Assembly: GCF_029910655.1 (NCBI RefSeq)
Contig: NZ_CP123897.1
Span: forward strand, 310,001-374,000
Direction of reading: 5' to 3'
Length of the DNA stretch: 64,000 nucleotides
Source of the DNA: Methylomonas sp. UP202
Lineage (GTDB): Bacteria; Pseudomonadota; Gammaproteobacteria; Methylococcales; Methylomonadaceae
How positions within the stretch are numbered: the first letter of the stretch is position 1; each line of letters begins with the position of its first letter. The position numbers were made by a program, and so were the translations under genes. Shown here piece after piece: positions 1 through 64,000 of the stretch. The notes under the pieces are model-generated. The model was not told the DNA's origin. It did no database searches and saw only the letters and a program-made list of their open reading frames with translations.

Positions 1-1
1 C

Positions 2-49
2 GCGGTGGCGTTGAAGGCTAACTGGTTGGGTTTAGGGGGCGACGAATAA
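2..49 (+). CDS. C-terminal end of an RND efflux adaptor (partial)
   Basis: Only the last 15 codons of an upstream gene are in the window, ending in VALKANWLGLGGDE and a TAA at 47-49. The stop overlaps the ATG of the CzcA-type pump by one base (TAATG), so the two are translationally coupled. Metal-efflux membrane-fusion proteins of the CzcB/CusB type often end in an LKA-type stretch followed by Gly and acidic residues, and they normally precede the pump gene. The identification rests on that context and a few residues. Confidence 0.55.
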   Translation, partial: AVALKANWLGLGGDE

Positions 50-3000
50 TGGCCGGCTTGATCCGCTTTGCGCTGATCCAGCGCCTGTTGGTCATGCTGG
101 CGGTCGCGTTGCTGACCGGCGGCGGCTATTACGCGTTCACCAATATCCCGATCGACGCGTTTCCGGAGGTGTCGCCAACTCAGGTCAAAATTATCGTCAA
201 GGCCAACGGCATGACACCGGAAGAGGTCGAAGCCAGAATTACCGCGCCCGTCGAAGTCGAGTTGCTGGGCATTCCCCACCAAGTCATGCTGCGCTCGCTA
301 GCCAAGTACGCGATCACCGATATTACGCTCGATTTCGAGGAAGGCACCGATATTTATTGGGCGCGGCAACAGGTGGCGGAGCGGCTGAACGGGATTTGGG
401 GCAACTTGCCGGAAGGGGTTCAGGGCGGTATCGCGCCAATGACGACGCCGCTCGGCGAGATGTTCATGTTCGCGATCGAAGGCGGCGATTTGACTCTGAT
501 GCAGCGCCGCGAGCTGCTCGATTGGACGATACGGCCGGCCTTGCGCACCGTTAAGGGCGTGGCGGATGTCAACGCCTTGGGCGGCGAGGTTCGCAGCTTC
601 GAAGTGGTGCCGGACAACATTCGAATGGCGGCACGCCATATCGACATCGCACAACTCAGCGCGGCCTTGAAGAAAAACAATGCCAACGATGGCGCGGGGC
701 GATTGACCGAGGGCGAGGAGGCACTGATCGTCCGTGCGGAAGGCCGGATTCGCGACGAGCACGACATCGCGACGATCGTGGTCGCCGAGCGCGACGGTCT
801 GCCGGTCAAAATCGAAGACGTCGCCGAAATCAGGATAGGCGCGCTGACTCGTTACGGCGCGGTCAGCAAGGATGGGGTCGGCGAGGCGGTCACCGCGGTG
901 GTGCTGGGCTTGCGCGGCGCCAATGCTCGGCAGACCATCGCGCTGCTAGAGGAAAAATTGGGGCAATTGCAGCCCAGTTTGCCTGAAGGCGTTAAGATCA
1001 ATGTGTTTTACAACCGGGGCGTGTTGGTCGGCAAGGCGGTCGCGACCGTATCCCAGGCGCTGCTCGAAGCGATCGTCCTGGTCGTAATTCTGCTGATTGT
1101 GTTTCTGGGCGATTTGCGGGCCGCGGTGACCGTGGCCTTGGCACTGCCGATGGCGGCGCTGATTACGTTTATCCTGATGCAGGCCTTCGGCATGTCGGCC
1201 AATCTAATGAGTCTGGGCGGCTTGGCGATTGCGATCGGCATGCTGGTGGACGGTGCCGTCGTGGTTGTCGAAAACATCATTACCCAACTCGCCGACCATC
1301 GTAAAGCCGAGCGTTTGCCGCGCCTGCACCTGATTTATCGGGCGACCCGGGAAGTCGCCGCTCCGGTGACGTCGGGCATCCTGATCATTGTCATCGTATT
1401 TTTGCCGTTGTTGACGCTGCAAGGGCTGGAAGGCAAATTGTTCGGCCCGGTCGCGATGACGATCGTGTTCGCGCTGAGCGGTTCCTTGTTGTTGTCGCTG
1501 ACGGTGATTCCGGTGTTGGCCTCGTTTCTGTTGAAGAATGTGTCGCACGAAGAGCCTTGGCTGCCGCGTAAATTACTGGCTTTGTATCAGCCGGTGTTGG
1601 CGTGGTGTTTGGCGAACGCCAAAACGGTGTTTATCGTTGCGGGAGGATTGTTGCTGGCAACGCTACTGGTTTTCAGTCGAATCGGCAGCACTTTCATACC
1701 GACGATGGACGAAGGCGACATTATCGTGCAACTCGAAAAATTGCCGTCGATTACGTTGGCGGATTCGGTGGCGCTGGATGTGCGGGTGCAGAAAAACATT
1801 CTCGAGCATGTTCCGGAAGTGGCTCACGTGGTGTCCAGGGTCGGCACCGACGAATTGGGTTTGGATCCGATGAGCCTCAACGACACGGATACCTTTTTAA
1901 TTCTGAAACCGAAAGCCGAATGGCGGATGCATACCAAGGAAGCGCTGATCGAGGAAATCCGCAAGGTCATGCCGCACACGCCGGGTATTGCGTTCGGCTT
2001 TACCCAGCCCATCGAAATGCGGGTTTCCGAGATGTTGACCGGTACGCGCGGCGACGTGGCGATCAAGCTGTTCGGCAGCGATCTGAATGTGTTGAATCAT
2101 AAGGCGGAGGAAATCGAAGCGGTATTGAAGACAATACCCGGCGCCAGCGATGTCTTCACTCGCAAAAACGAAGGCATGCAATTTCTGCAATTGAAAATCG
2201 ACCGGTCAGCCGCCGGTCGTTACGGTTTGGATGCCGAAGGCATCGAGAATCTGCTCAGAGCGCAGATAGAAGGTTTGAAGCTGGGTATCGTGCAGGAAGG
2301 TGTCAAGCGCACGCCGCTGTTACTGCGCGGCGCCAGCAACACCGCGAATTTCGACAATTTGCAAATCCCTCTGCCGAGCGGTAGCTACATACCGATTTCA
2401 GCGGTAGCGAAAATCGAAGCGGTGGAAGGCGTGGTATCGATAGATCGGGAAAAAGGCCAGCGCTTTGTCGTGATTCGCTGCAATGTCGAAGAGCGCGATT
2501 TGGTTGGTTTCGTAGAAGAGGCTCGCAAGACGGTCGCGGAACGCGTGAGTTTGCCGACCGGTTTTCACGTCGAATTCGGCGGCCAGTTCGAGAACCAACA
2601 GCGCGCCGCCTCACGGCTCGGTTTGGTGATTCCGTTGGCGCTCGGCTTGATCTTCCTATTACTGTTTTCGACCTTCGGTTCGGTACGGCAAGCCTTACTG
2701 GTGTTGTCTAACATTCCGCTGGCGATGGTGGGCGGCGTGTTTGGGCTGTGGTTGTCCGGGGAATATTTGTCGGTGCCGGCTTCGGTCGGGTTTATCGCGC
2801 TGCTCGGTATCGCGGTATTGAACGGCGTAGTGATGGTTAGTTACTTTAACCAGCTGTGCGCGACCGGTATGGAGTTATCGCGCGTCGTGATTGTTGGTTC
2901 TTGCCGAAGGCTGCGTCCGGTGCTAATGACGGCTAGTATCGCCGCGTTCGGCTTGATTCCACTATTGTTCGCCTCGGGGCCGGGCTCGGAAGTGCAACGG

Positions 3001-3111
3001 CCCTTGGCCATCGTGGTCACGGGAGGGCTGGTGTCGTCGACGCTACTAACGCTGATTTTACTGCCAATACTGTATCGCGCTTACGGGCGCGGCGAGGAGA
3101 CCGCTGAATGA
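49..3111 (+). CDS. CzcA/CusA-type heavy-metal RND efflux pump
   Basis: Inner-membrane proton-driven pump that moves metal cations, or possibly another cationic substrate, out through a tripartite envelope complex. The 1020-residue length is normal for the HME-RND family. An N-terminal membrane helix (about 8-30) is followed by the first periplasmic porter loop, which has the PIDAFPEVSPTQVKI motif typical of CzcA/CusA. A helix bundle around residues 335-490 carries LVDGAVVVVEN with the family's intramembrane Asp near residue 401. A second helix, porter and helix half follows, ending with the bundle at about 860-1010. It starts on the stop codon of the adaptor, and its own TGA overlaps the ATG of the next gene. 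Metal specificity cannot be read from the sequence. A coupled DUF3240 gene is a common companion of CzcA pumps. Confidence 0.92.
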   Translation: MAGLIRFALIQRLLVMLAVALLTGGGYYAFTNIPIDAFPEVSPTQVKIIVKANGMTPEEVEARITAPVEVELLGIPHQVMLRSLAKYAITDITLDFEEGTDIYWARQQVAERLNGIWGNLPEGVQGGIAPMTTPLGEMFMFAIEGGDLTLMQRRELLDWTIRPALRTVKGVADVNALGGEVRSFEVVPDNIRMAARHIDIAQLSAALKKNNANDGAGRLTEGEEALIVRAEGRIRDEHDIATIVVAERDGLPVKIEDVAEIRIGALTRYGAVSKDGVGEAVTAVVLGLRGANARQTIALLEEKLGQLQPSLPEGVKINVFYNRGVLVGKAVATVSQALLEAIVLVVILLIVFLGDLRAAVTVALALPMAALITFILMQAFGMSANLMSLGGLAIAIGMLVDGAVVVVENIITQLADHRKAERLPRLHLIYRATREVAAPVTSGILIIVIVFLPLLTLQGLEGKLFGPVAMTIVFALSGSLLLSLTVIPVLASFLLKNVSHEEPWLPRKLLALYQPVLAWCLANAKTVFIVAGGLLLATLLVFSRIGSTFIPTMDEGDIIVQLEKLPSITLADSVALDVRVQKNILEHVPEVAHVVSRVGTDELGLDPMSLNDTDTFLILKPKAEWRMHTKEALIEEIRKVMPHTPGIAFGFTQPIEMRVSEMLTGTRGDVAIKLFGSDLNVLNHKAEEIEAVLKTIPGASDVFTRKNEGMQFLQLKIDRSAAGRYGLDAEGIENLLRAQIEGLKLGIVQEGVKRTPLLLRGASNTANFDNLQIPLPSGSYIPISAVAKIEAVEGVVSIDREKGQRFVVIRCNVEERDLVGFVEEARKTVAERVSLPTGFHVEFGGQFENQQRAASRLGLVIPLALGLIFLLLFSTFGSVRQALLVLSNIPLAMVGGVFGLWLSGEYLSVPASVGFIALLGIAVLNGVVMVSYFNQLCATGMELSRVVIVGSCRRLRPVLMTASIAAFGLIPLLFASGPGSEVQRPLAIVVTGGLVSSTLLTLILLPILYRAYGRGEETAE

Positions 3112-3413
3112 ATCATGAGGCTTATCTGCTAATGGTCGACGTTCCACCGGATTTGGAGGAGCAATTCGTGGACTTTTTATTGGCGTTGGCGTGGCGGCAA
3201 AGTTTTTCCTGTATGCCGGCGAATATCCACGACGCGGACGACCAGGGCCTGTCGCTGGCCGAGCAGGTCAGCGGTTATCGGCGCAAGGTCCGCTTTCAAA
3301 TTTTTATCGAAAAAACCAACATTTCCGGGTTATTGACTAAGCTAAAAGCGGACTTTGCAGGTGCCGGCTTAAAGTATTGGTTGTTGCCGGCATTGGAGCG
3401 CGGAAAAATCTGA
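3108..3413 (+). CDS. DUF3240 family protein
   Basis: A 101-residue soluble protein with no signal peptide. It starts on an ATGA overlap with the pump gene, so the two are almost certainly co-translated. Its ferredoxin-like length, the central FQIFIEKTNISGLLTKLKA and the C-terminal LKYWLLPALERG are features of DUF3240. That family of PII-like small proteins is usually found directly downstream of CzcA-type pumps and is thought to act in metal resistance by an unknown mechanism. The C-terminal third matches the C-terminus of the next gene closely (YWLLP against YWIMP; KADFAG against KAEFAG), so the domain is duplicated. Confidence 0.85.
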   Translation: MNHEAYLLMVDVPPDLEEQFVDFLLALAWRQSFSCMPANIHDADDQGLSLAEQVSGYRRKVRFQIFIEKTNISGLLTKLKADFAGAGLKYWLLPALERGKI

Positions 3414-3499
3414 CCGCGAGGTATGCAGAATTCAGTACGGAATGCTACAGTTGTCTCGTATGTTTAAAAAACCGACCCTGTCACTTTGCAAGCGAACCG

Positions 3500-4210
3500 A
3501 TGAACATATTTCTGAGAAGAATTCCGGCCAACACCAGACACTCTGAAATTACCGAATTCATTAGTCCGGCCTTGAAAAGCGGCTTTTTCCTGAAGCCGGG
3601 CCGGATAGTGGATGTGCAGATTCTGGCACTGCAAGACAGTCGCTTCGGTTCCATGGAGTATCACGGCTTGGTGACGCTGGATTCGGAGTTGACCGTGCAG
3701 CGGGTCATCAAGGGTTTGAAAAACCGGCGCTTCAACGGCCGGATGGTGGTCGTTAGACCTTATTACCATCGCAGTTGGTATAACGATCCCCGGCAGCATC
3801 AGCGAGCCGATAACGAATTTGTCGAAAAACGCAAGGGAGACCGGCGGCGCGGCAAATTTCTGCAAGTCGTCAAAAATGCGTCGGATCGATTCAATAGCGA
3901 GGACGACTTTGTCAACACGCTACAGCATCAGCAGTTTTCGATTTCGTTTGTCGTGCCCGGCGATATGGAAGCGGCGGTGATGGAGTGTTTGGACGAGTTC
4001 GAAACCATGCGCTTGAACGGGGACGCGGCCAGTCACAAAATCGTCAAGCTGCCCAGCGAGCATGACGAAGCAGAGCCCAGAAATACCAGTTTTCAGATTT
4101 ACTCGGAAAAAATTGTGATTTCCGCGCTTTTGGAGCGCTTAAAGGCGGAGTTCGCCGGCTCGGGTATCCATTATTGGATCATGCCGGTCGTCGAGAAAGG
4201 CGAGATTTGA
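3500..4210 (+). CDS. RRM-like domain fused to a DUF3240 domain
   Basis: A 236-residue cytoplasmic protein. The frame is open further upstream (from 3377), but that overlaps the preceding gene. The ATG at 3500 opens the first recognisable domain. Residues about 1-90 look like an RNA-recognition motif: an IFLRRIP strand like RNP2, a helix, a YHGLVTL strand like RNP1, then KNRRFNGRMVVVRPY. A basic linker with RKGDRRRGKF follows. Residues about 140-236 form a DUF3240 domain similar to the preceding gene, ending HYWIMPVVEKGEI. Proteins with this RRM-like half are, as I recall, seen alone in methanotrophs; the fusion with a metal-pump-associated domain is unusual. A role in linking metal status to RNA binding would be speculation. 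Confidence 0.75.
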   Translation: MNIFLRRIPANTRHSEITEFISPALKSGFFLKPGRIVDVQILALQDSRFGSMEYHGLVTLDSELTVQRVIKGLKNRRFNGRMVVVRPYYHRSWYNDPRQHQRADNEFVEKRKGDRRRGKFLQVVKNASDRFNSEDDFVNTLQHQQFSISFVVPGDMEAAVMECLDEFETMRLNGDAASHKIVKLPSEHDEAEPRNTSFQIYSEKIVISALLERLKAEFAGSGIHYWIMPVVEKGEI

Positions 4211-4241
4211 TGCTTTAAAGCGTTAGCCTACGTTGTTGGCG

Positions 4242-4270
4242 GGGAGCGCCAGCGATGTCGCGGCGCTCCC
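4242..4270. terminator. Stem-loop between converging genes
   Basis: A perfect 9-bp inverted repeat (GGGAGCGCC / GGCGCTCCC, loop 4251-4261) lies in the 76-base gap between the plus-strand RRM-DUF3240 gene and the minus-strand ferredoxin gene. No U-tract follows on either strand, so it may be a weak bidirectional terminator or an RNA-stabilising hairpin. Confidence 0.4.
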
Positions 4271-4286
4271 TGTATCCCGTAACGGA

Positions 4287-4610
4287 TTATTTTTCCAGCA
4301 ATTTAAATTTGTCCGGCTTGCCGTTCCATTCGTCGGCGTCCGGCATCGCGTCCTTGACTTCTGTGATCAGCGGCCAGGTTTTGGCCAATTCGGCGTTCAA
4401 CGCCGCGAAGTGCTCTTGGCCTTCCGGCAGCTCATCTTCGGCGTGAATCGCACCGGCCGGGCATTCCGGTTCGCACAGCGTGCAATCGATGCATTCGTCC
4501 GGATCGATAACCAGAAAATTGGGTCCTTCGTGAAAGCAGTCGACAGGGCATACGTCGACGCAATCGGTATATTTGCATTTGATGCAGTTTTCGGTAATTA
4601 CAAATGCCAT
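4287..4610 (-). CDS. fdxA: 7Fe ferredoxin (FdxA / FdI type)
   Basis: A 107-residue soluble electron carrier holding one [3Fe-4S] and one [4Fe-4S] cluster, closely resembling Azotobacter ferredoxin I. The first motif supplies Cys9, Cys17 and Cys21, with the extra Cys12 and Cys25 as in the FdI family. The second motif supplies Cys40, Cys43, Cys46 and Cys50. By family analogy Cys9/17/50 hold the 3Fe cluster and Cys21/40/43/46 the 4Fe cluster. The C-terminal tail of about 50 residues is the usual FdI extension. The gene stands alone between a terminator (fusA side) and the converging RRM-DUF3240 gene. Its redox partner cannot be told from the context. Confidence 0.95.
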
Positions 4611-4705
4611 AGTGTTCTCCCAAAGTGGGGTGCGGGATTAAGCTGACGTACATCGCGCAAGCTTTATCGTTAAAGAGACGCCTGAAAGACAGGCGGCCAA
4701 ATCGC

Positions 4706-4745
4706 AAAAAAGGCTGCTCGGAGACCTTGCGGTCTCGGGGCAGCC
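4706..4745 (-). terminator. Rho-independent terminator of the EF-G gene
   Basis: On the minus strand a 15-base arm at 4745-4731, a GCAA loop (4730-4727) and a second 15-base arm at 4726-4712 form a strong stem with two mismatches. A run of six U follows (4711-4706). It starts eight bases past the EF-G stop codon at 4753. Confidence 0.9.
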
Positions 4746-4752
4746 CCACTGT

Positions 4753-6864
4753 TTACTTGTCTTTGTTTTTGTTGCGTTCGTTGACTTCCTTGATCACTTC
4801 GTCGGCCACGTTTTTCGGGCAGGCGATGTAATGCGAGAATTCCATCGAGAATTGGCCGCGACCGGAGGTCATCGTCCGCAAGTCGCCGATGTAACCGAAC
4901 ATGTCGCTCAGCGGTACGTCCGCTTTGATGCGAACGCCGGTGACGCCTGGATCTTGGGATTTGATCATGCCGCGGCGGCGGTTCAAGTCGCCGATCACGT
5001 CGCCCACGTGTGCTTCCGGTGTGAACACGTCGACTTTCATGATCGGTTCCAGCAATTGCGGACCGGCTTTCGGAATCGATTGACGATACGCGGCGCGGGC
5101 GGCGATTTCGAACGCGATGGATGACGAGTCGACTGCGTGGAAGGCACCGTCGGTCAGGTTGACCTTGAAGTCCAAGCAAGGGAAGCCCGCCAATACACCT
5201 TTCTCGATACTGGCTTTGAAACCTTTTTCGACGGCTGGCCAGTATTCGCGAGGTACGTTACCGCCGACAACCGAGGATTCGAATTGGAAGCCGCTGCCGG
5301 GTTCGCCGGGTTCGATGATGTAGTTGATCTTCGCGTACTGACCTGAACCGCCGGATTGTTTTTTGTGGACGTATTCGTCTTCGATACGTTTGGTAATGGT
5401 TTCGCGGTAAGCCACCTGCGGTTTACCGACGTTGACTTCTACACCGTGGGTCCGTTTCAGGATGTCCACTTTAATGTCTAAGTGCAGCTCGCCCATGCCT
5501 TTGATGATGGTTTCGCCGGATTCCTGGTCGGTTTCGACGCGGAATGACGGGTCTTCGGCGACCATTTTGCCGATCGCGATACCCATTTTTTCGTTGCTGC
5601 CCTTGTCTTTCGGCGAAATCGCAATCGAGATAACGGGGTCAGGGAATACCATCGGCTCCAATGTGGCCGGTTTGTCAGGATCGCACAAGGTGTGACCGGT
5701 TTGCACGCTTTTCAAACCGATCAGCGCGACGATGTCGCCGGCTTGCGCGGTTTCGATTTCGTTACGGTCGTCGGCGTGCATTTCCACCATCCGGCCGACC
5801 CGCTCGGTTTTGCCTGTGTAGGTGTTCAGGACCGTGTCGCCTTTTTTCAGCTTGCCGGAGTAAATACGTACGAAGTTCAGCGCACCGAAACGGTCGTCCA
5901 TGATTTTGAACACCAGGCCGCGGAATGGGCGCTCGGGGTCGACGATCGCGTGTTCGCCGGTCGGAACGCCTTCGATGTCGGTTTCCGGTTGCGGATTGAC
6001 TTCGGTCGGGTTCGGCAGGTATTCGACGACACCGTCCAATACCAATTGCACGCCTTTGTTTTTGAACGAAGAGCCGCAAAAGGTTGGGAAGAAATCCATC
6101 GCGATGGTGCCCTTGCGGATACATTTTTTGATTTCTTCGATGGTCGGCTCTTCGCCTTCCAGATATTTTTCCATGATGTCGTCGTCTTGATCGGCGACTT
6201 GGTCGATCAGTTTGGCGCGCCATTCTTCGACTTGCTCGACCATATCGGCCGGCACGTCTTGGATTTCATATTTCAACGGGTCGCCGGAGTTGTCCCAAAT
6301 CCAGGCTTTGCGGGTCAATAAGTCGATCACGCCGACAAAGTTTTCTTCCTCGCCGATCGGCAGGGTCATAACCACTGGTTTGGCGCCTAGTACGTCCTCG
6401 ACTTGTTTGACGACGCGGTAGAAGTTCGCGCCCAAACGGTCCAATTTGTTGACATAGATAACGCGAGCGACTTTGGAGTCGTTCGCATAGCGCCAGTTGG
6501 TTTCCGATTGAGGTTCAACGCCACCGGAGCCGCAGAATACGCCGATACCGCCGTCCAACACTTTCAGCGAACGATACACTTCGATCGTAAAGTCGACGTG
6601 GCCCGGGGTGTCGATGATGTTGAAGCGGTGCGGCGGAAATTGGTTGGTGCTACCCGGCCACATACAGGTGGTCGCGGCCGATTGAATGGTGATGCCGCGT
6701 TCTTGCTCTTGCACCATGAAGTCTGTGGTCGCCGCACCGTCGTGTACTTCGCCGATTTTGTGGATTTTTCCGGTCAGCTTCAAAATCCGCTCGGTCGTGG
6801 TGGTTTTACCGGCATCGACGTGAGCGAAGATCCCGATGTTTCTATAAAGCGATAGATCAGTCAT
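4753..6864 (-). CDS. fusA: Elongation factor G (probably a second, stand-alone copy)
   Basis: Ribosomal translocation GTPase of 703 residues, full length. G1 is AHVDAGKT (residues 14-21). The switch region has [12 protein letters not shown] and [12 protein letters not shown]3 is DTPGH and G4 is NKLD, followed by domains II-V. Primary EF-G genes normally sit between rpsG and tuf. Here the gene is monocistronic, between a ferredoxin and a panE-like gene with its own terminator. The ATTDFM plus ITIQSAA version of the switch region recalls EF-G2-type paralogues rather than the ATMDWM form of E. coli EF-G. I therefore suspect a paralogue for elongation or for ribosome recycling, but a relocated primary copy is possible. 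Confidence 0.9.
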
Positions 6865-7069
6865 GGTTATACTCTAAAAATGGACATAAAAATTCTTTAA
6901 CCCCAGCACCATTGCCACGGTTTTAGTGGGTCACATAGCTGCTGTTCTAGCGAAGTATGCGGCCGGACTCCACTTTCCAAGCAACTTGGAAGTCAGCGAG
7001 CGGCTTCTTCAAAGACAAGGTCAATGAAAATCTTCACATTCTAACCGAAAAATCGGTAAAAACGGAATG

Positions 7070-8023
7070 TCAATTGTGTGACGGGTGTTTTCCGCCCAGG
7101 CCCGTCGCCGACTGTTGTTCCCGTAAGCGCATCAACGCATATAAGGATTGCAGGCAAGGCACATCCAAGCCCAAACGTTCGGCGGCGCGGACAGTATTGC
7201 CGAGTATCGCCTCGGTTTCCATACTCTGGCCGGTTTCGAAATCCAGCAACATACTGGTTTTGTAGGGCGGCATGCTTCGAGTCATCGCGATATTTCGCTC
7301 GATAATGTCGGCAGGCAGGGGATGGCCGGCGGCTTCGGCGATGGCTTGGACTTCCGTCATGATACGTCTGACCAGTGATTCCTGATTCTGCAGGATGGTC
7401 TGAGTCGCCAATCCGCCGGACAGTACCGACAGCGGGTTGAACGGCGCGTTCCAGACGCATTTTTGCCAACGGCCGCCGACGATGTCTTCGCAAGTTTCGG
7501 CCTCAATGCCGCTGGTCCGGTACAGGTCTGCCAGGCGGCGGGTTTTGTCCGAGACTCCGCTCGGCATATTGCCTAACAGCAGCCGGCCGTAGGCCAGATG
7601 TTGAATTTCGCCCGGTGCGATCCGGTTACAGCAAACGAAGGCCAGGCCGCTGATCAGTTCGTTATCGGGAAACGCGGCCTGCAACTCCGCTTCGATGTCG
7701 ATGCCGTTTTGAATGAAGACGATCGCGGTATTCGGGCCAACCGCGTCGCGAATCAATTCGGCCCGGTCCAAATCGGGTTTGACCTTGGTACACAGCAGCA
7801 GGAAATCCGGCTCGCCGCCGTATTCGCCGGCGCGTTGCACCAGGCGCCGCGGAAAAAACCGCCAACTGCCCAGCTCCCGGCTGTCAATTCGGAAGCCGCG
7901 CCGCTTGACGGTCTCGAAATCCGAGCGGCAGGTCATCGTCACGTCGGCACCGGCCTTGGCCAGTAAGGCGCCGTAAAAGCCGCCGATCGCGCCGCTGCCC
8001 ACCACCAATACTTTATTGCTCAT
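7070..8023 (-). CDS. panE: 2-dehydropantoate 2-reductase family (PanE-like)
   Basis: A 317-residue NADPH-dependent reductase of the ketopantoate reductase family, which makes pantoate for coenzyme A. The N-terminal Rossmann loop is VVGSGAIGGFYG. A CTKVKPD segment carries the family's catalytic-side Lys. The C-terminal helical domain starts with RWQKCVWNAPFNPLSVL, corresponding to the Lys/Asn substrate-binding segment of PanE. Its ATG overlaps the stop of hda (ATGA), so it is last in a DUF2069-hda-panE operon. Many genomes carry several PanE-like proteins, so the physiological substrate is not certain. Confidence 0.85.
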   Translation of the reverse strand: MSNKVLVVGSGAIGGFYGALLAKAGADVTMTCRSDFETVKRRGFRIDSRELGSWRFFPRRLVQRAGEYGGEPDFLLLCTKVKPDLDRAELIRDAVGPNTAIVFIQNGIDIEAELQAAFPDNELISGLAFVCCNRIAPGEIQHLAYGRLLLGNMPSGVSDKTRRLADLYRTSGIEAETCEDIVGGRWQKCVWNAPFNPLSVLSGGLATQTILQNQESLVRRIMTEVQAIAEAAGHPLPADIIERNIAMTRSMPPYKTSMLLDFETGQSMETEAILGNTVRAAERLGLDVPCLQSLYALMRLREQQSATGLGGKHPSHN

Positions 8024-8712
8024 AGCTCACCCGCCAAAATTTGTTTCAGGAACGGCACGGTCAGTTTGCGCTTCGCCGCTAGCGTCGCTTGGTCGATTTT
8101 GTCTAATAGCAGCCAAAGCGCGGGCAAATCGTGGACGTAGTGGTTCAGTAAAAACCGTCCGACCGATGCCGGAATGTCGAAACCCAGAAAATGCGCCTTG
8201 TGATTTAAGGCCGCGATTAATTGATCGTCGCGCAAACTCTGGATTTTTAACGTCAGTCCCCAACCCATTCGGGTTTTCAAATCCAGTAATTCGAAAGGCA
8301 GAAATTTAGGTGGACAATCGGCGGCTAATACCAGTTTGTGTCCGTTTTGGCGGTGGCGATTGTAGAAATTGAATAACGCTTGCTGCCAATCGGCACGCCC
8401 TGCTAAAACAGGCAGGTCATCCAGGCAAACCAACGCCATGTCATCCAGGCCTTCCAGCACGGCCGGCGGCGGCAGACGGGCCGCGGTCAGGCACAGGTAA
8501 AATGGGTCCATGCCGATCGCCTTGGCGTGTTGGCAACATGCCTGCAGTAGATGGCTCTTGCCGCTGCCGGTATCGCCCCAAATGTACAATTGCTGTTCCC
8601 CGTTCGGTGCCGCCAAGCTTTGCAGTTGTCCGACGATTTCGGCGTTCTGGCCGGCGTAATAGCTCGCGAAGGTCTGATGGCTCTGGAATTCGAACTGAAG
8701 CGGCACTTGCAT
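8020..8712 (-). CDS. hda: DnaA regulatory inactivator Hda
   Basis: A 230-residue AAA+ protein that, bound to the DNA-loaded sliding clamp, stimulates ATP hydrolysis by DnaA to prevent re-initiation. The N-terminus MQVPLQF is a clamp-binding motif. GDTGSGKSHLL (about 46-56) is Walker A and LVCLDDL is Walker B. The length is right for Hda; DnaA's DNA-binding domain is absent, which rules out DnaA itself. It lies 5 bases after the DUF2069 gene and overlaps the next start. In many gammaproteobacteria hda is likewise near small membrane-protein genes. Confidence 0.93.
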   Translation of the reverse strand: MQVPLQFEFQSHQTFASYYAGQNAEIVGQLQSLAAPNGEQQLYIWGDTGSGKSHLLQACCQHAKAIGMDPFYLCLTAARLPPPAVLEGLDDMALVCLDDLPVLAGRADWQQALFNFYNRHRQNGHKLVLAADCPPKFLPFELLDLKTRMGWGLTLKIQSLRDDQLIAALNHKAHFLGFDIPASVGRFLLNHYVHDLPALWLLLDKIDQATLAAKRKLTVPFLKQILAGEL

Positions 8713-8717
8713 CGCGG

Positions 8718-9068
8718 CTAGCCTCTGATTTTCTCGGCTTTATAGACGTAAAGCCCCGCGCCGAAACACAGTAACAGGCTGAAGCCGACCTCGGCCAGTG
8801 CGTAGGTCCGGCTAGCCGGATCGACATAGGCTTCGATAATGCCGTGCACGAAGTACGGCAAACTCAGGTAGCTCATCCAGGTGCAGCTTTTCAGGTCGCG
8901 GTTCAACAAGCCGCGCATCGGCAACAGCAATGGACCGGCGCTGACCAACAATACCAGTGCCGTGGGAATGTGCTTGGGCGGCGCTAGCAGCGTGGGCCAG
9001 GCCATCAATAACAAAAACAGGCCGAAAAATCCGGCCAGGCCGGCGTAGTAATAATGGATGCGTTGCAT
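8718..9068 (-). CDS. DUF2069 integral membrane protein
   Basis: A 116-residue membrane protein from the ATG at 9068. An upstream in-frame ATG at 9113 would add 15 residues that look unlike the family. Four hydrophobic helices are visible: about 5-25, 30-48, 60-78 and 88-108. The pattern, including the WPTLLAPP turn after helix 1 and SLPYFVHGIIEAY in helix 3, fits DUF2069. That family has no known function and commonly neighbours hda. It heads the hda operon and is divergent from rph, with 155 bases between them for both promoters. Confidence 0.82.
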   Translation of the reverse strand: MQRIHYYYAGLAGFFGLFLLLMAWPTLLAPPKHIPTALVLLVSAGPLLLPMRGLLNRDLKSCTWMSYLSLPYFVHGIIEAYVDPASRTYALAEVGFSLLLCFGAGLYVYKAEKIRG

Positions 9069-9223
9069 GAACGGGACAGGGCGTTGAGCGATTCGACAGG
9101 CGGCTATTATCACAGACTCGGCTCGGGAATGTTGGCCGGCTACCTTCGGCTGCCCGGGCGGCGCTAAGAAATCTTCGGTAGCAGCGCGTATAATCTCGCC
9201 ATTTTACGACAAGGCAGATCCAG

Positions 9224-9961
9224 ATGAGACCCAGCGGACGCACCCCCGAGCAACTAAGAGAAATACGCTTTACCTGCAATTACACCAAGCATGCCGAAGG
9301 CTCTGTGTTGGTGGAGTTCGGGGATACTCGGGTCTTGTGTACCGCCAGCGTCGACACTAGCGTACCGCGCTTTCTGAAGGGCAAGGGCGAGGGCTGGATC
9401 ACCGCCGAATACGGTATGTTGCCGCGTTCCACGCACAGCCGGATGGAGCGCGAAGCCGGTCGCGGCAAGCAGGGCGGACGTACCCTGGAAATTCAACGCT
9501 TGATCGGCCGGTCGCTGCGTGCCGCTATCGACCTGAAAGCCTTGGGCGAAAACACGATCACCATCGATTGCGATGTGTTGCAGGCCGACGGCGGCACGCG
9601 CACCGCCTCGATTACCGGCGGCTTCGTGGCCTTGTCCATCGCCATCGAACATATGCTGAAAACCCAACGAATCAAGAAAAATCCGCTGCACGGCCAAGTG
9701 GCCTCGGTTTCGGTCGGAATCTACGGCGGCGTGCCGGTACTGGATTTGGATTATGCCGAGGATAGTCAGGCCGAAACCGACATGAACGTTGTGATGAACG
9801 ATGCTGGTGCTTTCATTGAAATTCAGGGCACCGCCGAGGGGCATGCGTTCCGCAAGGACGAACTGAATGCGATGCTGGAGCTGGCCGAACTCGGCATACG
9901 CGAGTTACTGGACAAGCAAGCAGCGGCATTGCAAGCCGCCAAGACGCCGGCCGCCGCATGA
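9224..9961 (+). CDS. rph: Ribonuclease PH
   Basis: A 245-residue phosphorolytic 3'-5' exoribonuclease that trims tRNA 3' ends. It is normal length and colinear with the family: [12 protein letters not shown] at the start, the [19 protein letters not shown] segment, the [15 protein letters not shown]-contact region, and [19 protein letters not shown] with its phosphate-binding and catalytic residues. AAGG precedes the ATG by eight bases. The stop overlaps the rdgB start (ATGA), giving the widespread rph-rdgB pair. Confidence 0.95.
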
Positions 9962-10545
9962 GTTCCATCGTGCTGGCCAGTGGTAATGCCGGCAAGATTC
10001 GGGAAATTCAGGCGATTTTGCAAAACGATTTGATTCTGCCGCAATCGCAATTTCAGGTCGTCGAGCCGGAGGAAACCGGTTCGACCTTCGTCGAAAATGC
10101 CATCATCAAGGCGCGCAATGCCGCGCGGCATTGCGGGTTGCCGGCCATCGCCGATGACTCCGGCTTGGTCGTCGATGCGCTGGGCGGCGCGCCCGGTGTG
10201 CTGTCGGCCCGCTACGCCGGCGCGGCTGCGTCGGATAGCGACAACAACGCCAAGTTGCTCGATGCTCTGTCGGCTGTGCCCGACCACCAGCGCACGGCCC
10301 GCTTTGTCTGCGTAATGGTGTTCATGCGTCATGCCGACGATCCGACCCCGATCGTCGCTCAGGGCGTTTGGGAAGGGCGTATCCTACGCGAACCGCTCGG
10401 CGGCAACGGCTTTGGCTACGATCCGTTGTTTTGGGTGGAGGCCTTCGCAAGTTCTTCGGCGCAACTGGCGCCCGAGCAAAAAAATGCCGTCAGCCATCGC
10501 GGCCAGGCTCTGCAAGAGCTGCGCCGCCAACTCGGCGGCTTGTGA
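9958..10545 (+). CDS. rdgB: XTP/dITP pyrophosphatase RdgB
   Basis: A 195-residue house-cleaning enzyme that hydrolyses dITP, ITP and XTP to monophosphates, keeping deaminated purines out of nucleic acids. The substrate loop [10 protein letters not shown] (8-17), [10 protein letters not shown], the metal-binding [22 protein letters not shown] and the terminal SHRGQAL are all present. It is joined to rph by an ATGA overlap and to the downstream kinase by a GTGA overlap. Confidence 0.94.
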
Positions 10546-11603
10546 ATAACCTACGCGGCATCGCCGAGCATTTTGCCGGCGGGCAGTCGGTGTTGGCCGT
10601 CGAATCGCTCGGCAATGGCCTGATCAACGATACTTACGCGGCGGCAACCGCAACCGGGCGCTTCGTGCTGCAGCGCTTGAATTCCGAAGTGTTCGCTCGG
10701 CCCGATTGGGTGATGGCCAACTTGCGGTGCCTGACGGCTCACGCCGCACGGTGCGCCGAAACTAGCGGCTTGCAAGTACCGGGCTTGTTGACCGGCGCGA
10801 ACGGCGCCGACGTTCTAATCGACGATCGGGGCCAATATTGGCGAGCGCTCGAATACCTCGGTCCGTCGGAAAGCCGAGAGGCGCTCAGCCGTCCGGCCGA
10901 AGCCACGGCCGTCGGCGAGGCGCTGGCCCGGTTTCACCGCTTGTGTGCCGATTTGCCGGGCGAAGCGCTGCACGATACCTTGCCCGGCTTTCACATTACG
11001 CCGACCTATTACGAGACGTATCTGCAACGCCTCGAGCTGCCGTTACGGGTGGCCGCCGACGCCGACTTTGGTGAATGCGTTGCCTATATTGAGAGCCACG
11101 CGGCGGCTATTCCGGTGCTGGAGCAAGCCAAACAGCGCGGCGAGCTGGTCGAGCGAGTGATCCACGGCGATCCCAAACTCAATAATTTTCTGTTCCGGCC
11201 CGGTAGCGATAGCATTATCGGCCTGATCGACCTGGATACCGTCAAACCCGGCCTGCCGCACTACGACATCGGCGATTGTTTGCGCTCTTGTTGTCATACG
11301 GACGGCGACCGTTTCGATCTGTCCACCGCGCGGCGCGTTCTCGGCGGTTATTTGACGGTCTGCGGCGATCTTATCGATGCCGCCGCCGACGAAAGCCTGT
11401 ATGCGGCCATCTGGTTGATTCCGTTCGAGCTGGGTTTGCGATTTTTCAGCGATTATCTGGATGGCAGTCGCTATTTCAAGGTGAGCGATCCGTTGCACAA
11501 CTTGCGACGCGCCCTAGCGCAGTTTCGGCTGTGCGACAGCATCGCCGAGCAGCGCGCGGCGTTGGAAAGCAGCATTTCGAAAGCGCGGCGCGGGACGGTT
11601 TGA
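10542..11603 (+). CDS. APH/ChoK-fold phosphotransferase, NahK-like
   Basis: A 353-residue kinase-fold protein. I chose the GTG at 10542, which overlaps the rdgB TGA (GTGA). The longer frame from 10368 would read through rdgB. An N-terminal lobe has [10 protein letters not shown] (Gly-rich loop) and FVLQRLN with the ATP-binding Lys/Gln-type position. The catalytic loop is [13 protein letters not shown], followed by [21 protein letters not shown]. The HGDxKLxN and IDLDTVxPG pattern resembles N-acetylhexosamine 1-kinase and related sugar kinases more than drug kinases. Coupling to rph-rdgB suggests constitutive expression. The substrate is unknown; a sugar or amino sugar is my inference. Confidence 0.8.
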
Positions 11604-11659
11604 CAATCCGCAAGGCGCGGGAACACTGGTTTATGTCAACAATCCGCCAGGAGACGATT

Positions 11660-12193
11660 ATGACAACTACCGTGGTTTCCGGACTGCCTTCCGCCCGTTC
11701 CGAATTCTCCGACGCCGTGCTTGTCGGCGCTATCGTCGATCGCGTTTGCGAAAAGATGCTCGACGATTATCGGATCAACCGATTTTTCAACAATCGCCCG
11801 GTTGCCGAACACGCCAAGGCGCTAAAGGCCTATTTGAACGTGGCCTTATCCAGCGACTTAGACGCGTCCAAGCTGTTGGATGCTTATTTCGCGGTGGCTT
11901 TCGGACGCGACAGTCCCAAGCCCAGGACGTCGGCCGGTCATAATTTCGTGCCTTTGCCGGACGTCGTCCGCGCGGAGGAAGCACGCGCGAACAACTTGTT
12001 ATGTCCGGCGCATCGGTGTTTGATGAAATTCCATCCGGACGACGCGCATTACGACGTAGCGATGGCGCATTTGGCTGCCGTCTTGGGCGAGCTTAAGGTT
12101 AGCGAAGCCGGCACCTACCGTCTGACCATGCTGGCGGAATCCGTCAGGGATGCCGTGTTGGGGCGGCGCGTTTATGACCGTAAAGTGGCCTAG
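11660..12193 (+). CDS. Divergent group 1 truncated-hemoglobin-like protein
   Basis: A 177-residue protein from the ATG at 11660, preceded by CAGGAGA. The N-terminal half has the globin A-E pattern (VDRVCEKMLDDYRINRFF with a double Phe at the B10 region, then ALKAYL). The C-terminal helices match the trHb ending: AHRCL with a likely proximal His118, then HYDVAMAHLAAVLGELKV and VRDAVLG. Compared with ordinary trHbs, the E-F region has a long insertion (roughly residues 75-112) and the YGG/HAGL signature is degenerate. Heme binding, with O2 or NO handling or sensing, is therefore plausible but unproven. It lies just upstream of a sensory diguanylate cyclase gene. Confidence 0.68.
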   Translation: MTTTVVSGLPSARSEFSDAVLVGAIVDRVCEKMLDDYRINRFFNNRPVAEHAKALKAYLNVALSSDLDASKLLDAYFAVAFGRDSPKPRTSAGHNFVPLPDVVRAEEARANNLLCPAHRCLMKFHPDDAHYDVAMAHLAAVLGELKVSEAGTYRLTMLAESVRDAVLGRRVYDRKVA

Positions 12194-12235
12194 GATTCGC
12201 TTGAGCGGCGGCCAAAGCCCTGTCCTGATTCGGTC

Positions 12236-12260
12236 CGGTTCCCGCCGGGCGATTTTTTTT
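12236..12260 (+). terminator. Possible weak terminator after the globin gene
   Basis: A short GC-rich stem (CCGG...CCGG, or CCC/GGG inside it) is followed by eight consecutive T at 12253-12260, about 60 bases past the globin stop and before the diguanylate cyclase gene. The stem is short, so the call rests mainly on the T run. Confidence 0.35.
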
Positions 12261-12351
12261 CTTTGGCGTCACCGCGGGAGTAAGATACTCCGCCCCGGAC
12301 CGCGCACAGCATTGGTCTCGGTCCGAAATCCACGACTCCTGGTGCTTTGCC

Positions 12352-14265
12352 ATGGCCGTTGCCAATCTAAAATTTGCCGATCTTGTCGATGTCGCGAGTT
12401 TGCAGACATTGATGGACGGGTTATGCGAGCTGATTGGCATCGCCAACGCCGTCATCGATACCGACGGCATCGTTATCACCCACTCCGGTTGGCAAGACGC
12501 CTGCGCGCTCTATCATCGCGTCGATCCCCGCACTCGCGGCAATTGTTTGGACAGCGATACGGTATTGGCCGCCAGTTTGCTGAAGGGAGAGGCGTTTGCG
12601 ATTTACGCTTGCCTGAACGGTTTGGTGGACTGCGCGATGCCGATTATCGTCGACGGTTATCATGTCGCGAATATTTTTACCGGCCAGTGTTTTACCGAGC
12701 CGCCCGACTCCGATTATTTCCGGGAGCGAGCACAGAATCTGAAATTCGATGAAGAAGCGTATTTGCGTGCCATCGCCAAGATTCCGGTGGTGCCTCGAGA
12801 GCGTTTGGAGAAAATCACCCGCATGTACGCCGATCTGGCGCAAATTCTCGGCGCATACGGACTGGATCGCTTGCGCCAGCGGCAGACCGCCGAGGAATTA
12901 GTGACGTTAAGTCAGCGGCTGGCTGAAAAAGTCGAGGAACGTACCCTGGAGTTGCACGAACGCAATAGTCAGTTGCAGCGCGAGAAGCAGGCATTGACGG
13001 ATAGCGAGGCGCGCTTGCAGGCCTTATTCGAAAACATGAGCAGCGGTGTTGCCGTGTATTTGCCGATTGACGATCAAGCCAGCGATTTCGTGTTTCTGGC
13101 CTTTAATAAAGCGGCCGAGGCAATTGACAAGATTCAGCGTGACCAAGTGATAGGCCGCCCGTTGAGTCAGGTGTTTCCGGGCGCCGCCGAATTCGGTTTG
13201 GCGGCGGTATTGCGCCGGGTCGCCGCGACGGGTCGGGCCGAGGCGTTTCCATCCGCGCATTACCGGGACGGACGGGTCGACGGCTGGCGCGACAACTACG
13301 TTTACCAATTGCCCAGCGGCGAATTGGTGGCGATTTACGACGATGTGACCGAACTTCGCGAGCGCGAAACCGTGCGTCAGGAACTGGATGCCCGCTTCCG
13401 CTCCACCTTCGACGCCGCCGCCATCGGCATGGCGTTGGTTTTACCGGATGGTCATTTCATGCAAGTCAACGCCGCGTTGTGCAAGATCGTCGGTTACAGC
13501 GAGGCGGAATTGCTGGGTCTGACTTTTCAAGACATCACCCATCCCGACGATTTACAAACCGATTTGAGTCAAGTTCAAGCGCTGTTGGACGGTGACGGTA
13601 CCGGCTATCAGATGGAAAAACGTTATTTTCATAAGGACGGCCGGCTGATTTGGATTTTGCTGAGCGTTTCGGCGGTTCGGGACGGCGAAGACCGGATTTT
13701 GTACTTCGTGTCGCAAGTACAGGACATCACCGATCGCCGACATTTGCTGGAACAATTGGAACGACAGGCTCATCTGGATTATCTGACCGGTATCGCCAAT
13801 CGGCGGTACTTCATGGAGCAGGCCGAACTGGAACTGGCCAGGGTACAGCGTTACGGCAACCACTTGTCGGTGTTGATGCTGGATATCGATCGCTTCAAGG
13901 CCATTAACGATACTTACGGCCACGCGATCGGGGATAGGGTTTTGCAGAAAATGGGGCAAATCTTCATCGAGACGCTCCGCGAAATCGACATTCCCGGCCG
14001 CTTGGGCGGCGAGGAATTTGCGGTGTTGTTGCCTGAAACCGGTTTGCAAAAAGCGGTCGAAGTGGCCGACCGCTTGCGGGTCATCGTCGCCGCCAGCAAA
14101 ATTGCGCTGGCGTCGGGGTTGCCGTTACGGTTCACCGTGTCCATCGGTATCGCTACGTTGCGCGAATCCAGCGTCAACATCGATACCTTGCTGAATCTGG
14201 CGGACCAAGCGCTATACCAAGCCAAGCAAACCGGGCGTAACAAGGTGTGCTGCCTCGAGGAATAA
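12352..14265 (+). CDS. Diguanylate cyclase with PocR and two PAS domains
   Basis: A 637-residue soluble sensor making cyclic di-GMP. Residues about 8-175 form a PocR domain, a PAS-like ligand sensor first seen in the propanediol regulator: FADLVDVASLQTLMDGL, then the GNCLDSD and YACLNGLVDCAMPI cysteine-containing segments and NIFTGQCF. A coiled coil spans about 180-215, two PAS domains about 218-335 and 343-465, and GGDEF about 470-637. The active site is GGEEF (552-556), and the RxxD inhibitory site (REID) lies five residues before it, so product inhibition should be intact. No transmembrane helix is present, so the signal is cytoplasmic. PocR domains are proposed to bind small hydrocarbons or derivatives; the ligand here is unknown. 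Confidence 0.9.
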   Translation: MAVANLKFADLVDVASLQTLMDGLCELIGIANAVIDTDGIVITHSGWQDACALYHRVDPRTRGNCLDSDTVLAASLLKGEAFAIYACLNGLVDCAMPIIVDGYHVANIFTGQCFTEPPDSDYFRERAQNLKFDEEAYLRAIAKIPVVPRERLEKITRMYADLAQILGAYGLDRLRQRQTAEELVTLSQRLAEKVEERTLELHERNSQLQREKQALTDSEARLQALFENMSSGVAVYLPIDDQASDFVFLAFNKAAEAIDKIQRDQVIGRPLSQVFPGAAEFGLAAVLRRVAATGRAEAFPSAHYRDGRVDGWRDNYVYQLPSGELVAIYDDVTELRERETVRQELDARFRSTFDAAAIGMALVLPDGHFMQVNAALCKIVGYSEAELLGLTFQDITHPDDLQTDLSQVQALLDGDGTGYQMEKRYFHKDGRLIWILLSVSAVRDGEDRILYFVSQVQDITDRRHLLEQLERQAHLDYLTGIANRRYFMEQAELELARVQRYGNHLSVLMLDIDRFKAINDTYGHAIGDRVLQKMGQIFIETLREIDIPGRLGGEEFAVLLPETGLQKAVEVADRLRVIVAASKIALASGLPLRFTVSIGIATLRESSVNIDTLLNLADQALYQAKQTGRNKVCCLEE

Positions 14266-14389
14266 CGGCAACGACAAACGAGAGTCGCGTCTCGCGCTAA
14301 ACTTACCCGGTCCGACTTGACTTGCGTCGGTACTCTTATCGCGGATTTCGCATGTACCGATGCCATGGATCGCGACTAGCGGAATCGTG

Positions 14390-14441
14390 CCGGCGATTTG
14401 ATCGGCGACAATTCCGGCCAATTTTCCGGCGATGTGATCGG
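14390..14441. repeat. Two 16-bp direct repeats, 36-bp period
   Basis: CCGGCGATTTGATCGG at 14390-14405 recurs as CCGGCGATGTGATCGG at 14426-14441 (one mismatch). Both lie in the 228-base gap upstream of the hotdog-like gene, ending about 50 bases before its ATG. They could be operator sites for an unknown regulator or a chance microduplication. No palindrome is obvious within each unit. Confidence 0.5.
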
Positions 14442-14493
14442 TGCTAGCATGTCGGCGCTTAGTCATCGTTGCCAACTCGAACCCAAGGATGTC

Positions 14494-15420
14494 ATGAATT
14501 CGGAAATTTTCAGCAAGCTGCATATCGACGTCGCCCGCAACTCCACCGACGACTTCAACCTGTTTCACGACAGTAAGAAGTGGGGTCGGATCAATCGGAA
14601 TCCGTTCGCCGGCCCGATCGTGATGGGGTTTCAGTTGGAATCGCTGGTAGAGGGCAAAGTGGCGGATTTCCGCCGCGAGCTGGGTGAAGAGCGGTTGATT
14701 GCCGAGCACGGTCTGCATTTCAGCAATTACCAGTTTACTTTCGCCAACGCGGTCAAGCCGGGTCAACACGTGGCGGTCGAGATCAAACAGTCGCAATTCA
14801 AACTCGAACCCGAGCCGGTACTGAGCAACCGGATCGCGGTCAAGGCCGATGGCGGCCTGGCGTTGATGGGCTTTAAAAAGGAAACCGCCCGGCCGTTGGT
14901 GACGGGCAAGCCGGATTTGCTAGGCATCGGCGAGATGCGGATCCAGCCGGATCGCTGCTTTCTGCCGAACGGCTATTTCCTGAAACGCAAGTTCATGATG
15001 AACAGCAATGCCAAGAATTTTCTGTGCGGCTCATTGCGGGATCAATCGGAATACATCGACGAAATTCAGGATGTCGTCGGCTTTCCGGAGTTGTTTCCTT
15101 GCGCGCTGTTGTCCAGTGCCTTATTGGAAAAAGCGTTGAAATGGCAGCACGACTTCGAGCGTAATCCGATGGTGTACACCTCTCACAAAATCAGCATCGA
15201 CCGGCGGCTGTTGGCCGAATTACGCAGTAACGACGCTTTACATATTCTGATCAAACCTGCCGCCAATTGCGCCGAACACGATTTCGGCGATCTGCGCGCC
15301 ACGCCGCTGGATTACGAATGTTACGGGCTATTTCGCGCGGACAACGCCTTGTTGTTCAGCGCCGAAATTTCGTTGGTGCCGCTGGAAACCATCTTGCAGG
15401 CCATGGCCGCTTCCGCTTGA
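14494..15420 (+). CDS. Putative double-hotdog protein (MaoC/FabZ-like)
   Basis: A 308-residue protein from the ATG at 14494, which has AAGGAT six bases upstream. In-frame ATGs further up (14398, 14446) lack this site. The N-terminal half resembles a MaoC-type hotdog: NSTDDFNLFHD recalls the D-x-N-x-x-H hydratase motif, followed by FAGPIVMGFQLESL, then NYQFTFANAVKPGQHVAVEI. The second half appears to be another alpha/beta unit of similar length. Family knowledge suggests an acyl-thioester hydratase or thioesterase-like fold, but catalytic residues cannot be assigned with confidence. It is transcribed alone between the cyclase and the RND operon. Confidence 0.5.
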   Translation: MNSEIFSKLHIDVARNSTDDFNLFHDSKKWGRINRNPFAGPIVMGFQLESLVEGKVADFRRELGEERLIAEHGLHFSNYQFTFANAVKPGQHVAVEIKQSQFKLEPEPVLSNRIAVKADGGLALMGFKKETARPLVTGKPDLLGIGEMRIQPDRCFLPNGYFLKRKFMMNSNAKNFLCGSLRDQSEYIDEIQDVVGFPELFPCALLSSALLEKALKWQHDFERNPMVYTSHKISIDRRLLAELRSNDALHILIKPAANCAEHDFGDLRATPLDYECYGLFRADNALLFSAEISLVPLETILQAMAASA

Positions 15421-15464
15421 AGCCGTATCCCGTCCAACGCCATTTCACCTCTCGAGGAAATTCA

Positions 15465-16535
15465 ATGAAGTTTTTGTTTGCGATGTTGCCGCTGCTGATG
15501 TTGATCGGCTGCGAGCAACCGGTGCCGCCGCCGCCGCCGCCCAGGCCGGCATTGGTGACGACGGTGGGGGAACGCACTGCCGAAGCGCCGACCACGCTGG
15601 TCGGCGAGGTTCGTTCGCGATACGAAAGTGTGCAGGGTTTCAGGATCGCCGGCAAGATTATCGAACGCAACGTCGACGTCGGCGCCGTGGTCGTGGCCGG
15701 TCAGATGTTGGCGAAGTTGGATGCGGTCGATACCGGCTTGTCCACTCAGGCCGCCCAGGCCGAAGTGCGGGCCGCCGAAGCCGATCTGGCGCTGGCGCAG
15801 GCCGAATTGGACCGGCAGCGGCAATTGTACGCCCGCAAGTTTATCTCCAATCAGGCCTTGGATATTCAGGAAGCCCAGTACAAGGCCGCCGCCGCCCGCG
15901 CCAAGCAGGCACGCGCTCAGGCCGCCGTGACCGGCAATCAGTCGCGCTATACCCATCTATTGGCCGAACGCGACGGCGTGGTGACCGAGATCCGCGCCGA
16001 GCCGGGGCAGGTTGTCGCGGCTGGCGAACCCATCGTTCGGATCGCGGTGGCCGAAGCCAAGGAGGTAGCGATCGCGGTACCCGAGTCGCGGATGGCTGGA
16101 ATTGCGGTCGATACGCCGGCTGAAGTCCGCTTATGGGCGTATCCGGGGGTGACGTATCAGGGCCGGGTCAGGGAGGTGGCGCCGGCCGCCGATAGCGCCA
16201 CCCGCACCTTCCAGGTGCGGGTGGCGCTTCAGAATCCCGATGCGGCGGTGCGCTTGGGCATGACGGCCGGGGTGCGCTTTTATCGGCAAGATACCGCCGC
16301 CTATTTGCTGCCGACGCCGGCGTTGACCGAGCGGGACGGACGGACGGTGGTTTGGGTCGTCAATCCAGCCAATGGCGAAGTGCGGCCCAGACCGGTGCGG
16401 GCCGGCGATTACCGTGAGGATGGCGTACTGATCCTAGAGGGTTTGCAAAGTGGGGAGCAAGTCGTCGCGGCGGGTGTTCAGACCTTGGTGCCGGGCCAGA
16501 TCGTCAGAGCGGTGCCGTCGCGGAGTCGGCCATGA
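15465..16535 (+). CDS. RND efflux adaptor (membrane-fusion lipoprotein)
   Basis: A 356-residue periplasmic adaptor linking the inner-membrane pump to an outer-membrane channel. The ATG at 15465 has GAGGAA upstream. The frame is open further 5' but overlaps the previous gene. A lipoprotein signal ends at LIGC (Cys16) and is followed by a proline run. The order is then a biotinyl-lipoyl half (QGFRIAGKIIERNVDVG), a coiled-coil hairpin (about 90-155), the second lipoyl half (RDGVVTEIRAEPGQVV), a beta-barrel and a membrane-proximal domain. It overlaps the pump gene by ATGA. No outer-membrane factor gene is adjacent, so a TolC-like channel must be encoded elsewhere. Confidence 0.9.
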   Translation: MKFLFAMLPLLMLIGCEQPVPPPPPPRPALVTTVGERTAEAPTTLVGEVRSRYESVQGFRIAGKIIERNVDVGAVVVAGQMLAKLDAVDTGLSTQAAQAEVRAAEADLALAQAELDRQRQLYARKFISNQALDIQEAQYKAAAARAKQARAQAAVTGNQSRYTHLLAERDGVVTEIRAEPGQVVAAGEPIVRIAVAEAKEVAIAVPESRMAGIAVDTPAEVRLWAYPGVTYQGRVREVAPAADSATRTFQVRVALQNPDAAVRLGMTAGVRFYRQDTAAYLLPTPALTERDGRTVVWVVNPANGEVRPRPVRAGDYREDGVLILEGLQSGEQVVAAGVQTLVPGQIVRAVPSRSRP

Positions 16536-19500
16536 AGGGATTCAACCTGTCCGAGTGGGCCTTGCGCCACCCGGCGCTGGTACTGTACGCGATGCTGGTA
16601 ATGACGTTGGTCGGGATGGCATCTTATACCAAGCTGGGGCAATCCGAGGACCCGCCGTTTACGTTCAAGATCATGGTGATAAGAACCGGTTGGCCTGGAG
16701 CTAGCGCGGAAGAGGTCGAGCGGCAGGTCACCGATAAACTCGAGAAAAAACTCCAGGAAGTGCCGTGGCTGGATACCTTGCGCAGCTACTCGCGAGCCGG
16801 CGAATCGTTGATATTTCTGTCGGCCCTCGATTCGACGCCGCCCAGCGAAGTCCCCAATATTTTTTATCAGGCGCGGAAAAAGGTCGGCGATATTCGCTAT
16901 ACCCTGCCCGACGGTGTCGAAGGGCCAACCTTTAACGACGAATTCGGCGATGTCTACGGCAATTTATACGCGTTGACAGGGCCGGGTTACGATTACGCCG
17001 AATTGAAACGGCACGCCGAAGCGGTACGCGCCGAATTGTTGCGGGTACCGGACGTCGTCAAGGTGGATTTTTTCGGCGAGCAAAAACAGCGTATCTACGT
17101 CGATTTGTCGAATGCCAAGTTGGCGACGATGGGTATCGATGTGGTCAGCATGCTGCAGACCCTACAGGCCCAAAATCTGGTCACCGGCAGCGGCAGTTTC
17201 GACTCGCCCGACGAGCACGTCCGGATCGCCGTATCCGGTCGCTACGACCAGTTGGAGGCCTTGCGGGATGTGAGACTCAGGGTTAACAATCAGGAATTTC
17301 GCCTCGGCGATGTCGCGACAGTCGGCAGGGGCTACGAAGATCCGCCCAAGGACAAGGTGCGTTTTAACGGTCAAGAATCCTTATTGCTCGGTGTCGCCAT
17401 GCGTGATGGCGGCGACATCATTCGGCTGGGCAAGGCTCTGGACGCTGCGGTCACCCAAATTCAAAGCCAATTACCGGTCGGTCTGGAACTGCATCCGGTT
17501 TCGTCTCAACCTAAAGCCGTGCAGCGATCGGTCAACGAATTCGTCAAATCGCTGGCGGAAGCGGTCGTGATCGTGTTGGCGGTTAGCTTGATGTCGCTGG
17601 GATTACGCACCGGCATCGTCGTGGCCATTAGCATACCGGTGGTATTGGCGATCACCTTTTGGCTCATGCATTTGTTCGGCGTCGGTTTGCATAAGATTTC
17701 GTTGGGCGCGTTGATTTTGGCGCTCGGCTTGCTAGTGGACGATGCCATCATCGCGGTCGAAATGATGGCGTCGAAAATGGAGCAGGGCTGGGAGCGTACC
17801 AGGGCGGCGGCCTTTGCCTATACCTCGACCGCGATGCCGATGCTCAGCGGTACCTTGGTCACCGCCGCCGGTTTTTTGCCGATCGCCACCGCCGAATCTT
17901 CGACCGGCGAATACACCCGCTCGATTTTCCAGGTGGTGGTGATTGCATTGTTGGTGTCTTGGGTCGCGGCGGTGGTGTTTGTGCCTTATTTGGGATTTCG
18001 GCTACTGCCGAATTACCGAGATCGCCACGCCCGACCGTCGGTGTTTGCCCGCTGGTTGGCGCGCGCCGGCATCGGCAGCGAGGCGACCGGTCACGACGAT
18101 TTGTACCAGACGCCTTTTTATCGCCGGTTTCGCGGGTTGGTGGCCGGCTGCGTCAAGCATCGTTGGTTGGTGATTACGATTACGTTGGCAATGTTCGTCG
18201 GGGCGATCGTCGGTTTTAAATTCGTGCAACAACAATTTTTTCCGGATTCGACCCGGCCCGAACTCGTCGTGGATCTACGTTTGGCCGAAGGCGTATCGTA
18301 TGCGGCGACCGAAGCCGAGGTGAAAAAACTGGAAGATTGGTTGAGCCGGCAATCCGGCATCGAAAACTACGTGGCCTATGTGGGCAACGGCAGTCCGCGC
18401 TTTTATCTGCCGTTGGATCAACAGTTACCGCAGCGCAATTTTGCCCAATTCGTGGTTTTGACTCAGGGACCCACGGAACGCGAGGCGCTGCGGCTTCGCT
18501 TGATTCAATTGTTCGAACAGGATTTCCCCAATTTGCGGGGCAGCGTGCTGCGTTTGGAAAACGGCCCGCCGGTCGGTTTTCCGGTGCAGTTTCGGGTATC
18601 CGGACCGGATTTGAGCGAATTGCGCCGTCTGGCTCGACAGGTGGCCGATACGATGCGCGCCACCCCTTATTTGTCCAATGTGCAATTGGACTGGGAGGAA
18701 CCGGTCAAAGTCGTCAGGATCGATGTCGATCAATCCAAGGCTCGTCTGCTCGGCATTGGCTCCAACGACATTGCCAATCTGATCAACGGCGCTTTGCAGG
18801 GATTGTACGTCACCGAGTTTCGCGAGGACATCGAGCGCATCGATTTGCTGATTCGCGGCACCAAGGTTGAGCGCCAGCATTTGTCGCTATTGCAGCATCT
18901 GATGTTGCCTACCAGGAGCGGGCATAGCGTGCCGCTGTCGCAAATCGCGATTTTGGAATACGGCTTTGAGGAGGGTGTGATCTGGCGCCGGAATCGGATT
19001 CCGACCGTGACCGTGCGGGCGAATCTGTACGGCGACATCCAGGCGCCGATGGTTTCGGCCCGGATCGAGGCCGATCTGGCCGAATTCAAACGTAAGCTGC
19101 CGGTCGGGTATCGCTTGGAAACCGGCGGCGCGGTCGAGGAGTCGGCGAAAGGCGGCGAGTCGGTGGCTGCCGGTATGCCGCTGTTCGTCATCAGCGTCTT
19201 GACGGTGTTGATGATTCAGTTGCAAAGTTTTTCCCGAGTCGCGTTGGTCGTATTGACCGCGCCGCTAGGCATGATAGGCGTGACACTGTTCTTGTTGCTG
19301 TTTCATCAGCCGTTCGGCTTTGTGGCGATGTTGGGCACGATCGCGTTGTCGGGCATGATCATGCGTAATTCGGTAATCCTGGTCGATCAAATCGATCAGG
19401 ATAAAGCGGCCGGCCGCGCCGATTTCGATGCCATCGTCGATTCCACGGTGCGGCGTTTTCGCCCTATCGTGTTGACGGCGGCGGCGGCGATATTGGCGAT

Positions 19501-19648
19501 GATTCCGCTGACGCGCAGCGCGTTTTTCGGCCCCATGGCGGTCGCCATCATGGGAGGGCTCACTGTGGCCACGTTGCTGACCCTGTTGTTTTTGCCAGCC
19601 CTATATGCCGCCTGGTTTCGAGTCGAAATGCCGGAAGCGAGCGATTAG
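16532..19648 (+). CDS. RND multidrug-type efflux pump
   Basis: A 1038-residue inner-membrane proton antiporter, colinear with AcrB-type pumps. The first helix is at about 15-32, and the porter loop includes GWPGASAEEVERQV. Helices at about 340-490 contain LGLLVDDAIIAVEMM, whose Asp-Asp pair is the proton-relay signature of hydrophobe-type (HAE) pumps. The second half repeats the layout, with helices at about 870-1030. Unlike the CzcA pump at the start of the window it carries the DD pair, so drugs, solvents or lipophilic metabolites are more likely substrates than metals. It is co-translated with the adaptor. The specificity is not readable. Confidence 0.9.
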   Translation: MKGFNLSEWALRHPALVLYAMLVMTLVGMASYTKLGQSEDPPFTFKIMVIRTGWPGASAEEVERQVTDKLEKKLQEVPWLDTLRSYSRAGESLIFLSALDSTPPSEVPNIFYQARKKVGDIRYTLPDGVEGPTFNDEFGDVYGNLYALTGPGYDYAELKRHAEAVRAELLRVPDVVKVDFFGEQKQRIYVDLSNAKLATMGIDVVSMLQTLQAQNLVTGSGSFDSPDEHVRIAVSGRYDQLEALRDVRLRVNNQEFRLGDVATVGRGYEDPPKDKVRFNGQESLLLGVAMRDGGDIIRLGKALDAAVTQIQSQLPVGLELHPVSSQPKAVQRSVNEFVKSLAEAVVIVLAVSLMSLGLRTGIVVAISIPVVLAITFWLMHLFGVGLHKISLGALILALGLLVDDAIIAVEMMASKMEQGWERTRAAAFAYTSTAMPMLSGTLVTAAGFLPIATAESSTGEYTRSIFQVVVIALLVSWVAAVVFVPYLGFRLLPNYRDRHARPSVFARWLARAGIGSEATGHDDLYQTPFYRRFRGLVAGCVKHRWLVITITLAMFVGAIVGFKFVQQQFFPDSTRPELVVDLRLAEGVSYAATEAEVKKLEDWLSRQSGIENYVAYVGNGSPRFYLPLDQQLPQRNFAQFVVLTQGPTEREALRLRLIQLFEQDFPNLRGSVLRLENGPPVGFPVQFRVSGPDLSELRRLARQVADTMRATPYLSNVQLDWEEPVKVVRIDVDQSKARLLGIGSNDIANLINGALQGLYVTEFREDIERIDLLIRGTKVERQHLSLLQHLMLPTRSGHSVPLSQIAILEYGFEEGVIWRRNRIPTVTVRANLYGDIQAPMVSARIEADLAEFKRKLPVGYRLETGGAVEESAKGGESVAAGMPLFVISVLTVLMIQLQSFSRVALVVLTAPLGMIGVTLFLLLFHQPFGFVAMLGTIALSGMIMRNSVILVDQIDQDKAAGRADFDAIVDSTVRRFRPIVLTAAAAILAMIPLTRSAFFGPMAVAIMGGLTVATLLTLLFLPALYAAWFRVEMPEASD

Positions 19649-19703
19649 TCGTCGCATCTCCGTGTGCGGCGATCCTTTCAATTTTCAATGATAAACCGAT
19701 TGC

Positions 19704-20138
19704 ATGAGCAGAATTGTATCTTCGTTGCCTGGGCGAATCAGGATACGCGACAAAGGCTTGCGGGACCCGGCTCGACAAACTCAACTTAGCCGGGAGTTGG
19801 CAAACATCACGGCGATTACCCAATGGCAAGCCAATCCACGCACCGGCAGTGTCGTCGTGAGTTTCGATCCCGGGGATACACCGATGGCAGAGCTGGAAGC
19901 CAAACTCGATGCCGCCGTCGACAATGTCTTGGGCGACGCGTTAACGCCGCCGCTGTTGACCAAGAAGCGCATTAACCGTTACAACAAAATCGCCATGTTG
20001 GGGAGTCTGGCGGCCTCGCTGGCACTTACTGCGGTGCGCCGAAAACGCTGGCGGCACTGGCATGCGGCGACGGGCTACCTGTTCGTCGCCAATTTAGGCG
20101 TGCATTTATATCTTTACCGGAAATCGCTATTTCGCTAA
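19704..20138 (+). CDS. HMA-like domain protein with C-terminal membrane segment
   Basis: A 144-residue protein. Residues 1-75 resemble an HMA_2-type heavy-metal-associated fold: the LPGRIRIRDKGL start, then ITQWQANPRTGSVVVSFDP. It lacks the CxxC pair of copper chaperones, so it probably does not bind metal in the usual way. Two hydrophobic stretches follow (about 92-108 and 120-138), the second with several His and Tyr. It begins 55 bases after the RND pump gene and could belong to the same transcript. The function is unknown. Confidence 0.65.
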   Translation: MSRIVSSLPGRIRIRDKGLRDPARQTQLSRELANITAITQWQANPRTGSVVVSFDPGDTPMAELEAKLDAAVDNVLGDALTPPLLTKKRINRYNKIAMLGSLAASLALTAVRRKRWRHWHAATGYLFVANLGVHLYLYRKSLFR

Positions 20139-20203
20139 GTACCGCGCTCGCGGTTCTAAAAGGTGGAGCGTGCGACCTTGGAGTCCGCCGGCGACTTGGC
20201 TGG

Positions 20204-20226
20204 ATTGCCACAGTGATGGTGGCAAT
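20204..20226. repeat. Perfect 8-bp inverted repeat upstream of the exporter gene
   Basis: ATTGCCAC, a 7-base spacer, then GTGGCAAT, about 130 bases before the TauE/SafE start. No U-tract follows. It may be an operator or a processing hairpin. No regulator is encoded nearby. Confidence 0.4.
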
Positions 20227-20353
20227 CGAGGCTGCGGGCTTTTGTATCTGAAAAAGGCATAATAGTATTCATTTTTATCATTAAAATGCCGACCGGTAAC
20301 ACTGGCATAATGTCCGCGCTTATCTGAATTAACGAAATGGAAGGCCGGAAATT

Positions 20354-21163
20354 ATGAATTTAATGTATACGCTGTCGGGTTTTGTAGTCGGTTTGCTGGT
20401 GGGCGTGACCGGCGTCGGCGGCGGCTCTTTGATGACGCCGTTGTTGGTGTTCCTTTTCGGTTTCAAACCAGCCGTCGCGGTCGGTACCGATCTGTTATAC
20501 GCGGCGATTACCAAAACCGCCGGCGTTTTTGTTCATCACGGCAAGCACAAGTCCGTGGATTGGCGCATCGTCGGTTGGCTCGCGCTGGGTAGCTTGCCGT
20601 TCGCGGGTATGACGCTTTACGTGCTGAAAAATCTGATGGCGGTCGGTAAGGAAACCACCGGTATGATTACTTTCACGTTGGGCGTGGCTTTGTTGCTGAC
20701 GGCCTGCGCGTTGCTGGTTCGTAGCTGGATGCTACGTCATTCGGCGAAAGAAGAAATCGACGACGAACACAGCAATCAGGATAACAGTGGCCGGTTTTCG
20801 CCAAGTTGGGAGCGATTTGCAACGGTGTTGACCGGCGCGATATTGGGCGTGTTGGTGACTCTGTCATCGGTGGGGGCAGGCGCGCTGGGTACCGTCGCGC
20901 TGCTATTTCTATATCCGAGAATGACTACGCTGAAAATTGTCGGCACCGATTTGGCGCATGCGATTCCACTGACTGCGGTGGCCGGGCTTGGGCACTTGAG
21001 CCTCGGGAACTTCGATTTGCAATTGCTGTTGAGCTTGTTGGCGGGTTCGTTGCCGGGCATCTGGCTGGGTAGCCACTTGAGCGCGAAGATTCCGGAGCAT
21101 TATTTGCGGCCGGCCCTGGCCACCTTGTTGCTCGTGATCGGTTTGAAATTTGTGCTGCAATAG
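20354..21163 (+). CDS. TauE/SafE-family anion exporter
   Basis: A 269-residue polytopic membrane protein of the sulfite exporter TauE/SafE (DUF81) family. It has two related halves, each opening with a Gly-rich motif: GVTGVGGGSLMTPLL near residue 18 and SSVGAGALGTVALLF near 175. Each is followed by a VGTDL/IVGTDL helix start. A charged cytoplasmic loop at about 125-155 separates the halves. The family exports sulfite, sulfoacetate or related C1/C2 organosulfur anions, and some members transport other anions. The neighbours do not define the substrate. A strong terminator follows, so it is probably monocistronic. Confidence 0.87.
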   Translation: MNLMYTLSGFVVGLLVGVTGVGGGSLMTPLLVFLFGFKPAVAVGTDLLYAAITKTAGVFVHHGKHKSVDWRIVGWLALGSLPFAGMTLYVLKNLMAVGKETTGMITFTLGVALLLTACALLVRSWMLRHSAKEEIDDEHSNQDNSGRFSPSWERFATVLTGAILGVLVTLSSVGAGALGTVALLFLYPRMTTLKIVGTDLAHAIPLTAVAGLGHLSLGNFDLQLLLSLLAGSLPGIWLGSHLSAKIPEHYLRPALATLLLVIGLKFVLQ

Positions 21164-21182
21164 ACCAAGGTTTAACGCTCGC

Positions 21183-21212
21183 GGCAACACTGGCCGGCCA
21201 GTGTTGCCTTTT
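21183..21212 (+). terminator. Rho-independent terminator after the TauE/SafE gene
   Basis: A perfect 26-base palindrome at 21183-21208 (GGCAACACTGG, CCGG loop, CCAGTGTTGCC) followed by TTTT, 20 bases past the stop codon. Confidence 0.88.
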
Positions 21213-21331
21213 ATCGATGATAGGCGTCGGGTAGGCTGACTCGGGCGTGGTAATACGCCTTGGTTGGTCGTGGATCGCGAATTGACGGCAAGAGAAGCGG
21301 GGGAGGGGGGGCGTCGGGTCGCCCGATAAGG

Positions 21332-21364
21332 TCGCCGGTCTCGAAGCGAGAAACCGGCGATTTT
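21332..21364. terminator. Stem-loop in the convergent gap before bipA's end
   Basis: TCGCCGGT pairs with ACCGGCGA and an inner CTCG with CGAG around an AAG loop, with a two-base bulge. TTTT follows on the plus strand only. It lies 20 bases beyond the bipA stop and may act on either transcript. Confidence 0.45.
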
Positions 21365-21383
21365 CAGGTTTGCGAATGCCGGG

Positions 21384-23207
21384 TTATTCGGCGGAACGGG
21401 CGGCGCGTTTGCGGTCGTTTTCGGACAGCAGTTTTTTACGTAGGCGTATCGATTGCGGCGTGACTTCGACCAGTTCGTCCTCGTCAATGAATTCCAGGGC
21501 CTGTTCCAGCGTCATTTTCTGGATGCGGGTCAGAATCAGGTTTTCGTCGGTACCGGCCGCGCGGATGTTGGTGAGCTGTTTGGCCTTGGTCGGATTGACC
21601 ACCAGATCGTTAGCCCGCGAGTGAATGCCAACCAGCATGCCTTCGTAGACTTCGTCGGCGTGAACGATGAACAATTCGCCGCGTTCCTGCAACGCAAACA
21701 GCGCGTAAGCCAGAGCCTTGCCCTGTACCATCGATACCAGTACGCCGCGCTTACGTACGCCGAAAGTGCCGGGTTTGACTGGGCCGTAATGGTCGAAGAC
21801 GTGGTAGAACAAACCGGACCCGGAAGTGGCGGTCATGAACTCGGTTTGGAAGCCGATCAGGCCGCGCGACGGTACCATGTATTCCAAGCGGATACGGCCC
21901 TTGCCATCCGGGACCATGTTCAGCAAGTCGCCCTTGCGCTCGCCGAGTTTCTCCATGATTGTGCCCTGGTGCTCGTCTTCCACTTCGATGGTGACCATTT
22001 CGAACGGTTCGGTGGTGACACCGTCTTCTTCCTTGAAAATCACTTCCGGACGAGAAACGCCCAATTCGAAGCCTTCGCGACGCATGTTTTCGATCAAAAT
22101 CGACAGATGCAATTCGCCGCGGCCGGACACTTTAAATTTGTCTGGATCGCTGGTGTCTTCGACGCGCAATGCGACGTTGTGCTGCAACTCCTTGTGCAAC
22201 CGATCGCGTATTTGCCGCGACGTGACGAATTTGCCTTCCTTGCCTGCGAACGGCGAGTTGTTGACCTGGAAAGTCATGCTGACGGTCGGTTCGTCGACTT
22301 TCAGTGGCGGCAAGGCTTCGACCGCGTCCTGCTGACATAGCGTGTCTGAAATTTCCAGTTTGTCGATACCGGTAAATGCGATGATGTCGCCGGCTTGCGC
22401 TTGTGGCACTTCGATACGTTCCAGCCCCTTGAAACCGAAGATTTGCAGCATCCGGCCGTTGCGGGTGGCGCCTTCTCGGTTGATCAAGGTCAGCGGTTGG
22501 TTGGTTCTGACGCTGCCGCGCTGGATGCGGCCGATGCCGATCACGCCGACGTAGCTGTTGTAGTCCAGGCTGATGACTTGCATTTGGAATGGGCCGTCTA
22601 TATTGACCGGTGGTGGACTCACCTTATCAACGATGGTTTGGAACAGCGGGGTCATGTCGCCGCCCTCGACAGTGCTTTCCAGCTCCAGACCTGCGTAACC
22701 TTTCAGCGCCGAGGCATAGACGATCGGAAAATCCAATTGTTCGTCGGTGGCGCCGAGCCGGTCGAACAAATCGAAGGTTTGGTCGATGACCCAGTCCGGA
22801 CGGGCGCCGGGGCGGTCGACTTTGTTAATGACGACAATGGGTTTCAAGCCCAGGGCGAAGGCTTTCTGAGTCACGAAGCGGGTTTGCGGCATTGGGCCGT
22901 CCACGGCATCGACCAGCAACAACACGCAGTCGACCATGGACAGCACCCGCTCCACTTCGCCGCCGAAATCGGCGTGGCCCGGTGTGTCGACGATGTTGAT
23001 GTGATAGCCGTTCCAGTCGATCGCGGTATTCTTCGCCAGAATGGTGATGCCGCGTTCTTTTTCCAGTGCGTTGGAGTCCATCACGCGTTCGTCGACTTTT
23101 TCGTGGGCGTCGAAGGTGCCGGATTGTTGCAGCAATTGATCGACGAGGGTGGTTTTGCCATGGTCGACGTGAGCGATGATGGCGATGTTTCTAAGTTTTT
23201 CTATCAC
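21384..23207 (-). CDS. typA: Ribosome-associated GTPase BipA/TypA
   Basis: A 607-residue translational GTPase needed for ribosome assembly at low temperature and for stress responses. G1 is AHVDHGKTT (residues 13-21), followed by [33 protein letters not shown] and a BipA-type C-terminal domain with [17 protein letters not shown] and [17 protein letters not shown]. Full length. It lies 82 bases downstream of the rhodanese gene on the same strand and may be partly co-transcribed with the LysR operon. Confidence 0.95.
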
Positions 23208-23289
23208 AGGATTGTCGGATTTTTAAAGAATAGGGAAATCGATGCAGCTGGAGGCGCTAGCCTCGATACTGAAAAACGCTTGCGACGGC

Positions 23290-23682
23290 TTAGCTTTGTT
23301 CCCACGGCAGATTGTGGAAACGCCAGCCGCCGAGATTGCCGCGGTGTTTCTGTTCGTCCAGTGGGCCTTCGAAGCCCTCCAGGATGTTGACCAAATGCCG
23401 GTAGCCGACCGCCTCCAGAGCTTTGGCGGCTTCGACCGAGCGTACGCCGCTACGGCAGAGCAACAAAATCGGCGCCGATTTGTCCGGCGCATGTTGTTGT
23501 ACCTGGTCCACGAAGGTTGGGTTGAGTTGCATGCCGGGGAATTCCTTCCAGGCGATGTGTATCGCTTTGGGAGGATGGCCGACGAAACCGTGTTCGATCG
23601 CGGTTCTAACGTCGATCAGTACCGCGGATGGGTTGTTCTGCAGTAAGGCCCAGGCTTGTTTGGGGTCGAGATTGTCTATCAT
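23290..23682 (-). CDS. Rhodanese-like sulfurtransferase
   Basis: A 130-residue single-domain rhodanese. The N-terminal VLIDVRTAIEHGFVGHPPKAIH segment is CH2A-like. The active-site loop is CRSGVRS, with catalytic Cys76. Such proteins carry persulfide sulfur for thiosulfate, cyanide or cofactor chemistry. The start overlaps the stop of the methyltransferase gene (ATGA), so the two are co-translated. No signal peptide, so cytoplasmic. Confidence 0.88.
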   Translation of the reverse strand: MIDNLDPKQAWALLQNNPSAVLIDVRTAIEHGFVGHPPKAIHIAWKEFPGMQLNPTFVDQVQQHAPDKSAPILLLCRSGVRSVEAAKALEAVGYRHLVNILEGFEGPLDEQKHRGNLGGWRFHNLPWEQS

Positions 23683-24269
23683 GGTGTCGAGTCAAGGTTG
23701 GTATTCTGTCCGATGAAGGCCGCTTCGTTGCGTGGTCCGCGCCGCAAGTCGCCGGTGCGGGCATATTCCCGGTAATATACCGGCGTCAGCGGGGCAAACA
23801 GTTGCAACAATTCGTTGCGGTTCAGCAGGAAAGCGGGGTTGCTGGGGCCGATCGGTTCCGGTTTGTCGCGGATAAAGGTTTGATAAAACAACAAGCCTTC
23901 GGGCTTCAAGGCCGTCATTATCGCATTACACAGGGTGCGGTCAAGAAAACGACTGATGACAATTACATCGAATAGCTGATTGCGCAAGCTGTCGGCTTCG
24001 ATACGGTGTTGCCGGCAGGTGATGTCGAGCGATCTTAGCTTGGCGTGGGAGGCTAGTATTTCCAGTGCGCGCGCGGAGATGTCCCAGGCTTGGACGCGCA
24101 GGCCTTGCTCGGCTAAAAACAAAGCATTTCCGCCTAATCCGCAAGCCAGATCCAGGGCAGAGCCCTCGGCCGGTAACAGGAAGGGGTGTTCAGCCAGCAC
24201 TTCGGTCGGCGGTCCTGGTTGGTGGGCGGCTTGATAGATCGCGTCCCATTTTGCTTGCAGGTCGTTCAC
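23679..24269 (-). CDS. Class I SAM-dependent methyltransferase
   Basis: A 196-residue protein starting at the GTG at 24269, which overlaps the LysR stop (GTGA). Longer frames run back into the LysR gene. Motif I is ALDLACGLGGNALFLAEQG (about 38-56), followed by VQAWDISARALEIL as the acidic loop that binds SAM ribose. FDVIVISRFLDRTL and GLLFYQTFI follow. The arrangement resembles TehB-like small methyltransferases. It is linked to LysR and the rhodanese by overlapping codons, so a role in oxyanion or sulfur-compound detoxification is possible. The substrate is unknown. Confidence 0.82.
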   Translation of the reverse strand: MNDLQAKWDAIYQAAHQPGPPTEVLAEHPFLLPAEGSALDLACGLGGNALFLAEQGLRVQAWDISARALEILASHAKLRSLDITCRQHRIEADSLRNQLFDVIVISRFLDRTLCNAIMTALKPEGLLFYQTFIRDKPEPIGPSNPAFLLNRNELLQLFAPLTPVYYREYARTGDLRRGPRNEAAFIGQNTNLDSTP

Positions 24270-25171
24270 GGCGGATCCATGCCGATGCGATGCGGCAGCC
24301 AAGCTTGGATAAAGTCCAGAAACGATCGTACCTTGGCCGACAAATATTTGCGGTGCGGATAAACCGCGTAAATTTCCAGCGGGGTGATACCGTATTGTTC
24401 CATCACCACTTGCAAGCGACCTTGTTCGATGTCGCGGCCGACGATGTAGCGCGGCAGCATGATCAGGCCAAGGCCGTTGACGGCGGCATTGCGGATCGGG
24501 TCGGCCATATTGGCCTGCATCCGGCCGGTCACTGTCACTGTCCGTTCGCCGAGAATGCCTTTGAAACGCCATTTATTGCGTGGTGGAATCGCCCAGTTGA
24601 TCAAGCAGCTATGATCTTCCAGGTCTTCCGGGTCTTGCGGGGTGCCGTGCAGCTTCAGGTATTCCGGCGAAGCGCAGACTACCAGCGACGAGGTGGCGAT
24701 TTTCCGCGCGACCAAGCTGGTGTCGTTAAGTTGGCCCAGGTAAATCGCCAAATCGACGCCTTCGTCGATCAGGTCTACCTGGCCGCCTTTTAGCACCATA
24801 TCGACCGACAGGTCCGGATAGTTTTTCAGATACTCGGTCAGTCCGGGCGAAATGTGGCTGGCGCCAATGACCGGCGGCGCCAGGATTTTCAACATGCCGC
24901 GCGGTTCGGTTTGCAAATGGGTGACCGCCGACTCCATCTCGGCGACGTCCAACAGCACCTGCTGACAGCGTTCCAAATAGGCTTCGCCGGCCTCGGTTAG
25001 ACTTAGGCTGCGGGTGGTGCGGTTGAACAAGCGGGTGTTCAATTCGCTTTCGAGCTGCATGATGTGTTTGGTGGCCATCGCCCTGGAAATGTCCAAGTCC
25101 TTGGCGGCACCGGCAAAGCTACCGGCTTTGGCGACGCGTACAAACACATTCATGCTGGTCAGTTTATCCAT
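24266..25171 (-). CDS. LysR-family transcriptional regulator
   Basis: A 301-residue regulator. The N-terminal winged helix-turn-helix occupies residues 1-60 (MNVFVRVAKAGSFAGAAKDLDISRA, then LNTRLFNRTTRSLSLTEAG). The periplasmic-binding-like effector domain covers about 90-295. It resembles the CrgA/PecT-like branch, with LRQ-type RTTRSLSLTEAGEAYLERC. GGAGG lies four bases before the ATG. Its own gene heads the operon with the methyltransferase and rhodanese, so autoregulation through the inverted repeat at 25220-25242 is likely. Confidence 0.92.
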   Translation of the reverse strand: MDKLTSMNVFVRVAKAGSFAGAAKDLDISRAMATKHIMQLESELNTRLFNRTTRSLSLTEAGEAYLERCQQVLLDVAEMESAVTHLQTEPRGMLKILAPPVIGASHISPGLTEYLKNYPDLSVDMVLKGGQVDLIDEGVDLAIYLGQLNDTSLVARKIATSSLVVCASPEYLKLHGTPQDPEDLEDHSCLINWAIPPRNKWRFKGILGERTVTVTGRMQANMADPIRNAAVNGLGLIMLPRYIVGRDIEQGRLQVVMEQYGITPLEIYAVYPHRKYLSAKVRSFLDFIQAWLPHRIGMDPP

Positions 25172-25191
25172 CGAAACCTCCTTGGTCGTCT

Positions 25192-25242
25192 GGGGGGGGG
25201 TAGGCGTGCTAATATGCTAATTGTTTCTCTAATGGATACAAT
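25192..25242 (-). promoter_or_regulatory. LysR upstream region: G9 tract and dyad
   Basis: A run of nine G (25192-25200) lies 20 bases upstream of the LysR start codon. Next to it, ATTGTTTC, a 7-base spacer and GATACAAT (25220-25242) form an inverted repeat with one mismatch and the T-N-A form usual for LysR operators. The G-tract lies in the leader between the dyad and the Shine-Dalgarno site, where length changes could alter expression. Confidence 0.5.
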
Positions 25243-25346
25243 TTATTTAATAAATTCCGAATTGTAAACTTTTTTTTGTACTGTATAGTATGCGGCAACT
25301 GAAAAGCAAACAGATGGAATCTTGTCAAGGGCAAGGTTGAGAGGAG

Positions 25347-25505
25347 ATGAAAGCGATGCAAGACATGAAAAAAGATATTCTGATCGGTACTTTGTTTTTT
25401 GCCGGGATTTGGAACTTTATGTCCGGTTTGTTTTTGGTCTCGACGGTTCTGTTTGCGGCGACGTCGATGTTTAGCAATATGTCCAAAGCTCAGTCCAACG
25501 GCTGA
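25347..25505 (+). CDS. Small membrane protein (about 50 residues)
   Basis: Translates to 52 residues from the ATG at 25347, or 49 from the ATG at 25356, which is better spaced (9 bases) from GAGGAG at 25341-25346. It has a short charged start (MQDMKKDIL) and one long hydrophobic helix (about IGTLFFAGIWNFMSGLFLVS and on), with a polar tail ending KAQSNG. A strong terminator lies 79 bases downstream, so it appears to be a self-contained transcription unit. I do not recognise a family. Confidence 0.6.
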   Translation: MKAMQDMKKDILIGTLFFAGIWNFMSGLFLVSTVLFAATSMFSNMSKAQSNG

Positions 25506-25583
25506 TCCCGAATTTGTAACTACCTCCTGGTGTTGTAATAACGAGCGGTAACCTCCTTCTTAAGTACTCCGCTTGGTTTTTTG

Positions 25584-25617
25584 CCTTCCACCGCGCAAGC
25601 GCTGGGAGGTTTTTTTT
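25584..25617 (+). terminator. Rho-independent terminator before hisE
   Basis: CCTTCCA (25584-25590) pairs with TGGGAGG (25603-25609) with one G-U, with a GC-rich inner stem and an eight-T run at 25610-25617. It separates the small membrane-protein gene from hisE. Confidence 0.82.
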
Positions 25618-25681
25618 GCCCGTCGGTTTTTGCGGCGGTCGTGTTATGATTTTGACTTTATTAACCATTGTCCCTGGTTGA

Positions 25682-26011
25682 ATGAGCGACGTTCTGCACC
25701 AACTTGCCGAAGTTCTCGAACAGCGCAAGCAACAATCCGCCGATCAGTCTTATGTGGCGGGTCTTTACGCCAAAGGTCTGGATCAAATCCTAAAAAAGAT
25801 CGGCGAGGAGGCCACCGAGACGGTCATGGCCGCTAAAGACGGCGATCCGGAAAAGATTGTCTACGAAGTCGCCGACCTCTGGTTTCACAGCATGGTGTTG
25901 CTGGCGCATCAAGGGCTGGGCCCGGATGCCGTGTTGAACGAGTTGCGCCGGCGTTTCGGCTTGTCCGGACTTCAAGAAAAAGCGCAGCGTCAATCTTCCC
26001 AAACGAATTAA
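25682..26011 (+). CDS. hisE: Phosphoribosyl-ATP pyrophosphatase
   Basis: A 109-residue enzyme of histidine biosynthesis, hydrolysing PR-ATP to PR-AMP. It is an all-alpha MazG-like fold with the metal-binding EExxE motif seen as [15 protein letters not shown] and then [14 protein letters not shown]. It lies directly before tatABC, with 13 bases between hisE and tatA. The hisE-tatABC order is common in proteobacteria. No hisI or hisF is adjacent in the window. Confidence 0.94.
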
Positions 26012-26024
26012 TTAGGAGCGAGTC

Positions 26025-26243
26025 ATGGGCTTCAGTATTCCGCATTTGTTAGTGGTGTTGGTGATCGTGGTTCTGGTCTTCGGTACCAAGCGCTTAAAAA
26101 ACGTCGGTGCCGATCTGGGCGAGGCGATCAAGGGTTTTCGTTCGGCGGTCAAGGAAGGAGGTGAATCCGATAAGTCGTTAGCCAAGGAAAATGGCGAAAC
26201 CCTGGAAGGCGAAGTGACTCATAAAGAAAAAGATCAGGTCTAA
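26025..26243 (+). CDS. tatA: Twin-arginine translocase subunit TatA
   Basis: A 72-residue protein with one N-terminal helix ([16 protein letters not shown]), the FGTKRL hinge, an amphipathic helix ([20 protein letters not shown]) and an acidic-basic tail. TatA oligomers form the path by which folded proteins cross the inner membrane. TAGGAG precedes the ATG. Confidence 0.94.
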
Positions 26244-26246
26244 GCC

Positions 26247-26570
26247 ATGTTCGAAGTCGGTTTTTCCGAGTTGCTGATGATAGGGCTAGTGGCCCTGCTG
26301 GTGCTGGGGCCCGAAAAGCTGCCTAAGGCCGCGCGCATTGCGGGTTTATGGGTGGGTAAGGCGCGCGGCATCATTTCGACCGCCAAGGCCGAAATCAAAC
26401 AGGAATTGCAGGCCGAGGAAATGCGGCAATTGTTGCAACAGCGAATCGGAGCCGACGAATTGCAACAGGCCTTGAGAGACACCCAGTCCGCCGTGGACGA
26501 CATCAACTTTAGCTTGCAGGCGCCGACCGAGACCGATCAGTCCAATGACCCGCCCAAATCCGCAGGATAG
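26247..26570 (+). CDS. tatB: Twin-arginine translocase subunit TatB
   Basis: A 107-residue TatB. MFEVGFSELLMIGLVALLVLGPEKLP has the conserved Glu8 and the LGPEKLP hinge, followed by a long amphipathic helix and a polar tail. It binds twin-arginine signals together with TatC. It starts 3 bases after tatA and overlaps tatC by 26 bases. Confidence 0.94.
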   Translation: MFEVGFSELLMIGLVALLVLGPEKLPKAARIAGLWVGKARGIISTAKAEIKQELQAEEMRQLLQQRIGADELQQALRDTQSAVDDINFSLQAPTETDQSNDPPKSAG

Positions 26571-27294
26571 CGAACAATCTTTTTTCAGTCATCTCGTCGA
26601 ATTGCGCGACCGCCTGCTTAAGGTGGTGTTGTGCGTACTGTTGGTGTTCATCGGTACCGCCAGCTATGCCAACGAGATTTACGCTTATTTGGCGGAGCCG
26701 CTGTTGGCGCACATGCCTAAAAACAGCTCGATGATCGCTATCGACGTCGCTTCGCCGTTTTTCACGCCGTTCAAGCTGGCCTTCGTCGTCGCGGTGTTCG
26801 CCGCCATTCCGTTTATTCTCTATCAGTTTTGGGGCTTCGTCGCGCCGGGTTTATACCGTCATGAAAAGCTGATGGTATTGCCGCTATTGGTTGCCAGTAC
26901 CTTGTTGTTTTACGGCGGCGCGGCATTTGCGTATTTTCTGGTGTTTCCGTTGGTGTTCGGTTATTTGACCGCGACCGCGCCGGCCGGGGTCGCGGTGATG
27001 ACCGACATCGCCACCTATCTCGATTTTGTATTGGGGATGTTTTTTGCGTTCGGAGTTTGCTTCGAGGTGCCGATTTTTACGATCGTACTGGTTTGGGCCG
27101 GCATCGTTTCGCCGGAAAGTTTGGCCGAAAAGCGTCCTTACGTCATCGTCGGTGTGTTTGTGGTTGCGATGTTTTTGACGCCGCCGGATGCTTTGTCGCA
27201 AACCTTGTTGGCCGTGCCTATGTGGATGCTGTTCGAGTCTGGCTTGTTGTTTTCCCGTTTGTTCGTGGGTAAGCGGAGCGATGAGTCGTCATGA
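26545..27294 (+). CDS. tatC: Twin-arginine translocase subunit TatC
   Basis: A 249-residue, six-helix receptor for twin-arginine signal peptides. SFFSHLVELRDRLLK near residue 12 is the conserved N-terminal cytoplasmic signature, with helix 1 at about 24-42. FALGVCFEVPIF-type helix 4 residues appear as FAFGVCFEVPIFTIV. The end overlaps the YggS-like start by ATGA. Confidence 0.95.
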   Translation: MTRPNPQDSEQSFFSHLVELRDRLLKVVLCVLLVFIGTASYANEIYAYLAEPLLAHMPKNSSMIAIDVASPFFTPFKLAFVVAVFAAIPFILYQFWGFVAPGLYRHEKLMVLPLLVASTLLFYGGAAFAYFLVFPLVFGYLTATAPAGVAVMTDIATYLDFVLGMFFAFGVCFEVPIFTIVLVWAGIVSPESLAEKRPYVIVGVFVVAMFLTPPDALSQTLLAVPMWMLFESGLLFSRLFVGKRSDESS

Positions 27295-27977
27295 CGACGA
27301 TAGCAGAGCGCTTCGCGGCGGTGACCGCCGAATTGCGTGCCGCCGAGATCGCCGTCGGCCGGGCGGCCGGATGCGTGCGTTTGTTGGCAGTCAGTAAAAC
27401 CAAACCCGCCGCCGACGTTGCCGCCGCCTATCGTTGGGGGCAGCGCCATTTCGGCGAAAATTACCTACAGGAGGCTTTGATAAAGCAGCAGGCATTGTCG
27501 GCGTTTGCGATCTCCTGGCATTTCATCGGGCCGATTCAATCCAATAAAACCAAGCCGATCGCCCAGCATTTCGCCTGGGTGCATAGCGTCGATCGACTGA
27601 AAATCGCCGAGCGGCTCAGCGAGCAGCGGCCGGATTATCTGCCGCCGTTGAATGTTTGCTTGCAAGTCAACATCAGCGGTGAAGCCAGTAAATCCGGTGT
27701 GGCGCTGGCCGAGCTGCCGGCGTTGGTCGAACAAGTGGCGAAGTTGCCCCGGTTGAGGTTGCGCGGCGTGATGGCCATACCCGAGCCGCAATCCGACTAT
27801 GCCGCGCAATGCCAGCCTTACCGCTCGCTTTGCTCGGCGGTTCAGGCGTTGAATCTGCCTGGGTTGGATACCTTGTCTTACGGCATGAGTGGCGATTTGC
27901 GGGCCGCGGTCGCCGAAGGCTCGACGTTGGTGCGGATCGGCACGGCGCTGTTCGGCGAGCGTTCTAGCCTTCGCTAG
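27291..27977 (+). CDS. PLP homeostasis protein (YggS/PROSC family)
   Basis: A 228-residue single-domain TIM-barrel protein that binds pyridoxal phosphate and buffers its free level. LLAVSKTKP carries the PLP-binding Lys (about residue 36). FGENYLQEAL, WHFIGPIQSNKTK and LSYGMSGDLRAAVAEGSTLVRIGTALFG are the classical family signatures. It is co-translated with tatC through an ATGA overlap. Confidence 0.93.
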   Translation: MTTIAERFAAVTAELRAAEIAVGRAAGCVRLLAVSKTKPAADVAAAYRWGQRHFGENYLQEALIKQQALSAFAISWHFIGPIQSNKTKPIAQHFAWVHSVDRLKIAERLSEQRPDYLPPLNVCLQVNISGEASKSGVALAELPALVEQVAKLPRLRLRGVMAIPEPQSDYAAQCQPYRSLCSAVQALNLPGLDTLSYGMSGDLRAAVAEGSTLVRIGTALFGERSSLR

Positions 27978-28031
27978 GGTTTTCGTGGATAATGGCGAAC
28001 ATTTTTCGACGAATCCGCATCGACCGACGCA

Positions 28032-29792
28032 ATGAAACAAACGCTGGAATCTCTGTTACAACAATCCGTTAACGCACTGAAAGCGGAAGGCATACTCGAC
28101 AGCGATTTTGAAGCTCAAATCAATCTGGAGCGGACCAAGGACGCCCAGCACGGCGATTTCGCGACCAATCTAGCGATGTTGTTGGCCAAGCCGGCCAAAT
28201 CCTCTCCCAGAGTTCTGGCCGAGAAAATCGTGGCAGCGTTGCCTGTCGATACGTTGGTTAGCAAAGTCGAGATCGCTGGCCCCGGCTTCATCAATTTTTT
28301 CATTAATCCCGACAGTCAGTTCGAAGTCGTCAAACAAGTCCTGGACGCCGGCGCCGGTTTCGGCTTGAGCACGATCGGCGCAGGCCAGCGGGTACAGGTC
28401 GAATTCGTTTCCGCCAATCCGACCGGGCCCTTGCATGTCGGGCACGGACGGGGAGCCGCCTACGGTTCGGCGGTGGCCGATCTGCTCGAAGCGGCCGGTT
28501 TCGAGGTCGAACGCGAGTATTACGTTAACGATGCCGGCCGACAGATGGATATTTTGGCCACCAGCGTCTGGCTACGCTATTTGGAGGCCGTAGGCGAAGT
28601 CTTGACGTTTCCGAGCAACGGCTATCGCGGCGAATACGTTCGCGACATCGCGGCGAATCTGCAGCGAAATGCCGGCGAGGCCTACCGTCGGCCAGTGGAG
28701 CAAGTGCTGGCGGATTTGCCCGCCGACGAGCCGCAAGGCGGCGATAAGGAAAAGCATATCGATGCGCTGATCGAACGCGCTAAAAGTTTGTTGGGTGCCG
28801 AGGCTTACGGCGCGGTATTCGATGCCGGCCTGAATGAGATTCTGGCTGACATCAAGGACGATCTCGAAGAATTCGGCGTTGGTTACCAGCACTGGTTTTC
28901 CGAACGCTCGCTGATGGACGACCGGTCGGTGCAAACCGCATTGCAGCGCTTGGAAGACGCCGGGTATTTGTATGTGCAGGACGGCGCCACTTGGTTCGCG
29001 TCCAGTCGGCTCGGCGACGAGAAGGATAGAGTGGTGGTGCGCGATAACGGGCAGACCACCTATTTTGCGTCCGATATTGCCTACCACATGAATAAGCTGG
29101 ATCGAGGTTTCGACCGGATCGTCAACATTTGGGGTGCCGACCATCACGGTTACATTCCGAGGGTGAGGGCGGCGATGCAGGCGCTGGGCGCCGACGAGGC
29201 CAAATTGAAAGTGCTGCTGGTGCAATTCGCGGTGTTGTATCGCGGCGACGAGAAGGTGCAAATGTCCACGCGATCCGGCGAGTTCGTCACGCTACGCCAG
29301 CTTCGCGGCGAAGTCGGCAGGGATGCCTGCCGCTTTTTCTACGTCATGCGTAAGTCCGAGCAGCATATGGATTTCGACCTGAAATTGGCGACCTCGAAAA
29401 CCAACGAAAATCCGGTGTACTACGTGCAATACGCGCACGCCAGGGTGTGCAGCGTGTTACGGCAGTTGGACGAGAAAGGCCGCCGCCGCGATCCGCAATT
29501 GGGCCTGGCCAATCTAAACTTGCTGACCGAGGAACAGGAAAGCGCGTTGTTGACCACCTTGGCTAAGTATCCGGAGGTGCTGGAAAAGGCCGCCGTTCAA
29601 TATGAACCTCACCAATTGATTCAGTATCTACGCGAGTTGGCCAACCAGTTCCACGCTTATTACAACGCCCACCAATTCCTGGTCGATGACGAGCGCTTAT
29701 GCAATGCCCGCCTGAATTTGATTTGCGCGGTCAAGCAGGTACTGGTTAATGGTTTGACCTTGCTGAAAATTAACGCTCCAGAAGCGATGTAA
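28032..29792 (+). CDS. argS: Arginyl-tRNA synthetase
   Basis: A 586-residue class I synthetase. The order is the N-terminal Add-1 domain (1-110), the HIGH motif as [14 protein letters not shown] (about 130-143), the Rossmann core with [10 protein letters not shown], and the degenerate KMSKS region [13 protein letters not shown]. The C-terminal all-helical anticodon domain has [16 protein letters not shown]. Its stop is immediately followed by the start of the SPOR-protein gene. Confidence 0.96.
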
Positions 29793-30452
29793 ATGGCCAG
29801 AGATTACAAACATCGCGTCCAGTCGGCCAGTTATGCCAATAGCCGCAGGCGCCCCCAGAAAAAAGGGATAGCGCCGTGGCGTTGGTTGGTTGTGATCGGC
29901 TTGGTGGCGGCTTTTGTGGTGTTTTTGAATATGATCCGCAAAATGGTACCGGAACTGACCGCCGCCAAGCCGGAATCGGCGACGCCGCCGGCCGCCGAGA
30001 TCGTCAAGCGCGAATTGCCGGTGCAATCGCCGACGCCGGCCAAGGCGGATTCGAAAGAGACCAAGCCCGAGGAGGCTAAAGCCGAAACGGCCGCGCCGGC
30101 GGAGCCGGAAGAGCCGCGTTACGAGTTTTATACCATCCTGCCGCAGGCCGAAGTCGTGGTCCCCGATTACGAAATCAAGACACGGGTGCGCGAGCAGTTG
30201 GTCGGCAAGACCAAGGCGACCAAATACGTGATGCAGGCAGGCTCGTTTCGCGAGGCGGCGGAAGCGGAGCGGCATAAGGCCAAGCTGGCTTTGTTGGGGA
30301 TAGAATCTCGCGTCGAGAAAGCGAAGGTCGGCGAAACCATTTGGCACCGTGTCAAGATTGGCCCCTACGATAACCCGGCCAGCGTATCGACGATCAAGGA
30401 ATTGCTGCAGAAAAACGGCATCGGCGTGATTGTGACCGAGAACGGTCATTAG
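29793..30452 (+). CDS. SPOR-domain membrane protein (FtsN-like)
   Basis: A 219-residue bitopic protein. A short cytoplasmic basic segment, one helix (WLVVIGLVAAFVVFLNMI, about 29-47) and a Pro/Ala/Glu-rich periplasmic linker lead to a C-terminal SPOR domain (about 146-219, TKYVMQAGSFREAAEAERHKAKL). SPOR domains bind denuded septal peptidoglycan. The argS-ftsN-like order is common in gammaproteobacteria, so a cell-division role is likely, although the FtsN activating motif near the membrane is not clearly recognisable. Confidence 0.85.
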   Translation: MARDYKHRVQSASYANSRRRPQKKGIAPWRWLVVIGLVAAFVVFLNMIRKMVPELTAAKPESATPPAAEIVKRELPVQSPTPAKADSKETKPEEAKAETAAPAEPEEPRYEFYTILPQAEVVVPDYEIKTRVREQLVGKTKATKYVMQAGSFREAAEAERHKAKLALLGIESRVEKAKVGETIWHRVKIGPYDNPASVSTIKELLQKNGIGVIVTENGH

Positions 30453-30457
30453 TCCGC

Positions 30458-30904
30458 TTATTTATTCAGATGCCGCTGCCGGCGGCGCGGCGCGATGATG
30501 CCGGTAGCCAGTGAAATTTCCCGCAAAAAGCATAACAATCCGGCAATCAATGCCAGCATCGCCGCGACGAATAGCGTCGACACCAAATTCGACAGATCCA
30601 CCGTGACCTGGACGCCTAGGAACATCGTGACGATCGATAAGCAAATCAATAGCGCGCACACCGTGCACAACGTAATCGCCCAGCGAATCCAGAGGCCGCG
30701 TCTGGCCAGTGTTTGCATCTCGGCATAGTGTTTGTCGCCTTCCTCTCCGGCCAGCTTGGACAGCGTCCGAAACCGGTCTACGGCTCGGCCAAGCCGGTTA
30801 GTTAGGACACTCAACAAGCCGGCGACACCGGTCAGCAGAAACACCGGGGCAACCGCCTGTTGGATAACGTGGGCGACGGTGGGGATATTGTCTATGGCGT
30901 CCAT
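30458..30904 (-). CDS. DUF2721 membrane protein
   Basis: A 148-residue protein with three hydrophobic helices. One lies near the N-terminus (APVFLLTGVAGLLSVLTNRLGR) and is followed by the DRFRTL segment typical of DUF2721. Two more follow at about 72-95 and 103-128, with a basic C-terminus. The function is unknown for the family. It converges on the SPOR gene with 5 bases between stops. Confidence 0.78.
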   Translation of the reverse strand: MDAIDNIPTVAHVIQQAVAPVFLLTGVAGLLSVLTNRLGRAVDRFRTLSKLAGEEGDKHYAEMQTLARRGLWIRWAITLCTVCALLICLSIVTMFLGVQVTVDLSNLVSTLFVAAMLALIAGLLCFLREISLATGIIAPRRRQRHLNK

Positions 30905-31104
30905 CTGATTTTTTCCGCGAATGAATTGTATTTTGACCGAAGGTGGGGCCTGAACTATTCGGTCGGCTAAGCGATCGAACAGCTATCTTGTGGCCCGCGC
31001 ATTGGTTTGGGGATTTTACAAATCCTGGTTGCATTTAGGCCAGTGCCGACTACATTGGCGGTTTAGCTTTACTCGTCGGCAGTCGTCTTTTCTGGAGTTC
31101 CCCG

Positions 31105-32175
31105 GTGTCCTATCTTCGAATCCTCAACTTGGCGTTAATCGCTTTATTGGCGAGCGGCGTATGCTCGCGGGCCGGGCTGGCGGCGATTTCGCCGCTCTAT
31201 CAGCCGTCGCCGGCGCTGGAGGCGGCCGATTTGGCGGTCATTGTAAATGACGCCGATCCGTTGAGCCGGCGCATTGGCGAATATTATCAGGTCAAGCGGC
31301 GCATCCCGGCCGATCAGATCATCCATGTCAGCTTCGCGCCGAATCGACCGGTCATGTCTAAGCAGGAATTCACTGCGCTGAAACAAAAGCTGGACCAGCG
31401 GACGCCGGAAGCCGTGCAAGCGTATGCGATCACTTGGTTGCAACCGTTCCGGGTTGAATGCATGTCGATCACGACCGCGCTGGCGGCCGGTTTCGATCCG
31501 GCGTTTTGCGCGAAAGGCTGTCAGCAAACCCGTGGGAATCCGTATTACGCGTCCGAAACCGATCGTCCTTTTAAGGCGCACGGTTGGCGACCGACGATGG
31601 CGGTGGCCGGTGCGACGTTCGAGGAGGCCAAGCGCTTGATCGATACCGGTGTCGCCGCCGACTACAGTCAGCCCAAGGGCGCGGCCTATTTGCTGAAAAC
31701 CTCGGATAAGGCGCGCAGCTCGCGGGCCGTTTTGTTTCCGGAAATCGCCAAGGGTTTGAGCCAGTTTTGGCCGGTGTATTATTTGGAACAGGATTACATT
31801 GCCGGTCGGCAGGATGTGATGTTCTATTTTACCGGCTTGACCAAAGTGCCGCATATTGCCGACAACCGCTATTTGCCCGGCGCGGTGGCCGATCATTTGA
31901 CGTCGTCGGGCGGCGTGATGTCGGGCAGCGATCAAATGAACATTCAGGAATGGTTGCGGGCCGGGGCGACCGGCAGTTACGGCGCGGTGGTCGAGCCGTG
32001 TAATTTTCCGGCCAAGTTTTCCAATCCCGGCGTCCTGATGTACTTTTATTTGCGCGGCAGCAGCCTGATCGAGGCTTATTGGAAAAGCGTCGCGCAGCCC
32101 GGTCAAGGCATTTTTGTCGGCGAGCCGCTGGCCAAACCGTTTGCCTACCCGCCGCGCGTCGGCGCGGAGCATTGA
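31105..32175 (+). CDS. TIGR03790-like exported protein
   Basis: A 356-residue secreted protein from the GTG at 31105 (TGGAG upstream). The signal peptide is about residues 1-28. The body starts with LAVIVNDADPLSRRIGEYY and RRIPADQIIHV, the opening of the TIGR03790 family, which is a sporadic group of unknown function. Later blocks include AYAITWLQPFRVECMSITTA and GGVMSGSDQMNIQEWLRAGAT. Several Cys are conserved-looking (FCAKGCQQT). It is a single gene, convergent with a diguanylate cyclase 10 bases away. I infer envelope localisation only. Confidence 0.75.
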   Translation: MSYLRILNLALIALLASGVCSRAGLAAISPLYQPSPALEAADLAVIVNDADPLSRRIGEYYQVKRRIPADQIIHVSFAPNRPVMSKQEFTALKQKLDQRTPEAVQAYAITWLQPFRVECMSITTALAAGFDPAFCAKGCQQTRGNPYYASETDRPFKAHGWRPTMAVAGATFEEAKRLIDTGVAADYSQPKGAAYLLKTSDKARSSRAVLFPEIAKGLSQFWPVYYLEQDYIAGRQDVMFYFTGLTKVPHIADNRYLPGAVADHLTSSGGVMSGSDQMNIQEWLRAGATGSYGAVVEPCNFPAKFSNPGVLMYFYLRGSSLIEAYWKSVAQPGQGIFVGEPLAKPFAYPPRVGAEH

Positions 32176-32185
32176 GTACTTTGCG

Positions 32186-33553
32186 TCAATCCGCGACGAC
32201 AACCCGGTTGCGTCCACTGTTTTTGGCCAGATAAAGGGCCTGATCCGCGCGGGTAATCAAATCCAGGCGGTTATCGCCGTGCTCTGGATAGAGCGACATA
32301 CCGATCGAGGCCGTGACGCTCGTTCTGGTCCCGGCTTCGGTTTTGTAAGACAGGCTTTCCACCGCCGACCGTAGCGAATTCAGGCGTTCGACGGCGGCGT
32401 CCACGGCGATTTCGGTCATGACGATGACGAATTCCTCGCCGCCGTATCGGCAGACGATGTCGTTGCCGCGCCGGAAGCGACTCATCAATTGCGCGACTTG
32501 CCTTAATACCTCGTCGCCGGTGTCGTGTCCGTAAGTGTCGTTCAGCCTCTTGAAGTGATCGATGTCCAGTATGGCGATTGCCAGCGTTTGGTCGGCTCGG
32601 TGCATACGGACCAGCTCCCGATCCACTGCTTCTTCTAGAAAACGGCGATTGAACAGTCCGGTCAACGGATCCCGTATCGATAGCGCATGCAATTCCTCGC
32701 GCAAGGTCAGATTGGCGAGGGCCAGACGGGCGCTGTCGGCCGCGGTTTCGGCAATCGAGAATTTGCGCTGAATTTCTTCCGGGTCCATACCGCCTAAGTG
32801 GTACTCGATGTGAATCAGGCCTAATCCGTGAGAGTGGGCCAGTAGCGGAATGCAAATATAAGCGTCGGTCGTTTGCTTAACGTGCCGGCAAATTGGATTG
32901 ATGGCGCGTCCGTCGCCGGCGATATGAATTCGGCCGCGCCGCATGCCCCAGCAATCGTTCGGCATGAACAGTTTTTCCAAGTCCGTCCGGCCCCATTGAT
33001 CCACCAGAGTCAGTGCGCGGGATTGCGGTTCCATGATGTAAACCCCGCCTTCGGTGTTGGGGAACAGTGCGACCAACGCCGTTTTGATAATCGGGTAGGC
33101 TTCGTCCGTTTTCTGGCAGCTCTGCAACAAGTCCGTCATTTCCCGAATCAATTGCATTTGGGCGATCGCCGATTCGAGTTCCCGTTGGGCTTTTTTCAGC
33201 GCGGTGATGTCGCGCGCCGCCGCGAATAGGCCGGCAACATTGCCTTCCTCGTCCCGGTATACCGACGCGTTATAGAGCACCTCGGTGATTTTGCCGGAGG
33301 CGTGGCAGATTGCTAGCGGGTAGTCCATCACCGTGCCTTGCGAGAAGGCCAGCTGATAACCGTCTCGGGCTCTCTGTGGCTCGGTGAAGTAATTGGAAAA
33401 ATCGCTGCCGATCAGGGCTTTTCGCGGGACGCCGGTGACTTTTTCGGTAGCTCGGTTTACATCCATGATTTTGCCGTCGGCGCTAATCGTTACCAAGGGG
33501 TCCAAACTGGCTTCTATCAGGCTGCGGGCGTAAGAGCTTCTAGAATGTTTCAT
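32186..33553 (-). CDS. Diguanylate cyclase with PAS and GAF domains
   Basis: A 455-residue soluble cyclase. PAS is at residues about 8-120 (LDPLVTISADGKIMDVNRA, then AAARDITALKKAQ). A GAF-like domain lies at about 140-285, with ICRHVKQTTDAYICIPLLAH as possible ligand-pocket Cys/His. GGDEF is at about 290-455. The catalytic GGEEF is at 371-375, with RGND as the RxxD inhibitory site five residues before it. It makes c-di-GMP in response to a cytosolic signal. Confidence 0.9.
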   Translation of the reverse strand: MKHSRSSYARSLIEASLDPLVTISADGKIMDVNRATEKVTGVPRKALIGSDFSNYFTEPQRARDGYQLAFSQGTVMDYPLAICHASGKITEVLYNASVYRDEEGNVAGLFAAARDITALKKAQRELESAIAQMQLIREMTDLLQSCQKTDEAYPIIKTALVALFPNTEGGVYIMEPQSRALTLVDQWGRTDLEKLFMPNDCWGMRRGRIHIAGDGRAINPICRHVKQTTDAYICIPLLAHSHGLGLIHIEYHLGGMDPEEIQRKFSIAETAADSARLALANLTLREELHALSIRDPLTGLFNRRFLEEAVDRELVRMHRADQTLAIAILDIDHFKRLNDTYGHDTGDEVLRQVAQLMSRFRRGNDIVCRYGGEEFVIVMTEIAVDAAVERLNSLRSAVESLSYKTEAGTRTSVTASIGMSLYPEHGDNRLDLITRADQALYLAKNSGRNRVVVAD

Positions 33554-33697
33554 GGCATGGGCTCCGGCGACGACGATATGGCGCTCCCTGCGACGCGCGA
33601 CATAAGGCGGCTAGGCGCGCGCTTGGTCTGGACGCGCGAAATCCTTGAGGTTTCAAGAGATTCTTCGAACGGCGATTTTACCCGCCTGGCGCCGGGA

Positions 33698-34291
33698 TTA
33701 TTCGTCCCAGTGGCCGAAGTATGTACGTTGCCGCAGTTCAGCGCGGCTCCGAACCGCCAGTTCGGCCGTTCGAAATTCCTCGGGAAGTTCCTCGGCGTCC
33801 GCTTGATAACCGATCGCCAGCATCGCCATCGGCGTGCAATGCTCGGGTAGGCCGAAAGCTTGCCGGGCCGCCGCCGCGTCGAAACCGCCCATTTGATGGC
33901 TCGCCAGGCCCAGCGCGCCGGCTTGCAGGCATAGGTTTAAGGCCGCCGCCCCGGTATCGTACATCGCCCAACGGTTGGCTTGGCCGTTGTGGTTGAAGTT
34001 CGCCATCGCGACCGACAGGATTAGTACCGGCGCGTGGCGGGCCCATAGCCGATTTTTGTCGTTGATGATTTCCAAAGCCCGCGCCCAAGCGTCCGGGTGG
34101 GTGGATTTGTCGCAAACCACGAAGCGCCAGGGTTGATCGTTGAAGCAGGAGGGCGCCCAGCGCGCGGCTTCCAGTAACGCGGTCAGGTCTTCGGCCGATA
34201 CCGGTCGATCCGGGGCGAAAGCTCTGGGACTCCAGCGTTGGGCGATCAGTGGGTGAATGGCGACCGAGGTGATGGCGGGTTTGTTGGACAT
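33698..34291 (-). CDS. Nitroreductase-family flavoprotein
   Basis: A 197-residue FMN-binding NAD(P)H oxidoreductase from the ATG at 34291, with GGAG spaced six bases upstream. An in-frame upstream start at 34330 is unlikely. RWSPRAFAPDRPV is the FMN phosphate motif, followed by AARWAPSCFNDQPWRFVV and the C-terminal LAIGYQADAEELPEEF. The family reduces nitro compounds, quinones or related molecules, and the substrate is not evident. It stands 144 bases upstream of the cyclase gene on the same strand. Confidence 0.88.
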   Translation of the reverse strand: MSNKPAITSVAIHPLIAQRWSPRAFAPDRPVSAEDLTALLEAARWAPSCFNDQPWRFVVCDKSTHPDAWARALEIINDKNRLWARHAPVLILSVAMANFNHNGQANRWAMYDTGAAALNLCLQAGALGLASHQMGGFDAAAARQAFGLPEHCTPMAMLAIGYQADAEELPEEFRTAELAVRSRAELRQRTYFGHWDE

Positions 34292-34393
34292 CTCGACTCC
34301 TTGCTGCAGGTGTAGGGAAGTGACTTGCAAAAACCGAAATTAGCGCTAATATAATAGCGAATCAAAATTATAATAACGAGAAGGGGGTTCATC

Positions 34394-34606
34394 ATGCCAA
34401 AAAGCACTCACTTTTGGACCATGATTTTTTTCGGTATGGCCTTTATTGTGGCGCAGTTTGCCGAATCCGCCATTGCGAAAACGGGGGATTCCGCCGCATT
34501 GCGAATGTCCAACCTTTTGGATTACGACCATCCGTTTACCGCAGTCGCCGTCAGCGCCTTGATTGCGGGCGTCTACTGGCTGTACTGGTTGCGACACAGG
34601 GTCTGA
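34394..34606 (+). CDS. Small two-helix membrane protein
   Basis: A 70-residue protein with a strong AAGGGGG site before the ATG. Helices are at about 8-25 (MIFFGMAFIVAQFAESAIA) and 48-65 (AVAVSALIAGVYWLYWL), with a basic C-terminus RHRV. It is divergent from the nitroreductase gene across a 102-base AT-rich gap. I do not recognise a family. Confidence 0.6.
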   Translation: MPKSTHFWTMIFFGMAFIVAQFAESAIAKTGDSAALRMSNLLDYDHPFTAVAVSALIAGVYWLYWLRHRV

Positions 34607-34814
34607 CACGACTCTCTCTTTGACACCCGCGTCAAGCGGATAGCGCCCGTCGGATTCCGGCCGTCATTCGGCTGGATAACCGCAGTCCACGCTTTCTAGC
34701 GGTCAGTTAATGATGCTAGAATCGCTCGTTTAATTATGCCATTTAATTCATCAGGCTAATCGATACCGGCGCTTTTCGCTCGCTCGGCGTCGATTCGCCC
34801 ATCCAGATACGAGC

Positions 34815-37640
34815 ATGGACTACAAACAAACCCTGAACCTCCCCAAGACCGAGTTCGCGATGAAAGCCAATCTGGCTCAACGCGAGCCGGAGATGCTGAA
34901 ACAGTGGAACGAAAACCAGCTGTATCAAAAAATTCGCGAGGTTTGCGCCGGCCGGCCCAAATTCATTTTGCACGACGGCCCCCCTTACGCCAACGGTGCA
35001 ATTCACATCGGTCATGCCGTCAATAAGGTCCTGAAAGATATCATCGTCAAATCGAAGACCCTGGCCGGTTTCGATGCACCCTATGTGCCGGGCTGGGATT
35101 GCCACGGCTTGCCGATCGAATTGATGGTTGAAAAATCGGTCGGCAAGGCCGGCGTCAAGGTTTCGCCGGCCGAATTTCGCAAGGAATGCCGCGCTTACGC
35201 CAAGAAACAGGTTGGCATTCAAAAAGAAGAGTTCATTCGTCTCGGGGTATTGGGCGATTGGGACAATCCCTATCTGACGATGGATTTCGCCTTCGAGGCC
35301 GACATCGTCCGCGCCTTGGGTCGCATCGCCGCCAAGGGCCATCTCAGCAAGGGTTTCAAGCCGGTGCACTGGTGTACCGATTGCGGCTCGGCGCTCGCCG
35401 AGGCGGAAGTCGAATACGAGGACAAGCATTCGCCGGCGATCGACGTGCGCTTTGCCGTCGTCGACGAGCATGCCTTCATGGAAAAATGCCATCACGCCGG
35501 CGACCGCGAAGGTAAAGGCCCGCTGTCGGTGGTGATCTGGACTACCACGCCGTGGACCTTGCCCGCCAACCAGGCCGTGGCTTTGAATCCGGAGCTGGAA
35601 TACGCCGTGGTGCAATGCGAGATCGACGGCCAGACCGAGCGGCTGCTATTGGCCGAGGCCTTGTTGAAAGACGCCGTGTTGCGTTACGGTATCGGCGAGC
35701 ACCACATCGTCGGCTACTGCAAAGGCAACGCGCTGGAAGGCTTGTTGTTGCAGCATCCGTTCTATGACCGGCAAGTGCCGATCATCCTCGGCGAACACGT
35801 CACCACCGATGCCGGTACCGGCGCCGTGCATACCGCGCCCGGCCACGGCCAGGAAGACTATGTGGTTGGCATGAAATACGATTTGCCGGTCGATAATCCG
35901 GTCGGCGGTAACGGCGTGTTTTTGCCCGGCACCGAATTGTTCGCTGGACTGCACGTATTCAGCGCCAACGACAAAGTGTTGGACGTGTTGCGCGAACACG
36001 GCAAGTTACTGCACCACCATGCTTTGCTGCACAGCTATCCGCATTGCTGGCGCCACAAAACCCCAATTATCTTCCGAGCCACCCCGCAATGGTTTATTTC
36101 GATGAACCAAAACGGCTTGCGCGACACCGCATTGAACGAAGTCAAGCGCGTCGATTGGGTGCCGGACTGGGGACAAGCGCGGATCGAGGCGATGATCTCC
36201 AATCGCCCGGATTGGTGTATTTCCCGCCAGCGCACCTGGGGCGTGCCGATTGCCTTTTTTGTGCATAAAGAAAGCGGCGAGCTGCATCCGCGCAGTGCCG
36301 AATTGATCGAACGAGTCGCGCAGCGTATCGAACAACACGGCATTGATGCCTGGTTCGAGCTGGATGCGGCTGAGTTATTGGGTGCTGAAGCGGAAGACTA
36401 CGAAAAAGTCGCTGACACGTTGGATGTCTGGTTCGACTCCGGCGTGACCCACGCCGCCGTGTTGGAACGCCGCGAGCAACTGAAATTTCCGGCCGATTTG
36501 TATCTGGAAGGCTCGGACCAACATCGCGGTTGGTTCCAGTCGTCGCTGATGGCCTCGGTGGCGATGAACGACGTCGCGCCTTATAAGGAAGTGTTGACCC
36601 ACGGCTTCACGGTCGATGCCGAAGGCAAGAAAATGTCCAAATCCAAGGGCAACGTGGTGCTGCCGCAAACGGTGATGAAATCGCTGGGCGCCGACGTGTT
36701 GCGGCTTTGGGTGGCCAGTACCGACTACCGCTACGAAATGTCGGTCTCCGACGAAATCTTGAAACGCACTTCCGACGCCTATCGCCGCTTGCGCAATACC
36801 GCGCGCTTTTTGCTGGCAAATCTGGACGGCTTCGACCCGGCTCAGCATTTGGTCGGTAAAAACGACCTGCTGGCCCTGGACCGCTGGGCGGTCGACAAGG
36901 CCTGGCAGTTGCAGGAAGAAATTAAAACGGCTTACGACGATTACCAATTCCAGGTGATCTATCAAAAAGTGCTGAATTTCTGCAGCATCGACCTGGGCGG
37001 GTTTTATCTGGACATCGTCAAGGACAGGCAATACACCGCTAAGGAAGATTGTCTGGCGCGCCGCTCCGGCCAAACTGCGATGTATCACGTGGTGGAGGCG
37101 CTGGTACGCTGGCTGGCACCCATTACCAGCTATACCGCCGACGAAATCTGGTCTGTCATTCCCGGCCAGCGCGGCGAATCGGTATTTATGGAAACCTGGT
37201 ATCAAGGCCTGTTCCCGTTGGAGGCCGATGCCACGATCAATCGCGACACTTGGGACAAGGTCATGGCAGTGCGCGCGGCGGTTTCCAAGGAACTGGAAGC
37301 TCTGCGTAAAGACGGGGCGATTGGCGCGTCGTTGAATGCCGAAGTCGAACTTTACTGCGACGAGGTCTACGGCGCGGAATTGAACAAGCTGGGCAAGGAG
37401 CTGCACTTCATCTTCATTACGTCGAACGCCGGCGTTTCCGATATGCGATTCTGCCCGGACGATGCGGTCGCAACCGACATCGACGGCTTGAAGGTCAAGG
37501 TCAGCGTCTCCGAACAACAAAAATGCGTGCGTTGCTGGCATCAGCGCTACGACATCGGCGAACATCCGGAGCATCCGGAGTTGTGCGGCCGGTGCGTCGA
37601 GAACGTGGCGGGCGTAGGCGAGACGCGATTGTATGCTTAA
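34815..37640 (+). CDS. ileS: Isoleucyl-tRNA synthetase
   Basis: A 941-residue class Ia synthetase of bacterial type. HIGH lies in [20 protein letters not shown] (about 57-76). A full CP1 editing domain is present, with [15 protein letters not shown]. The KMSKS signal is [15 protein letters not shown]-terminal zinc site is formed by CVRC and CGRC near residues 898-923, which in this type supports aminoacylation. It overlaps lspA by 8 bases, the usual ileS-lspA coupling. Confidence 0.97.
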
Positions 37641-38112
37641 GTGGTTATGGGTTTCCGTATTGGTGTTGGTGCTCGATCAGGCCAGCAAACTGGCGATCGA
37701 CGCCCACTTTCAGCTCTACGAATCAATTCCGCTGTTGCCGAATTTCAATTTGACTTACGCCCGCAATACCGGCGCCGCGTTCAGTTTTCTGGCCCAGGTC
37801 GGGGGATGGCAGCGCTGGCTGTTCGCCGGACTGGCGGTAGTGATGAGCGGTATTATCGGCATTTGGCTGTACAGGCTGAAACGGCACGAAACCATGATGG
37901 CCTGGGCCTTGTCGCTGGTGTTGGGCGGGGCGATCGGCAATCTGATAGATCGGGTCGCCTATGGCTACGTGATCGATTTTCTCGATGTTTTTTACCGGGA
38001 TTGGCACTGGCCCGTCTTTAATATTGCGGATTCGGCGATCTGCGTCGGCGTTGGTTTGATGGTGTTGGAGAGCTTCGGCATCGGGCGACGAACGGCGGAG
38101 GTTCTGGAGTAG
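37633..38112 (+). CDS. lspA: Lipoprotein signal peptidase
   Basis: A 159-residue, four-helix aspartyl protease that removes signal peptides from prolipoproteins. Signatures are [28 protein letters not shown] and [12 protein letters not shown], the latter two carrying the catalytic Asp pair. It overlaps ileS and is followed by a strong terminator. One likely client in this window is the RND adaptor with its LIGC lipobox. Confidence 0.96.
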
Positions 38113-38200
38113 CGTTGCGTCAACCAGTTGACTTGCCGCAACGAACCCTATCGGTTGCGCGATTGGTATCGGTAAATTGCGGCGTCGGTTGAGGATCTAA

Positions 38201-38227
38201 GGCTCGCCAGTTTGGCGAGCCTTTTTT
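38201..38227 (+). terminator. Rho-independent terminator after lspA
   Basis: A perfect 9-bp stem (GGCTCGCCA / TGGCGAGCC, loop GTT) with six T directly after. It sits 3 bases before the converging pgi stop codon and could also slow pgi transcripts, although no U-run follows on that strand. Confidence 0.92.
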
Positions 38228-38230
38228 GTA

Positions 38231-39871
38231 TCAAGCTTTCCGTAAGCGTTTGTAAGCGTTGATCAAACCATTGGTAGAAGAGTCGTGGTCGTCGATGACA
38301 TCCTCATTCTTCAATTGCGGAAGAATGGCGCGAGCCAGCACTTTGCCGAGTTCCACGCCCATCTGGTCGAACGAATTGATGTTCCAGATCACGCCTTGCA
38401 CAAAGATTTTGTGTTCGTAAAACGCGATCAGCATTCCTAGCGTTCTCGGCGTCAGCTTTTTGAATAAAAAGGCATTGGACGGTTTATTGCCTTCGAAAAT
38501 TTTCGAGGCAATCAGCGCGTCGTCCAGATTAGGTTCGTGACTTAGGTCGTTACGGACTTCGGCTTCGGTCTTGCCGCGCATTAGCGCTTCGGCCTGCGCC
38601 AGGAAATTGGAAATCAGGATGTCGTGATGATCCGGCAAATCGTACTGGCTCTGAGCCGCCGCCAAAAAGTCGCCGGGTATCAGTTTGGTGCCTTGGTGGA
38701 TCAACTGAAAAAACGCATGCTGGCCGTTGGTGCCGGGCTGGCCCCAGATGATGGGGCCGGTGTTGTAATCGACTTTGTCGCCATTGACCGTCGCGCTCTT
38801 GCCGTTGCTTTCCATGTCGCCCTGCTGGAAATAGTCGGCGAAGTATTTTAGCGATTGCGCATACGGTAGGATTGCGTAGGTTTCGGCTTCGAAGAAGTTG
38901 TTATACCAAATCCCAAGTAGGCCCATGATGACCGGGATATTTTGCTGATAGGGCGCGGTACGAAAATGTTGGTCGGCCAAGTGCGCGCCCATCAACAGCT
39001 CCTCGAAGTTGTCCATCCCGATGTACAACGCGACCGACATGCCGATCACCGACCACAGCGAATAGCGGCCGCCGACCCAGTCCCAGAATTCGTACATATT
39101 CCGCGGGTCGATGCCGAATTCCTTGACCTTTTCTTCGTTGGTGGAAATCGCAATGAAGTGTTTGGCCATGTGTCCGGGGTCCCGCGCGGTTTTGAGAAAC
39201 CAGTTGCGCGCCGAACGTGCGTTGGTCATGGTTTCCTGGGTCGTGAAGGTTTTGGATGAAATCAAAAACAGGGTGGTTTCCGGGTTTAGCGGCGCCAGGG
39301 TTTCGACGATGTCGGTCTGGTCGACATTCGAAACGAAGTGGGCTTTCAAGCCCTCCTTACCGTAGGGAGTTAGCGCGGTATCGACCATTTTCGGCCCCAA
39401 ATCGGAGCCGCCAATGCCGATATTGACGATGTCGGTAATCGCCTTGCCGGTATAGCCGGTCCAGGCGCCGGAACGGACTTGTTCGGTGAATACCCGCATG
39501 CGCGACAACACGGCGTTGATTTCGGGCATGACGTCCTCGCCGCGAAAATAAACCGGCGTGTTGCTGCGATTTCGTAGCGCGGTATGCAAGACAGCGCGTT
39601 TTTCCGTGGTATTAATGATGGAGCCGGAGAACATCGCCTCGGTTTTTTCCTTCAGCTTGGCGCGTTCCGCAAGCTGAATCAACAGCGGCAGCGTTTCCTC
39701 GGTGATGAGATTCTTGGAGTAATCAAACAGTAAATCATTGAAGGTCACCGAGAAGTTGTCGAAGCGATGTTTATCCTTGTCGAACGCATCCTTCATGCAA
39801 AATTTGCCGGCAATTTGTTGGTGGTGTTGTTTGACGGCTTTCCATTCGGCGGATTCGATTAGTTTGGACAT
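38231..39871 (-). CDS. pgi: Glucose-6-phosphate isomerase
   Basis: A 546-residue cytosolic enzyme interconverting glucose-6-P and fructose-6-P. It is full length for the E. coli-type family. The phosphate-binding [12 protein letters not shown] (about 152-163), [26 protein letters not shown] and the C-terminal [11 protein letters not shown] signatures are all present. Monocistronic. Confidence 0.96.
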
Positions 39872-40103
39872 ATATTAGTGAGACAGGATGAGAGATTCTT
39901 TCAGCTGATCAGAACAGATCGGCGCAGTTTGGGAGAGAATTCATAACCCCATTATAAAGATTGTCTTTGATTGCTGACAAAAAAAATTGAACATAGCCGG
40001 TCGCCAACTATTGCCTTTCTTTGGATAGGGTGATGTGCTAGAGTTAGCGCCGGTTTAAGGCCGATTCGAGCGGATTTCTTGCACGGCGGCTTTAACGATA
40101 TTC

Positions 40104-40137
40104 GTGCATAAGTGCATGAATCATAATAAAAAATGAT
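40104..40137 (+). promoter_or_regulatory. AT-rich upstream region of the copper pair with repeats
   Basis: GTGCAT occurs twice eight bases apart (40104 and 40112), followed by an ATCAT/ATGAT dyad (40120-40137) within an AT-rich stretch about 25-55 bases before the ATG at 40161. This is a plausible promoter and operator zone. No specific regulator can be named. Confidence 0.3.
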
Positions 40138-40160
40138 ATTAGAACACGGGAAGGGTGTAT

Positions 40161-40754
40161 ATGAGAAACTCACGCATAGTTAGAAAAGGCTTGCTGGTAT
40201 TGTGGGGTCTGTTTTTTTCCTCCGCGCTTTGGGCGCACGGTGGCGCGGCCGGTACCGATACGGACCAATGTAAATTCGAGCTGGAGAAAGACCACTGGAT
40301 CCACTACACAGCCTATCAGCCCCAAGCTTATCCCGCCGAAGAATTCTGCGGCAATATCCCCGATACTGCTACGTTGACTCAATTGGTATTTGACTATCAA
40401 GATCAACGCTATCGCGGAATGGCGGTGGAATTCGAAGTCACCAAGGAGCCGGAAGGCAAACGGGTGTTTTTCCAGGGCGCCGAGAAACACAAATCCGGTA
40501 CCGTCGTTCTGTCGTTGCCGCAGGGCGTGCCCGAGCAAGGCAAATACCTGATTCATATCACGCTGCTGCAAGATAACGGCGAGCGTTTGGACGCGCACAT
40601 GGGCTTTAAAGCCGGAGCAGGTCAACCGACTAGCAAAGGTAGCATGGGGTTGTACGCCTTGGTTTTGTTTGCCGGTCTGTACATTCTTTATCTGTCCAAC
40701 GCCGGATTCAAACGTCAAATCGACGGATTGTTGGGTAAAGCCAAGGAGTTTTAA
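40161..40754 (+). CDS. Exported, membrane-anchored protein with predicted N-terminal His
   Basis: A 197-residue protein. I prefer the ATG at 40161 (AAGGG five bases upstream) to the GTG at 40155. The signal peptide appears to end SALWA, so the mature chain would begin with His26 (HGGAAG), the arrangement used for copper by CopC, LPMOs and PmoB. Two Cys (QCKFEL and EFCGNI) could form a disulfide. The middle is beta-rich, and a single C-terminal helix (about 160-178) anchors the domain in the periplasm. The next gene is a cupredoxin, which supports a copper role. I do not recognise a named family. Confidence 0.62.
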   Translation: MRNSRIVRKGLLVLWGLFFSSALWAHGGAAGTDTDQCKFELEKDHWIHYTAYQPQAYPAEEFCGNIPDTATLTQLVFDYQDQRYRGMAVEFEVTKEPEGKRVFFQGAEKHKSGTVVLSLPQGVPEQGKYLIHITLLQDNGERLDAHMGFKAGAGQPTSKGSMGLYALVLFAGLYILYLSNAGFKRQIDGLLGKAKEF

Positions 40755-40768
40755 GGCTTGCGGTATCC

Positions 40769-40800
40769 GCCATTCCGTCGGTGCTACGCGGCGGAATGGC
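40769..40800 (+). repeat. Stem-loop between the two copper-module genes
   Basis: GCCATTCCG and CGGAATGGC form a perfect 9-bp stem around a 14-base loop. No U-run follows, so it may stabilise or partly attenuate the transcript between the two genes. Confidence 0.45.
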
Positions 40801-40881
40801 TTGGGCATTACACACGAGTATGCCCGCGTCGGAACAGTAGATGGACAGTATTAAGATTCGCCCCTCAGAGGTAAACCCGCC

Positions 40882-41790
40882 ATGTTCGAAAAGAACAAAC
40901 TCGCATTCCTAGCCCCGTTAATCTGCCTGCTCTCGCTATCCACGGCCCGCGCGGTCGAGATCGAGGATCACAACCAGATGATGAATCACGGCGACGGGCA
41001 TCTGATGGACATGGAAGGCGCCATGGTGATGGGACAAAACACCGATACACTGCCCGGCGGCTGCGAAAAAATCGCCGCTACCAAAGAAATTACGGTTCGG
41101 GCTGGGCACAAGTATTCGGAGAAATTTCCTGGAACGATGTACGCGTTCGATCAGCAGGAGTTTCACTTCGAGCCTTGTACCAAACTCACTGTTCACTTCA
41201 TCAATGAGGACCAAATTCGCCATCAATGGATGATGCACGGTCTGCCTAAGTATTTGTACCCGAAAGGCATGTTTCACCTGGAGGTCAGTGGTCCCGGTAA
41301 AGTGTCCGGCACTTTGATTTTGCCGCCCGGCGATAAAACCTATCTGGTGCATTGCGACATTGCCCAGCATATGGAAAAAGGCATGAAGGGCCAGTTGAAA
41401 GTCGGCAAGGGCAGTGAAGATTTGCCGAGTATTCCCGGCGTGACGCCAGCGGTGTTTCCGGACGATTACAGCGGAAAGGTTTACGATCCTAAAGTCGACG
41501 CTCCTGTGACGCCGGTTGCCGTCGCTCAGCCGCCGGCACAGCCTGCCGCGCCAGTCGCCGCGCCCGCTCCGGAGCCCGGCTTTATCTCCGGCGGCTCCGT
41601 GATCGGCTTGGCAATCGGTCTGGTATTGGCCCCCTGGCTGGTCAAGCGCTTTAAAGGCATGTCGGCCGGCGAAATCGTCGCGACGTTGATTGAGCAAGCC
41701 GCTCATTTAGTGAGTGTCGCGATAGAGTTTATCGCTAAATTGATCAAATTGGTCGGTGGCAAAAAAGCGATTCCGCTCCCCGATAAATAA
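40882..41790 (+). CDS. Membrane-anchored cupredoxin, Met/His-rich N-terminus
   Basis: A 302-residue protein. The signal peptide ends near STARA. A Met/His/Asp-rich stretch (HNQMMNHGDGHLMDMEG) looks able to bind copper. A cupredoxin domain follows (about 60-175): His114 or His119 in RHQWMMHGL and Cys158-x4-His163 with Met164/Met168 in HCDIAQHMEKGM give a plausible type 1 set. A Pro/Ala linker leads to a transmembrane helix near 233-250 and an amphipathic tail. The role would be periplasmic copper transfer or electron transfer. It follows the His-terminal protein gene after 127 bases and ends at a terminator. Confidence 0.75.
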   Translation: MFEKNKLAFLAPLICLLSLSTARAVEIEDHNQMMNHGDGHLMDMEGAMVMGQNTDTLPGGCEKIAATKEITVRAGHKYSEKFPGTMYAFDQQEFHFEPCTKLTVHFINEDQIRHQWMMHGLPKYLYPKGMFHLEVSGPGKVSGTLILPPGDKTYLVHCDIAQHMEKGMKGQLKVGKGSEDLPSIPGVTPAVFPDDYSGKVYDPKVDAPVTPVAVAQPPAQPAAPVAAPAPEPGFISGGSVIGLAIGLVLAPWLVKRFKGMSAGEIVATLIEQAAHLVSVAIEFIAKLIKLVGGKKAIPLPDK

Positions 41791-41803
41791 TTCGTTACTT
41801 ATC

Positions 41804-41838
41804 AAGCCCCTAAAACTTGCGGTTTCAGGGGCTTTTTT
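41804..41838 (+). terminator. Rho-independent terminator after the cupredoxin gene
   Basis: AAGCCCCT (41804-41811) pairs with AGGGGCTT (41827-41834), with additional A-T pairs inside and a TTTTTT run at 41833-41838. Confidence 0.87.
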
Positions 41839-41852
41839 GCGGGACAAACGCC

Positions 41853-42275
41853 ATGCCGTTCGAATCCTGGGGCCTGATCGGCTTATTCGCTAGCGCCTTT
41901 ATTTCCTCGACCGTCGCGCCGGGCGGGTCGGAAGCGGTACTGGCCTATTTGGTGAGCCGGCACGGCCACTCGGTGCTAGAGCTGGTAGCGATCGCGAGTG
42001 TCGGTAATACCCTGGGGGCGCTGACCACCTGGTGGCTAGGACAGTGGGGGGCGCAAAAATACCCGGCTGAATCCCTGGTCAAAGATCGGCAAAGATCGTT
42101 GCAAACGATCCGGCGCTGGGGGGCTTGGGCCTTGCTGCTTTCTTGGTTGCCTTTAATTGGCGATGGCCTGTGTTTTGCCGCCGGCTGGTTGAGGTTATCC
42201 TTTTGGGCCTCGCTGACCGCGATATTTTTCGGTAAAGTGCTGCGCTATATTGCCGTGGCTTACGTTTTCGTTTGA
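41853..42275 (+). CDS. YqaA/DedA-like membrane protein
   Basis: A 140-residue polytopic protein from the ATG at 41853. ASAFISSTVAPGGSEAVL is the family's opening with an embedded Gly/Ser/Glu motif. GNTLGALTTWWLGQW and LLSWLPLIGDGLCFAAGWLR match the YqaA branch of SNARE-associated/DedA proteins. Some relatives flip undecaprenyl phosphate or other lipids; the function of YqaA is unsettled. It lies 6 bases before the next gene, so the two are an operon. Confidence 0.8.
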   Translation: MPFESWGLIGLFASAFISSTVAPGGSEAVLAYLVSRHGHSVLELVAIASVGNTLGALTTWWLGQWGAQKYPAESLVKDRQRSLQTIRRWGAWALLLSWLPLIGDGLCFAAGWLRLSFWASLTAIFFGKVLRYIAVAYVFV

Positions 42276-42281
42276 TCGCCT

Positions 42282-43043
42282 ATGAGTTTTTTCTCGCTCC
42301 CTCATTTTCCGTCGGTCGACTGTCAGGCTGAACACCGCTCGCGCGACTACCAGATCGCCGCGTTCACGTTCGTGACTACCACGATCTGTCTGACCACCGA
42401 TGGCTTCGCGCCGCAATTCATGCAATATCTACTGGCGTTTTTCGGCTGGCTGTTTTTGTTTGCCTGGTTGCGCGGCGAATGTAAATACGTGCGGACCCAG
42501 GTTGCGGTCGCCGTGACGTTTGCGGTGATTGGCGAATATTTCGCGTCGGTCTACATGAAGGGCTACATCTACCGTTTCGGCAACGTACCGGCTTACGTGC
42601 CGGCCGGGCACGGTCTGGTCTACTTGACTGCCGTGGCTTTGGGGCGCTCCGGATTGTTTCAACGCCACGCTCGTCGGATCGCCGTGTTTGTGGTCGCTGC
42701 TTGCGGCGGTTGGGCGGCGGTCGGTCTGAGCGGCTTGGTACGGCTGGACATCATCGGCGCAGTGCTGTTTTTGGTGTTTTTAGCTTATCTGTTTAAAGGT
42801 CGCTCGCCGATGGTTTATCTCGGCGCGTTCTTTATTACCTCATGGCTGGAAATTGTCGGTACCGGCGCGGGCACCTGGGCTTGGGCCGAGATCGACCCGG
42901 CCTCGCATTTGCCCCAAGGGAATCCGCCCAGCGGCGTCGCGGCTTGGTATTGTCTGGTCGATGCGGTCGCGATTGCCGGCGCCGGGCCGGTACTGCAACT
43001 ATTCGGCAAGACCGCGCAAGTCTTACAGCGGCAACGAGCTTGA
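42282..43043 (+). CDS. Polytopic membrane protein of unknown function
   Basis: A 253-residue protein with about seven hydrophobic helices from residue 25 onward. Distinct motifs include GEYFASVYMKGYIYRFGNVPAY, GHGLVYL and WLEIVGTGAGTWAWAE with NPPSGVAAWYCLVDA. The charged and polar residues within helices (His, Glu, Asp) suggest a transporter or enzyme. It is probably co-transcribed with the YqaA-like gene. I do not recognise the family. Confidence 0.65.
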   Translation: MSFFSLPHFPSVDCQAEHRSRDYQIAAFTFVTTTICLTTDGFAPQFMQYLLAFFGWLFLFAWLRGECKYVRTQVAVAVTFAVIGEYFASVYMKGYIYRFGNVPAYVPAGHGLVYLTAVALGRSGLFQRHARRIAVFVVAACGGWAAVGLSGLVRLDIIGAVLFLVFLAYLFKGRSPMVYLGAFFITSWLEIVGTGAGTWAWAEIDPASHLPQGNPPSGVAAWYCLVDAVAIAGAGPVLQLFGKTAQVLQRQRA

Positions 43044-43072
43044 CGTCTTTGGGCGCGAACGGCTAGCCGAAT

Positions 43073-43633
43073 TTATTGATTCGCCGATTCGGTCCGCACC
43101 TCGATCAAGTTAACCGAATCGCCGACGCGAATTTTGCCGCCCGTCAAGATCCGCGCCGTGACGCCGCCATGCCCTCGCAGCGCGTTATAACTCCCCATGC
43201 CCAACTCGGCCGCTATCTTCGAGCAAGGATCGCAAGGACCGGTCACTTGCATGCGAACTTCCTCGCCTATCGCCCATTCCAACCAGACACCCGGAAACAG
43301 TGAGCGCATTCCGATCAGATTTATGCCGGACACCAGCAGATTTCGCCGCAAGCGAATCGGGTTCAATGTCGCAAGATCACACCAGTTGGCAACGAGAGGC
43401 AAGTGTTCGGCTTGGAACAACGTCAATTCGCGCTTCGATGCCTGCCGGCGGGTAGCGCGGTGGTCGCCGAGCAAGCCTCGTCCCGGTTCGGCGATGGCCT
43501 CGCCGACCGATAGCGCCGGTTCCCGGCGCGACGGGCGTAAGATGATCGCTTCGATACGGCCCGTGGCGCTGAATTGCTGGCTGAGATCGCGGAGAGTCGT
43601 CATGGAGATCGGCGCGGATAAATTGGATGGCAT
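43073..43633 (-). CDS. MOSC-domain protein
   Basis: A 186-residue protein (a start at 43603 is also possible). The domain opens RIEAIILRPSRREP and carries GDHRATRRQ and the conserved-Cys loop GPCDPCSKI followed by LRGHGGVTARILTGG. MOSC domains bind or sulfurate molybdenum cofactor, or reduce N-hydroxylated bases such as YiiM/YcbX. The substrate is unknown here. It is divergent from the next gene with 254 bases between. Confidence 0.83.
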   Translation of the reverse strand: MPSNLSAPISMTTLRDLSQQFSATGRIEAIILRPSRREPALSVGEAIAEPGRGLLGDHRATRRQASKRELTLFQAEHLPLVANWCDLATLNPIRLRRNLLVSGINLIGMRSLFPGVWLEWAIGEEVRMQVTGPCDPCSKIAAELGMGSYNALRGHGGVTARILTGGKIRVGDSVNLIEVRTESANQ

Positions 43634-43887
43634 AAGCCTTTGGTATTGGGGTTTCGGGAACCGGCGAGTGGTTCAGTCAGCCGTCAAGCGTTTTTGATAT
43701 TCCATCGTCTATTCGTCGGCGCTTCTGGTACAAGCGTCCGCGGACGGGTGAGTAACTTCATTTCTTTTTCGGTCCGGTTAGGTTAGATTTTATCGGTCTT
43801 TATCGGCCGGAGCGCTTAGGATGTTTCATTCGGTTGCGATAGTAGCGTTGAACCTCACCCCCATCTCCATCGACCGAGAGTTGCCCC

Positions 43888-46800
43888 ATGCCAGTCCGCT
43901 CAGTTTTGACGCCGCTCGATGTATTTTTTACCGTTTTATTGGTGGCGTTGCTAGGCGCGGTGATCTTTTTGACGCCGGTCGACATACCGGATGGCTTTCC
44001 ATTCCGGGCCGAGGCCATACCGACGTCTAAGTTGGTCAAGGCGGCGCATCCGTCGGCGGCGACGTTCGCCGATCGGACCTGGGAGTCGGGGTTAATGTTT
44101 TCCCATCAACAAGGCGACGAACATCTGGCCGGCATCGACGAGTCTTTAGGTTCGGGAGCGTGCGCGGCGGATTTTAATAACGACGGCTATGTGGACTTGT
44201 TTCTGGTGAACGGCTCCGGGCAAACCCGTTATTACGGCAAAGCGTATTGGTGGCAACAGGCCGAGGGTAATGCGCTTTTTTTGAATGAAGGCGGTCGTTT
44301 TAGAAATGCCACCGAAGAGAGCGGATTGGTCAGGACAATCTGGGGTATGGGCTGTTTGGCGGTTGATTTGGATAACGATGGCAACACCGATTTATTGGTG
44401 ACCGGCAAAGACGGCAACCTGCTCTACCGCAATAGCGGCGCGGGGCGTTTCGTCGACGTGACGGCCGATGCCGGGTTTGCCGGCGACGGGTGGGCGACGT
44501 CGGCCGCGGCGGCCGACTTTAACCGCGACGGTCTGTTGGACCTCTACGTCGGCCAATTCGTCGATTTCGAGAAAGGTAAGAAAACCTTCGAAGCCAACAG
44601 CCAATTTGTCGGCGAAAAAAAAGGCGTGTTCGACGCTAGTCTGTATCCGGCGCTACCCAACCGTCTGTATTTGAACGACGGCGGCTTTAAATTCCGGGAA
44701 ATCGCCGAGGTCGCGGGAGTTCGGGATGCCGACGGCCGCACCCTGGATGTGAGCTGGCAAGATTTGGATAGCGATGGTTGGCCGGATTTGTTGGTGAGTA
44801 ACGATCGCGGCACCGGCTCTAACAGCGCTTATCTGAACCGGAGTGGTGAGCGGTTCGAAGCCGGAGGCCAAGCCTTGGGCTTGCGGTCGGCGTTGGGCAA
44901 TCGCGGCATCGCCTCCGGTGACTTGGATGGCGATGGGCGTGGCGATCTGGCGGTGGCCAGCGCCGCCGGTGAAAATACGGTTGCGTTAATCCGGGAAACG
45001 GCGGCGGATGGGAGCGAGCATTTTAAGGATAAGGCCAAGGAAAACGGCATCGGCGCCAATCGCTATCTCAGTCTGTCCGGTTGGTCGCCGTTGATTCACG
45101 ATTTCAATAACGATGGGTTTGACGACCTGCTTCTGGCCGCCGGACATTTGGAGCCCGATCCCGACACCGCCCGAATCAGCCAAGGGCAAGCCAAACAACT
45201 TTGGCTAAACGACGGCAACGGTCAATTTGTAGACGCGGGTAGCGAAGCGGGTTTGGCTCTGAAAGACGCTCAGTCGGCGCGCGGCGCGGTGGCTGCGGAC
45301 TTCGACAACGATGGGGATATCGACGTCTACGTCAGTCATAACAACGATTTGGGCCAGTTTTTAGCGAACGAGTCGCCGCCTCGGCATTGGTTGGGCTTGA
45401 AATTGGTCGGCGAAAAATCCAACCGCGATGCAGTCGGCGCGGTCGTCCGTGCGTATGCGGCCGAACGAGTTCGAATCAAATCGGTGCTTAGCGGCGAAGG
45501 ATTTTTGTCCGATAGCGACAAGCGTTTGGTGTTTGGGTTGGGAGACACCGCTACGGTCGAAAGATTGGAAATCGCGTGGCCGAGCGGCCTTCGCCAGACT
45601 CTGCATCCAACCGCTATCGATCGTTATTGGTTGATACGCGAGGGGAGCGACGAACTCGTCGCATTGGGCGGAGCCCAATCCGGCCCACCGGTGCGGCCGC
45701 AACTGAGATTGAAATTGGGGGCCGACCGTCCGGAACTGCGGATTCGCTATTTGCACCTGCTAGAGCATCGCCAGTCCGAAGCCGATATTTGGCCGGAATT
45801 GACGGCCGGCGCGCGAGATCCGGAGCCAGCGGTGCGACGCGCGGCTATCGATATCGCGGCTCGGGCCGGCAATGGGCGGGGATTAGGCCTACTGATCCAG
45901 GCCCTGGAAGATTCCGAGCCCGCCAATTCGGTCGCTGCGGTCGCCGGCCTGCGAAGTCTCGAGGACGAAGCGTCGGTGCGCTGGCTGCTCAGGGCGTTCT
46001 CGCGGGAGAGCGCCGAGGTCAAAATCGCACTCGCCGATACCTTTGCCTATTTCTTTCAGGAAGAAGAGGCGGTGGTTTACCGCAAGTATTTGGCGGTGCC
46101 GTATTTGATTCGCCTGCTGGAGGACGCCGAGCCGAGCGTGCGCGTCGCCGCCTCGCGGGCCTTGGCGAATGCCGAGCGCTTCAGGGGGGTGCATGCCTTG
46201 CTTGCCGGCTTGAGCGACAGCGATGCCTCTGTCCGGGCGGAATTCGTCCGCGCCTTGGGATTGATAAGGCAGACCGAGGCTAGTCCAAAACTGGCTAAGC
46301 TACTAACCGATGAAACGCAGGAATCACAGGTTGTCGCCAATGTGTTCGTAGCTTTGAAGCGATTGGGCGATACGGAAAATGCCGGCAGATTGTCGGATTA
46401 CATTGGTGGACGTGGCGATTTCTCGGGCTTGGCGCAAGACAAGCGGTTGGCGACGCTCGAATGTTTGCTGGCGCTTGGCGACGAAGCGGCGGTATTTAAT
46501 GCCGATGAAATCAATTCGTTGGTTCGAGAAAGTTTCGGGCGAACGAAGCCGACGGAAACCGCGTTGCGCGCGCGTTGGATTTCTATTTGGCGGTATGTGG
46601 CCGACCCGGCGGGTTCGGCTTGGTTGGTGGCTCAAACCAGGGCCGCCGAAGCGGATATCCGTGCAAGGGCTTTCTCGGCGCTATCGACTCAAAACCCTCG
46701 CGACACCGAGTTGTTGCGACAAGCCTGGCGCGACCCGGACGAGTCGATTCGCCGATGGGCGCTCATCGAGCTTCTGAAGCGAAAAATCGACCTGGCGCGA

Positions 46801-47340
46801 GAGGAGTATCAGTCGATTTTGAAGAATTCGGACTGGCGAGAAGTGGCTGTGGATGCCTGGATGGAGCAGGGTTTGCCCGGAGATTCGTCGCGCTTGTTGG
46901 AGGCGCTGTCGGCGGTGTTTCCAATGGCCGGCAAACCGGCGACATTGGCATCGGTTTGCGGCAACTCCGACATGCGAATTCAAGCGCTTTGCCCGGTATT
47001 GTTGCTCGCCGATTCGAACGCCGAAAGCCGTCGGCTTGCCGGGCAATTGTTAGCAGACCGTTCGACGGCCTTATCCTTACGTCAGGCGGTATTGGCGCGG
47101 TTGACGCCGGTCTTCGAGCCGGATGCGCTGAATGTCGTGTTTGCTCTGGCTCAGGCCAAAAAAGATCCGTTACGCCACGCGGCAATAGAGAAGTTGTTGA
47201 CGTTTGATGGGGAGTCGTTGGTCGCCTTTGCGCGGAAAATCGCCGACAATCCTAGCGAAGACTCTGAAATTCGATTCCTGGCCGTCGAGTTTTTACTGCG
47301 CAACGGTGATCAGGCTGCGCTGGACATACTGTACAGATAA
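43888..47340 (+). CDS. Anchored FG-GAP/ASPIC protein with C-terminal HEAT repeats
   Basis: A 1150-residue protein with an N-terminal anchor helix (about 10-32) and a large periplasmic or surface body. Seven calcium-type FG-GAP/VCBS motifs of the DxNxDGxxDL form (DFNNDGYVDLF, DLDNDGNTDLL, DFNRDGLLDLY, DLDSDGWPDLL, DLDGDGRGDLA, DFNNDGFDDLL, DFDNDGDIDVY) indicate a seven-bladed propeller over about 60-500. An ASPIC/UnbV domain (about 505-580) has GAVVRAYAAERVRIKSVLSG. About 640-1150 is a chain of HEAT-type helical repeats. It lies 18 bases before a five-heme cytochrome gene, so a joint redox or surface-complex role is likely. No enzyme motif is seen. Confidence 0.82.
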   Translation: MPVRSVLTPLDVFFTVLLVALLGAVIFLTPVDIPDGFPFRAEAIPTSKLVKAAHPSAATFADRTWESGLMFSHQQGDEHLAGIDESLGSGACAADFNNDGYVDLFLVNGSGQTRYYGKAYWWQQAEGNALFLNEGGRFRNATEESGLVRTIWGMGCLAVDLDNDGNTDLLVTGKDGNLLYRNSGAGRFVDVTADAGFAGDGWATSAAAADFNRDGLLDLYVGQFVDFEKGKKTFEANSQFVGEKKGVFDASLYPALPNRLYLNDGGFKFREIAEVAGVRDADGRTLDVSWQDLDSDGWPDLLVSNDRGTGSNSAYLNRSGERFEAGGQALGLRSALGNRGIASGDLDGDGRGDLAVASAAGENTVALIRETAADGSEHFKDKAKENGIGANRYLSLSGWSPLIHDFNNDGFDDLLLAAGHLEPDPDTARISQGQAKQLWLNDGNGQFVDAGSEAGLALKDAQSARGAVAADFDNDGDIDVYVSHNNDLGQFLANESPPRHWLGLKLVGEKSNRDAVGAVVRAYAAERVRIKSVLSGEGFLSDSDKRLVFGLGDTATVERLEIAWPSGLRQTLHPTAIDRYWLIREGSDELVALGGAQSGPPVRPQLRLKLGADRPELRIRYLHLLEHRQSEADIWPELTAGARDPEPAVRRAAIDIAARAGNGRGLGLLIQALEDSEPANSVAAVAGLRSLEDEASVRWLLRAFSRESAEVKIALADTFAYFFQEEEAVVYRKYLAVPYLIRLLEDAEPSVRVAASRALANAERFRGVHALLAGLSDSDASVRAEFVRALGLIRQTEASPKLAKLLTDETQESQVVANVFVALKRLGDTENAGRLSDYIGGRGDFSGLAQDKRLATLECLLALGDEAAVFNADEINSLVRESFGRTKPTETALRARWISIWRYVADPAGSAWLVAQTRAAEADIRARAFSALSTQNPRDTELLRQAWRDPDESIRRWALIELLKRKIDLAREEYQSILKNSDWREVAVDAWMEQGLPGDSSRLLEALSAVFPMAGKPATLASVCGNSDMRIQALCPVLLLADSNAESRRLAGQLLADRSTALSLRQAVLARLTPVFEPDALNVVFALAQAKKDPLRHAAIEKLLTFDGESLVAFARKIADNPSEDSEIRFLAVEFLLRNGDQAALDILYR

Positions 47341-47358
47341 CACCACGCGGGGAAGCTT

Positions 47359-49395
47359 ATGAACGTTTCGAATAGCCAAATGATCGCCGAGCGACGCTTC
47401 GCCCGGCCCTTGGTCGCCGCGACGGCTGTGTTGGCGTTGAGCGGATATATCAGTTGGTGCTGGCCTGGGTTCTCGGTAACCGAGCAATGGCTGTATTTGC
47501 TGCATACCTTGTTGGGCCTGGTGGTCGCGGCGTTGCTGGCGCCATATTTGATCTTGCATTTTCGGCGCACGATAGGTCTCAGACGCTCCTGGATTGCGTT
47601 TTCCGGCATCTTGACCGCGCTGCTGTTTTTGGCGCTTGCGCTGACCGGAGTTCAGATTGCTTGGCAAGGCCAGTCGGAAGCCGGACGCTGGATTTTCGAA
47701 TCCCACGTAGGCTTGTCGGTCGGTGTGTTGCTAATGACGCTCGGACATGTGTCGTTTCATGCGGTGTCTTTGCCGGAACGCAGAAAAAGAAACGAACCTA
47801 GCCGATTTCCCTCGCTAATCGGCGGAATGACAAAGGCGGTCATCGGCTCGGTGGTTGTCGCGGCGATAGCGGTGCTGGTGGCTAGCGCGGCTTATCAATG
47901 GCGCACAAGCCCTTATCGGGACGCGCCGGCCGTCGAGCCTTATCTCTACAGCTACGGCGAACATCCTTTTCGGCCCAGTCAAACCGAGACCAGTACCGGC
48001 GGTTTTTTCGATCCCCGGCGGATAGGGGCTTCCGAGCGGTGTGCCAGTTGTCATCGCGAGATCGCGGAACAGTGGAAGGCATCGATTCATTCCCAGGCCG
48101 CTTCCGACAAAACCTACCAAACCAATATCAAGCTGCTTTCAGAGCGCAAAAACATGGAAGCCACCCGCTATTGCGAAGGCTGCCACGCGCCGGCGGCATT
48201 GTTGAGCGGACAACTAACCACGGGCGGTAAGCTTGATACGCCAGGCCATCTGCAGGAAGGCGTCAGTTGCATGACTTGTCATGGCATCGAGCGCATTGAG
48301 CACTTAAAAGGCGTTGCCAGTTATCGATTCGCGCCGCCTCAGCCTTATTTGTTCGACGGCGCCGAGCGAGCGCTGCCGGTGTTTTTGCATAATCTGCTGA
48401 TTCGCTTGAAACCCGAGCAGCACAGGGCCGATTTGGCCAGAAATGTGTTGTCGACGCCGGAAATGTGTGCGACGTGCCATGCTCAGTTTATGGACAAGGA
48501 TTTTAATAACTGGGGTTGGGTGAAAATGCAGGACGATTACACGGCTTGGCTGAACGGACCGTATTCCGGCCAAACCCGACAGACTTTCGCTCATGCGCAA
48601 CAACGCCGCTGTCAGGATTGCCATTTTCCGTTACAGCCGGGTAGCGACCCTTCCGCGAGTAGCAGCGGATTGATCAAGACCCATTTCAACGTCGGAGCCA
48701 ACACGGCCATTCCCTGGGTGACTCGAAATCAGGCGCAACTTGAGCGAACGCGTCGGTTTTTGACGGCCGATCAAGTCAGGATCACTATTGACAAGCCGAA
48801 TCGTAGTGACGCCGTTGAAAGCGCCCGTCATGTCGACCCGGCCTTGATCGCGTCTTCCGAGGCGCCGGCGTATTGCTACTTGGGCGAAGCCGTGACCTTG
48901 AAAGTCGCGGTGACTAATGCCCAAGTCGGTCATGCCTTTCCCGGTGGAACTACCGATATCAACGAAGCGTGGATACACTTTCTGGTTAAAGACGGTCAGG
49001 GCCGGACGGTCTACGAATCCGGACAATTGGATGCCGGCAACAATGTCGAACCGGCCGCGTATTTTTACCGCTCCATTCCAATCGATCGGATCGGCAACGC
49101 GGTTTGGCGCCACGACTTGTTCAACATGGTCGGCGACAGTTTCAAGCGCATCATTCCGCCTGGCGGTACCGATGTGACGAGCTACGTATTCAACGTGCCG
49201 GACGACATTAAAGGGCCACTAACCATCACGGCCGGCGTCAATTACCGCAAATTGAATAACCGTTATGCGCGTTGGGCGTTGAAGGATGAGCAAGTCGAGC
49301 TGCCCATCGTGGAAATGGCTTCGACATCGCTGGTTTTACCGGTGCGGATTAAACCGGAAGTGGTGAATAACCTCCAAGTCGATTCCGGCCGGTAA
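47359..49395 (+). CDS. Membrane-bound pentaheme cytochrome c
   Basis: A 678-residue protein. The first 195 residues contain about five helices. His pairs in helices 2 and 4 (LLHTLLG with LILHF; ESHVG with LGHVSFH) could ligate heme b as in b-type membrane cytochromes. The periplasmic part carries five CxxCH heme c sites at residues 228, 272, 304, 370 and 418 (CASCH, CEGCH, CMTCH, CATCH, CQDCH), spaced as in cytochrome c554-like proteins. A beta-rich C-terminal third (about 470-678) follows. The topology suggests electron transfer between the quinone pool and periplasmic c-hemes. It forms an operon with the propeller/HEAT protein. The acceptor is unknown. Confidence 0.85.
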   Translation: MNVSNSQMIAERRFARPLVAATAVLALSGYISWCWPGFSVTEQWLYLLHTLLGLVVAALLAPYLILHFRRTIGLRRSWIAFSGILTALLFLALALTGVQIAWQGQSEAGRWIFESHVGLSVGVLLMTLGHVSFHAVSLPERRKRNEPSRFPSLIGGMTKAVIGSVVVAAIAVLVASAAYQWRTSPYRDAPAVEPYLYSYGEHPFRPSQTETSTGGFFDPRRIGASERCASCHREIAEQWKASIHSQAASDKTYQTNIKLLSERKNMEATRYCEGCHAPAALLSGQLTTGGKLDTPGHLQEGVSCMTCHGIERIEHLKGVASYRFAPPQPYLFDGAERALPVFLHNLLIRLKPEQHRADLARNVLSTPEMCATCHAQFMDKDFNNWGWVKMQDDYTAWLNGPYSGQTRQTFAHAQQRRCQDCHFPLQPGSDPSASSSGLIKTHFNVGANTAIPWVTRNQAQLERTRRFLTADQVRITIDKPNRSDAVESARHVDPALIASSEAPAYCYLGEAVTLKVAVTNAQVGHAFPGGTTDINEAWIHFLVKDGQGRTVYESGQLDAGNNVEPAAYFYRSIPIDRIGNAVWRHDLFNMVGDSFKRIIPPGGTDVTSYVFNVPDDIKGPLTITAGVNYRKLNNRYARWALKDEQVELPIVEMASTSLVLPVRIKPEVVNNLQVDSGR

Positions 49396-49563
49396 GTCAT
49401 TACCGTGGCAGGGAGTTGTTGGTTTTTTTTACACTTTTTCTATATGGTTATGGTCTTCGTCTCTGTTTGAATATATAAGTTATTATTTATTCTATGGAAT
49501 ATTTTGAATGGAACGAAAATTGAGTGCCATTGGCTTCAACAAATTTATTCAGGATGTAGGACT

Positions 49564-50214
49564 ATGCTGAAAACACGCCTATTCTTTTCAAGCTTAATAC
49601 TCGCGGCATTGAGTTCCGCCAACCCTGCGGTGGCCGGCACCATCGTGAATGGCAGTTTTGACAACGATCTCTCCGGTTGGGCGGCATTGACCAGCGGAGG
49701 GAGTGCGCAATGGGAAGCCGGCGCCGCCGTTTTAGCGGGTGGACAAGGCGCAAATCCGTTCGCGGCCAGTCTGGTGCAAGGCGATGACGGTAGTTTTAGT
49801 TTTACTTCACCGATCATCCTTAGTGCCGGTAACGACTGGTTAAAGTTTGATGTCAGTTTCACTTCGCTAGGCGTTGATGCGCTGGAGACCCCAAGCGGAT
49901 TTACCGACAATTTGACGCTTACCTTATACGACGCGGACGATATTACGGGCGCCAGCGATGCGTTGATCGCATCAATCGATTCGACGACCGTTGGAGTGGC
50001 CTCTATCGCTTTCGACCTGTCGGCGTTTATCGGTCGATCCGTCGCGTTTTCCTTCGAGTTTAACGACGAGAACGATGGTTTCGATTATTCGGCGGCCATA
50101 GACAACGTGCGTTTTGAAGCCAGTCCGGTACCCGTGCCGCCGTCGGTTTTATTCGAGGCTACAGCACTAGCCGGTTTCGCGGTTGCCTCTATCCGCCGCC
50201 GCAGAAACGCTTGA
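49564..50214 (+). CDS. Exported protein with PEP-CTERM-like sorting tail
   Basis: A 216-residue protein from the ATG at 49564 (AGGA upstream; the frame extends to 49504 without good signals). The signal peptide ends near PAVAG. The body is a beta-sandwich type (IVNGSFDNDLSGW start, DYSAAIDNVRFE end), as in many carbohydrate-binding-like PEP-CTERM proteins. The C-terminus PVPVPPSVLF, hydrophobic helix and RRRRNA form a variant VPxPP tripartite tail that exosortase-type enzymes recognise. No exosortase is in the window. The upstream 168 bases are AT-rich and likely hold the promoter. Confidence 0.8.
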   Translation: MLKTRLFFSSLILAALSSANPAVAGTIVNGSFDNDLSGWAALTSGGSAQWEAGAAVLAGGQGANPFAASLVQGDDGSFSFTSPIILSAGNDWLKFDVSFTSLGVDALETPSGFTDNLTLTLYDADDITGASDALIASIDSTTVGVASIAFDLSAFIGRSVAFSFEFNDENDGFDYSAAIDNVRFEASPVPVPPSVLFEATALAGFAVASIRRRRNA

Positions 50215-50246
50215 TTTGATCGAGAAAGTTTGAATTGCCTCAGGTG

Positions 50247-50273
50247 TTGGCCGCTGATAGACTCGGCGGCCAA
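50247..50273 (+). repeat. 8-bp stem-loop after the sorting-tail gene
   Basis: TTGGCCGC and GCGGCCAA flank an 11-base loop, 33 bases past the stop. There is no U-tract. It may be a weak terminator marking the left edge of the island. Confidence 0.4.
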
Positions 50274-50408
50274 TATTCGCGGGAAGTGTCGGAAGATTTT
50301 ACGGATATAAATCTTCTCAGACGGCTAAGGTCGCGAATCGTAAACGACAAAGGTTCCCCTTGTAATGGGTGTCTAAGCGATCGATAAAAATTATAAAAGG
50401 AGTGAGGG

Positions 50409-53400
50409 ATGTCGCCGAGCCAGCGAGCGATCAAGTCGAAAGTGGAGCTTGATCCAAATACGCCGATTCTAAAGTCAGGCGAGAAGATGACCGCAAATTC
50501 GGCAGTCTGGCTGTTGTTGCCTTTGCTCGTGCTGTCTTTTTTTTCCAAAACGGCTTTGAGCGTCGCGGCGACGAACTGGGAACCTGTCTCGTCCAGTCAA
50601 GTGACGGTGAAGGTAGCCAACCCGGTGCGCAACCGGCGTGCGGCGGACGCGACGGTGGCGGTGACGCTGAACAACGTCAGCGGCCAAAGCCTGAAAGGCC
50701 CGTTCCGGCTGGTCATCGTCGGCCTGAGTCCGGCGGCGAAAGTGGCTATCGGCAACGCCAGCGGCACCACCGCGGCCGGCGAAGCCTACTACGACCTGAT
50801 TGGCTATCTCGGCAACGACTTCACGCCCGGCGGCAGCGGTCTGGTCTCGGTCATCGTCACCGGCGGCGGCCCCAATACCTTCAGCTTCACGACCCGGCTG
50901 GAACGCCAAGTGCAAAGCCCAGCGCTGGCCGTCAAAATCACCAGCCCGGCCACGCTCTTGACCGTCGGCCACACCCCGCAAACCGTCAAAGGCACCGTCA
51001 ACGACCCCAGCGCCCAAGTCACCCTGAACGGCGCGCCGGTCACCCACGGCAACGGCAGCTTTCAAGCCGACGTCGCACTGGAAGAAGGCCACAACACCAT
51101 CACCGCTCGGGCGGTCAACGCCCAGGGCGAAGACGTCAGCGACACCATCTCGCTATCGCTGGACATGACCCCGCCCTACCTGACCGTCGAATCGCCGAAA
51201 AATGGCGACACCGTGCGCACCGACCACATCGCCGTGTCCGGCCTGATCAACGACATCGTACGCGGCACCGTCGCCGCCGGCCAAGCCAACGTCAAAGTCA
51301 ACGGCATCGCCGCCACGATCGCCAACCGCAGCTATCTGGCCCAAAACATCCCGCTCGCCGTCGGCACCAACACCCTCAAAATCGACGCCGCCGACAACGT
51401 CGGCAACACCAGCAGCCTCAGCCTGCAAGTCAGCTACCAACCGCTGGCGCCGCAACACATCGAACTGCTCGGCGGCCAAAACCAAAGCGGCAAGATCAAC
51501 AGCGTGCTGGCCCAAACCCTCAAAGTCAAACTGCTGGACGGCGCCAACCAAGCGGTCGCCGGCAAACCCGTGATCTTCCGCGTCACCGAAGGCGACGGCA
51601 TCGTCGGCGCCGGCAACAGCGACCAAGGCCAAGGCGTCCTGGTTCAAACCGACGCCCAAGGCATCGCCGCCACCGCCTTCAAACTCGGTAGCCGAGCCGG
51701 CAGCGGCAACCAACGGGTCCGCGCCACCTCGGTCGGCTTCGACGGCGAAGCCCTGTTTTATGCCAGCGCCACAGTCGGGGCCGGCGGCAAAGTCACCGTC
51801 AACAGCGGCAACAACCAACGCGGCGCGGTCGGCCAAGCGCTGCCGCTACCCTTCGTCGTCGCCGTGGTCGACGACGGCGCCAACGTCGTGCCCGGCGCCC
51901 AAATAGAATTCAAAGTCACCCAAGGCAGCGGCCGCTTCCAAAACGGCCAAACCACGCTGACCGCCACCACCGACAGCGACGGGCGGGCCACCGCCGAATT
52001 CACGCTCGGCAGCGAAGACGGCCTCGACGTCCACCGCGTCACCGCCACCCTGGTTGGCACCAGCCTCTACGCCGGCTTCACCGCCTCCGCGCTAAAAACC
52101 GGCAACGCCGGCCAAACCAGCATCAGCGGCGTCGTGCTCGACAACCAAGAACACCCACTGCCGAACGTCACCGTCCGAGTCGACGGCACCACCCGCGAAG
52201 CACAAACCGACGCCCAAGGCCAATTCAAAATCAGCGAAGTCCCGGTCGGCGCGGTACGCCTGGTCGCCGACGGCAGCACCACCAGCGCCGAAGGCGAATG
52301 GCCCACGCTCGCCTTCAACCTCGTCACCATCGCCGGTGCCGACAACCCGCTATCGGCGCCGGTCTACCTGGTCAAACTCGACACCGTCAACGCCAAAACC
52401 GTCGGCGACCAAGACGTCACGCTGACCCTGCCCGACGTGCCCGGCTTCGCGTTGGAAGTCAAACGCGGCTCGGTCACCTTCCCGGACGGCAAGAAGACCG
52501 GCAAGCTCTCGGTCACTCCGGTCAACGCCAGCAAAATCCCGATGGCGCCGCCCAACGGCATGCAACCGCAATTTATCGTCACCATCCAACCGGTCGGGGC
52601 CAAATTCGACCCGCCGGCCCGACTGACCCTGCCCAACGTCGACGGCCACAAACCCGGCGCGCAAGTGGAAATGTACTCCTACGACCACGACCTGGAAGAA
52701 TTCGTAGCGATCGGCCTCGGCACCGTCAGCACCGACGGCAGCATCATTAAATCCAATGACGGCGTGGGAGTAATTAAGGCAGGCTGGCATTGTGGCAGTC
52801 AACCGGGCGGGAGCGGGTGTGCGGCCAGTCCGGGGGAATGTCAAAAATGCGAGGGCAATTGTGTCATCGTCGATTTACCCAAGGTGCCGAACGTGGCGGG
52901 CGATTGCTTGAAACCCAAGGATTGCAAGTCCTCGGAAGCCGACCCGAGCGACGTTCCGGCTGATGTTGCCGGCGATTGTAAAAAGCCCGCTTGCCCGTCT
53001 CCAACCGTGGATACCAGCGACAAGCCGTCCGAGGAATGTAAACAATGTCAATCCGACGGCTCGATCGGTAACAAACCGGATGGTCAGTTTCCCGAGTCGA
53101 CGACGCGCTGTTGCTATCAAGGTGAATCGGTGCCGAAAACGCCGGCCGATTTTGCAAGCTTGGCGAAGTGCCCTCAAAAAACGCAGAACACCACACGAAA
53201 TCATGAAATCGACGGTTGCTCCAATTCGCCCGACGACTTGGAGAGTTGGGACAACCTGCCGTTCGCCACGAATTACGACATGTACGTGACTAATCCGATC
53301 TGGGGTACCGTGTTGGGCACGATTTCCAATGCGACTGCCGCGACCCAGACCTTGCCGTGCAATTTGCACGACATTTGTTATCAAACCTGCGGCTCCAGCC

Positions 53401-53618
53401 AAGCTACTTGCGATGCCGCCTTAGGCGCCGGAATTACCGCGAGTTGCGATACCGGTTACCCCTTCCCTTGTCCTTATGCAACGGCGTCGCAATGTCTGGA
53501 ATACGATGAGGAATACGCGAGTTGTCGTGGTATCGGTCCGGTCTATCAAGACGGGGTTGCCAATTTCGGTAGCTCGGCTTTTGAAGAACGGCAAACTCAG
53601 TATTGCGAGTGTTGCTAA
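50409..53618 (+). CDS. Exported Ig-like protein with phospholipase A2-like C-terminal domain
   Basis: A 1069-residue candidate polymorphic-toxin protein. The ATG at 50409 has AAGGAG upstream; an inner ATG at 50487 starts directly at the signal helix. The order is an N-terminal beta domain (about 54-160), two Ig-like domains resembling Glucodextran_B (about 175-345), two Big_1-like domains (about 350-565), a carboxypeptidase-regulatory-like domain (about 570-630), a beta region ending at WHCG (about 793) and a Cys-rich linker. The tip (about 930-1069) has PCNLHDICYQTC then TCDAAL, matching the His-Asp pair and Cys framework of prokaryotic and fungal phospholipase A2 (His987, Asp988, later Asp near 1002). 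The first 830 residues match the paralogue at 55115. Toxicity is inference. Confidence 0.78.
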   Translation: MSPSQRAIKSKVELDPNTPILKSGEKMTANSAVWLLLPLLVLSFFSKTALSVAATNWEPVSSSQVTVKVANPVRNRRAADATVAVTLNNVSGQSLKGPFRLVIVGLSPAAKVAIGNASGTTAAGEAYYDLIGYLGNDFTPGGSGLVSVIVTGGGPNTFSFTTRLERQVQSPALAVKITSPATLLTVGHTPQTVKGTVNDPSAQVTLNGAPVTHGNGSFQADVALEEGHNTITARAVNAQGEDVSDTISLSLDMTPPYLTVESPKNGDTVRTDHIAVSGLINDIVRGTVAAGQANVKVNGIAATIANRSYLAQNIPLAVGTNTLKIDAADNVGNTSSLSLQVSYQPLAPQHIELLGGQNQSGKINSVLAQTLKVKLLDGANQAVAGKPVIFRVTEGDGIVGAGNSDQGQGVLVQTDAQGIAATAFKLGSRAGSGNQRVRATSVGFDGEALFYASATVGAGGKVTVNSGNNQRGAVGQALPLPFVVAVVDDGANVVPGAQIEFKVTQGSGRFQNGQTTLTATTDSDGRATAEFTLGSEDGLDVHRVTATLVGTSLYAGFTASALKTGNAGQTSISGVVLDNQEHPLPNVTVRVDGTTREAQTDAQGQFKISEVPVGAVRLVADGSTTSAEGEWPTLAFNLVTIAGADNPLSAPVYLVKLDTVNAKTVGDQDVTLTLPDVPGFALEVKRGSVTFPDGKKTGKLSVTPVNASKIPMAPPNGMQPQFIVTIQPVGAKFDPPARLTLPNVDGHKPGAQVEMYSYDHDLEEFVAIGLGTVSTDGSIIKSNDGVGVIKAGWHCGSQPGGSGCAASPGECQKCEGNCVIVDLPKVPNVAGDCLKPKDCKSSEADPSDVPADVAGDCKKPACPSPTVDTSDKPSEECKQCQSDGSIGNKPDGQFPESTTRCCYQGESVPKTPADFASLAKCPQKTQNTTRNHEIDGCSNSPDDLESWDNLPFATNYDMYVTNPIWGTVLGTISNATAATQTLPCNLHDICYQTCGSSQATCDAALGAGITASCDTGYPFPCPYATASQCLEYDEEYASCRGIGPVYQDGVANFGSSAFEERQTQYCECC
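50565..52823 (+). repeat. Core repeat copy A (2,259 bases)
   Basis: Matches 55250-57508 without any gap at a constant offset of 4,685 bases. Differences are scattered substitutions, mostly synonymous, before about 51.6 kb and again after about 52.7 kb. Between those points I saw none. It encodes the shared Ig-like region and ends where the C-terminal domains diverge. Confidence 0.95.
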
Positions 53619-53623
53619 GCGCC

Positions 53624-54853
53624 ATGAAAACGATTAGCTGGAGAATCTTTTTAGTGCTGGCGGTGATGCTGCGAATCGAACTCGCGGCGGCAGACGTCAA
53701 AGTCTTCGAGTCATTATTTGCTAGGTATCAGGCAAATATCGATCAACAGTTTATTCGAATGATTCCGGAGGACGCGGATTCCCCTGCGATCCTGTATAAA
53801 AAATATCTGGATCACCGCAAGGCAAAAGCGCTTCCAGGCCAGGCTGAAAGCGTCGAATATTTAATCTATGATAGCCGCGCCGGTAAATCGAGTAGTTTAT
53901 GGGAAGCGAGAGCGGCCGATAAAACCGTCGTGGGCAAGATCGTCAAGAGAGATGACGGATATCTGATACCTTTGCTGAACGGAAAAGATCTCAAGATATT
54001 TAAATACAGTCCAAAGCAACAAAAACTTGAATCGGTAAATTTGAAGCCGTTCGGTGTTAAGGCCGGTAATTCAGTCAAGCAACTTTTTCACATTTCTACC
54101 GGTTATATTGCCTTGGTTGACGCGGAAAAAACTTCAAAATTGGTTTTCCAGGCCTATGGCTCCGATGAGCAATTGTCCGTGGATTTTGCCTACCTCCAAT
54201 TGCCGATCGTCGGAATAGAGGATGTTGCGGAGGCTAATGATACGATCTACATCGCAGCTAAGGCGAAAAAGAATTTGGATGAAGCAGCTAGCTTTCTTTT
54301 TAGAGTTAATAACAAGTTTGCGGCGGACAGCGTAAAAGTGGAAGGATTGGATGTCGATCCGAGATTAGCGCAGCATGCGTCGTTTATATCGACGACGCAT
54401 GTTCAGCCCTCGCTACAAATAGTCAGTCGTAAGCGAAACCCTAGTCCGCCAAGTTTGTACTTGTATCGTGTTGGAGAGAAGGCCAAATTGATTTGGCATT
54501 TCGACTTCGATGAAATCGAAGCCGGGAGTCATTTGCAGATATCTGGAATTTGTCATGATAATTACCTGTTCGCAAGGCGAACAAAGCCAAACGGTAAAAT
54601 TTCCGACACCGCTGAATTCAGATTACTGAATGCAGAGGGAAAGGAGTTGATGACTTGGACGAAGCAAATGATGACTAACGGATCACTGATTGATGTTCGG
54701 CCTGAATCGATTGGACAAAGCGTTTTCTTAGTCAGCAATTTTTCAAAACTGGAAGATGCTCGCCGGCAGGACGGTTGGTACAGTTGGATGGGATTACAGA
54801 TTGATAGAGTGCCGGTTTCAGAAGTATGTGCTCCCAATCAAAAGGTTAATTGA
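53624..54853 (+). CDS. Exported protein following the PLA2-like gene
   Basis: A 409-residue protein starting 5 bases after the preceding stop. The signal peptide is residues 1-23 (MKTISWRIFLVLAVMLRIELAAA). The remainder is soluble, beta-rich and without recognised domain motifs, and only a few Cys are present (SGICHD, SEVCAPN). Base composition is clearly more AT-rich than the core repeat upstream. Position and export make it the obvious candidate for an immunity or accessory protein to the phospholipase-like tip, which would act on membranes from the periplasm. This is inference from layout; no known immunity family is recognised. Confidence 0.6.
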   Translation: MKTISWRIFLVLAVMLRIELAAADVKVFESLFARYQANIDQQFIRMIPEDADSPAILYKKYLDHRKAKALPGQAESVEYLIYDSRAGKSSSLWEARAADKTVVGKIVKRDDGYLIPLLNGKDLKIFKYSPKQQKLESVNLKPFGVKAGNSVKQLFHISTGYIALVDAEKTSKLVFQAYGSDEQLSVDFAYLQLPIVGIEDVAEANDTIYIAAKAKKNLDEAASFLFRVNNKFAADSVKVEGLDVDPRLAQHASFISTTHVQPSLQIVSRKRNPSPPSLYLYRVGEKAKLIWHFDFDEIEAGSHLQISGICHDNYLFARRTKPNGKISDTAEFRLLNAEGKELMTWTKQMMTNGSLIDVRPESIGQSVFLVSNFSKLEDARRQDGWYSWMGLQIDRVPVSEVCAPNQKVN

Positions 54854-54881
54854 AACAGTATTTCCGGCTCTTAAGGAGCCT

Positions 54882-55052
54882 ATGGCTAATGCAGTTTTTC
54901 AAGAAATTCAGGTGTGCAAGGTATTGATTGAAGCTGAAATTCGACATGACGAATTAATCAGAGGCTTCTTAAGGTTTCAAGGTCTAAAATTTAGCGAAGA
55001 AGTTAGATTTAAAGTGCAGGATTTGATAATGCTTTCCGCGACATTAATTTAG
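54882..55052 (+). CDS. Small protein (56 residues) between the two cassettes
   Basis: From the ATG at 54882 with AAGGAG three bases upstream; the frame extends to 54756 inside the previous gene. The product is helical and charged, with no signal peptide, so cytosolic (EIQVCKVLIEAEIRHDELIRG). It is AT-rich. It may be a remnant of an immunity or regulatory gene. The family is unknown and it could be a chance frame. Confidence 0.4.
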   Translation: MANAVFQEIQVCKVLIEAEIRHDELIRGFLRFQGLKFSEEVRFKVQDLIMLSATLI

Positions 55053-55114
55053 CTTGAAGTTATTTAGGCAGGTTGCGAGGAATGACAAGTGATTAGAATT
55101 TTTCGGGGGTACTG

Positions 55115-58054
55115 ATGTCGGTTTTTTGGCACGTATTGAGTAATACGATATCGAGAAAGTTAGTTGGCCAAGTTCGCGGTTCCGTATTGGTTAACTTTAT
55201 AATGGTTCTGTCGGTAGTCTTAATTAGCTGGATCACCCCCCCGGCGGAAGCGGCGACGAACTGGGAACCAGTCTCGACCAGCCAAGTGACGGTGAAGGTA
55301 GCCAACCCGGTGCGCAACCGACGTGCGGCGGACGCGACGGTGGCGGTGACGCTGAACAACGTCAGCGGCCAAAGCCTGAAAGGCCCGTTCCGGCTGGTCA
55401 TCGTCGGCCTGAGTCCGGCGGCGAAAGTGGCTATCGGCAACGCCAGCGGCACCACCGCGGCCGGCGAAGCCTACTACGACCTGACCGGCTATCTCGGCAA
55501 CGACATCACGCCCGGCGGCAGCGGTCTGGTCTCGGTCATCGTCACCGGCGGCGGCCCCAATACCTTCAGCTTCACGACCCGGCTGGAACGCCAAGTGCAA
55601 AGCCCAGCGCTGGCCGTCAAAATCACCAGCCCGGCCACGCTCTTAACCGTCGGCCACACCCCGCAAACCGTCAAAGGCACCGTCAACGACCCCAGTGCCC
55701 AAGTCACCCTGAACGGCGCGCCGGTCACTCACGGCAACGGCAGCTTTCAAGCCGACGTCGCACTGGAAGAAGGCCACAACACCATCACCGCACGGGCGGT
55801 CAACGCCCAGGGCGAAGACGTTAGCGACACCATCTCGCTATCGCTGGACATGACCCCGCCCTACCTGACCGTCGAATCGCCGAAAAACGGCGACACCGTC
55901 CGCACCGACCACATCGCCGTGTCCGGCCTGATCAACGACATCGTACGCGGCACCGTCGCCGCCGGCCAAGCCAACGTCAAAGTCAACGGCATCGCCGCCA
56001 CGATCGCCAACCGCAGCTACCTGGCCCAAAACATCCCGCTCGCCGTCGGCACCAACACCCTCAAAATCGACGCCGCCGACAACGTCGGCAACACCAGCAG
56101 CCTCAGCCTGCAAGTCAGCTACCAACCACTGGCGCCGCAACACATCGAACTGCTCGGCGGCCAAAACCAAAGCGGCAAGATCAACAGCGTGCTGGCCCAA
56201 ACCCTCAAAGTCAAACTGCTGGACGGCGCAAACCAAGCGGTCGCGGGCAAACCTGTCATCTTCCGCGTCACCGAAGGCGACGGCATCGTCGGCGCCGGCA
56301 ACAGCGACCAAGGCCAAGGCGTCCTGGTTCAAACCGACGCCCAAGGCATCGCCGCCACCGCCTTCAAACTCGGTAGCCGAGCCGGCAGCGGCAACCAACG
56401 GGTCCGCGCCACCTCGGTCGGCTTCGACGGCGAAGCCCTGTTTTATGCCAGCGCCACAGTCGGGGCCGGCGGCAAAGTCACCGTCAACAGCGGCAACAAC
56501 CAACGCGGCGCGGTCGGCCAAGCGCTGCCGCTACCCTTCGTCGTCGCCGTGGTCGACGACGGCGCCAACGTCGTGCCCGGCGCCCAAATAGAATTCAAAG
56601 TCACCCAAGGCAGCGGCCGCTTCCAAAACGGCCAAACCACGCTGACCGCCACCACCGACAGCGACGGGCGGGCCACCGCCGAATTCACGCTCGGCAGCGA
56701 AGACGGCCTCGACGTCCACCGCGTCACCGCCACCCTGGTTGGCACCAGCCTCTACGCCGGCTTCACCGCCTCCGCGCTAAAAACCGGCAACGCCGGCCAA
56801 ACCAGCATCAGCGGCGTCGTGCTCGACAACCAAGAACACCCACTGCCGAACGTCACCGTCCGAGTCGACGGCACCACCCGCGAAGCACAAACCGACGCCC
56901 AAGGCCAATTCAAAATCAGCGAAGTCCCGGTCGGCGCGGTACGCCTGGTCGCCGACGGCAGCACCACCAGCGCCGAAGGCGAATGGCCCACGCTCGCCTT
57001 CAACCTCGTCACCATCGCCGGTGCCGACAACCCGCTATCGGCGCCGGTCTACCTGGTCAAACTCGACACCGTCAACGCCAAAACCGTCGGCGACCAAGAC
57101 GTCACGCTGACCCTGCCCGACGTGCCCGGCTTCGCGTTGGAAGTCAAACGCGGCTCGGTCACCTTCCCGGACGGCAAGAAGACCGGCAAGCTCTCGGTCA
57201 CTCCGGTCAACGCCAGCAAAATCCCGATGGCGCCGCCCAACGGCATGCAACCGCAATTTATCGTCACCATCCAACCGGTCGGGGCCAAATTCGACCCGCC
57301 GGCCCGACTGACCCTGCCCAACGTCGACGGCCACAAACCCGGCGCGCAAGTGGAAATGTACTCCTACGACCACGACCTGGAAGAATTCGTAGCGATTGGG
57401 TTAGGGACGGTCAGCACCGACGGCAGCATCATTAAATCCAATGACGGCGTGGGAGTGATTAAGGCGGGCTGGCATTGCGGCAGTCAACCGGGGGGCAGTG
57501 GTTGCGCATATTCCGCGGAATGCCAGACTTGTAGCGGAAACTGCCAGCTAAGCAATAAGCCGGATGGGCAAATTCCCGGCGCTGCAAAATGTACTTTGTG
57601 CAGCAGTGGAAGCAAAGTACCACCAAAAACGGAAGCAGAGTGTTGCGCCGACGATACAGTATCGAATCATCCAGTCTCGGACCCAAATACGAATGGCTGG
57701 GTAGACTGTTGCAACGGGTCAAAAATCGTTTGCAACAAGCCATATGCTAATACCTATCCTCTTCACGATTTGTTGACTCAATGTGATAAAGAACACGAGG
57801 CACAGCATTTTGGAGATATTGACTGTCCTACCGGTGCAGATGAATGTAAAACGTCTAGACCTTTCTTTAAGCCCGGGCGAGATCCTGCCGATGGGGAGTG
57901 CGATGCATATAAGGTATCAGTGAATTGTTTGAATGCTTATAACTGCGGCGGAGATGCCACGTGTCAGCAAAACATTAATTTTTATGTGAATCAGTATAAA
58001 GGAATTGCAAACGGAAAAACGGATGCGGCTGGTAAGCCTAAATGTTTTCCATGA
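55115..58054 (+). CDS. Exported Ig-like protein with HEAQH metallopeptidase-like C-terminal domain
   Basis: A 979-residue paralogue of the protein at 50409. The different N-terminus has a signal helix (about 22-47, ending PPAEA), then the same beta, Ig-like, Big_1-like and carboxypeptidase-regulatory-like order up to WHCGSQPGGSGC. The tip (about 800-979) is unrelated to the first copy and Cys-rich. It holds KEHEAQHF (His894, Glu895, His898), an HExxH zinc-protease signature, and GECDAYK (Glu928), a plausible third ligand. The C-x-AYK...CL context recalls small HExxH domains at the ends of secreted toxins. The linker shares NKPDGQ with the first copy. A toxic protease function is inferred, not shown. 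Confidence 0.76.
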   Translation: MSVFWHVLSNTISRKLVGQVRGSVLVNFIMVLSVVLISWITPPAEAATNWEPVSTSQVTVKVANPVRNRRAADATVAVTLNNVSGQSLKGPFRLVIVGLSPAAKVAIGNASGTTAAGEAYYDLTGYLGNDITPGGSGLVSVIVTGGGPNTFSFTTRLERQVQSPALAVKITSPATLLTVGHTPQTVKGTVNDPSAQVTLNGAPVTHGNGSFQADVALEEGHNTITARAVNAQGEDVSDTISLSLDMTPPYLTVESPKNGDTVRTDHIAVSGLINDIVRGTVAAGQANVKVNGIAATIANRSYLAQNIPLAVGTNTLKIDAADNVGNTSSLSLQVSYQPLAPQHIELLGGQNQSGKINSVLAQTLKVKLLDGANQAVAGKPVIFRVTEGDGIVGAGNSDQGQGVLVQTDAQGIAATAFKLGSRAGSGNQRVRATSVGFDGEALFYASATVGAGGKVTVNSGNNQRGAVGQALPLPFVVAVVDDGANVVPGAQIEFKVTQGSGRFQNGQTTLTATTDSDGRATAEFTLGSEDGLDVHRVTATLVGTSLYAGFTASALKTGNAGQTSISGVVLDNQEHPLPNVTVRVDGTTREAQTDAQGQFKISEVPVGAVRLVADGSTTSAEGEWPTLAFNLVTIAGADNPLSAPVYLVKLDTVNAKTVGDQDVTLTLPDVPGFALEVKRGSVTFPDGKKTGKLSVTPVNASKIPMAPPNGMQPQFIVTIQPVGAKFDPPARLTLPNVDGHKPGAQVEMYSYDHDLEEFVAIGLGTVSTDGSIIKSNDGVGVIKAGWHCGSQPGGSGCAYSAECQTCSGNCQLSNKPDGQIPGAAKCTLCSSGSKVPPKTEAECCADDTVSNHPVSDPNTNGWVDCCNGSKIVCNKPYANTYPLHDLLTQCDKEHEAQHFGDIDCPTGADECKTSRPFFKPGRDPADGECDAYKVSVNCLNAYNCGGDATCQQNINFYVNQYKGIANGKTDAAGKPKCFP
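55250..57508 (+). repeat. Core repeat copy B (2,259 bases)
   Basis: Direct repeat of 50565-52823 in the same orientation. Homologous recombination between the copies would remove exactly 4,685 bases and join the first N-terminus to the second C-terminal domain without shifting frame. Confidence 0.95.
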
Positions 58055-58089
58055 CTTTATGTGAAGCTTAATTTTATGGAGAAATTAAA

Positions 58090-58404
58090 ATGAATTTTAA
58101 GGTGCTGTTATTTCTATGCTTTGGGTTCTTTGGCTTTAATGCTGCTGCGTCAGCGGAAGAGTGCTCTTTGCCTCTTACTGATCAACAAATAAAGGATATT
58201 GTTGATCAGGAGAGGTTAAAAAGATCTGATTTACCAAGGTCGTTTGATAAACAAGGCTGGCGTGTAACAAAAAAAGGATGTTATTACCTATACATGGAAA
58301 GCTATGAGCCTGAAATTCCAGATGTTTTTCATGTTTTTCGTATAAATCGAAATGGTTTGATTGTTGATGTTATTGATGGTCAAGCAAAAATACTACCGCC
58401 TTAA
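58090..58404 (+). CDS. Small exported protein, candidate immunity protein 1
   Basis: A 104-residue protein with a signal peptide (about 1-22, ending AASAEE), GGAG upstream, 35 bases after the HEAQH gene. The mature part has two Cys (ECSLP and KGCYYLY), likely a disulfide. It shares RSDLP, a following Phe, RV, C-x-YLY and the closing G-x-x-V with the next gene, so the two are paralogues from a tandem duplication. It is strongly AT-rich. The location suggests protection from, or assistance to, the upstream tip domain. No family recognised. Confidence 0.68.
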   Translation: MNFKVLLFLCFGFFGFNAAASAEECSLPLTDQQIKDIVDQERLKRSDLPRSFDKQGWRVTKKGCYYLYMESYEPEIPDVFHVFRINRNGLIVDVIDGQAKILPP

Positions 58405-58419
58405 ATTCCCGAGGTTGCC

Positions 58420-58731
58420 ATGAAATTTTTTTGTTTTCTACGATTTTTGGCTTTGTTGTTGATTCTATTGGTAAATACAGCGATTGCGGAGGGGGCGATA
58501 GATTGTCCGGAAAAAGTATTTACAGAACAGGAGTTGACTGTGGTGGTTAAACAATTGAGGGAAAGCCGAAGCGACTTGCCGCAAGCGTTTAAACGTCCTT
58601 TGGTGAGAGTTAGCAGGCTAAGATGTTTGTATTTGTATTTTGAATACAACGATTCTGATTTTTCGAATAATTATAATGTTTTTACATTTGATCCGTACGG
58701 CGAGTTGGTGGAGTTTTCGGTAACTAACTAG
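58420..58731 (+). CDS. Small exported protein, candidate immunity protein 2
   Basis: A 103-residue paralogue of the preceding gene, 15 bases downstream with GAGG before the ATG. The signal peptide is about 1-23. Common features are FTEQEL/LTDQQI, RSDLP, RV and RCLYLY, with Cys in AIDCPEK and RCLYLY. Divergence is much greater than in the core repeats, as expected for immunity-type genes kept for different specificities. Function is inferred from layout. Confidence 0.68.
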   Translation: MKFFCFLRFLALLLILLVNTAIAEGAIDCPEKVFTEQELTVVVKQLRESRSDLPQAFKRPLVRVSRLRCLYLYFEYNDSDFSNNYNVFTFDPYGELVEFSVTN

Positions 58732-58779
58732 AATGTTGGGGTCTGTTTTAAGTTTGGTTGAATTGTTATATGTAATTTA

Positions 58780-59535
58780 ATGAAAATATTGAATCAGTTG
58801 AAGGTTAAAGTTTTTTTTGTTGTTTTAATTTTTATATCGTTTTTAACGTTAGGCAATGCCGACGAAAAATGGGTTGCGGACGAAATATTCACGCAAATGT
58901 CCGAGATGCGTAAGGAAATTGGCTCGCTGAAAGGAAGAGTGGCTGACCTTGAGCAAAAACTTACCGAAAGCAAGCCCAAATTGATTCCAATACCGCTGGT
59001 TGGAAATGAGTCGATGACTTTAGGCAAAGCCGACGCTACGATTGCGATCTTGGAGTTTTCTGATTACGAATGCCCATTTTGCGGAAAGCATTACAAAAAC
59101 GTTTTCCCCAAACTGCGCGAAAGTTATATCGATAAAGGCAAGGTTAAATACGTGATGAAGGATTTTCCGCTGGATTTCCACGCTCATGCCAAAAAGGCCT
59201 CGTTGGCCGCGCGTTGCGCGGGCGAGCAGAAGCAATACTGGGCGATGCATGATGCAATTTTCGAGGCCCGCGGGCAGGCTAGCGACGAATTAATTGCCAG
59301 CGTTGCGCAACAACACAAATTGGATGAATCCGCATTGAAGAAGTGTCTTGACGACCCGGCGCAATTGATAAAGGTACAGAACGACATCGCGCTTGGCAGT
59401 CGTTTGGGCGTTAACGGTACGCCTGCGTTCTTAATTGGGCGGATCAAGGATAAACAGTTAGTCGATTACCGGCGCTTCGACGGCATGCAGTCGTTCGAAA
59501 CCTTCGTCGCCGCGATCGACAGTTTAAAAAAGTAA
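58780..59535 (+). CDS. DsbA-family thiol:disulfide oxidoreductase
   Basis: A 251-residue exported thioredoxin-fold protein. The signal or anchor helix is about 8-26. A coiled-coil stretch (about 35-62, MSEMRKEIGSLKGRVADLEQ) may dimerise it. The DsbA-like domain has EFSDYECPFCGKHY with active-site CPFC, and the cis-Pro loop GVNGTPAFLIG. Such proteins make or isomerise disulfides in the periplasm. The genes just upstream encode Cys-rich tips and two-Cys small proteins, so it is a likely dedicated folding helper. It resembles the DSBA/Com1-like group rather than E. coli DsbA. Confidence 0.88.
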   Translation: MKILNQLKVKVFFVVLIFISFLTLGNADEKWVADEIFTQMSEMRKEIGSLKGRVADLEQKLTESKPKLIPIPLVGNESMTLGKADATIAILEFSDYECPFCGKHYKNVFPKLRESYIDKGKVKYVMKDFPLDFHAHAKKASLAARCAGEQKQYWAMHDAIFEARGQASDELIASVAQQHKLDESALKKCLDDPAQLIKVQNDIALGSRLGVNGTPAFLIGRIKDKQLVDYRRFDGMQSFETFVAAIDSLKK

Positions 59536-59571
59536 TATTCGAAGCGTCTGCGGTATCGGGAGATAAAGACG

Positions 59572-62500
59572 ATGAACACTCAGGTCATGAAAGCTTTTTA
59601 TGTGTTGGTCTTGTTGTTGGGGCTTGCTGGAAGCGGGCAATCGGCGGCCAACGTGCTGGATGAGAACTGCGTCGTCAATATTCTCAACCGAACCGTACAG
59701 GTCGGCAAGGATGGTGCTTGGTCGATGCCTAACGTGCCCTCGCAAATGGGCCGGGTCAGAGCCAGGGCGACTTGCACCAAGCTGGGCGACACCTTCTCCG
59801 GAGAAAGCGATTACTTCAATATTGTCCAAAACGGCATCGTTAACGTGCCGGACATTACGTTTGAGAATATTGAACCCATCCCTGTTAGCCTGAAGGTCAG
59901 CGAACCCACAGTCGAAACTCTCTCCAGCCAAGGCGCAACCGCGCAGTTAAAGGTTGAAGCGACCTACCGCGACGGTACCGTCAAAAACGTCACCGCCTCC
60001 TCGAACGGTACAAACTATAGTTCCAGCAACCCGGCTATTGTGTCGGTCAACGCCGAAGGCTTGGTTACCGCAGTCTCCAGCGGTAGCGTATTGATCACTG
60101 CCCGGAAGGATGAAGTCGTCGCCTTCAAACGCATCAGCGTGTCGACAACCGGAGATGCCGATAACGACGGTCTGCCGGACGATTTCGAGCTGGCCAACGG
60201 TTTGAACCCGAACGATCCTCTCGACGCGCAAGAAGACCCCGATAACGACGGTTTGACGACCAAACGCGAGTACCAGTTGGGCACTAATTTCCGTTTGGCG
60301 GATACCGACGGCGACGGCTTAAGCGACGGCATTGAAGTCGCCGGCTCCAACGGCTACACCACCGATCCGCTGAAAGCCGACAGCGACGGCGACGGTGTAA
60401 ACGACAACGATGAAATCCTCGCCGGTTACAACCCGACCGACGGTACTGACGGCGGCGGTCGCAGTTTTGTCGAGCTGATCGTCGCGCCGGCCAATCCGAC
60501 GATGACGTTCAATACGGTTTATAACGAGGCCAATTTACAGGTGAAAGTGTCCGGCAAGCGCGGAAACGGCACGCTTGAGGACATTACCGCTAAATCCACC
60601 GGCACTAGTTACAGCTCCAGCAACTTGAGCGTTGTTAGCTTCGGTGCCAAGGACGGTTTATTGTTTGCAGGCCAGGCCGGAACCGCGAATTTAACGGTTC
60701 GTAACGGCGGATTGGAAAAAACCGTCACAGTCACCGTCGGTTCGTTCAGCCCGACCGCGCTATCGTCGATTTCAATCCCCGGTTATGCCAACAATGTCGA
60801 TGTTGCCGGCGATTTTGCCTATGTTGCCGCTGGAAGCAAGGGCTTACAAATCGTTAACGTTGCCAACCATGCCGGCCCGACTATAGTTGGTAGCCTGGAT
60901 ACTGCGGGTACCGCGATCGACGTCAGGGTGGTTGGTAACGTGGTTTATCTTGCCGACGGCGAAGATGGTTTGCAGATTATTGACGTCAGCGATCCGGCCA
61001 ATCCTCTTCTACTCGCCTCTTACGAAACGGCGGGCGTCGCGCAAGACGTCAAAATCGACAACCAATTCGCCTACGTTGCCGACGGTAACGGTGGCCTGGA
61101 AATCGTGGATGTCCATAAACCCGCGCAACCGATCGCGGCTGGCTCTCTCGGTGGACTCGGCGAAGCTAAAGGTGTGGATGCGCAAGGTAATATCGTGGCC
61201 GTGGTCGCTGGAACTTCGCTGCATATCATTGATGTAACCGACAAAGCCAATCCTGTTAAAAAAGGCAGCCTTAGTATCGGTCCGGTAAAAGACGTTGCCG
61301 TCAAGGACCGTTACGCGTATGTCTCGGCCTATACCTCCGGCTTCAAGGCAGTCAATATCGGCGACCCGACCAATCCGACCATCGTCGCGTCCGATGCGGC
61401 GTTTTATCCGTACGACGTTGAATTGACCGATAGCTTTGCGTTTTTCGCCGAAGTCTTGTTTGTCAATTCAGTCCCGTACGTCAATATCGAAGACCCGGAA
61501 TCCGCGGTGTTTCAAGGCACTGTCGACTTTAGAAATTTCAACGACTACAACGGCACCGGCGTCGCGCTGGATTCCAACTACGTTTACCTGACCGCATCCA
61601 GTTCAATCTCCGATTTCGAAGCGAACGGTACCTCGACGTTATTGATCGGACAATACCGTTTGACAGAAGACAAGGGTGGCGTCGCGCCGACGATAGAGAT
61701 CAGCGAGCCGCCGCAAGATACCGTTGTTGTCGAAGGCAAAAAGGTTACCGTGACGGCGACCGCCGATGACGATATCGGCGTGAAGTCGGTCTCGTTCATC
61801 GTAGACGGTCAAACGGTCTACACCGATACCTCTCGGCCTTATCAATATCCGGTAACCGTTCCGTTCGGCACCGTCGGCAACACGATAACCGTCGTGGCCA
61901 AGGCAATCGATTTCGGCGGTAACGAGCAAACTTCAACCAATTTAACCTTGACCGTGCAAGCGGATACCGACCGCGACGGTTTGAGCGACGAGCAAGAAGC
62001 CATTTACGGTTCTAACGTTAACGACACCGATTCCGACGACGATGGTCTTTCCGACGGCGACGAAGTCGACATGCACACCAACCCGATCGATACCGATTCC
62101 GACGACGACGGCGTTCCCGACGGGACCGAGGTGCAAAACGGTACCGATCCTTTGAATCCCGACGTAACGCCGCCGACGGTGTCCGTAACGTCGCCGGCCG
62201 ACGCATCGATCGACATTCCGGAGAACAATCCGATCATTGTCAGCTTCGGCGAGCCTTTGTCCGCCAAATCGATTAATGCCGATTCCATTACCGTTTTTCA
62301 AGGTTTGTTGGAAGGGGGCGCCAAGATTGCCGGGAAGGTGCGACTGTCGAGCGACGGCTTGCAACTGATTTTTACGCCCTCCGATTTGTTGGCGGACTAT
62401 ACCGAATATAAGGTTGTAGTCGCCGGAGTGCGCGATCGCGCGGGAAATCCGATCGCGACTCCCTATTCGTTCCATTACAAAACCGGAAACACTGTCGATA

Positions 62501-64000
62501 CGACGCCGCCCACGGTAGCGGCTATCGACCCAGCCGCCAACAGTACCGGCGTAGCAGTCAATGTTGTAGTCGGTATCCGCTTTAGCGAACCGGTGCATGG
62601 AGATACCGTTAACGATCAAAGCGTTCAACTCTACGATCAAGTCACGGGGCAACAAATTCTCGGCGTCGTAACGCTAAACGGCGACGGGCAAAGCGCGACC
62701 TTCGTTCCGAACGTCGCGTTGGCGGTTGGGCGGCAACACCGGATAGCCGTCACTAACGCCATCAAGGACTTGTTCGGAAACCCACTGGGCTACGTCAATT
62801 ACTACTTCACGACCTCGTTTGACCGAGACGCGAATGGGCCACGCATCCTTGGATTCAGCGTCGGCGCAGCTCAACTCGACGTCCCGACGAACGCAGTGCT
62901 GCAAGTACAATTCGACGAACCGGTGAGCGGTTTGAGCCTGAGTGGGGTGGAACTGCGCAAGGGCGGCGACGCGATCGCGACGACGCGCGAGCTGAGCGGC
63001 GACCGGAAAACCCTGACGTTGAAACTGCAACAACCGCTGCTGGCGAACACCGGCTACAGCCTGCACGTCGAAGGCGTGGAAGACCTGAGCGGCAACGTAC
63101 TGGGCACGGCACAGGACAGAAGCTTCACGACCGGCGCGGGCGCCGACCTGCTCTCGACCAGCGTGGTGCAATACAGTCCGGCCAACAACACCAGCGGCAT
63201 CGGCCTGAACAGCCCGGTGGTGATCACCTTTGCCGAACGGCTCAACCCGCTGGCATTGAACAGCGACACGATCGCGCTGTACGACGCGGTGACCGGGCAA
63301 CGGCCGAGCGCGAGCTACGCGCTGAGCGCCGACGGCAAAACCGTCACGCTGACGCCGAATGCCGCGTTGACCGCCAACCGGCAGTATTATATTTACATCA
63401 GTAACTGGGCACCGCTACCGGACCAAGCCGGCAATCGGATCAACTACGCCAACTGGTACTTCCGGACCGGAAGCGCCAGCGACCAGGAAGTACCGCTGGT
63501 CAGCGGTCAAAACATCGTTGACGGCGCCAGCGGCATCGCGGTCAACGCCAAACTGCGCTTCGTGCTGGACGAACCGATCAGCGCCTTCAGCGTCGCCGGC
63601 AGCGTCCGGCTCAGCGTCGGCGGCGTCGACGTGGCCGGCACCGCCAGCCTGGGTAGCGACAACCGGACCATCACCTTCACCCCGAGCAGCACGCTGGCGA
63701 TCAACAGCGACTACACCGTCGTGCTGGATGGCCTGTACGACTATATCGGCAACCGGCTGAGCACCGTAACCAGCCACTTCACGACCGGCGCCAGCGCCAT
63801 CGCCGACACCACCGGCGCGATGGTAACGATCAGCCCGGCCAACGCCGCCACCGGCGTTAGCGCCAGCGCGCCGATCACCTTCAGCTTCAGCGAAGCGATC
63901 GACCCGACCACCCTGGACAGCGGCATCGCCATCAGCGCCAGCGGCTATAGCGGCCAACTGGCCGGCAGCTTCGCGCAAAGCGGCAACGTCGTCACCTTCA
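59572..64000 (+). CDS. Giant exported Ig-like/Ca-binding/LVIVD protein (3' end outside window)
   Basis: Open from the ATG at 59572 (GGGAG upstream) to the window end, over 1,475 codons without a stop. The signal peptide ends near GQSAA. The order, in bases, is an N-terminal domain with NCVVNILNRTV, a BIG2-like domain (about 59.87-60.15 kb), and four thrombospondin-3-type DxDxDG repeats (60.15-60.42). Then come a second BIG2-like domain, about five LVIVD beta-propeller repeats (60.77-61.64), an Ig-like domain, three more DxDxDG repeats (61.96-62.15) and at least five Big_5/SbsA-like Ig domains (62.16 on). This is a stalk architecture, often ending in RHS or other toxin cores in related bacteria. 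The end is not visible here. Composition becomes more GC-rich after about 62.83 kb. Confidence 0.85.
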   Translation, partial: MNTQVMKAFYVLVLLLGLAGSGQSAANVLDENCVVNILNRTVQVGKDGAWSMPNVPSQMGRVRARATCTKLGDTFSGESDYFNIVQNGIVNVPDITFENIEPIPVSLKVSEPTVETLSSQGATAQLKVEATYRDGTVKNVTASSNGTNYSSSNPAIVSVNAEGLVTAVSSGSVLITARKDEVVAFKRISVSTTGDADNDGLPDDFELANGLNPNDPLDAQEDPDNDGLTTKREYQLGTNFRLADTDGDGLSDGIEVAGSNGYTTDPLKADSDGDGVNDNDEILAGYNPTDGTDGGGRSFVELIVAPANPTMTFNTVYNEANLQVKVSGKRGNGTLEDITAKSTGTSYSSSNLSVVSFGAKDGLLFAGQAGTANLTVRNGGLEKTVTVTVGSFSPTALSSISIPGYANNVDVAGDFAYVAAGSKGLQIVNVANHAGPTIVGSLDTAGTAIDVRVVGNVVYLADGEDGLQIIDVSDPANPLLLASYETAGVAQDVKIDNQFAYVADGNGGLEIVDVHKPAQPIAAGSLGGLGEAKGVDAQGNIVAVVAGTSLHIIDVTDKANPVKKGSLSIGPVKDVAVKDRYAYVSAYTSGFKAVNIGDPTNPTIVASDAAFYPYDVELTDSFAFFAEVLFVNSVPYVNIEDPESAVFQGTVDFRNFNDYNGTGVALDSNYVYLTASSSISDFEANGTSTLLIGQYRLTEDKGGVAPTIEISEPPQDTVVVEGKKVTVTATADDDIGVKSVSFIVDGQTVYTDTSRPYQYPVTVPFGTVGNTITVVAKAIDFGGNEQTSTNLTLTVQADTDRDGLSDEQEAIYGSNVNDTDSDDDGLSDGDEVDMHTNPIDTDSDDDGVPDGTEVQNGTDPLNPDVTPPTVSVTSPADASIDIPENNPIIVSFGEPLSAKSINADSITVFQGLLEGGAKIAGKVRLSSDGLQLIFTPSDLLADYTEYKVVVAGVRDRAGNPIATPYSFHYKTGNTVDTTPPTVAAIDPAANSTGVAVNVVVGIRFSEPVHGDTVNDQSVQLYDQVTGQQILGVVTLNGDGQSATFVPNVALAVGRQHRIAVTNAIKDLFGNPLGYVNYYFTTSFDRDANGPRILGFSVGAAQLDVPTNAVLQVQFDEPVSGLSLSGVELRKGGDAIATTRELSGDRKTLTLKLQQPLLANTGYSLHVEGVEDLSGNVLGTAQDRSFTTGAGADLLSTSVVQYSPANNTSGIGLNSPVVITFAERLNPLALNSDTIALYDAVTGQRPSASYALSADGKTVTLTPNAALTANRQYYIYISNWAPLPDQAGNRINYANWYFRTGSASDQEVPLVSGQNIVDGASGIAVNAKLRFVLDEPISAFSVAGSVRLSVGGVDVAGTASLGSDNRTITFTPSSTLAINSDYTVVLDGLYDYIGNRLSTVTSHFTTGASAIADTTGAMVTISPANAATGVSASAPITFSFSEAIDPTTLDSGIAISASGYSGQLAGSFAQSGNVVTF

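Follow-up and report, generated by a model that had tools for sequence, protein, structure and literature searches.

Exchangeable cysteine-rich tips on a constant exported stalk: a candidate polymorphic toxin system in Methylomonas sp. UP202

Organization of the Locus

The window, i.e., the whole 64,000-nucleotide stretch of the Methylomonas sp. UP202 genome analyzed here, contains two neighbouring genes for large carrier proteins that have a common stalk and unrelated C-terminal tips. An earlier note on this DNA had a DsbA-like gene closing the group; the locus is much larger than that and extends on both sides of the carriers, with a 3254-aa gene beginning only 36 nt further on, at 59572, and conserved partner genes also lying upstream, to approximately position 43888. 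The features are as follows:

43888..47340, + strand: FG-GAP / UnbV-ASPIC / HEAT-repeat protein (1150 aa; Pfam), a recurrent partner gene
47359..49395, + strand: multihaem c-type cytochrome (678 aa) with five CXXCH motifs, a hydrophobic N-terminal region, and a Pfam Cytochrome_C554 match
49564..50214, + strand: PEP-CTERM-like exported protein (216 aa), ending VPVPPSV...RRRRNA
50409..53618, + strand: carrier 1 (1069 aa), with signal peptide, Ig-like/CarboxypepD stalk, Cys-rich linker, and PLA2-like tip
50568..52820, + strand: stalk of carrier 1 (751 aa), from ATNWEP to GWHCGSQPGGSGC, Cys-free ahead of GWHCG
52782..53618, + strand: tip 1, a Cys-rich linker plus PLA2-like domain (core approximately 53190-53615) with CNxHDxCY
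53624..54853, + strand: candidate exported immunity protein for tip 1 (409 aa), directly downstream of it
55115..58054, + strand: carrier 2 (979 aa), with a different signal peptide, near-identical stalk, and HEAQH tip
55253..57505, + strand: stalk of carrier 2 (751 aa), from ATNWEP to GWHCGSQPGGSGC
57467..58054, + strand: tip 2, a Cys-rich domain (20 Cys) with HExxH...E, a candidate metallopeptidase
58090..58404, + strand: candidate exported immunity subunit A for tip 2 (104 aa)
58420..58731, + strand: candidate exported immunity subunit B for tip 2 (103 aa)
58780..59535, + strand: DsbA-like thioredoxin (251 aa; Pfam Thioredoxin_4 and DSBA)
59572..64000, + strand: start of a giant exported LVIVD / Big_5 / TSP3 protein (3254 aa), ending at 69336, beyond the window

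Carriers and Their Common Stalk

From ATNWEP to GWHCGSQPGGSGC, the two carriers are identical at 748 of 751 residues (three differences) and diverge completely thereafter, bearing out the earlier description of approximately 750 near-identical residues followed by unrelated tips. The underlying DNA differs at 34 of 2253 nt and includes one identical run of approximately 1.14 kb, while a forced global alignment of the tips gives 22% identity. Both carriers start with hydrophobic signal-like segments, and the signal-peptide regions ahead of ATNWEP are unlike each other. In Pfam, the stalk matches Glucodextran_B and CarboxypepD_reg and, below cut-off, Big_1; at E values up to 1, the only Pfam matches in either carrier are Ig-like, CarboxypepD, macroglobulin-type, and PLA2.

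No known trafficking module was found in the window carriers with Pfam or NCBIfam. Specifically, Pfam gave no match in either carrier to a two-partner secretion domain, to haemagglutinin repeats, to a PAAR-type domain, or to DUF1020 of MafB (the last at E up to 1, assuming that the library holds the model). The earlier remark that RHS repeats are absent holds for the window carriers but not for the wider family, where the relative L055 (Pfam) and, judged by eye, L067 and L070 have RHS repeats joined to this stalk. There is no support for the carriers being T6SS cargo, given their hydrophobic, signal-like starts and the lack of any PAAR-type match; a VipB homologue lies elsewhere in the genome (C1:440687). 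Plasmid-borne spread was also rejected, as only six plasmid records match the stalk end, all at <60% identity, and an ordinary repeat or assembly duplication is ruled out by the same architecture in independent genomes.

In the window, GC content falls from 65% in the stalks to 55 and 47% in the tips and 45, 36, and 38% in the genes that follow, confirming that the following genes are AT-rich. Among the matches listed, GC lies under that of the stalk in 56/62 tips and 59/62 next genes, and at least 8 Cys residues occur in 72 of 75 tips; the median number of Cys in the last 500 stalk residues, across 65 carriers, is none. Export was scored by a loose hydrophobicity rule alone, which 58 of 71 next genes pass and 13 fail (again among the matches listed), against a background in which 13 of 37 genes from the window's first 43 kb, outside the locus, also pass.

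The Two Tips and Their Downstream Genes

Tip 1 matches Pfam PLA2G12 (E 5e-5; 23.7 bits, under the cut-off of 34), and its profile, run against the PDB to E 1, matches just two entries, both of them phospholipases A2 (E 0.04 and 0.1), lending support to its earlier designation as PLA2-like. The CxxHDxC active-site segment of secreted phospholipase A2 is present, and the C, N, H, D, C, and Y of this segment are invariant in 8/8 sequences. A homologue of the gene directly downstream, 38.5% identical to it, follows the PLA2 tip of Methylobacter L029; among 37 genomes searched, the gene was found only in the window's own.

In the tip 2 family, H55, E56, H59, and E89 are invariant in all four members, corresponding to HExxH plus a third ligand; the HEAQH motif noticed earlier is joined by a conserved downstream Glu. 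No confident fold match was obtained for tip 2, and its zincin fold is putative. The two small genes that follow are homologous to each other (34% over 65 aa), and subunit A has a 47% homologue behind the homologous tip of L021. In L053, a single protein of 200-214 aa seems, by eye, to contain two regions resembling subunits A and B.

Tip Exchange among Relatives

Carriers were picked out by a motif rule, which asked for G[WY]H[CGS] following a GVG-like context; part of the invariance that GWHCG shows in the stalk alignment therefore stems from the selection itself. Among the 78 loci listed, L063 (WFC) and L070 (WHA) have motif variants, L074 and L088 have the motif but failed the context rule, and L038 is incomplete; weak stalk matches in G006 (43%) and G058 (37%) were not scored as carriers. 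Among the matches listed, this yielded at least 82 distinct carriers in several phyla. After seven of the 82 were set aside as open or shorter than 90 aa (L003a, L035a, L056a, L060a, L067a, L075a, and L082a), the 75 complete tips fell into 31 families, of which hhalign joins just two pairs (probability 90 and 92%).

Near-identical stalks bear unrelated tips in this one genome, across the genus, and outside it. Invariant tips had been named as evidence against a toxin system; the tips vary, with further stalk copies bearing other tips at all three levels. A stalk tree of 65 of the 75 carriers requires a minimum of 42 changes of tip family, 22 of them among families with more than one member. 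Recognized by Pfam among the 75 tips are PLA2G12 in six, a 3D domain in two, and RHS in one; identities beyond PLA2 and 3D are putative. Most tips have no toxin-family match in Pfam or NCBIfam, and PADLOC gave no defence-system match for any of them. Many relatives' tips look all-beta without an enzyme match (one was modelled). Ig matches are absent from the window tips in Pfam, while a few tips from relatives contain PKD or Big_2 segments.

Which gene comes next goes with the tip rather than with the stalk. Among the matches listed, next genes are homologous in 66 of 137 same-tip-family pairs vs. 8 of 2348 different-family pairs, and none of 2000 permutations reached 66. Splitting by stalk identity, which took in 62 of 71 loci, gives the same picture: among the matches listed, a homologous next gene is shared by none of the 56 locus pairs whose stalks are ≥85% identical but whose tips differ, vs. 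17 of the 41 pairs in which one tip family sits on stalks <65% identical. This split rules out whole-locus descent as the sole cause of the link, and extends the observation that each window tip has its own, different gene behind it. Four of the 75 carriers have no next gene by our rule, namely L022 (contig end), L037, L065, and L069.

A third, broken locus in the genome holds stalk pieces, a transposase that we take to be IS66-type, and several exported genes with no intact carrier, and counts as in-genome turnover. Its exported genes (192, 383, and 395 aa) match no known partner family in profile searches; a single weak blastp hit (E 2.7e-5) links the 383-aa gene to the partner of a PLA2 tip, and one of the exported genes is 92% identical in M. 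koyamae R-45383.

Other Genes of the Locus

Synteny around the carriers is recurrent. Among the matches listed, 40 of the 43 relative loci that extend ≥6.5 kb downstream contain the giant LVIVD/Ig/TSP3 protein, and 25 of the 47 that extend ≥5.5 kb upstream contain a homologue of the FG-GAP/HEAT protein; for the DsbA-like gene, the figure is just 14 of the 62 that extend ≥2.5 kb downstream. Within the genus, the cytochrome co-occurs with carriers, with an orthologue in six of seven carrier genomes vs. none of the 29 others. Matches far under orthologue level were left uncounted, both for the cytochrome (G007, G013, G026, G029, G036, G039, and G060) and for the giant gene (G013, G015, G016, and G038). 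The haem genes vary by group: a five-haem membrane cytochrome lies upstream in many Gammaproteobacteria, and a di-haem oxidoreductase-like protein is found in Beta- and Acidobacteria. The protein at 49564..50214 has no Pfam or NCBIfam match and is presumably PEP-CTERM-like, judged by eye from its C-terminal motif. A gene of this type lies directly upstream of 30/65 carriers among the matches listed (by a simple rule, with a few false positives included), and the host genome has two exosortases. The giant protein has weak matches, far under cut-off, to the cell-cell cohesion protein MtsD and to CglD.

Proposed Mechanism and Alternatives

Quite probably, the locus encodes a polymorphic toxin system, with exchangeable extracytoplasmic toxins on a constant stalk and exported immunity proteins; at the sequence level, the earlier note's reading to this effect is supported by tips that vary on near-identical stalks and next genes that track them. 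The best reading is one of toxins that act outside the cytoplasm and are countered by exported immunity proteins, given that the recognizable tips (PLA2, 3D domain, and HExxH) suggest action in the envelope and that most next genes look exported. In the mechanism we infer, where toxicity, neutralization, site of action, and disulfide bonding are all predictions, a Sec-exported, Cys-free Ig/carboxypeptidase-regulatory stalk would end in the GWHCG junction and there display an exchangeable, disulfide-rich C-terminal toxin domain. The tips would work in the cell envelope or extracellularly, that of carrier 1 as a phospholipase A2 and that of carrier 2 as a probable zinc peptidase, with 3D-domain, RHS-linked, or all-beta tips in their place in relatives. 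Tip and following gene would move as one cassette, and the exported product of the latter would neutralize its tip in the periplasm of the producer and its siblings. The roles of all other genes are likewise putative: DsbA, the haem proteins, FG-GAP/HEAT, and the giant LVIVD/Ig protein would probably fold, mature, display, or deliver the carrier.

It is tempting, if speculative, to go further and suggest that the whole co-inherited locus is an undescribed machine that produces and presents envelope-acting toxins. The cytochrome, the di-haem oxidoreductase-like protein, and DsbA might oxidize and mature either the Cys-rich tip or the Trp-His-Cys junction, which is near-invariant, and the FG-GAP/HEAT, PEP-CTERM-like, and giant LVIVD/TSP3/Ig proteins might keep the carrier on the surface for contact delivery. 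We hold this idea tentatively; if correct, it would mean a new way for polymorphic toxins to be secreted or displayed.

Three other explanations have to be weighed. The tips could be secreted digestive or remodelling enzymes, their variety reflecting diet, with each next gene encoding a tip-specific periplasmic foldase, as lipases have the foldase Lif. Cys-rich, hydrolase-like tips, a DsbA-like gene in the operon, and next genes that mostly look exported, as a foldase would need, fit such dedicated chaperones, but the repeated, wholesale exchange of tips on near-identical stalks and the fusion of stalk to RHS repeats do not. The retention of exported genes in the third locus without an intact carrier, one of them 92% identical in M. 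koyamae R-45383, also argues against chaperones, with the caveat that these genes match no known partner family by profile; overall, we consider the explanation unlikely. An improbable alternative is that the variable tips serve as epitopes on the cell surface, used to tell self from non-self or to attach, with the giant LVIVD/TSP3 protein as an adhesin partner. The many all-beta-looking tips without an enzyme match, the giant protein's sub-cut-off similarity to MtsD and CglD, and the PEP-CTERM-like neighbours are consistent with such a role, whereas the invariant catalytic-type residues of the PLA2 and HExxH tips, the 3D-domain tips, and the tip-specific next genes argue against it. Finally, a fast-evolving surface family subject to ordinary domain shuffling, in which tips and next genes are linked only because whole loci descend together, would explain why some tip families occur mainly in close relatives (e.g., seven of eight members of family 1 are from Catenovulum, Gayadomonas, and other Alteromonadales). 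This is highly improbable and largely refuted, as next genes track tips across stalk clades and never near-identical stalks with other tips (0/56).

If the polymorphic toxin reading is correct, an unrecognized family of interbacterial weapons exists in many genera, including methane oxidizers, marine Alteromonadales, Massilia, and Acidobacteriota. Its 31 tip families, largely with candidate cognate exported immunity proteins and mostly without a toxin-family match, would provide ready test pairs for novel envelope-targeting activities, and the locus would be a candidate case of redox enzymes linked to toxin maturation.

Comparison with Known Systems

No description of this carrier family was found in the literature searched. 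In CDI (CdiA/CdiI), an exchangeable C-terminal toxin is paired with cognate immunity; unlike CDI, the carriers here have no two-partner secretion or haemagglutinin match in Pfam, and their immunity candidates mostly look exported. Polymorphic toxins in general combine a constant N-terminal region, an exchangeable C-terminal toxin, and an adjacent immunity gene, and listed classes include Tox-PLA2 and several Tox-MPTases with HExxH (Zhang et al. 2012, PMC3482391). The present system resembles these in layout and in the RHS fusion of one relative, and differs in a locus with haem, FG-GAP/HEAT, PEP-CTERM-like, DsbA, and LVIVD/Ig genes; the portion of that paper used here names no such stalk and mentions neither periplasm, disulfide, nor carboxypeptidase regulatory domains.

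VARTIG of the Thermococcales is a large Ig-domain protein with a variable C-terminus and type-specific downstream genes, for which self/non-self recognition or attachment was proposed among other options (PMC8416519, in the part cited). It differs in being restricted to Thermococcales, in having no toxin identified there, and in that the variable part is itself an Ig domain; this hypervariable domain has no counterpart in the window tips, which lack an Ig match. TANFOR toxins, approximately 87% of which have a Sec signal, also combine variable C-terminal toxins with downstream immunity genes, and the cited part of the source does not demonstrate how they cross the outer membrane (PMC7073777). 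They are almost exclusively from Bacteroidetes, with T9SS-secreted proteins enriched nearby, and nucleases, peptidoglycan hydrolases, and an ADP-ribosylating toxin are among the tips listed for them (PMC7073777). A TANFOR model did not come up among the Pfam and NCBIfam matches here, on the assumption that these libraries hold one.

Parallels are also seen in MafB/MafI of Neisseria, a Sec-exported polymorphic toxin encoded in an island with immunity genes and spare cassettes, whose export across the outer membrane is described as unsolved (PMC5472700, in the part cited). Like MafB, the carriers here appear Sec-exported and accompanied by candidate immunity genes; unlike MafB, which starts with DUF1020, they have no Pfam match to that domain, have other neighbours, and bear Cys-rich, apparently envelope-acting tips. 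If the toxin reading holds, they would offer a testable model for the outer-membrane crossing left unsolved for MafB (PMC5472700). Finally, the C-terminal domain of VgrG2b is an antibacterial periplasmic HExxH metallopeptidase, paired with the exported immunity protein PA0261, whose level is DsbA-dependent (PMC6899460, in the part cited). VgrG2b is delivered as a T6SS VgrG, and tip 2 differs from it in being small and Cys-rich, with a putative zincin fold; like VgrG2b/PA0261, it combines an HExxH motif with candidate exported immunity, and a DsbA-like gene lies in the same locus.

A constant stalk with exchangeable tips

The genome is 5.68 Mb in two contigs, the window being C1:310001-374000, and the closest named ones among the matches listed come from Methylomonas koyamae and from other Methylomonas or Methylococcaceae. 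The window holds two carriers, that is, exported proteins in which a constant stalk ending at a GWHCG junction bears a variable C-terminal tip, in the following setting:

Upstream: FG-GAP/UnbV/HEAT protein
Upstream: five-haem cytochrome, N-terminal region hydrophobic
Upstream: PEP-CTERM-like protein
50409-53618: carrier 1, phospholipase A2 (PLA2)-like tip
53624-54853: next gene of carrier 1, 409 aa
55115-58054: carrier 2, HExxH (HEAQH) tip
58090-58404 and 58420-58731: next genes of carrier 2
Downstream: DsbA
Downstream, from 59572 past the window end: 3254-aa LVIVD/Big_5/TSP3 ("giant") protein

The earlier note's claim of about 750 near-identical residues followed by complete divergence was borne out, as the two carriers have 751 residues in common with 3 differences and part ways immediately past GWHCGSQPGGSGC into unlike tips. 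The stalk DNA differs at 34 of 2253 nucleotides, and one identical run of ~1.14 kb suggests, at the sequence level, recent gene conversion. The signal-peptide regions are unlike, and homogenisation is therefore confined to the stalk. No Cys precedes GWHCG in the window stalk, while the tips contain 26 and 20; GC content passes from 65% in the stalks to 55 and 47% in the tips and to 45, 36 and 38% in the next genes.

The proposed search for stalk copies with other tips was run, and such copies were found in the genome, the genus and beyond. Strong stalk matches occur in seven of 36 same-genus genomes, including its own (61 related genomes were searched); two additional matches, in genomes G006 and G058, are both weak. 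When a contig collection was searched with the stalk, the best 80 of 83 matching stretches resolved into 78 distinct loci, and these, together with the loci of the related genomes, gave at least 83 carrier ORFs with at least 82 distinct tips. Within this same set (best 80 of 83 matches plus related genomes), 75 complete tips fall into at least 31 families by C-terminal BLAST, and hhalign merges just the family pairs 2-17 (92% probability) and 3-18 (90%). Among Methylomonas-type carriers, compared without the G032 and L026/L028/L029 relatives, stalk ends are 91-99% identical across loci and tips of different families 12-36% identical in forced alignments. On a quick tree of 65 stalks, strongly supported at 15 of 61 inner branches, the tip family switches at least 42 times, or 22 when limited to families of more than one member. 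Near-zero stalk distance with unlike tips is seen in the window paralogues and in two other carrier pairs (L098 and L023; L100a and L100b).

The next gene follows the tip

The gene directly after the carrier, a candidate immunity gene, tracks tip family. Such a gene lies within 200 nt of 71 of the 75 carriers, and 58 of the 71 pass a hydrophobicity export rule, which also admits 13 of 37 genes lying elsewhere in the window. Next genes were homologous by BLAST in 66 of 137 pairs from the same tip family and in 8 of 2348 from different families; over 2000 permutations of the labels the number of homologous same-family pairs peaked at 14 and never reached 66. With stalks at least 85% identical, homology was found in 0/56 pairs with different tips and 11/15 with the same tip; the middle bin gave 5/721 and 34/62, and stalks below 65% identity gave 2/996 and 17/41. 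The two small next genes of tip 2 are related to one another, recur as a pair behind the homologous tip of L021 and, by eye, are fused into one longer protein at L053; the 409-aa gene after tip 1 has a 38.5% homologue behind a Methylobacter PLA2 tip. L053 is a short contig with two carriers whose tips are both of HExxH type; behind each comes a longer partner that contains, by eye, two of the small immunity-like regions.

Tip identities and a proposed mechanism

Pfam recognised PLA2G12 (6), PKD (6), 3D (2), RHS (1) and DUF6973 (1) among the 75 tips, most of which gave no Pfam match; NCBIfam added a lytic-transglycosylase model in two and RHS models in one. A C-N-x-H-D-x-C-Y segment is kept in all eight PLA2-family tips, whose profile matched exclusively phospholipases A2 in the PDB, albeit weakly. 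The tip 2 family keeps HExxH and a Glu in 4/4 members. In the best predicted model one helix ends in the motif and the Glu lies in the following helix; a fold match was sought for this model and none was found. HExxH-type motifs were also seen by eye in families 6, 7, 13 and 20. Many tips appear all-beta, and one that was modelled has very long predicted strands with a weak, common-level likeness to outer-membrane barrels. RHS repeats are fused to the stalk in L055; L067 and L070 show the same fusion by eye. Two SAR324 loci (L065 and L069) have the order giant protein, carrier and a separate giant gene, RHS-type by eye, which suggests that the stalk protein may work with RHS in trans. The 3D domain occurs in MltA-type lytic enzymes, and the 3D-domain tips observed at L092 and L082 are possibly a murein-acting class.

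Most likely, the carrier would be exported by Sec, its Cys-rich tip oxidised in the periplasm, and the oxidised carrier displayed or released; the tip would then attack phospholipids, proteins or murein in the envelope of neighbouring cells, and the exported next-gene product would shield the producer. We infer an envelope site of action because the immunity candidates are exported and because of the kind of tip. A precedent that agrees with this site is VgrG2b/PA0261, a periplasmic metallopeptidase toxin with an exported immunity protein dependent on DsbA (PMC6899460).

The wider locus

The polymorphic-toxin principle is already known, and a 2012 review already lists PLA2 and metallopeptidase tips (PMC3482391). 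No description of the carrier stalk or locus was found in the full-text literature covered, namely open-licence PMC papers, which is weak evidence of absence. The most novel part is the role that the genes for the haem proteins, the FG-GAP/HEAT protein, the PEP-CTERM-like protein and the LVIVD protein may play beside the carriers.

Of 43 relative loci that include 6.5 kb or more of downstream sequence, 40 contain the giant protein; in SAR324 loci it stands before the carrier, not after. Among the 47 loci with 5.5 kb or more upstream, 24 have the cytochrome and 25 have the FG-GAP/HEAT protein; of the 30 that are gammaproteobacterial, 22 have the cytochrome. A member of a di-haem oxidoreductase-like family (Pfam DHOR) is encoded at 14 of the same 43 loci as were examined for the giant protein, and these are all betaproteobacterial or acidobacterial save one unclassified; either haem protein type is present in 23/30 loci having both flanks. 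A simple rule places a PEP-CTERM-like gene immediately before 30 of 65 carriers, and G032 has the unit of PEP-CTERM gene, carrier and next gene twice. DsbA is less constant (14/62 loci). A cytochrome orthologue (>1100 bits) is found in six of seven carrier genomes and the giant gene (>500 bits) in five of seven, both in 0/29 other genus genomes, where matches are weak only; G030, a 78%-complete assembly, is without both and G032 without the giant gene.

The giant LVIVD/Ig gene (59572-64000, continuing in L018 to ~C1 379336) repeats itself with a period of ~2.93 kb (976 residues); an ungapped comparison at that offset gave 2089 identical positions in 2500 nt. T6SS sheath (VipB) homologues are encoded elsewhere in the genome (G000:C1:440687 and 66066).

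A third locus and a related broken carrier

C1:4427000-4440000 (~4.433 Mb): third carrier locus (L017), retaining the GWHCG junction, two pieces of stalk and a short remnant of a different tip

An IS66-type transposase adjoins these remains, and farther on come exported genes without a carrier (192, 383 and 395 aa) and part of the beginning of the giant gene. The 383-aa gene is 92% identical to its counterpart in M. koyamae R-45383. This looks like a locus worn down to its antidote genes. In M. koyamae R-45383 itself (L025, from ~10165), a carrier has an interrupted tip reading frame, and after the broken tip come the same 383-aa gene and, by eye, a 181-aa gene, as in the third locus.
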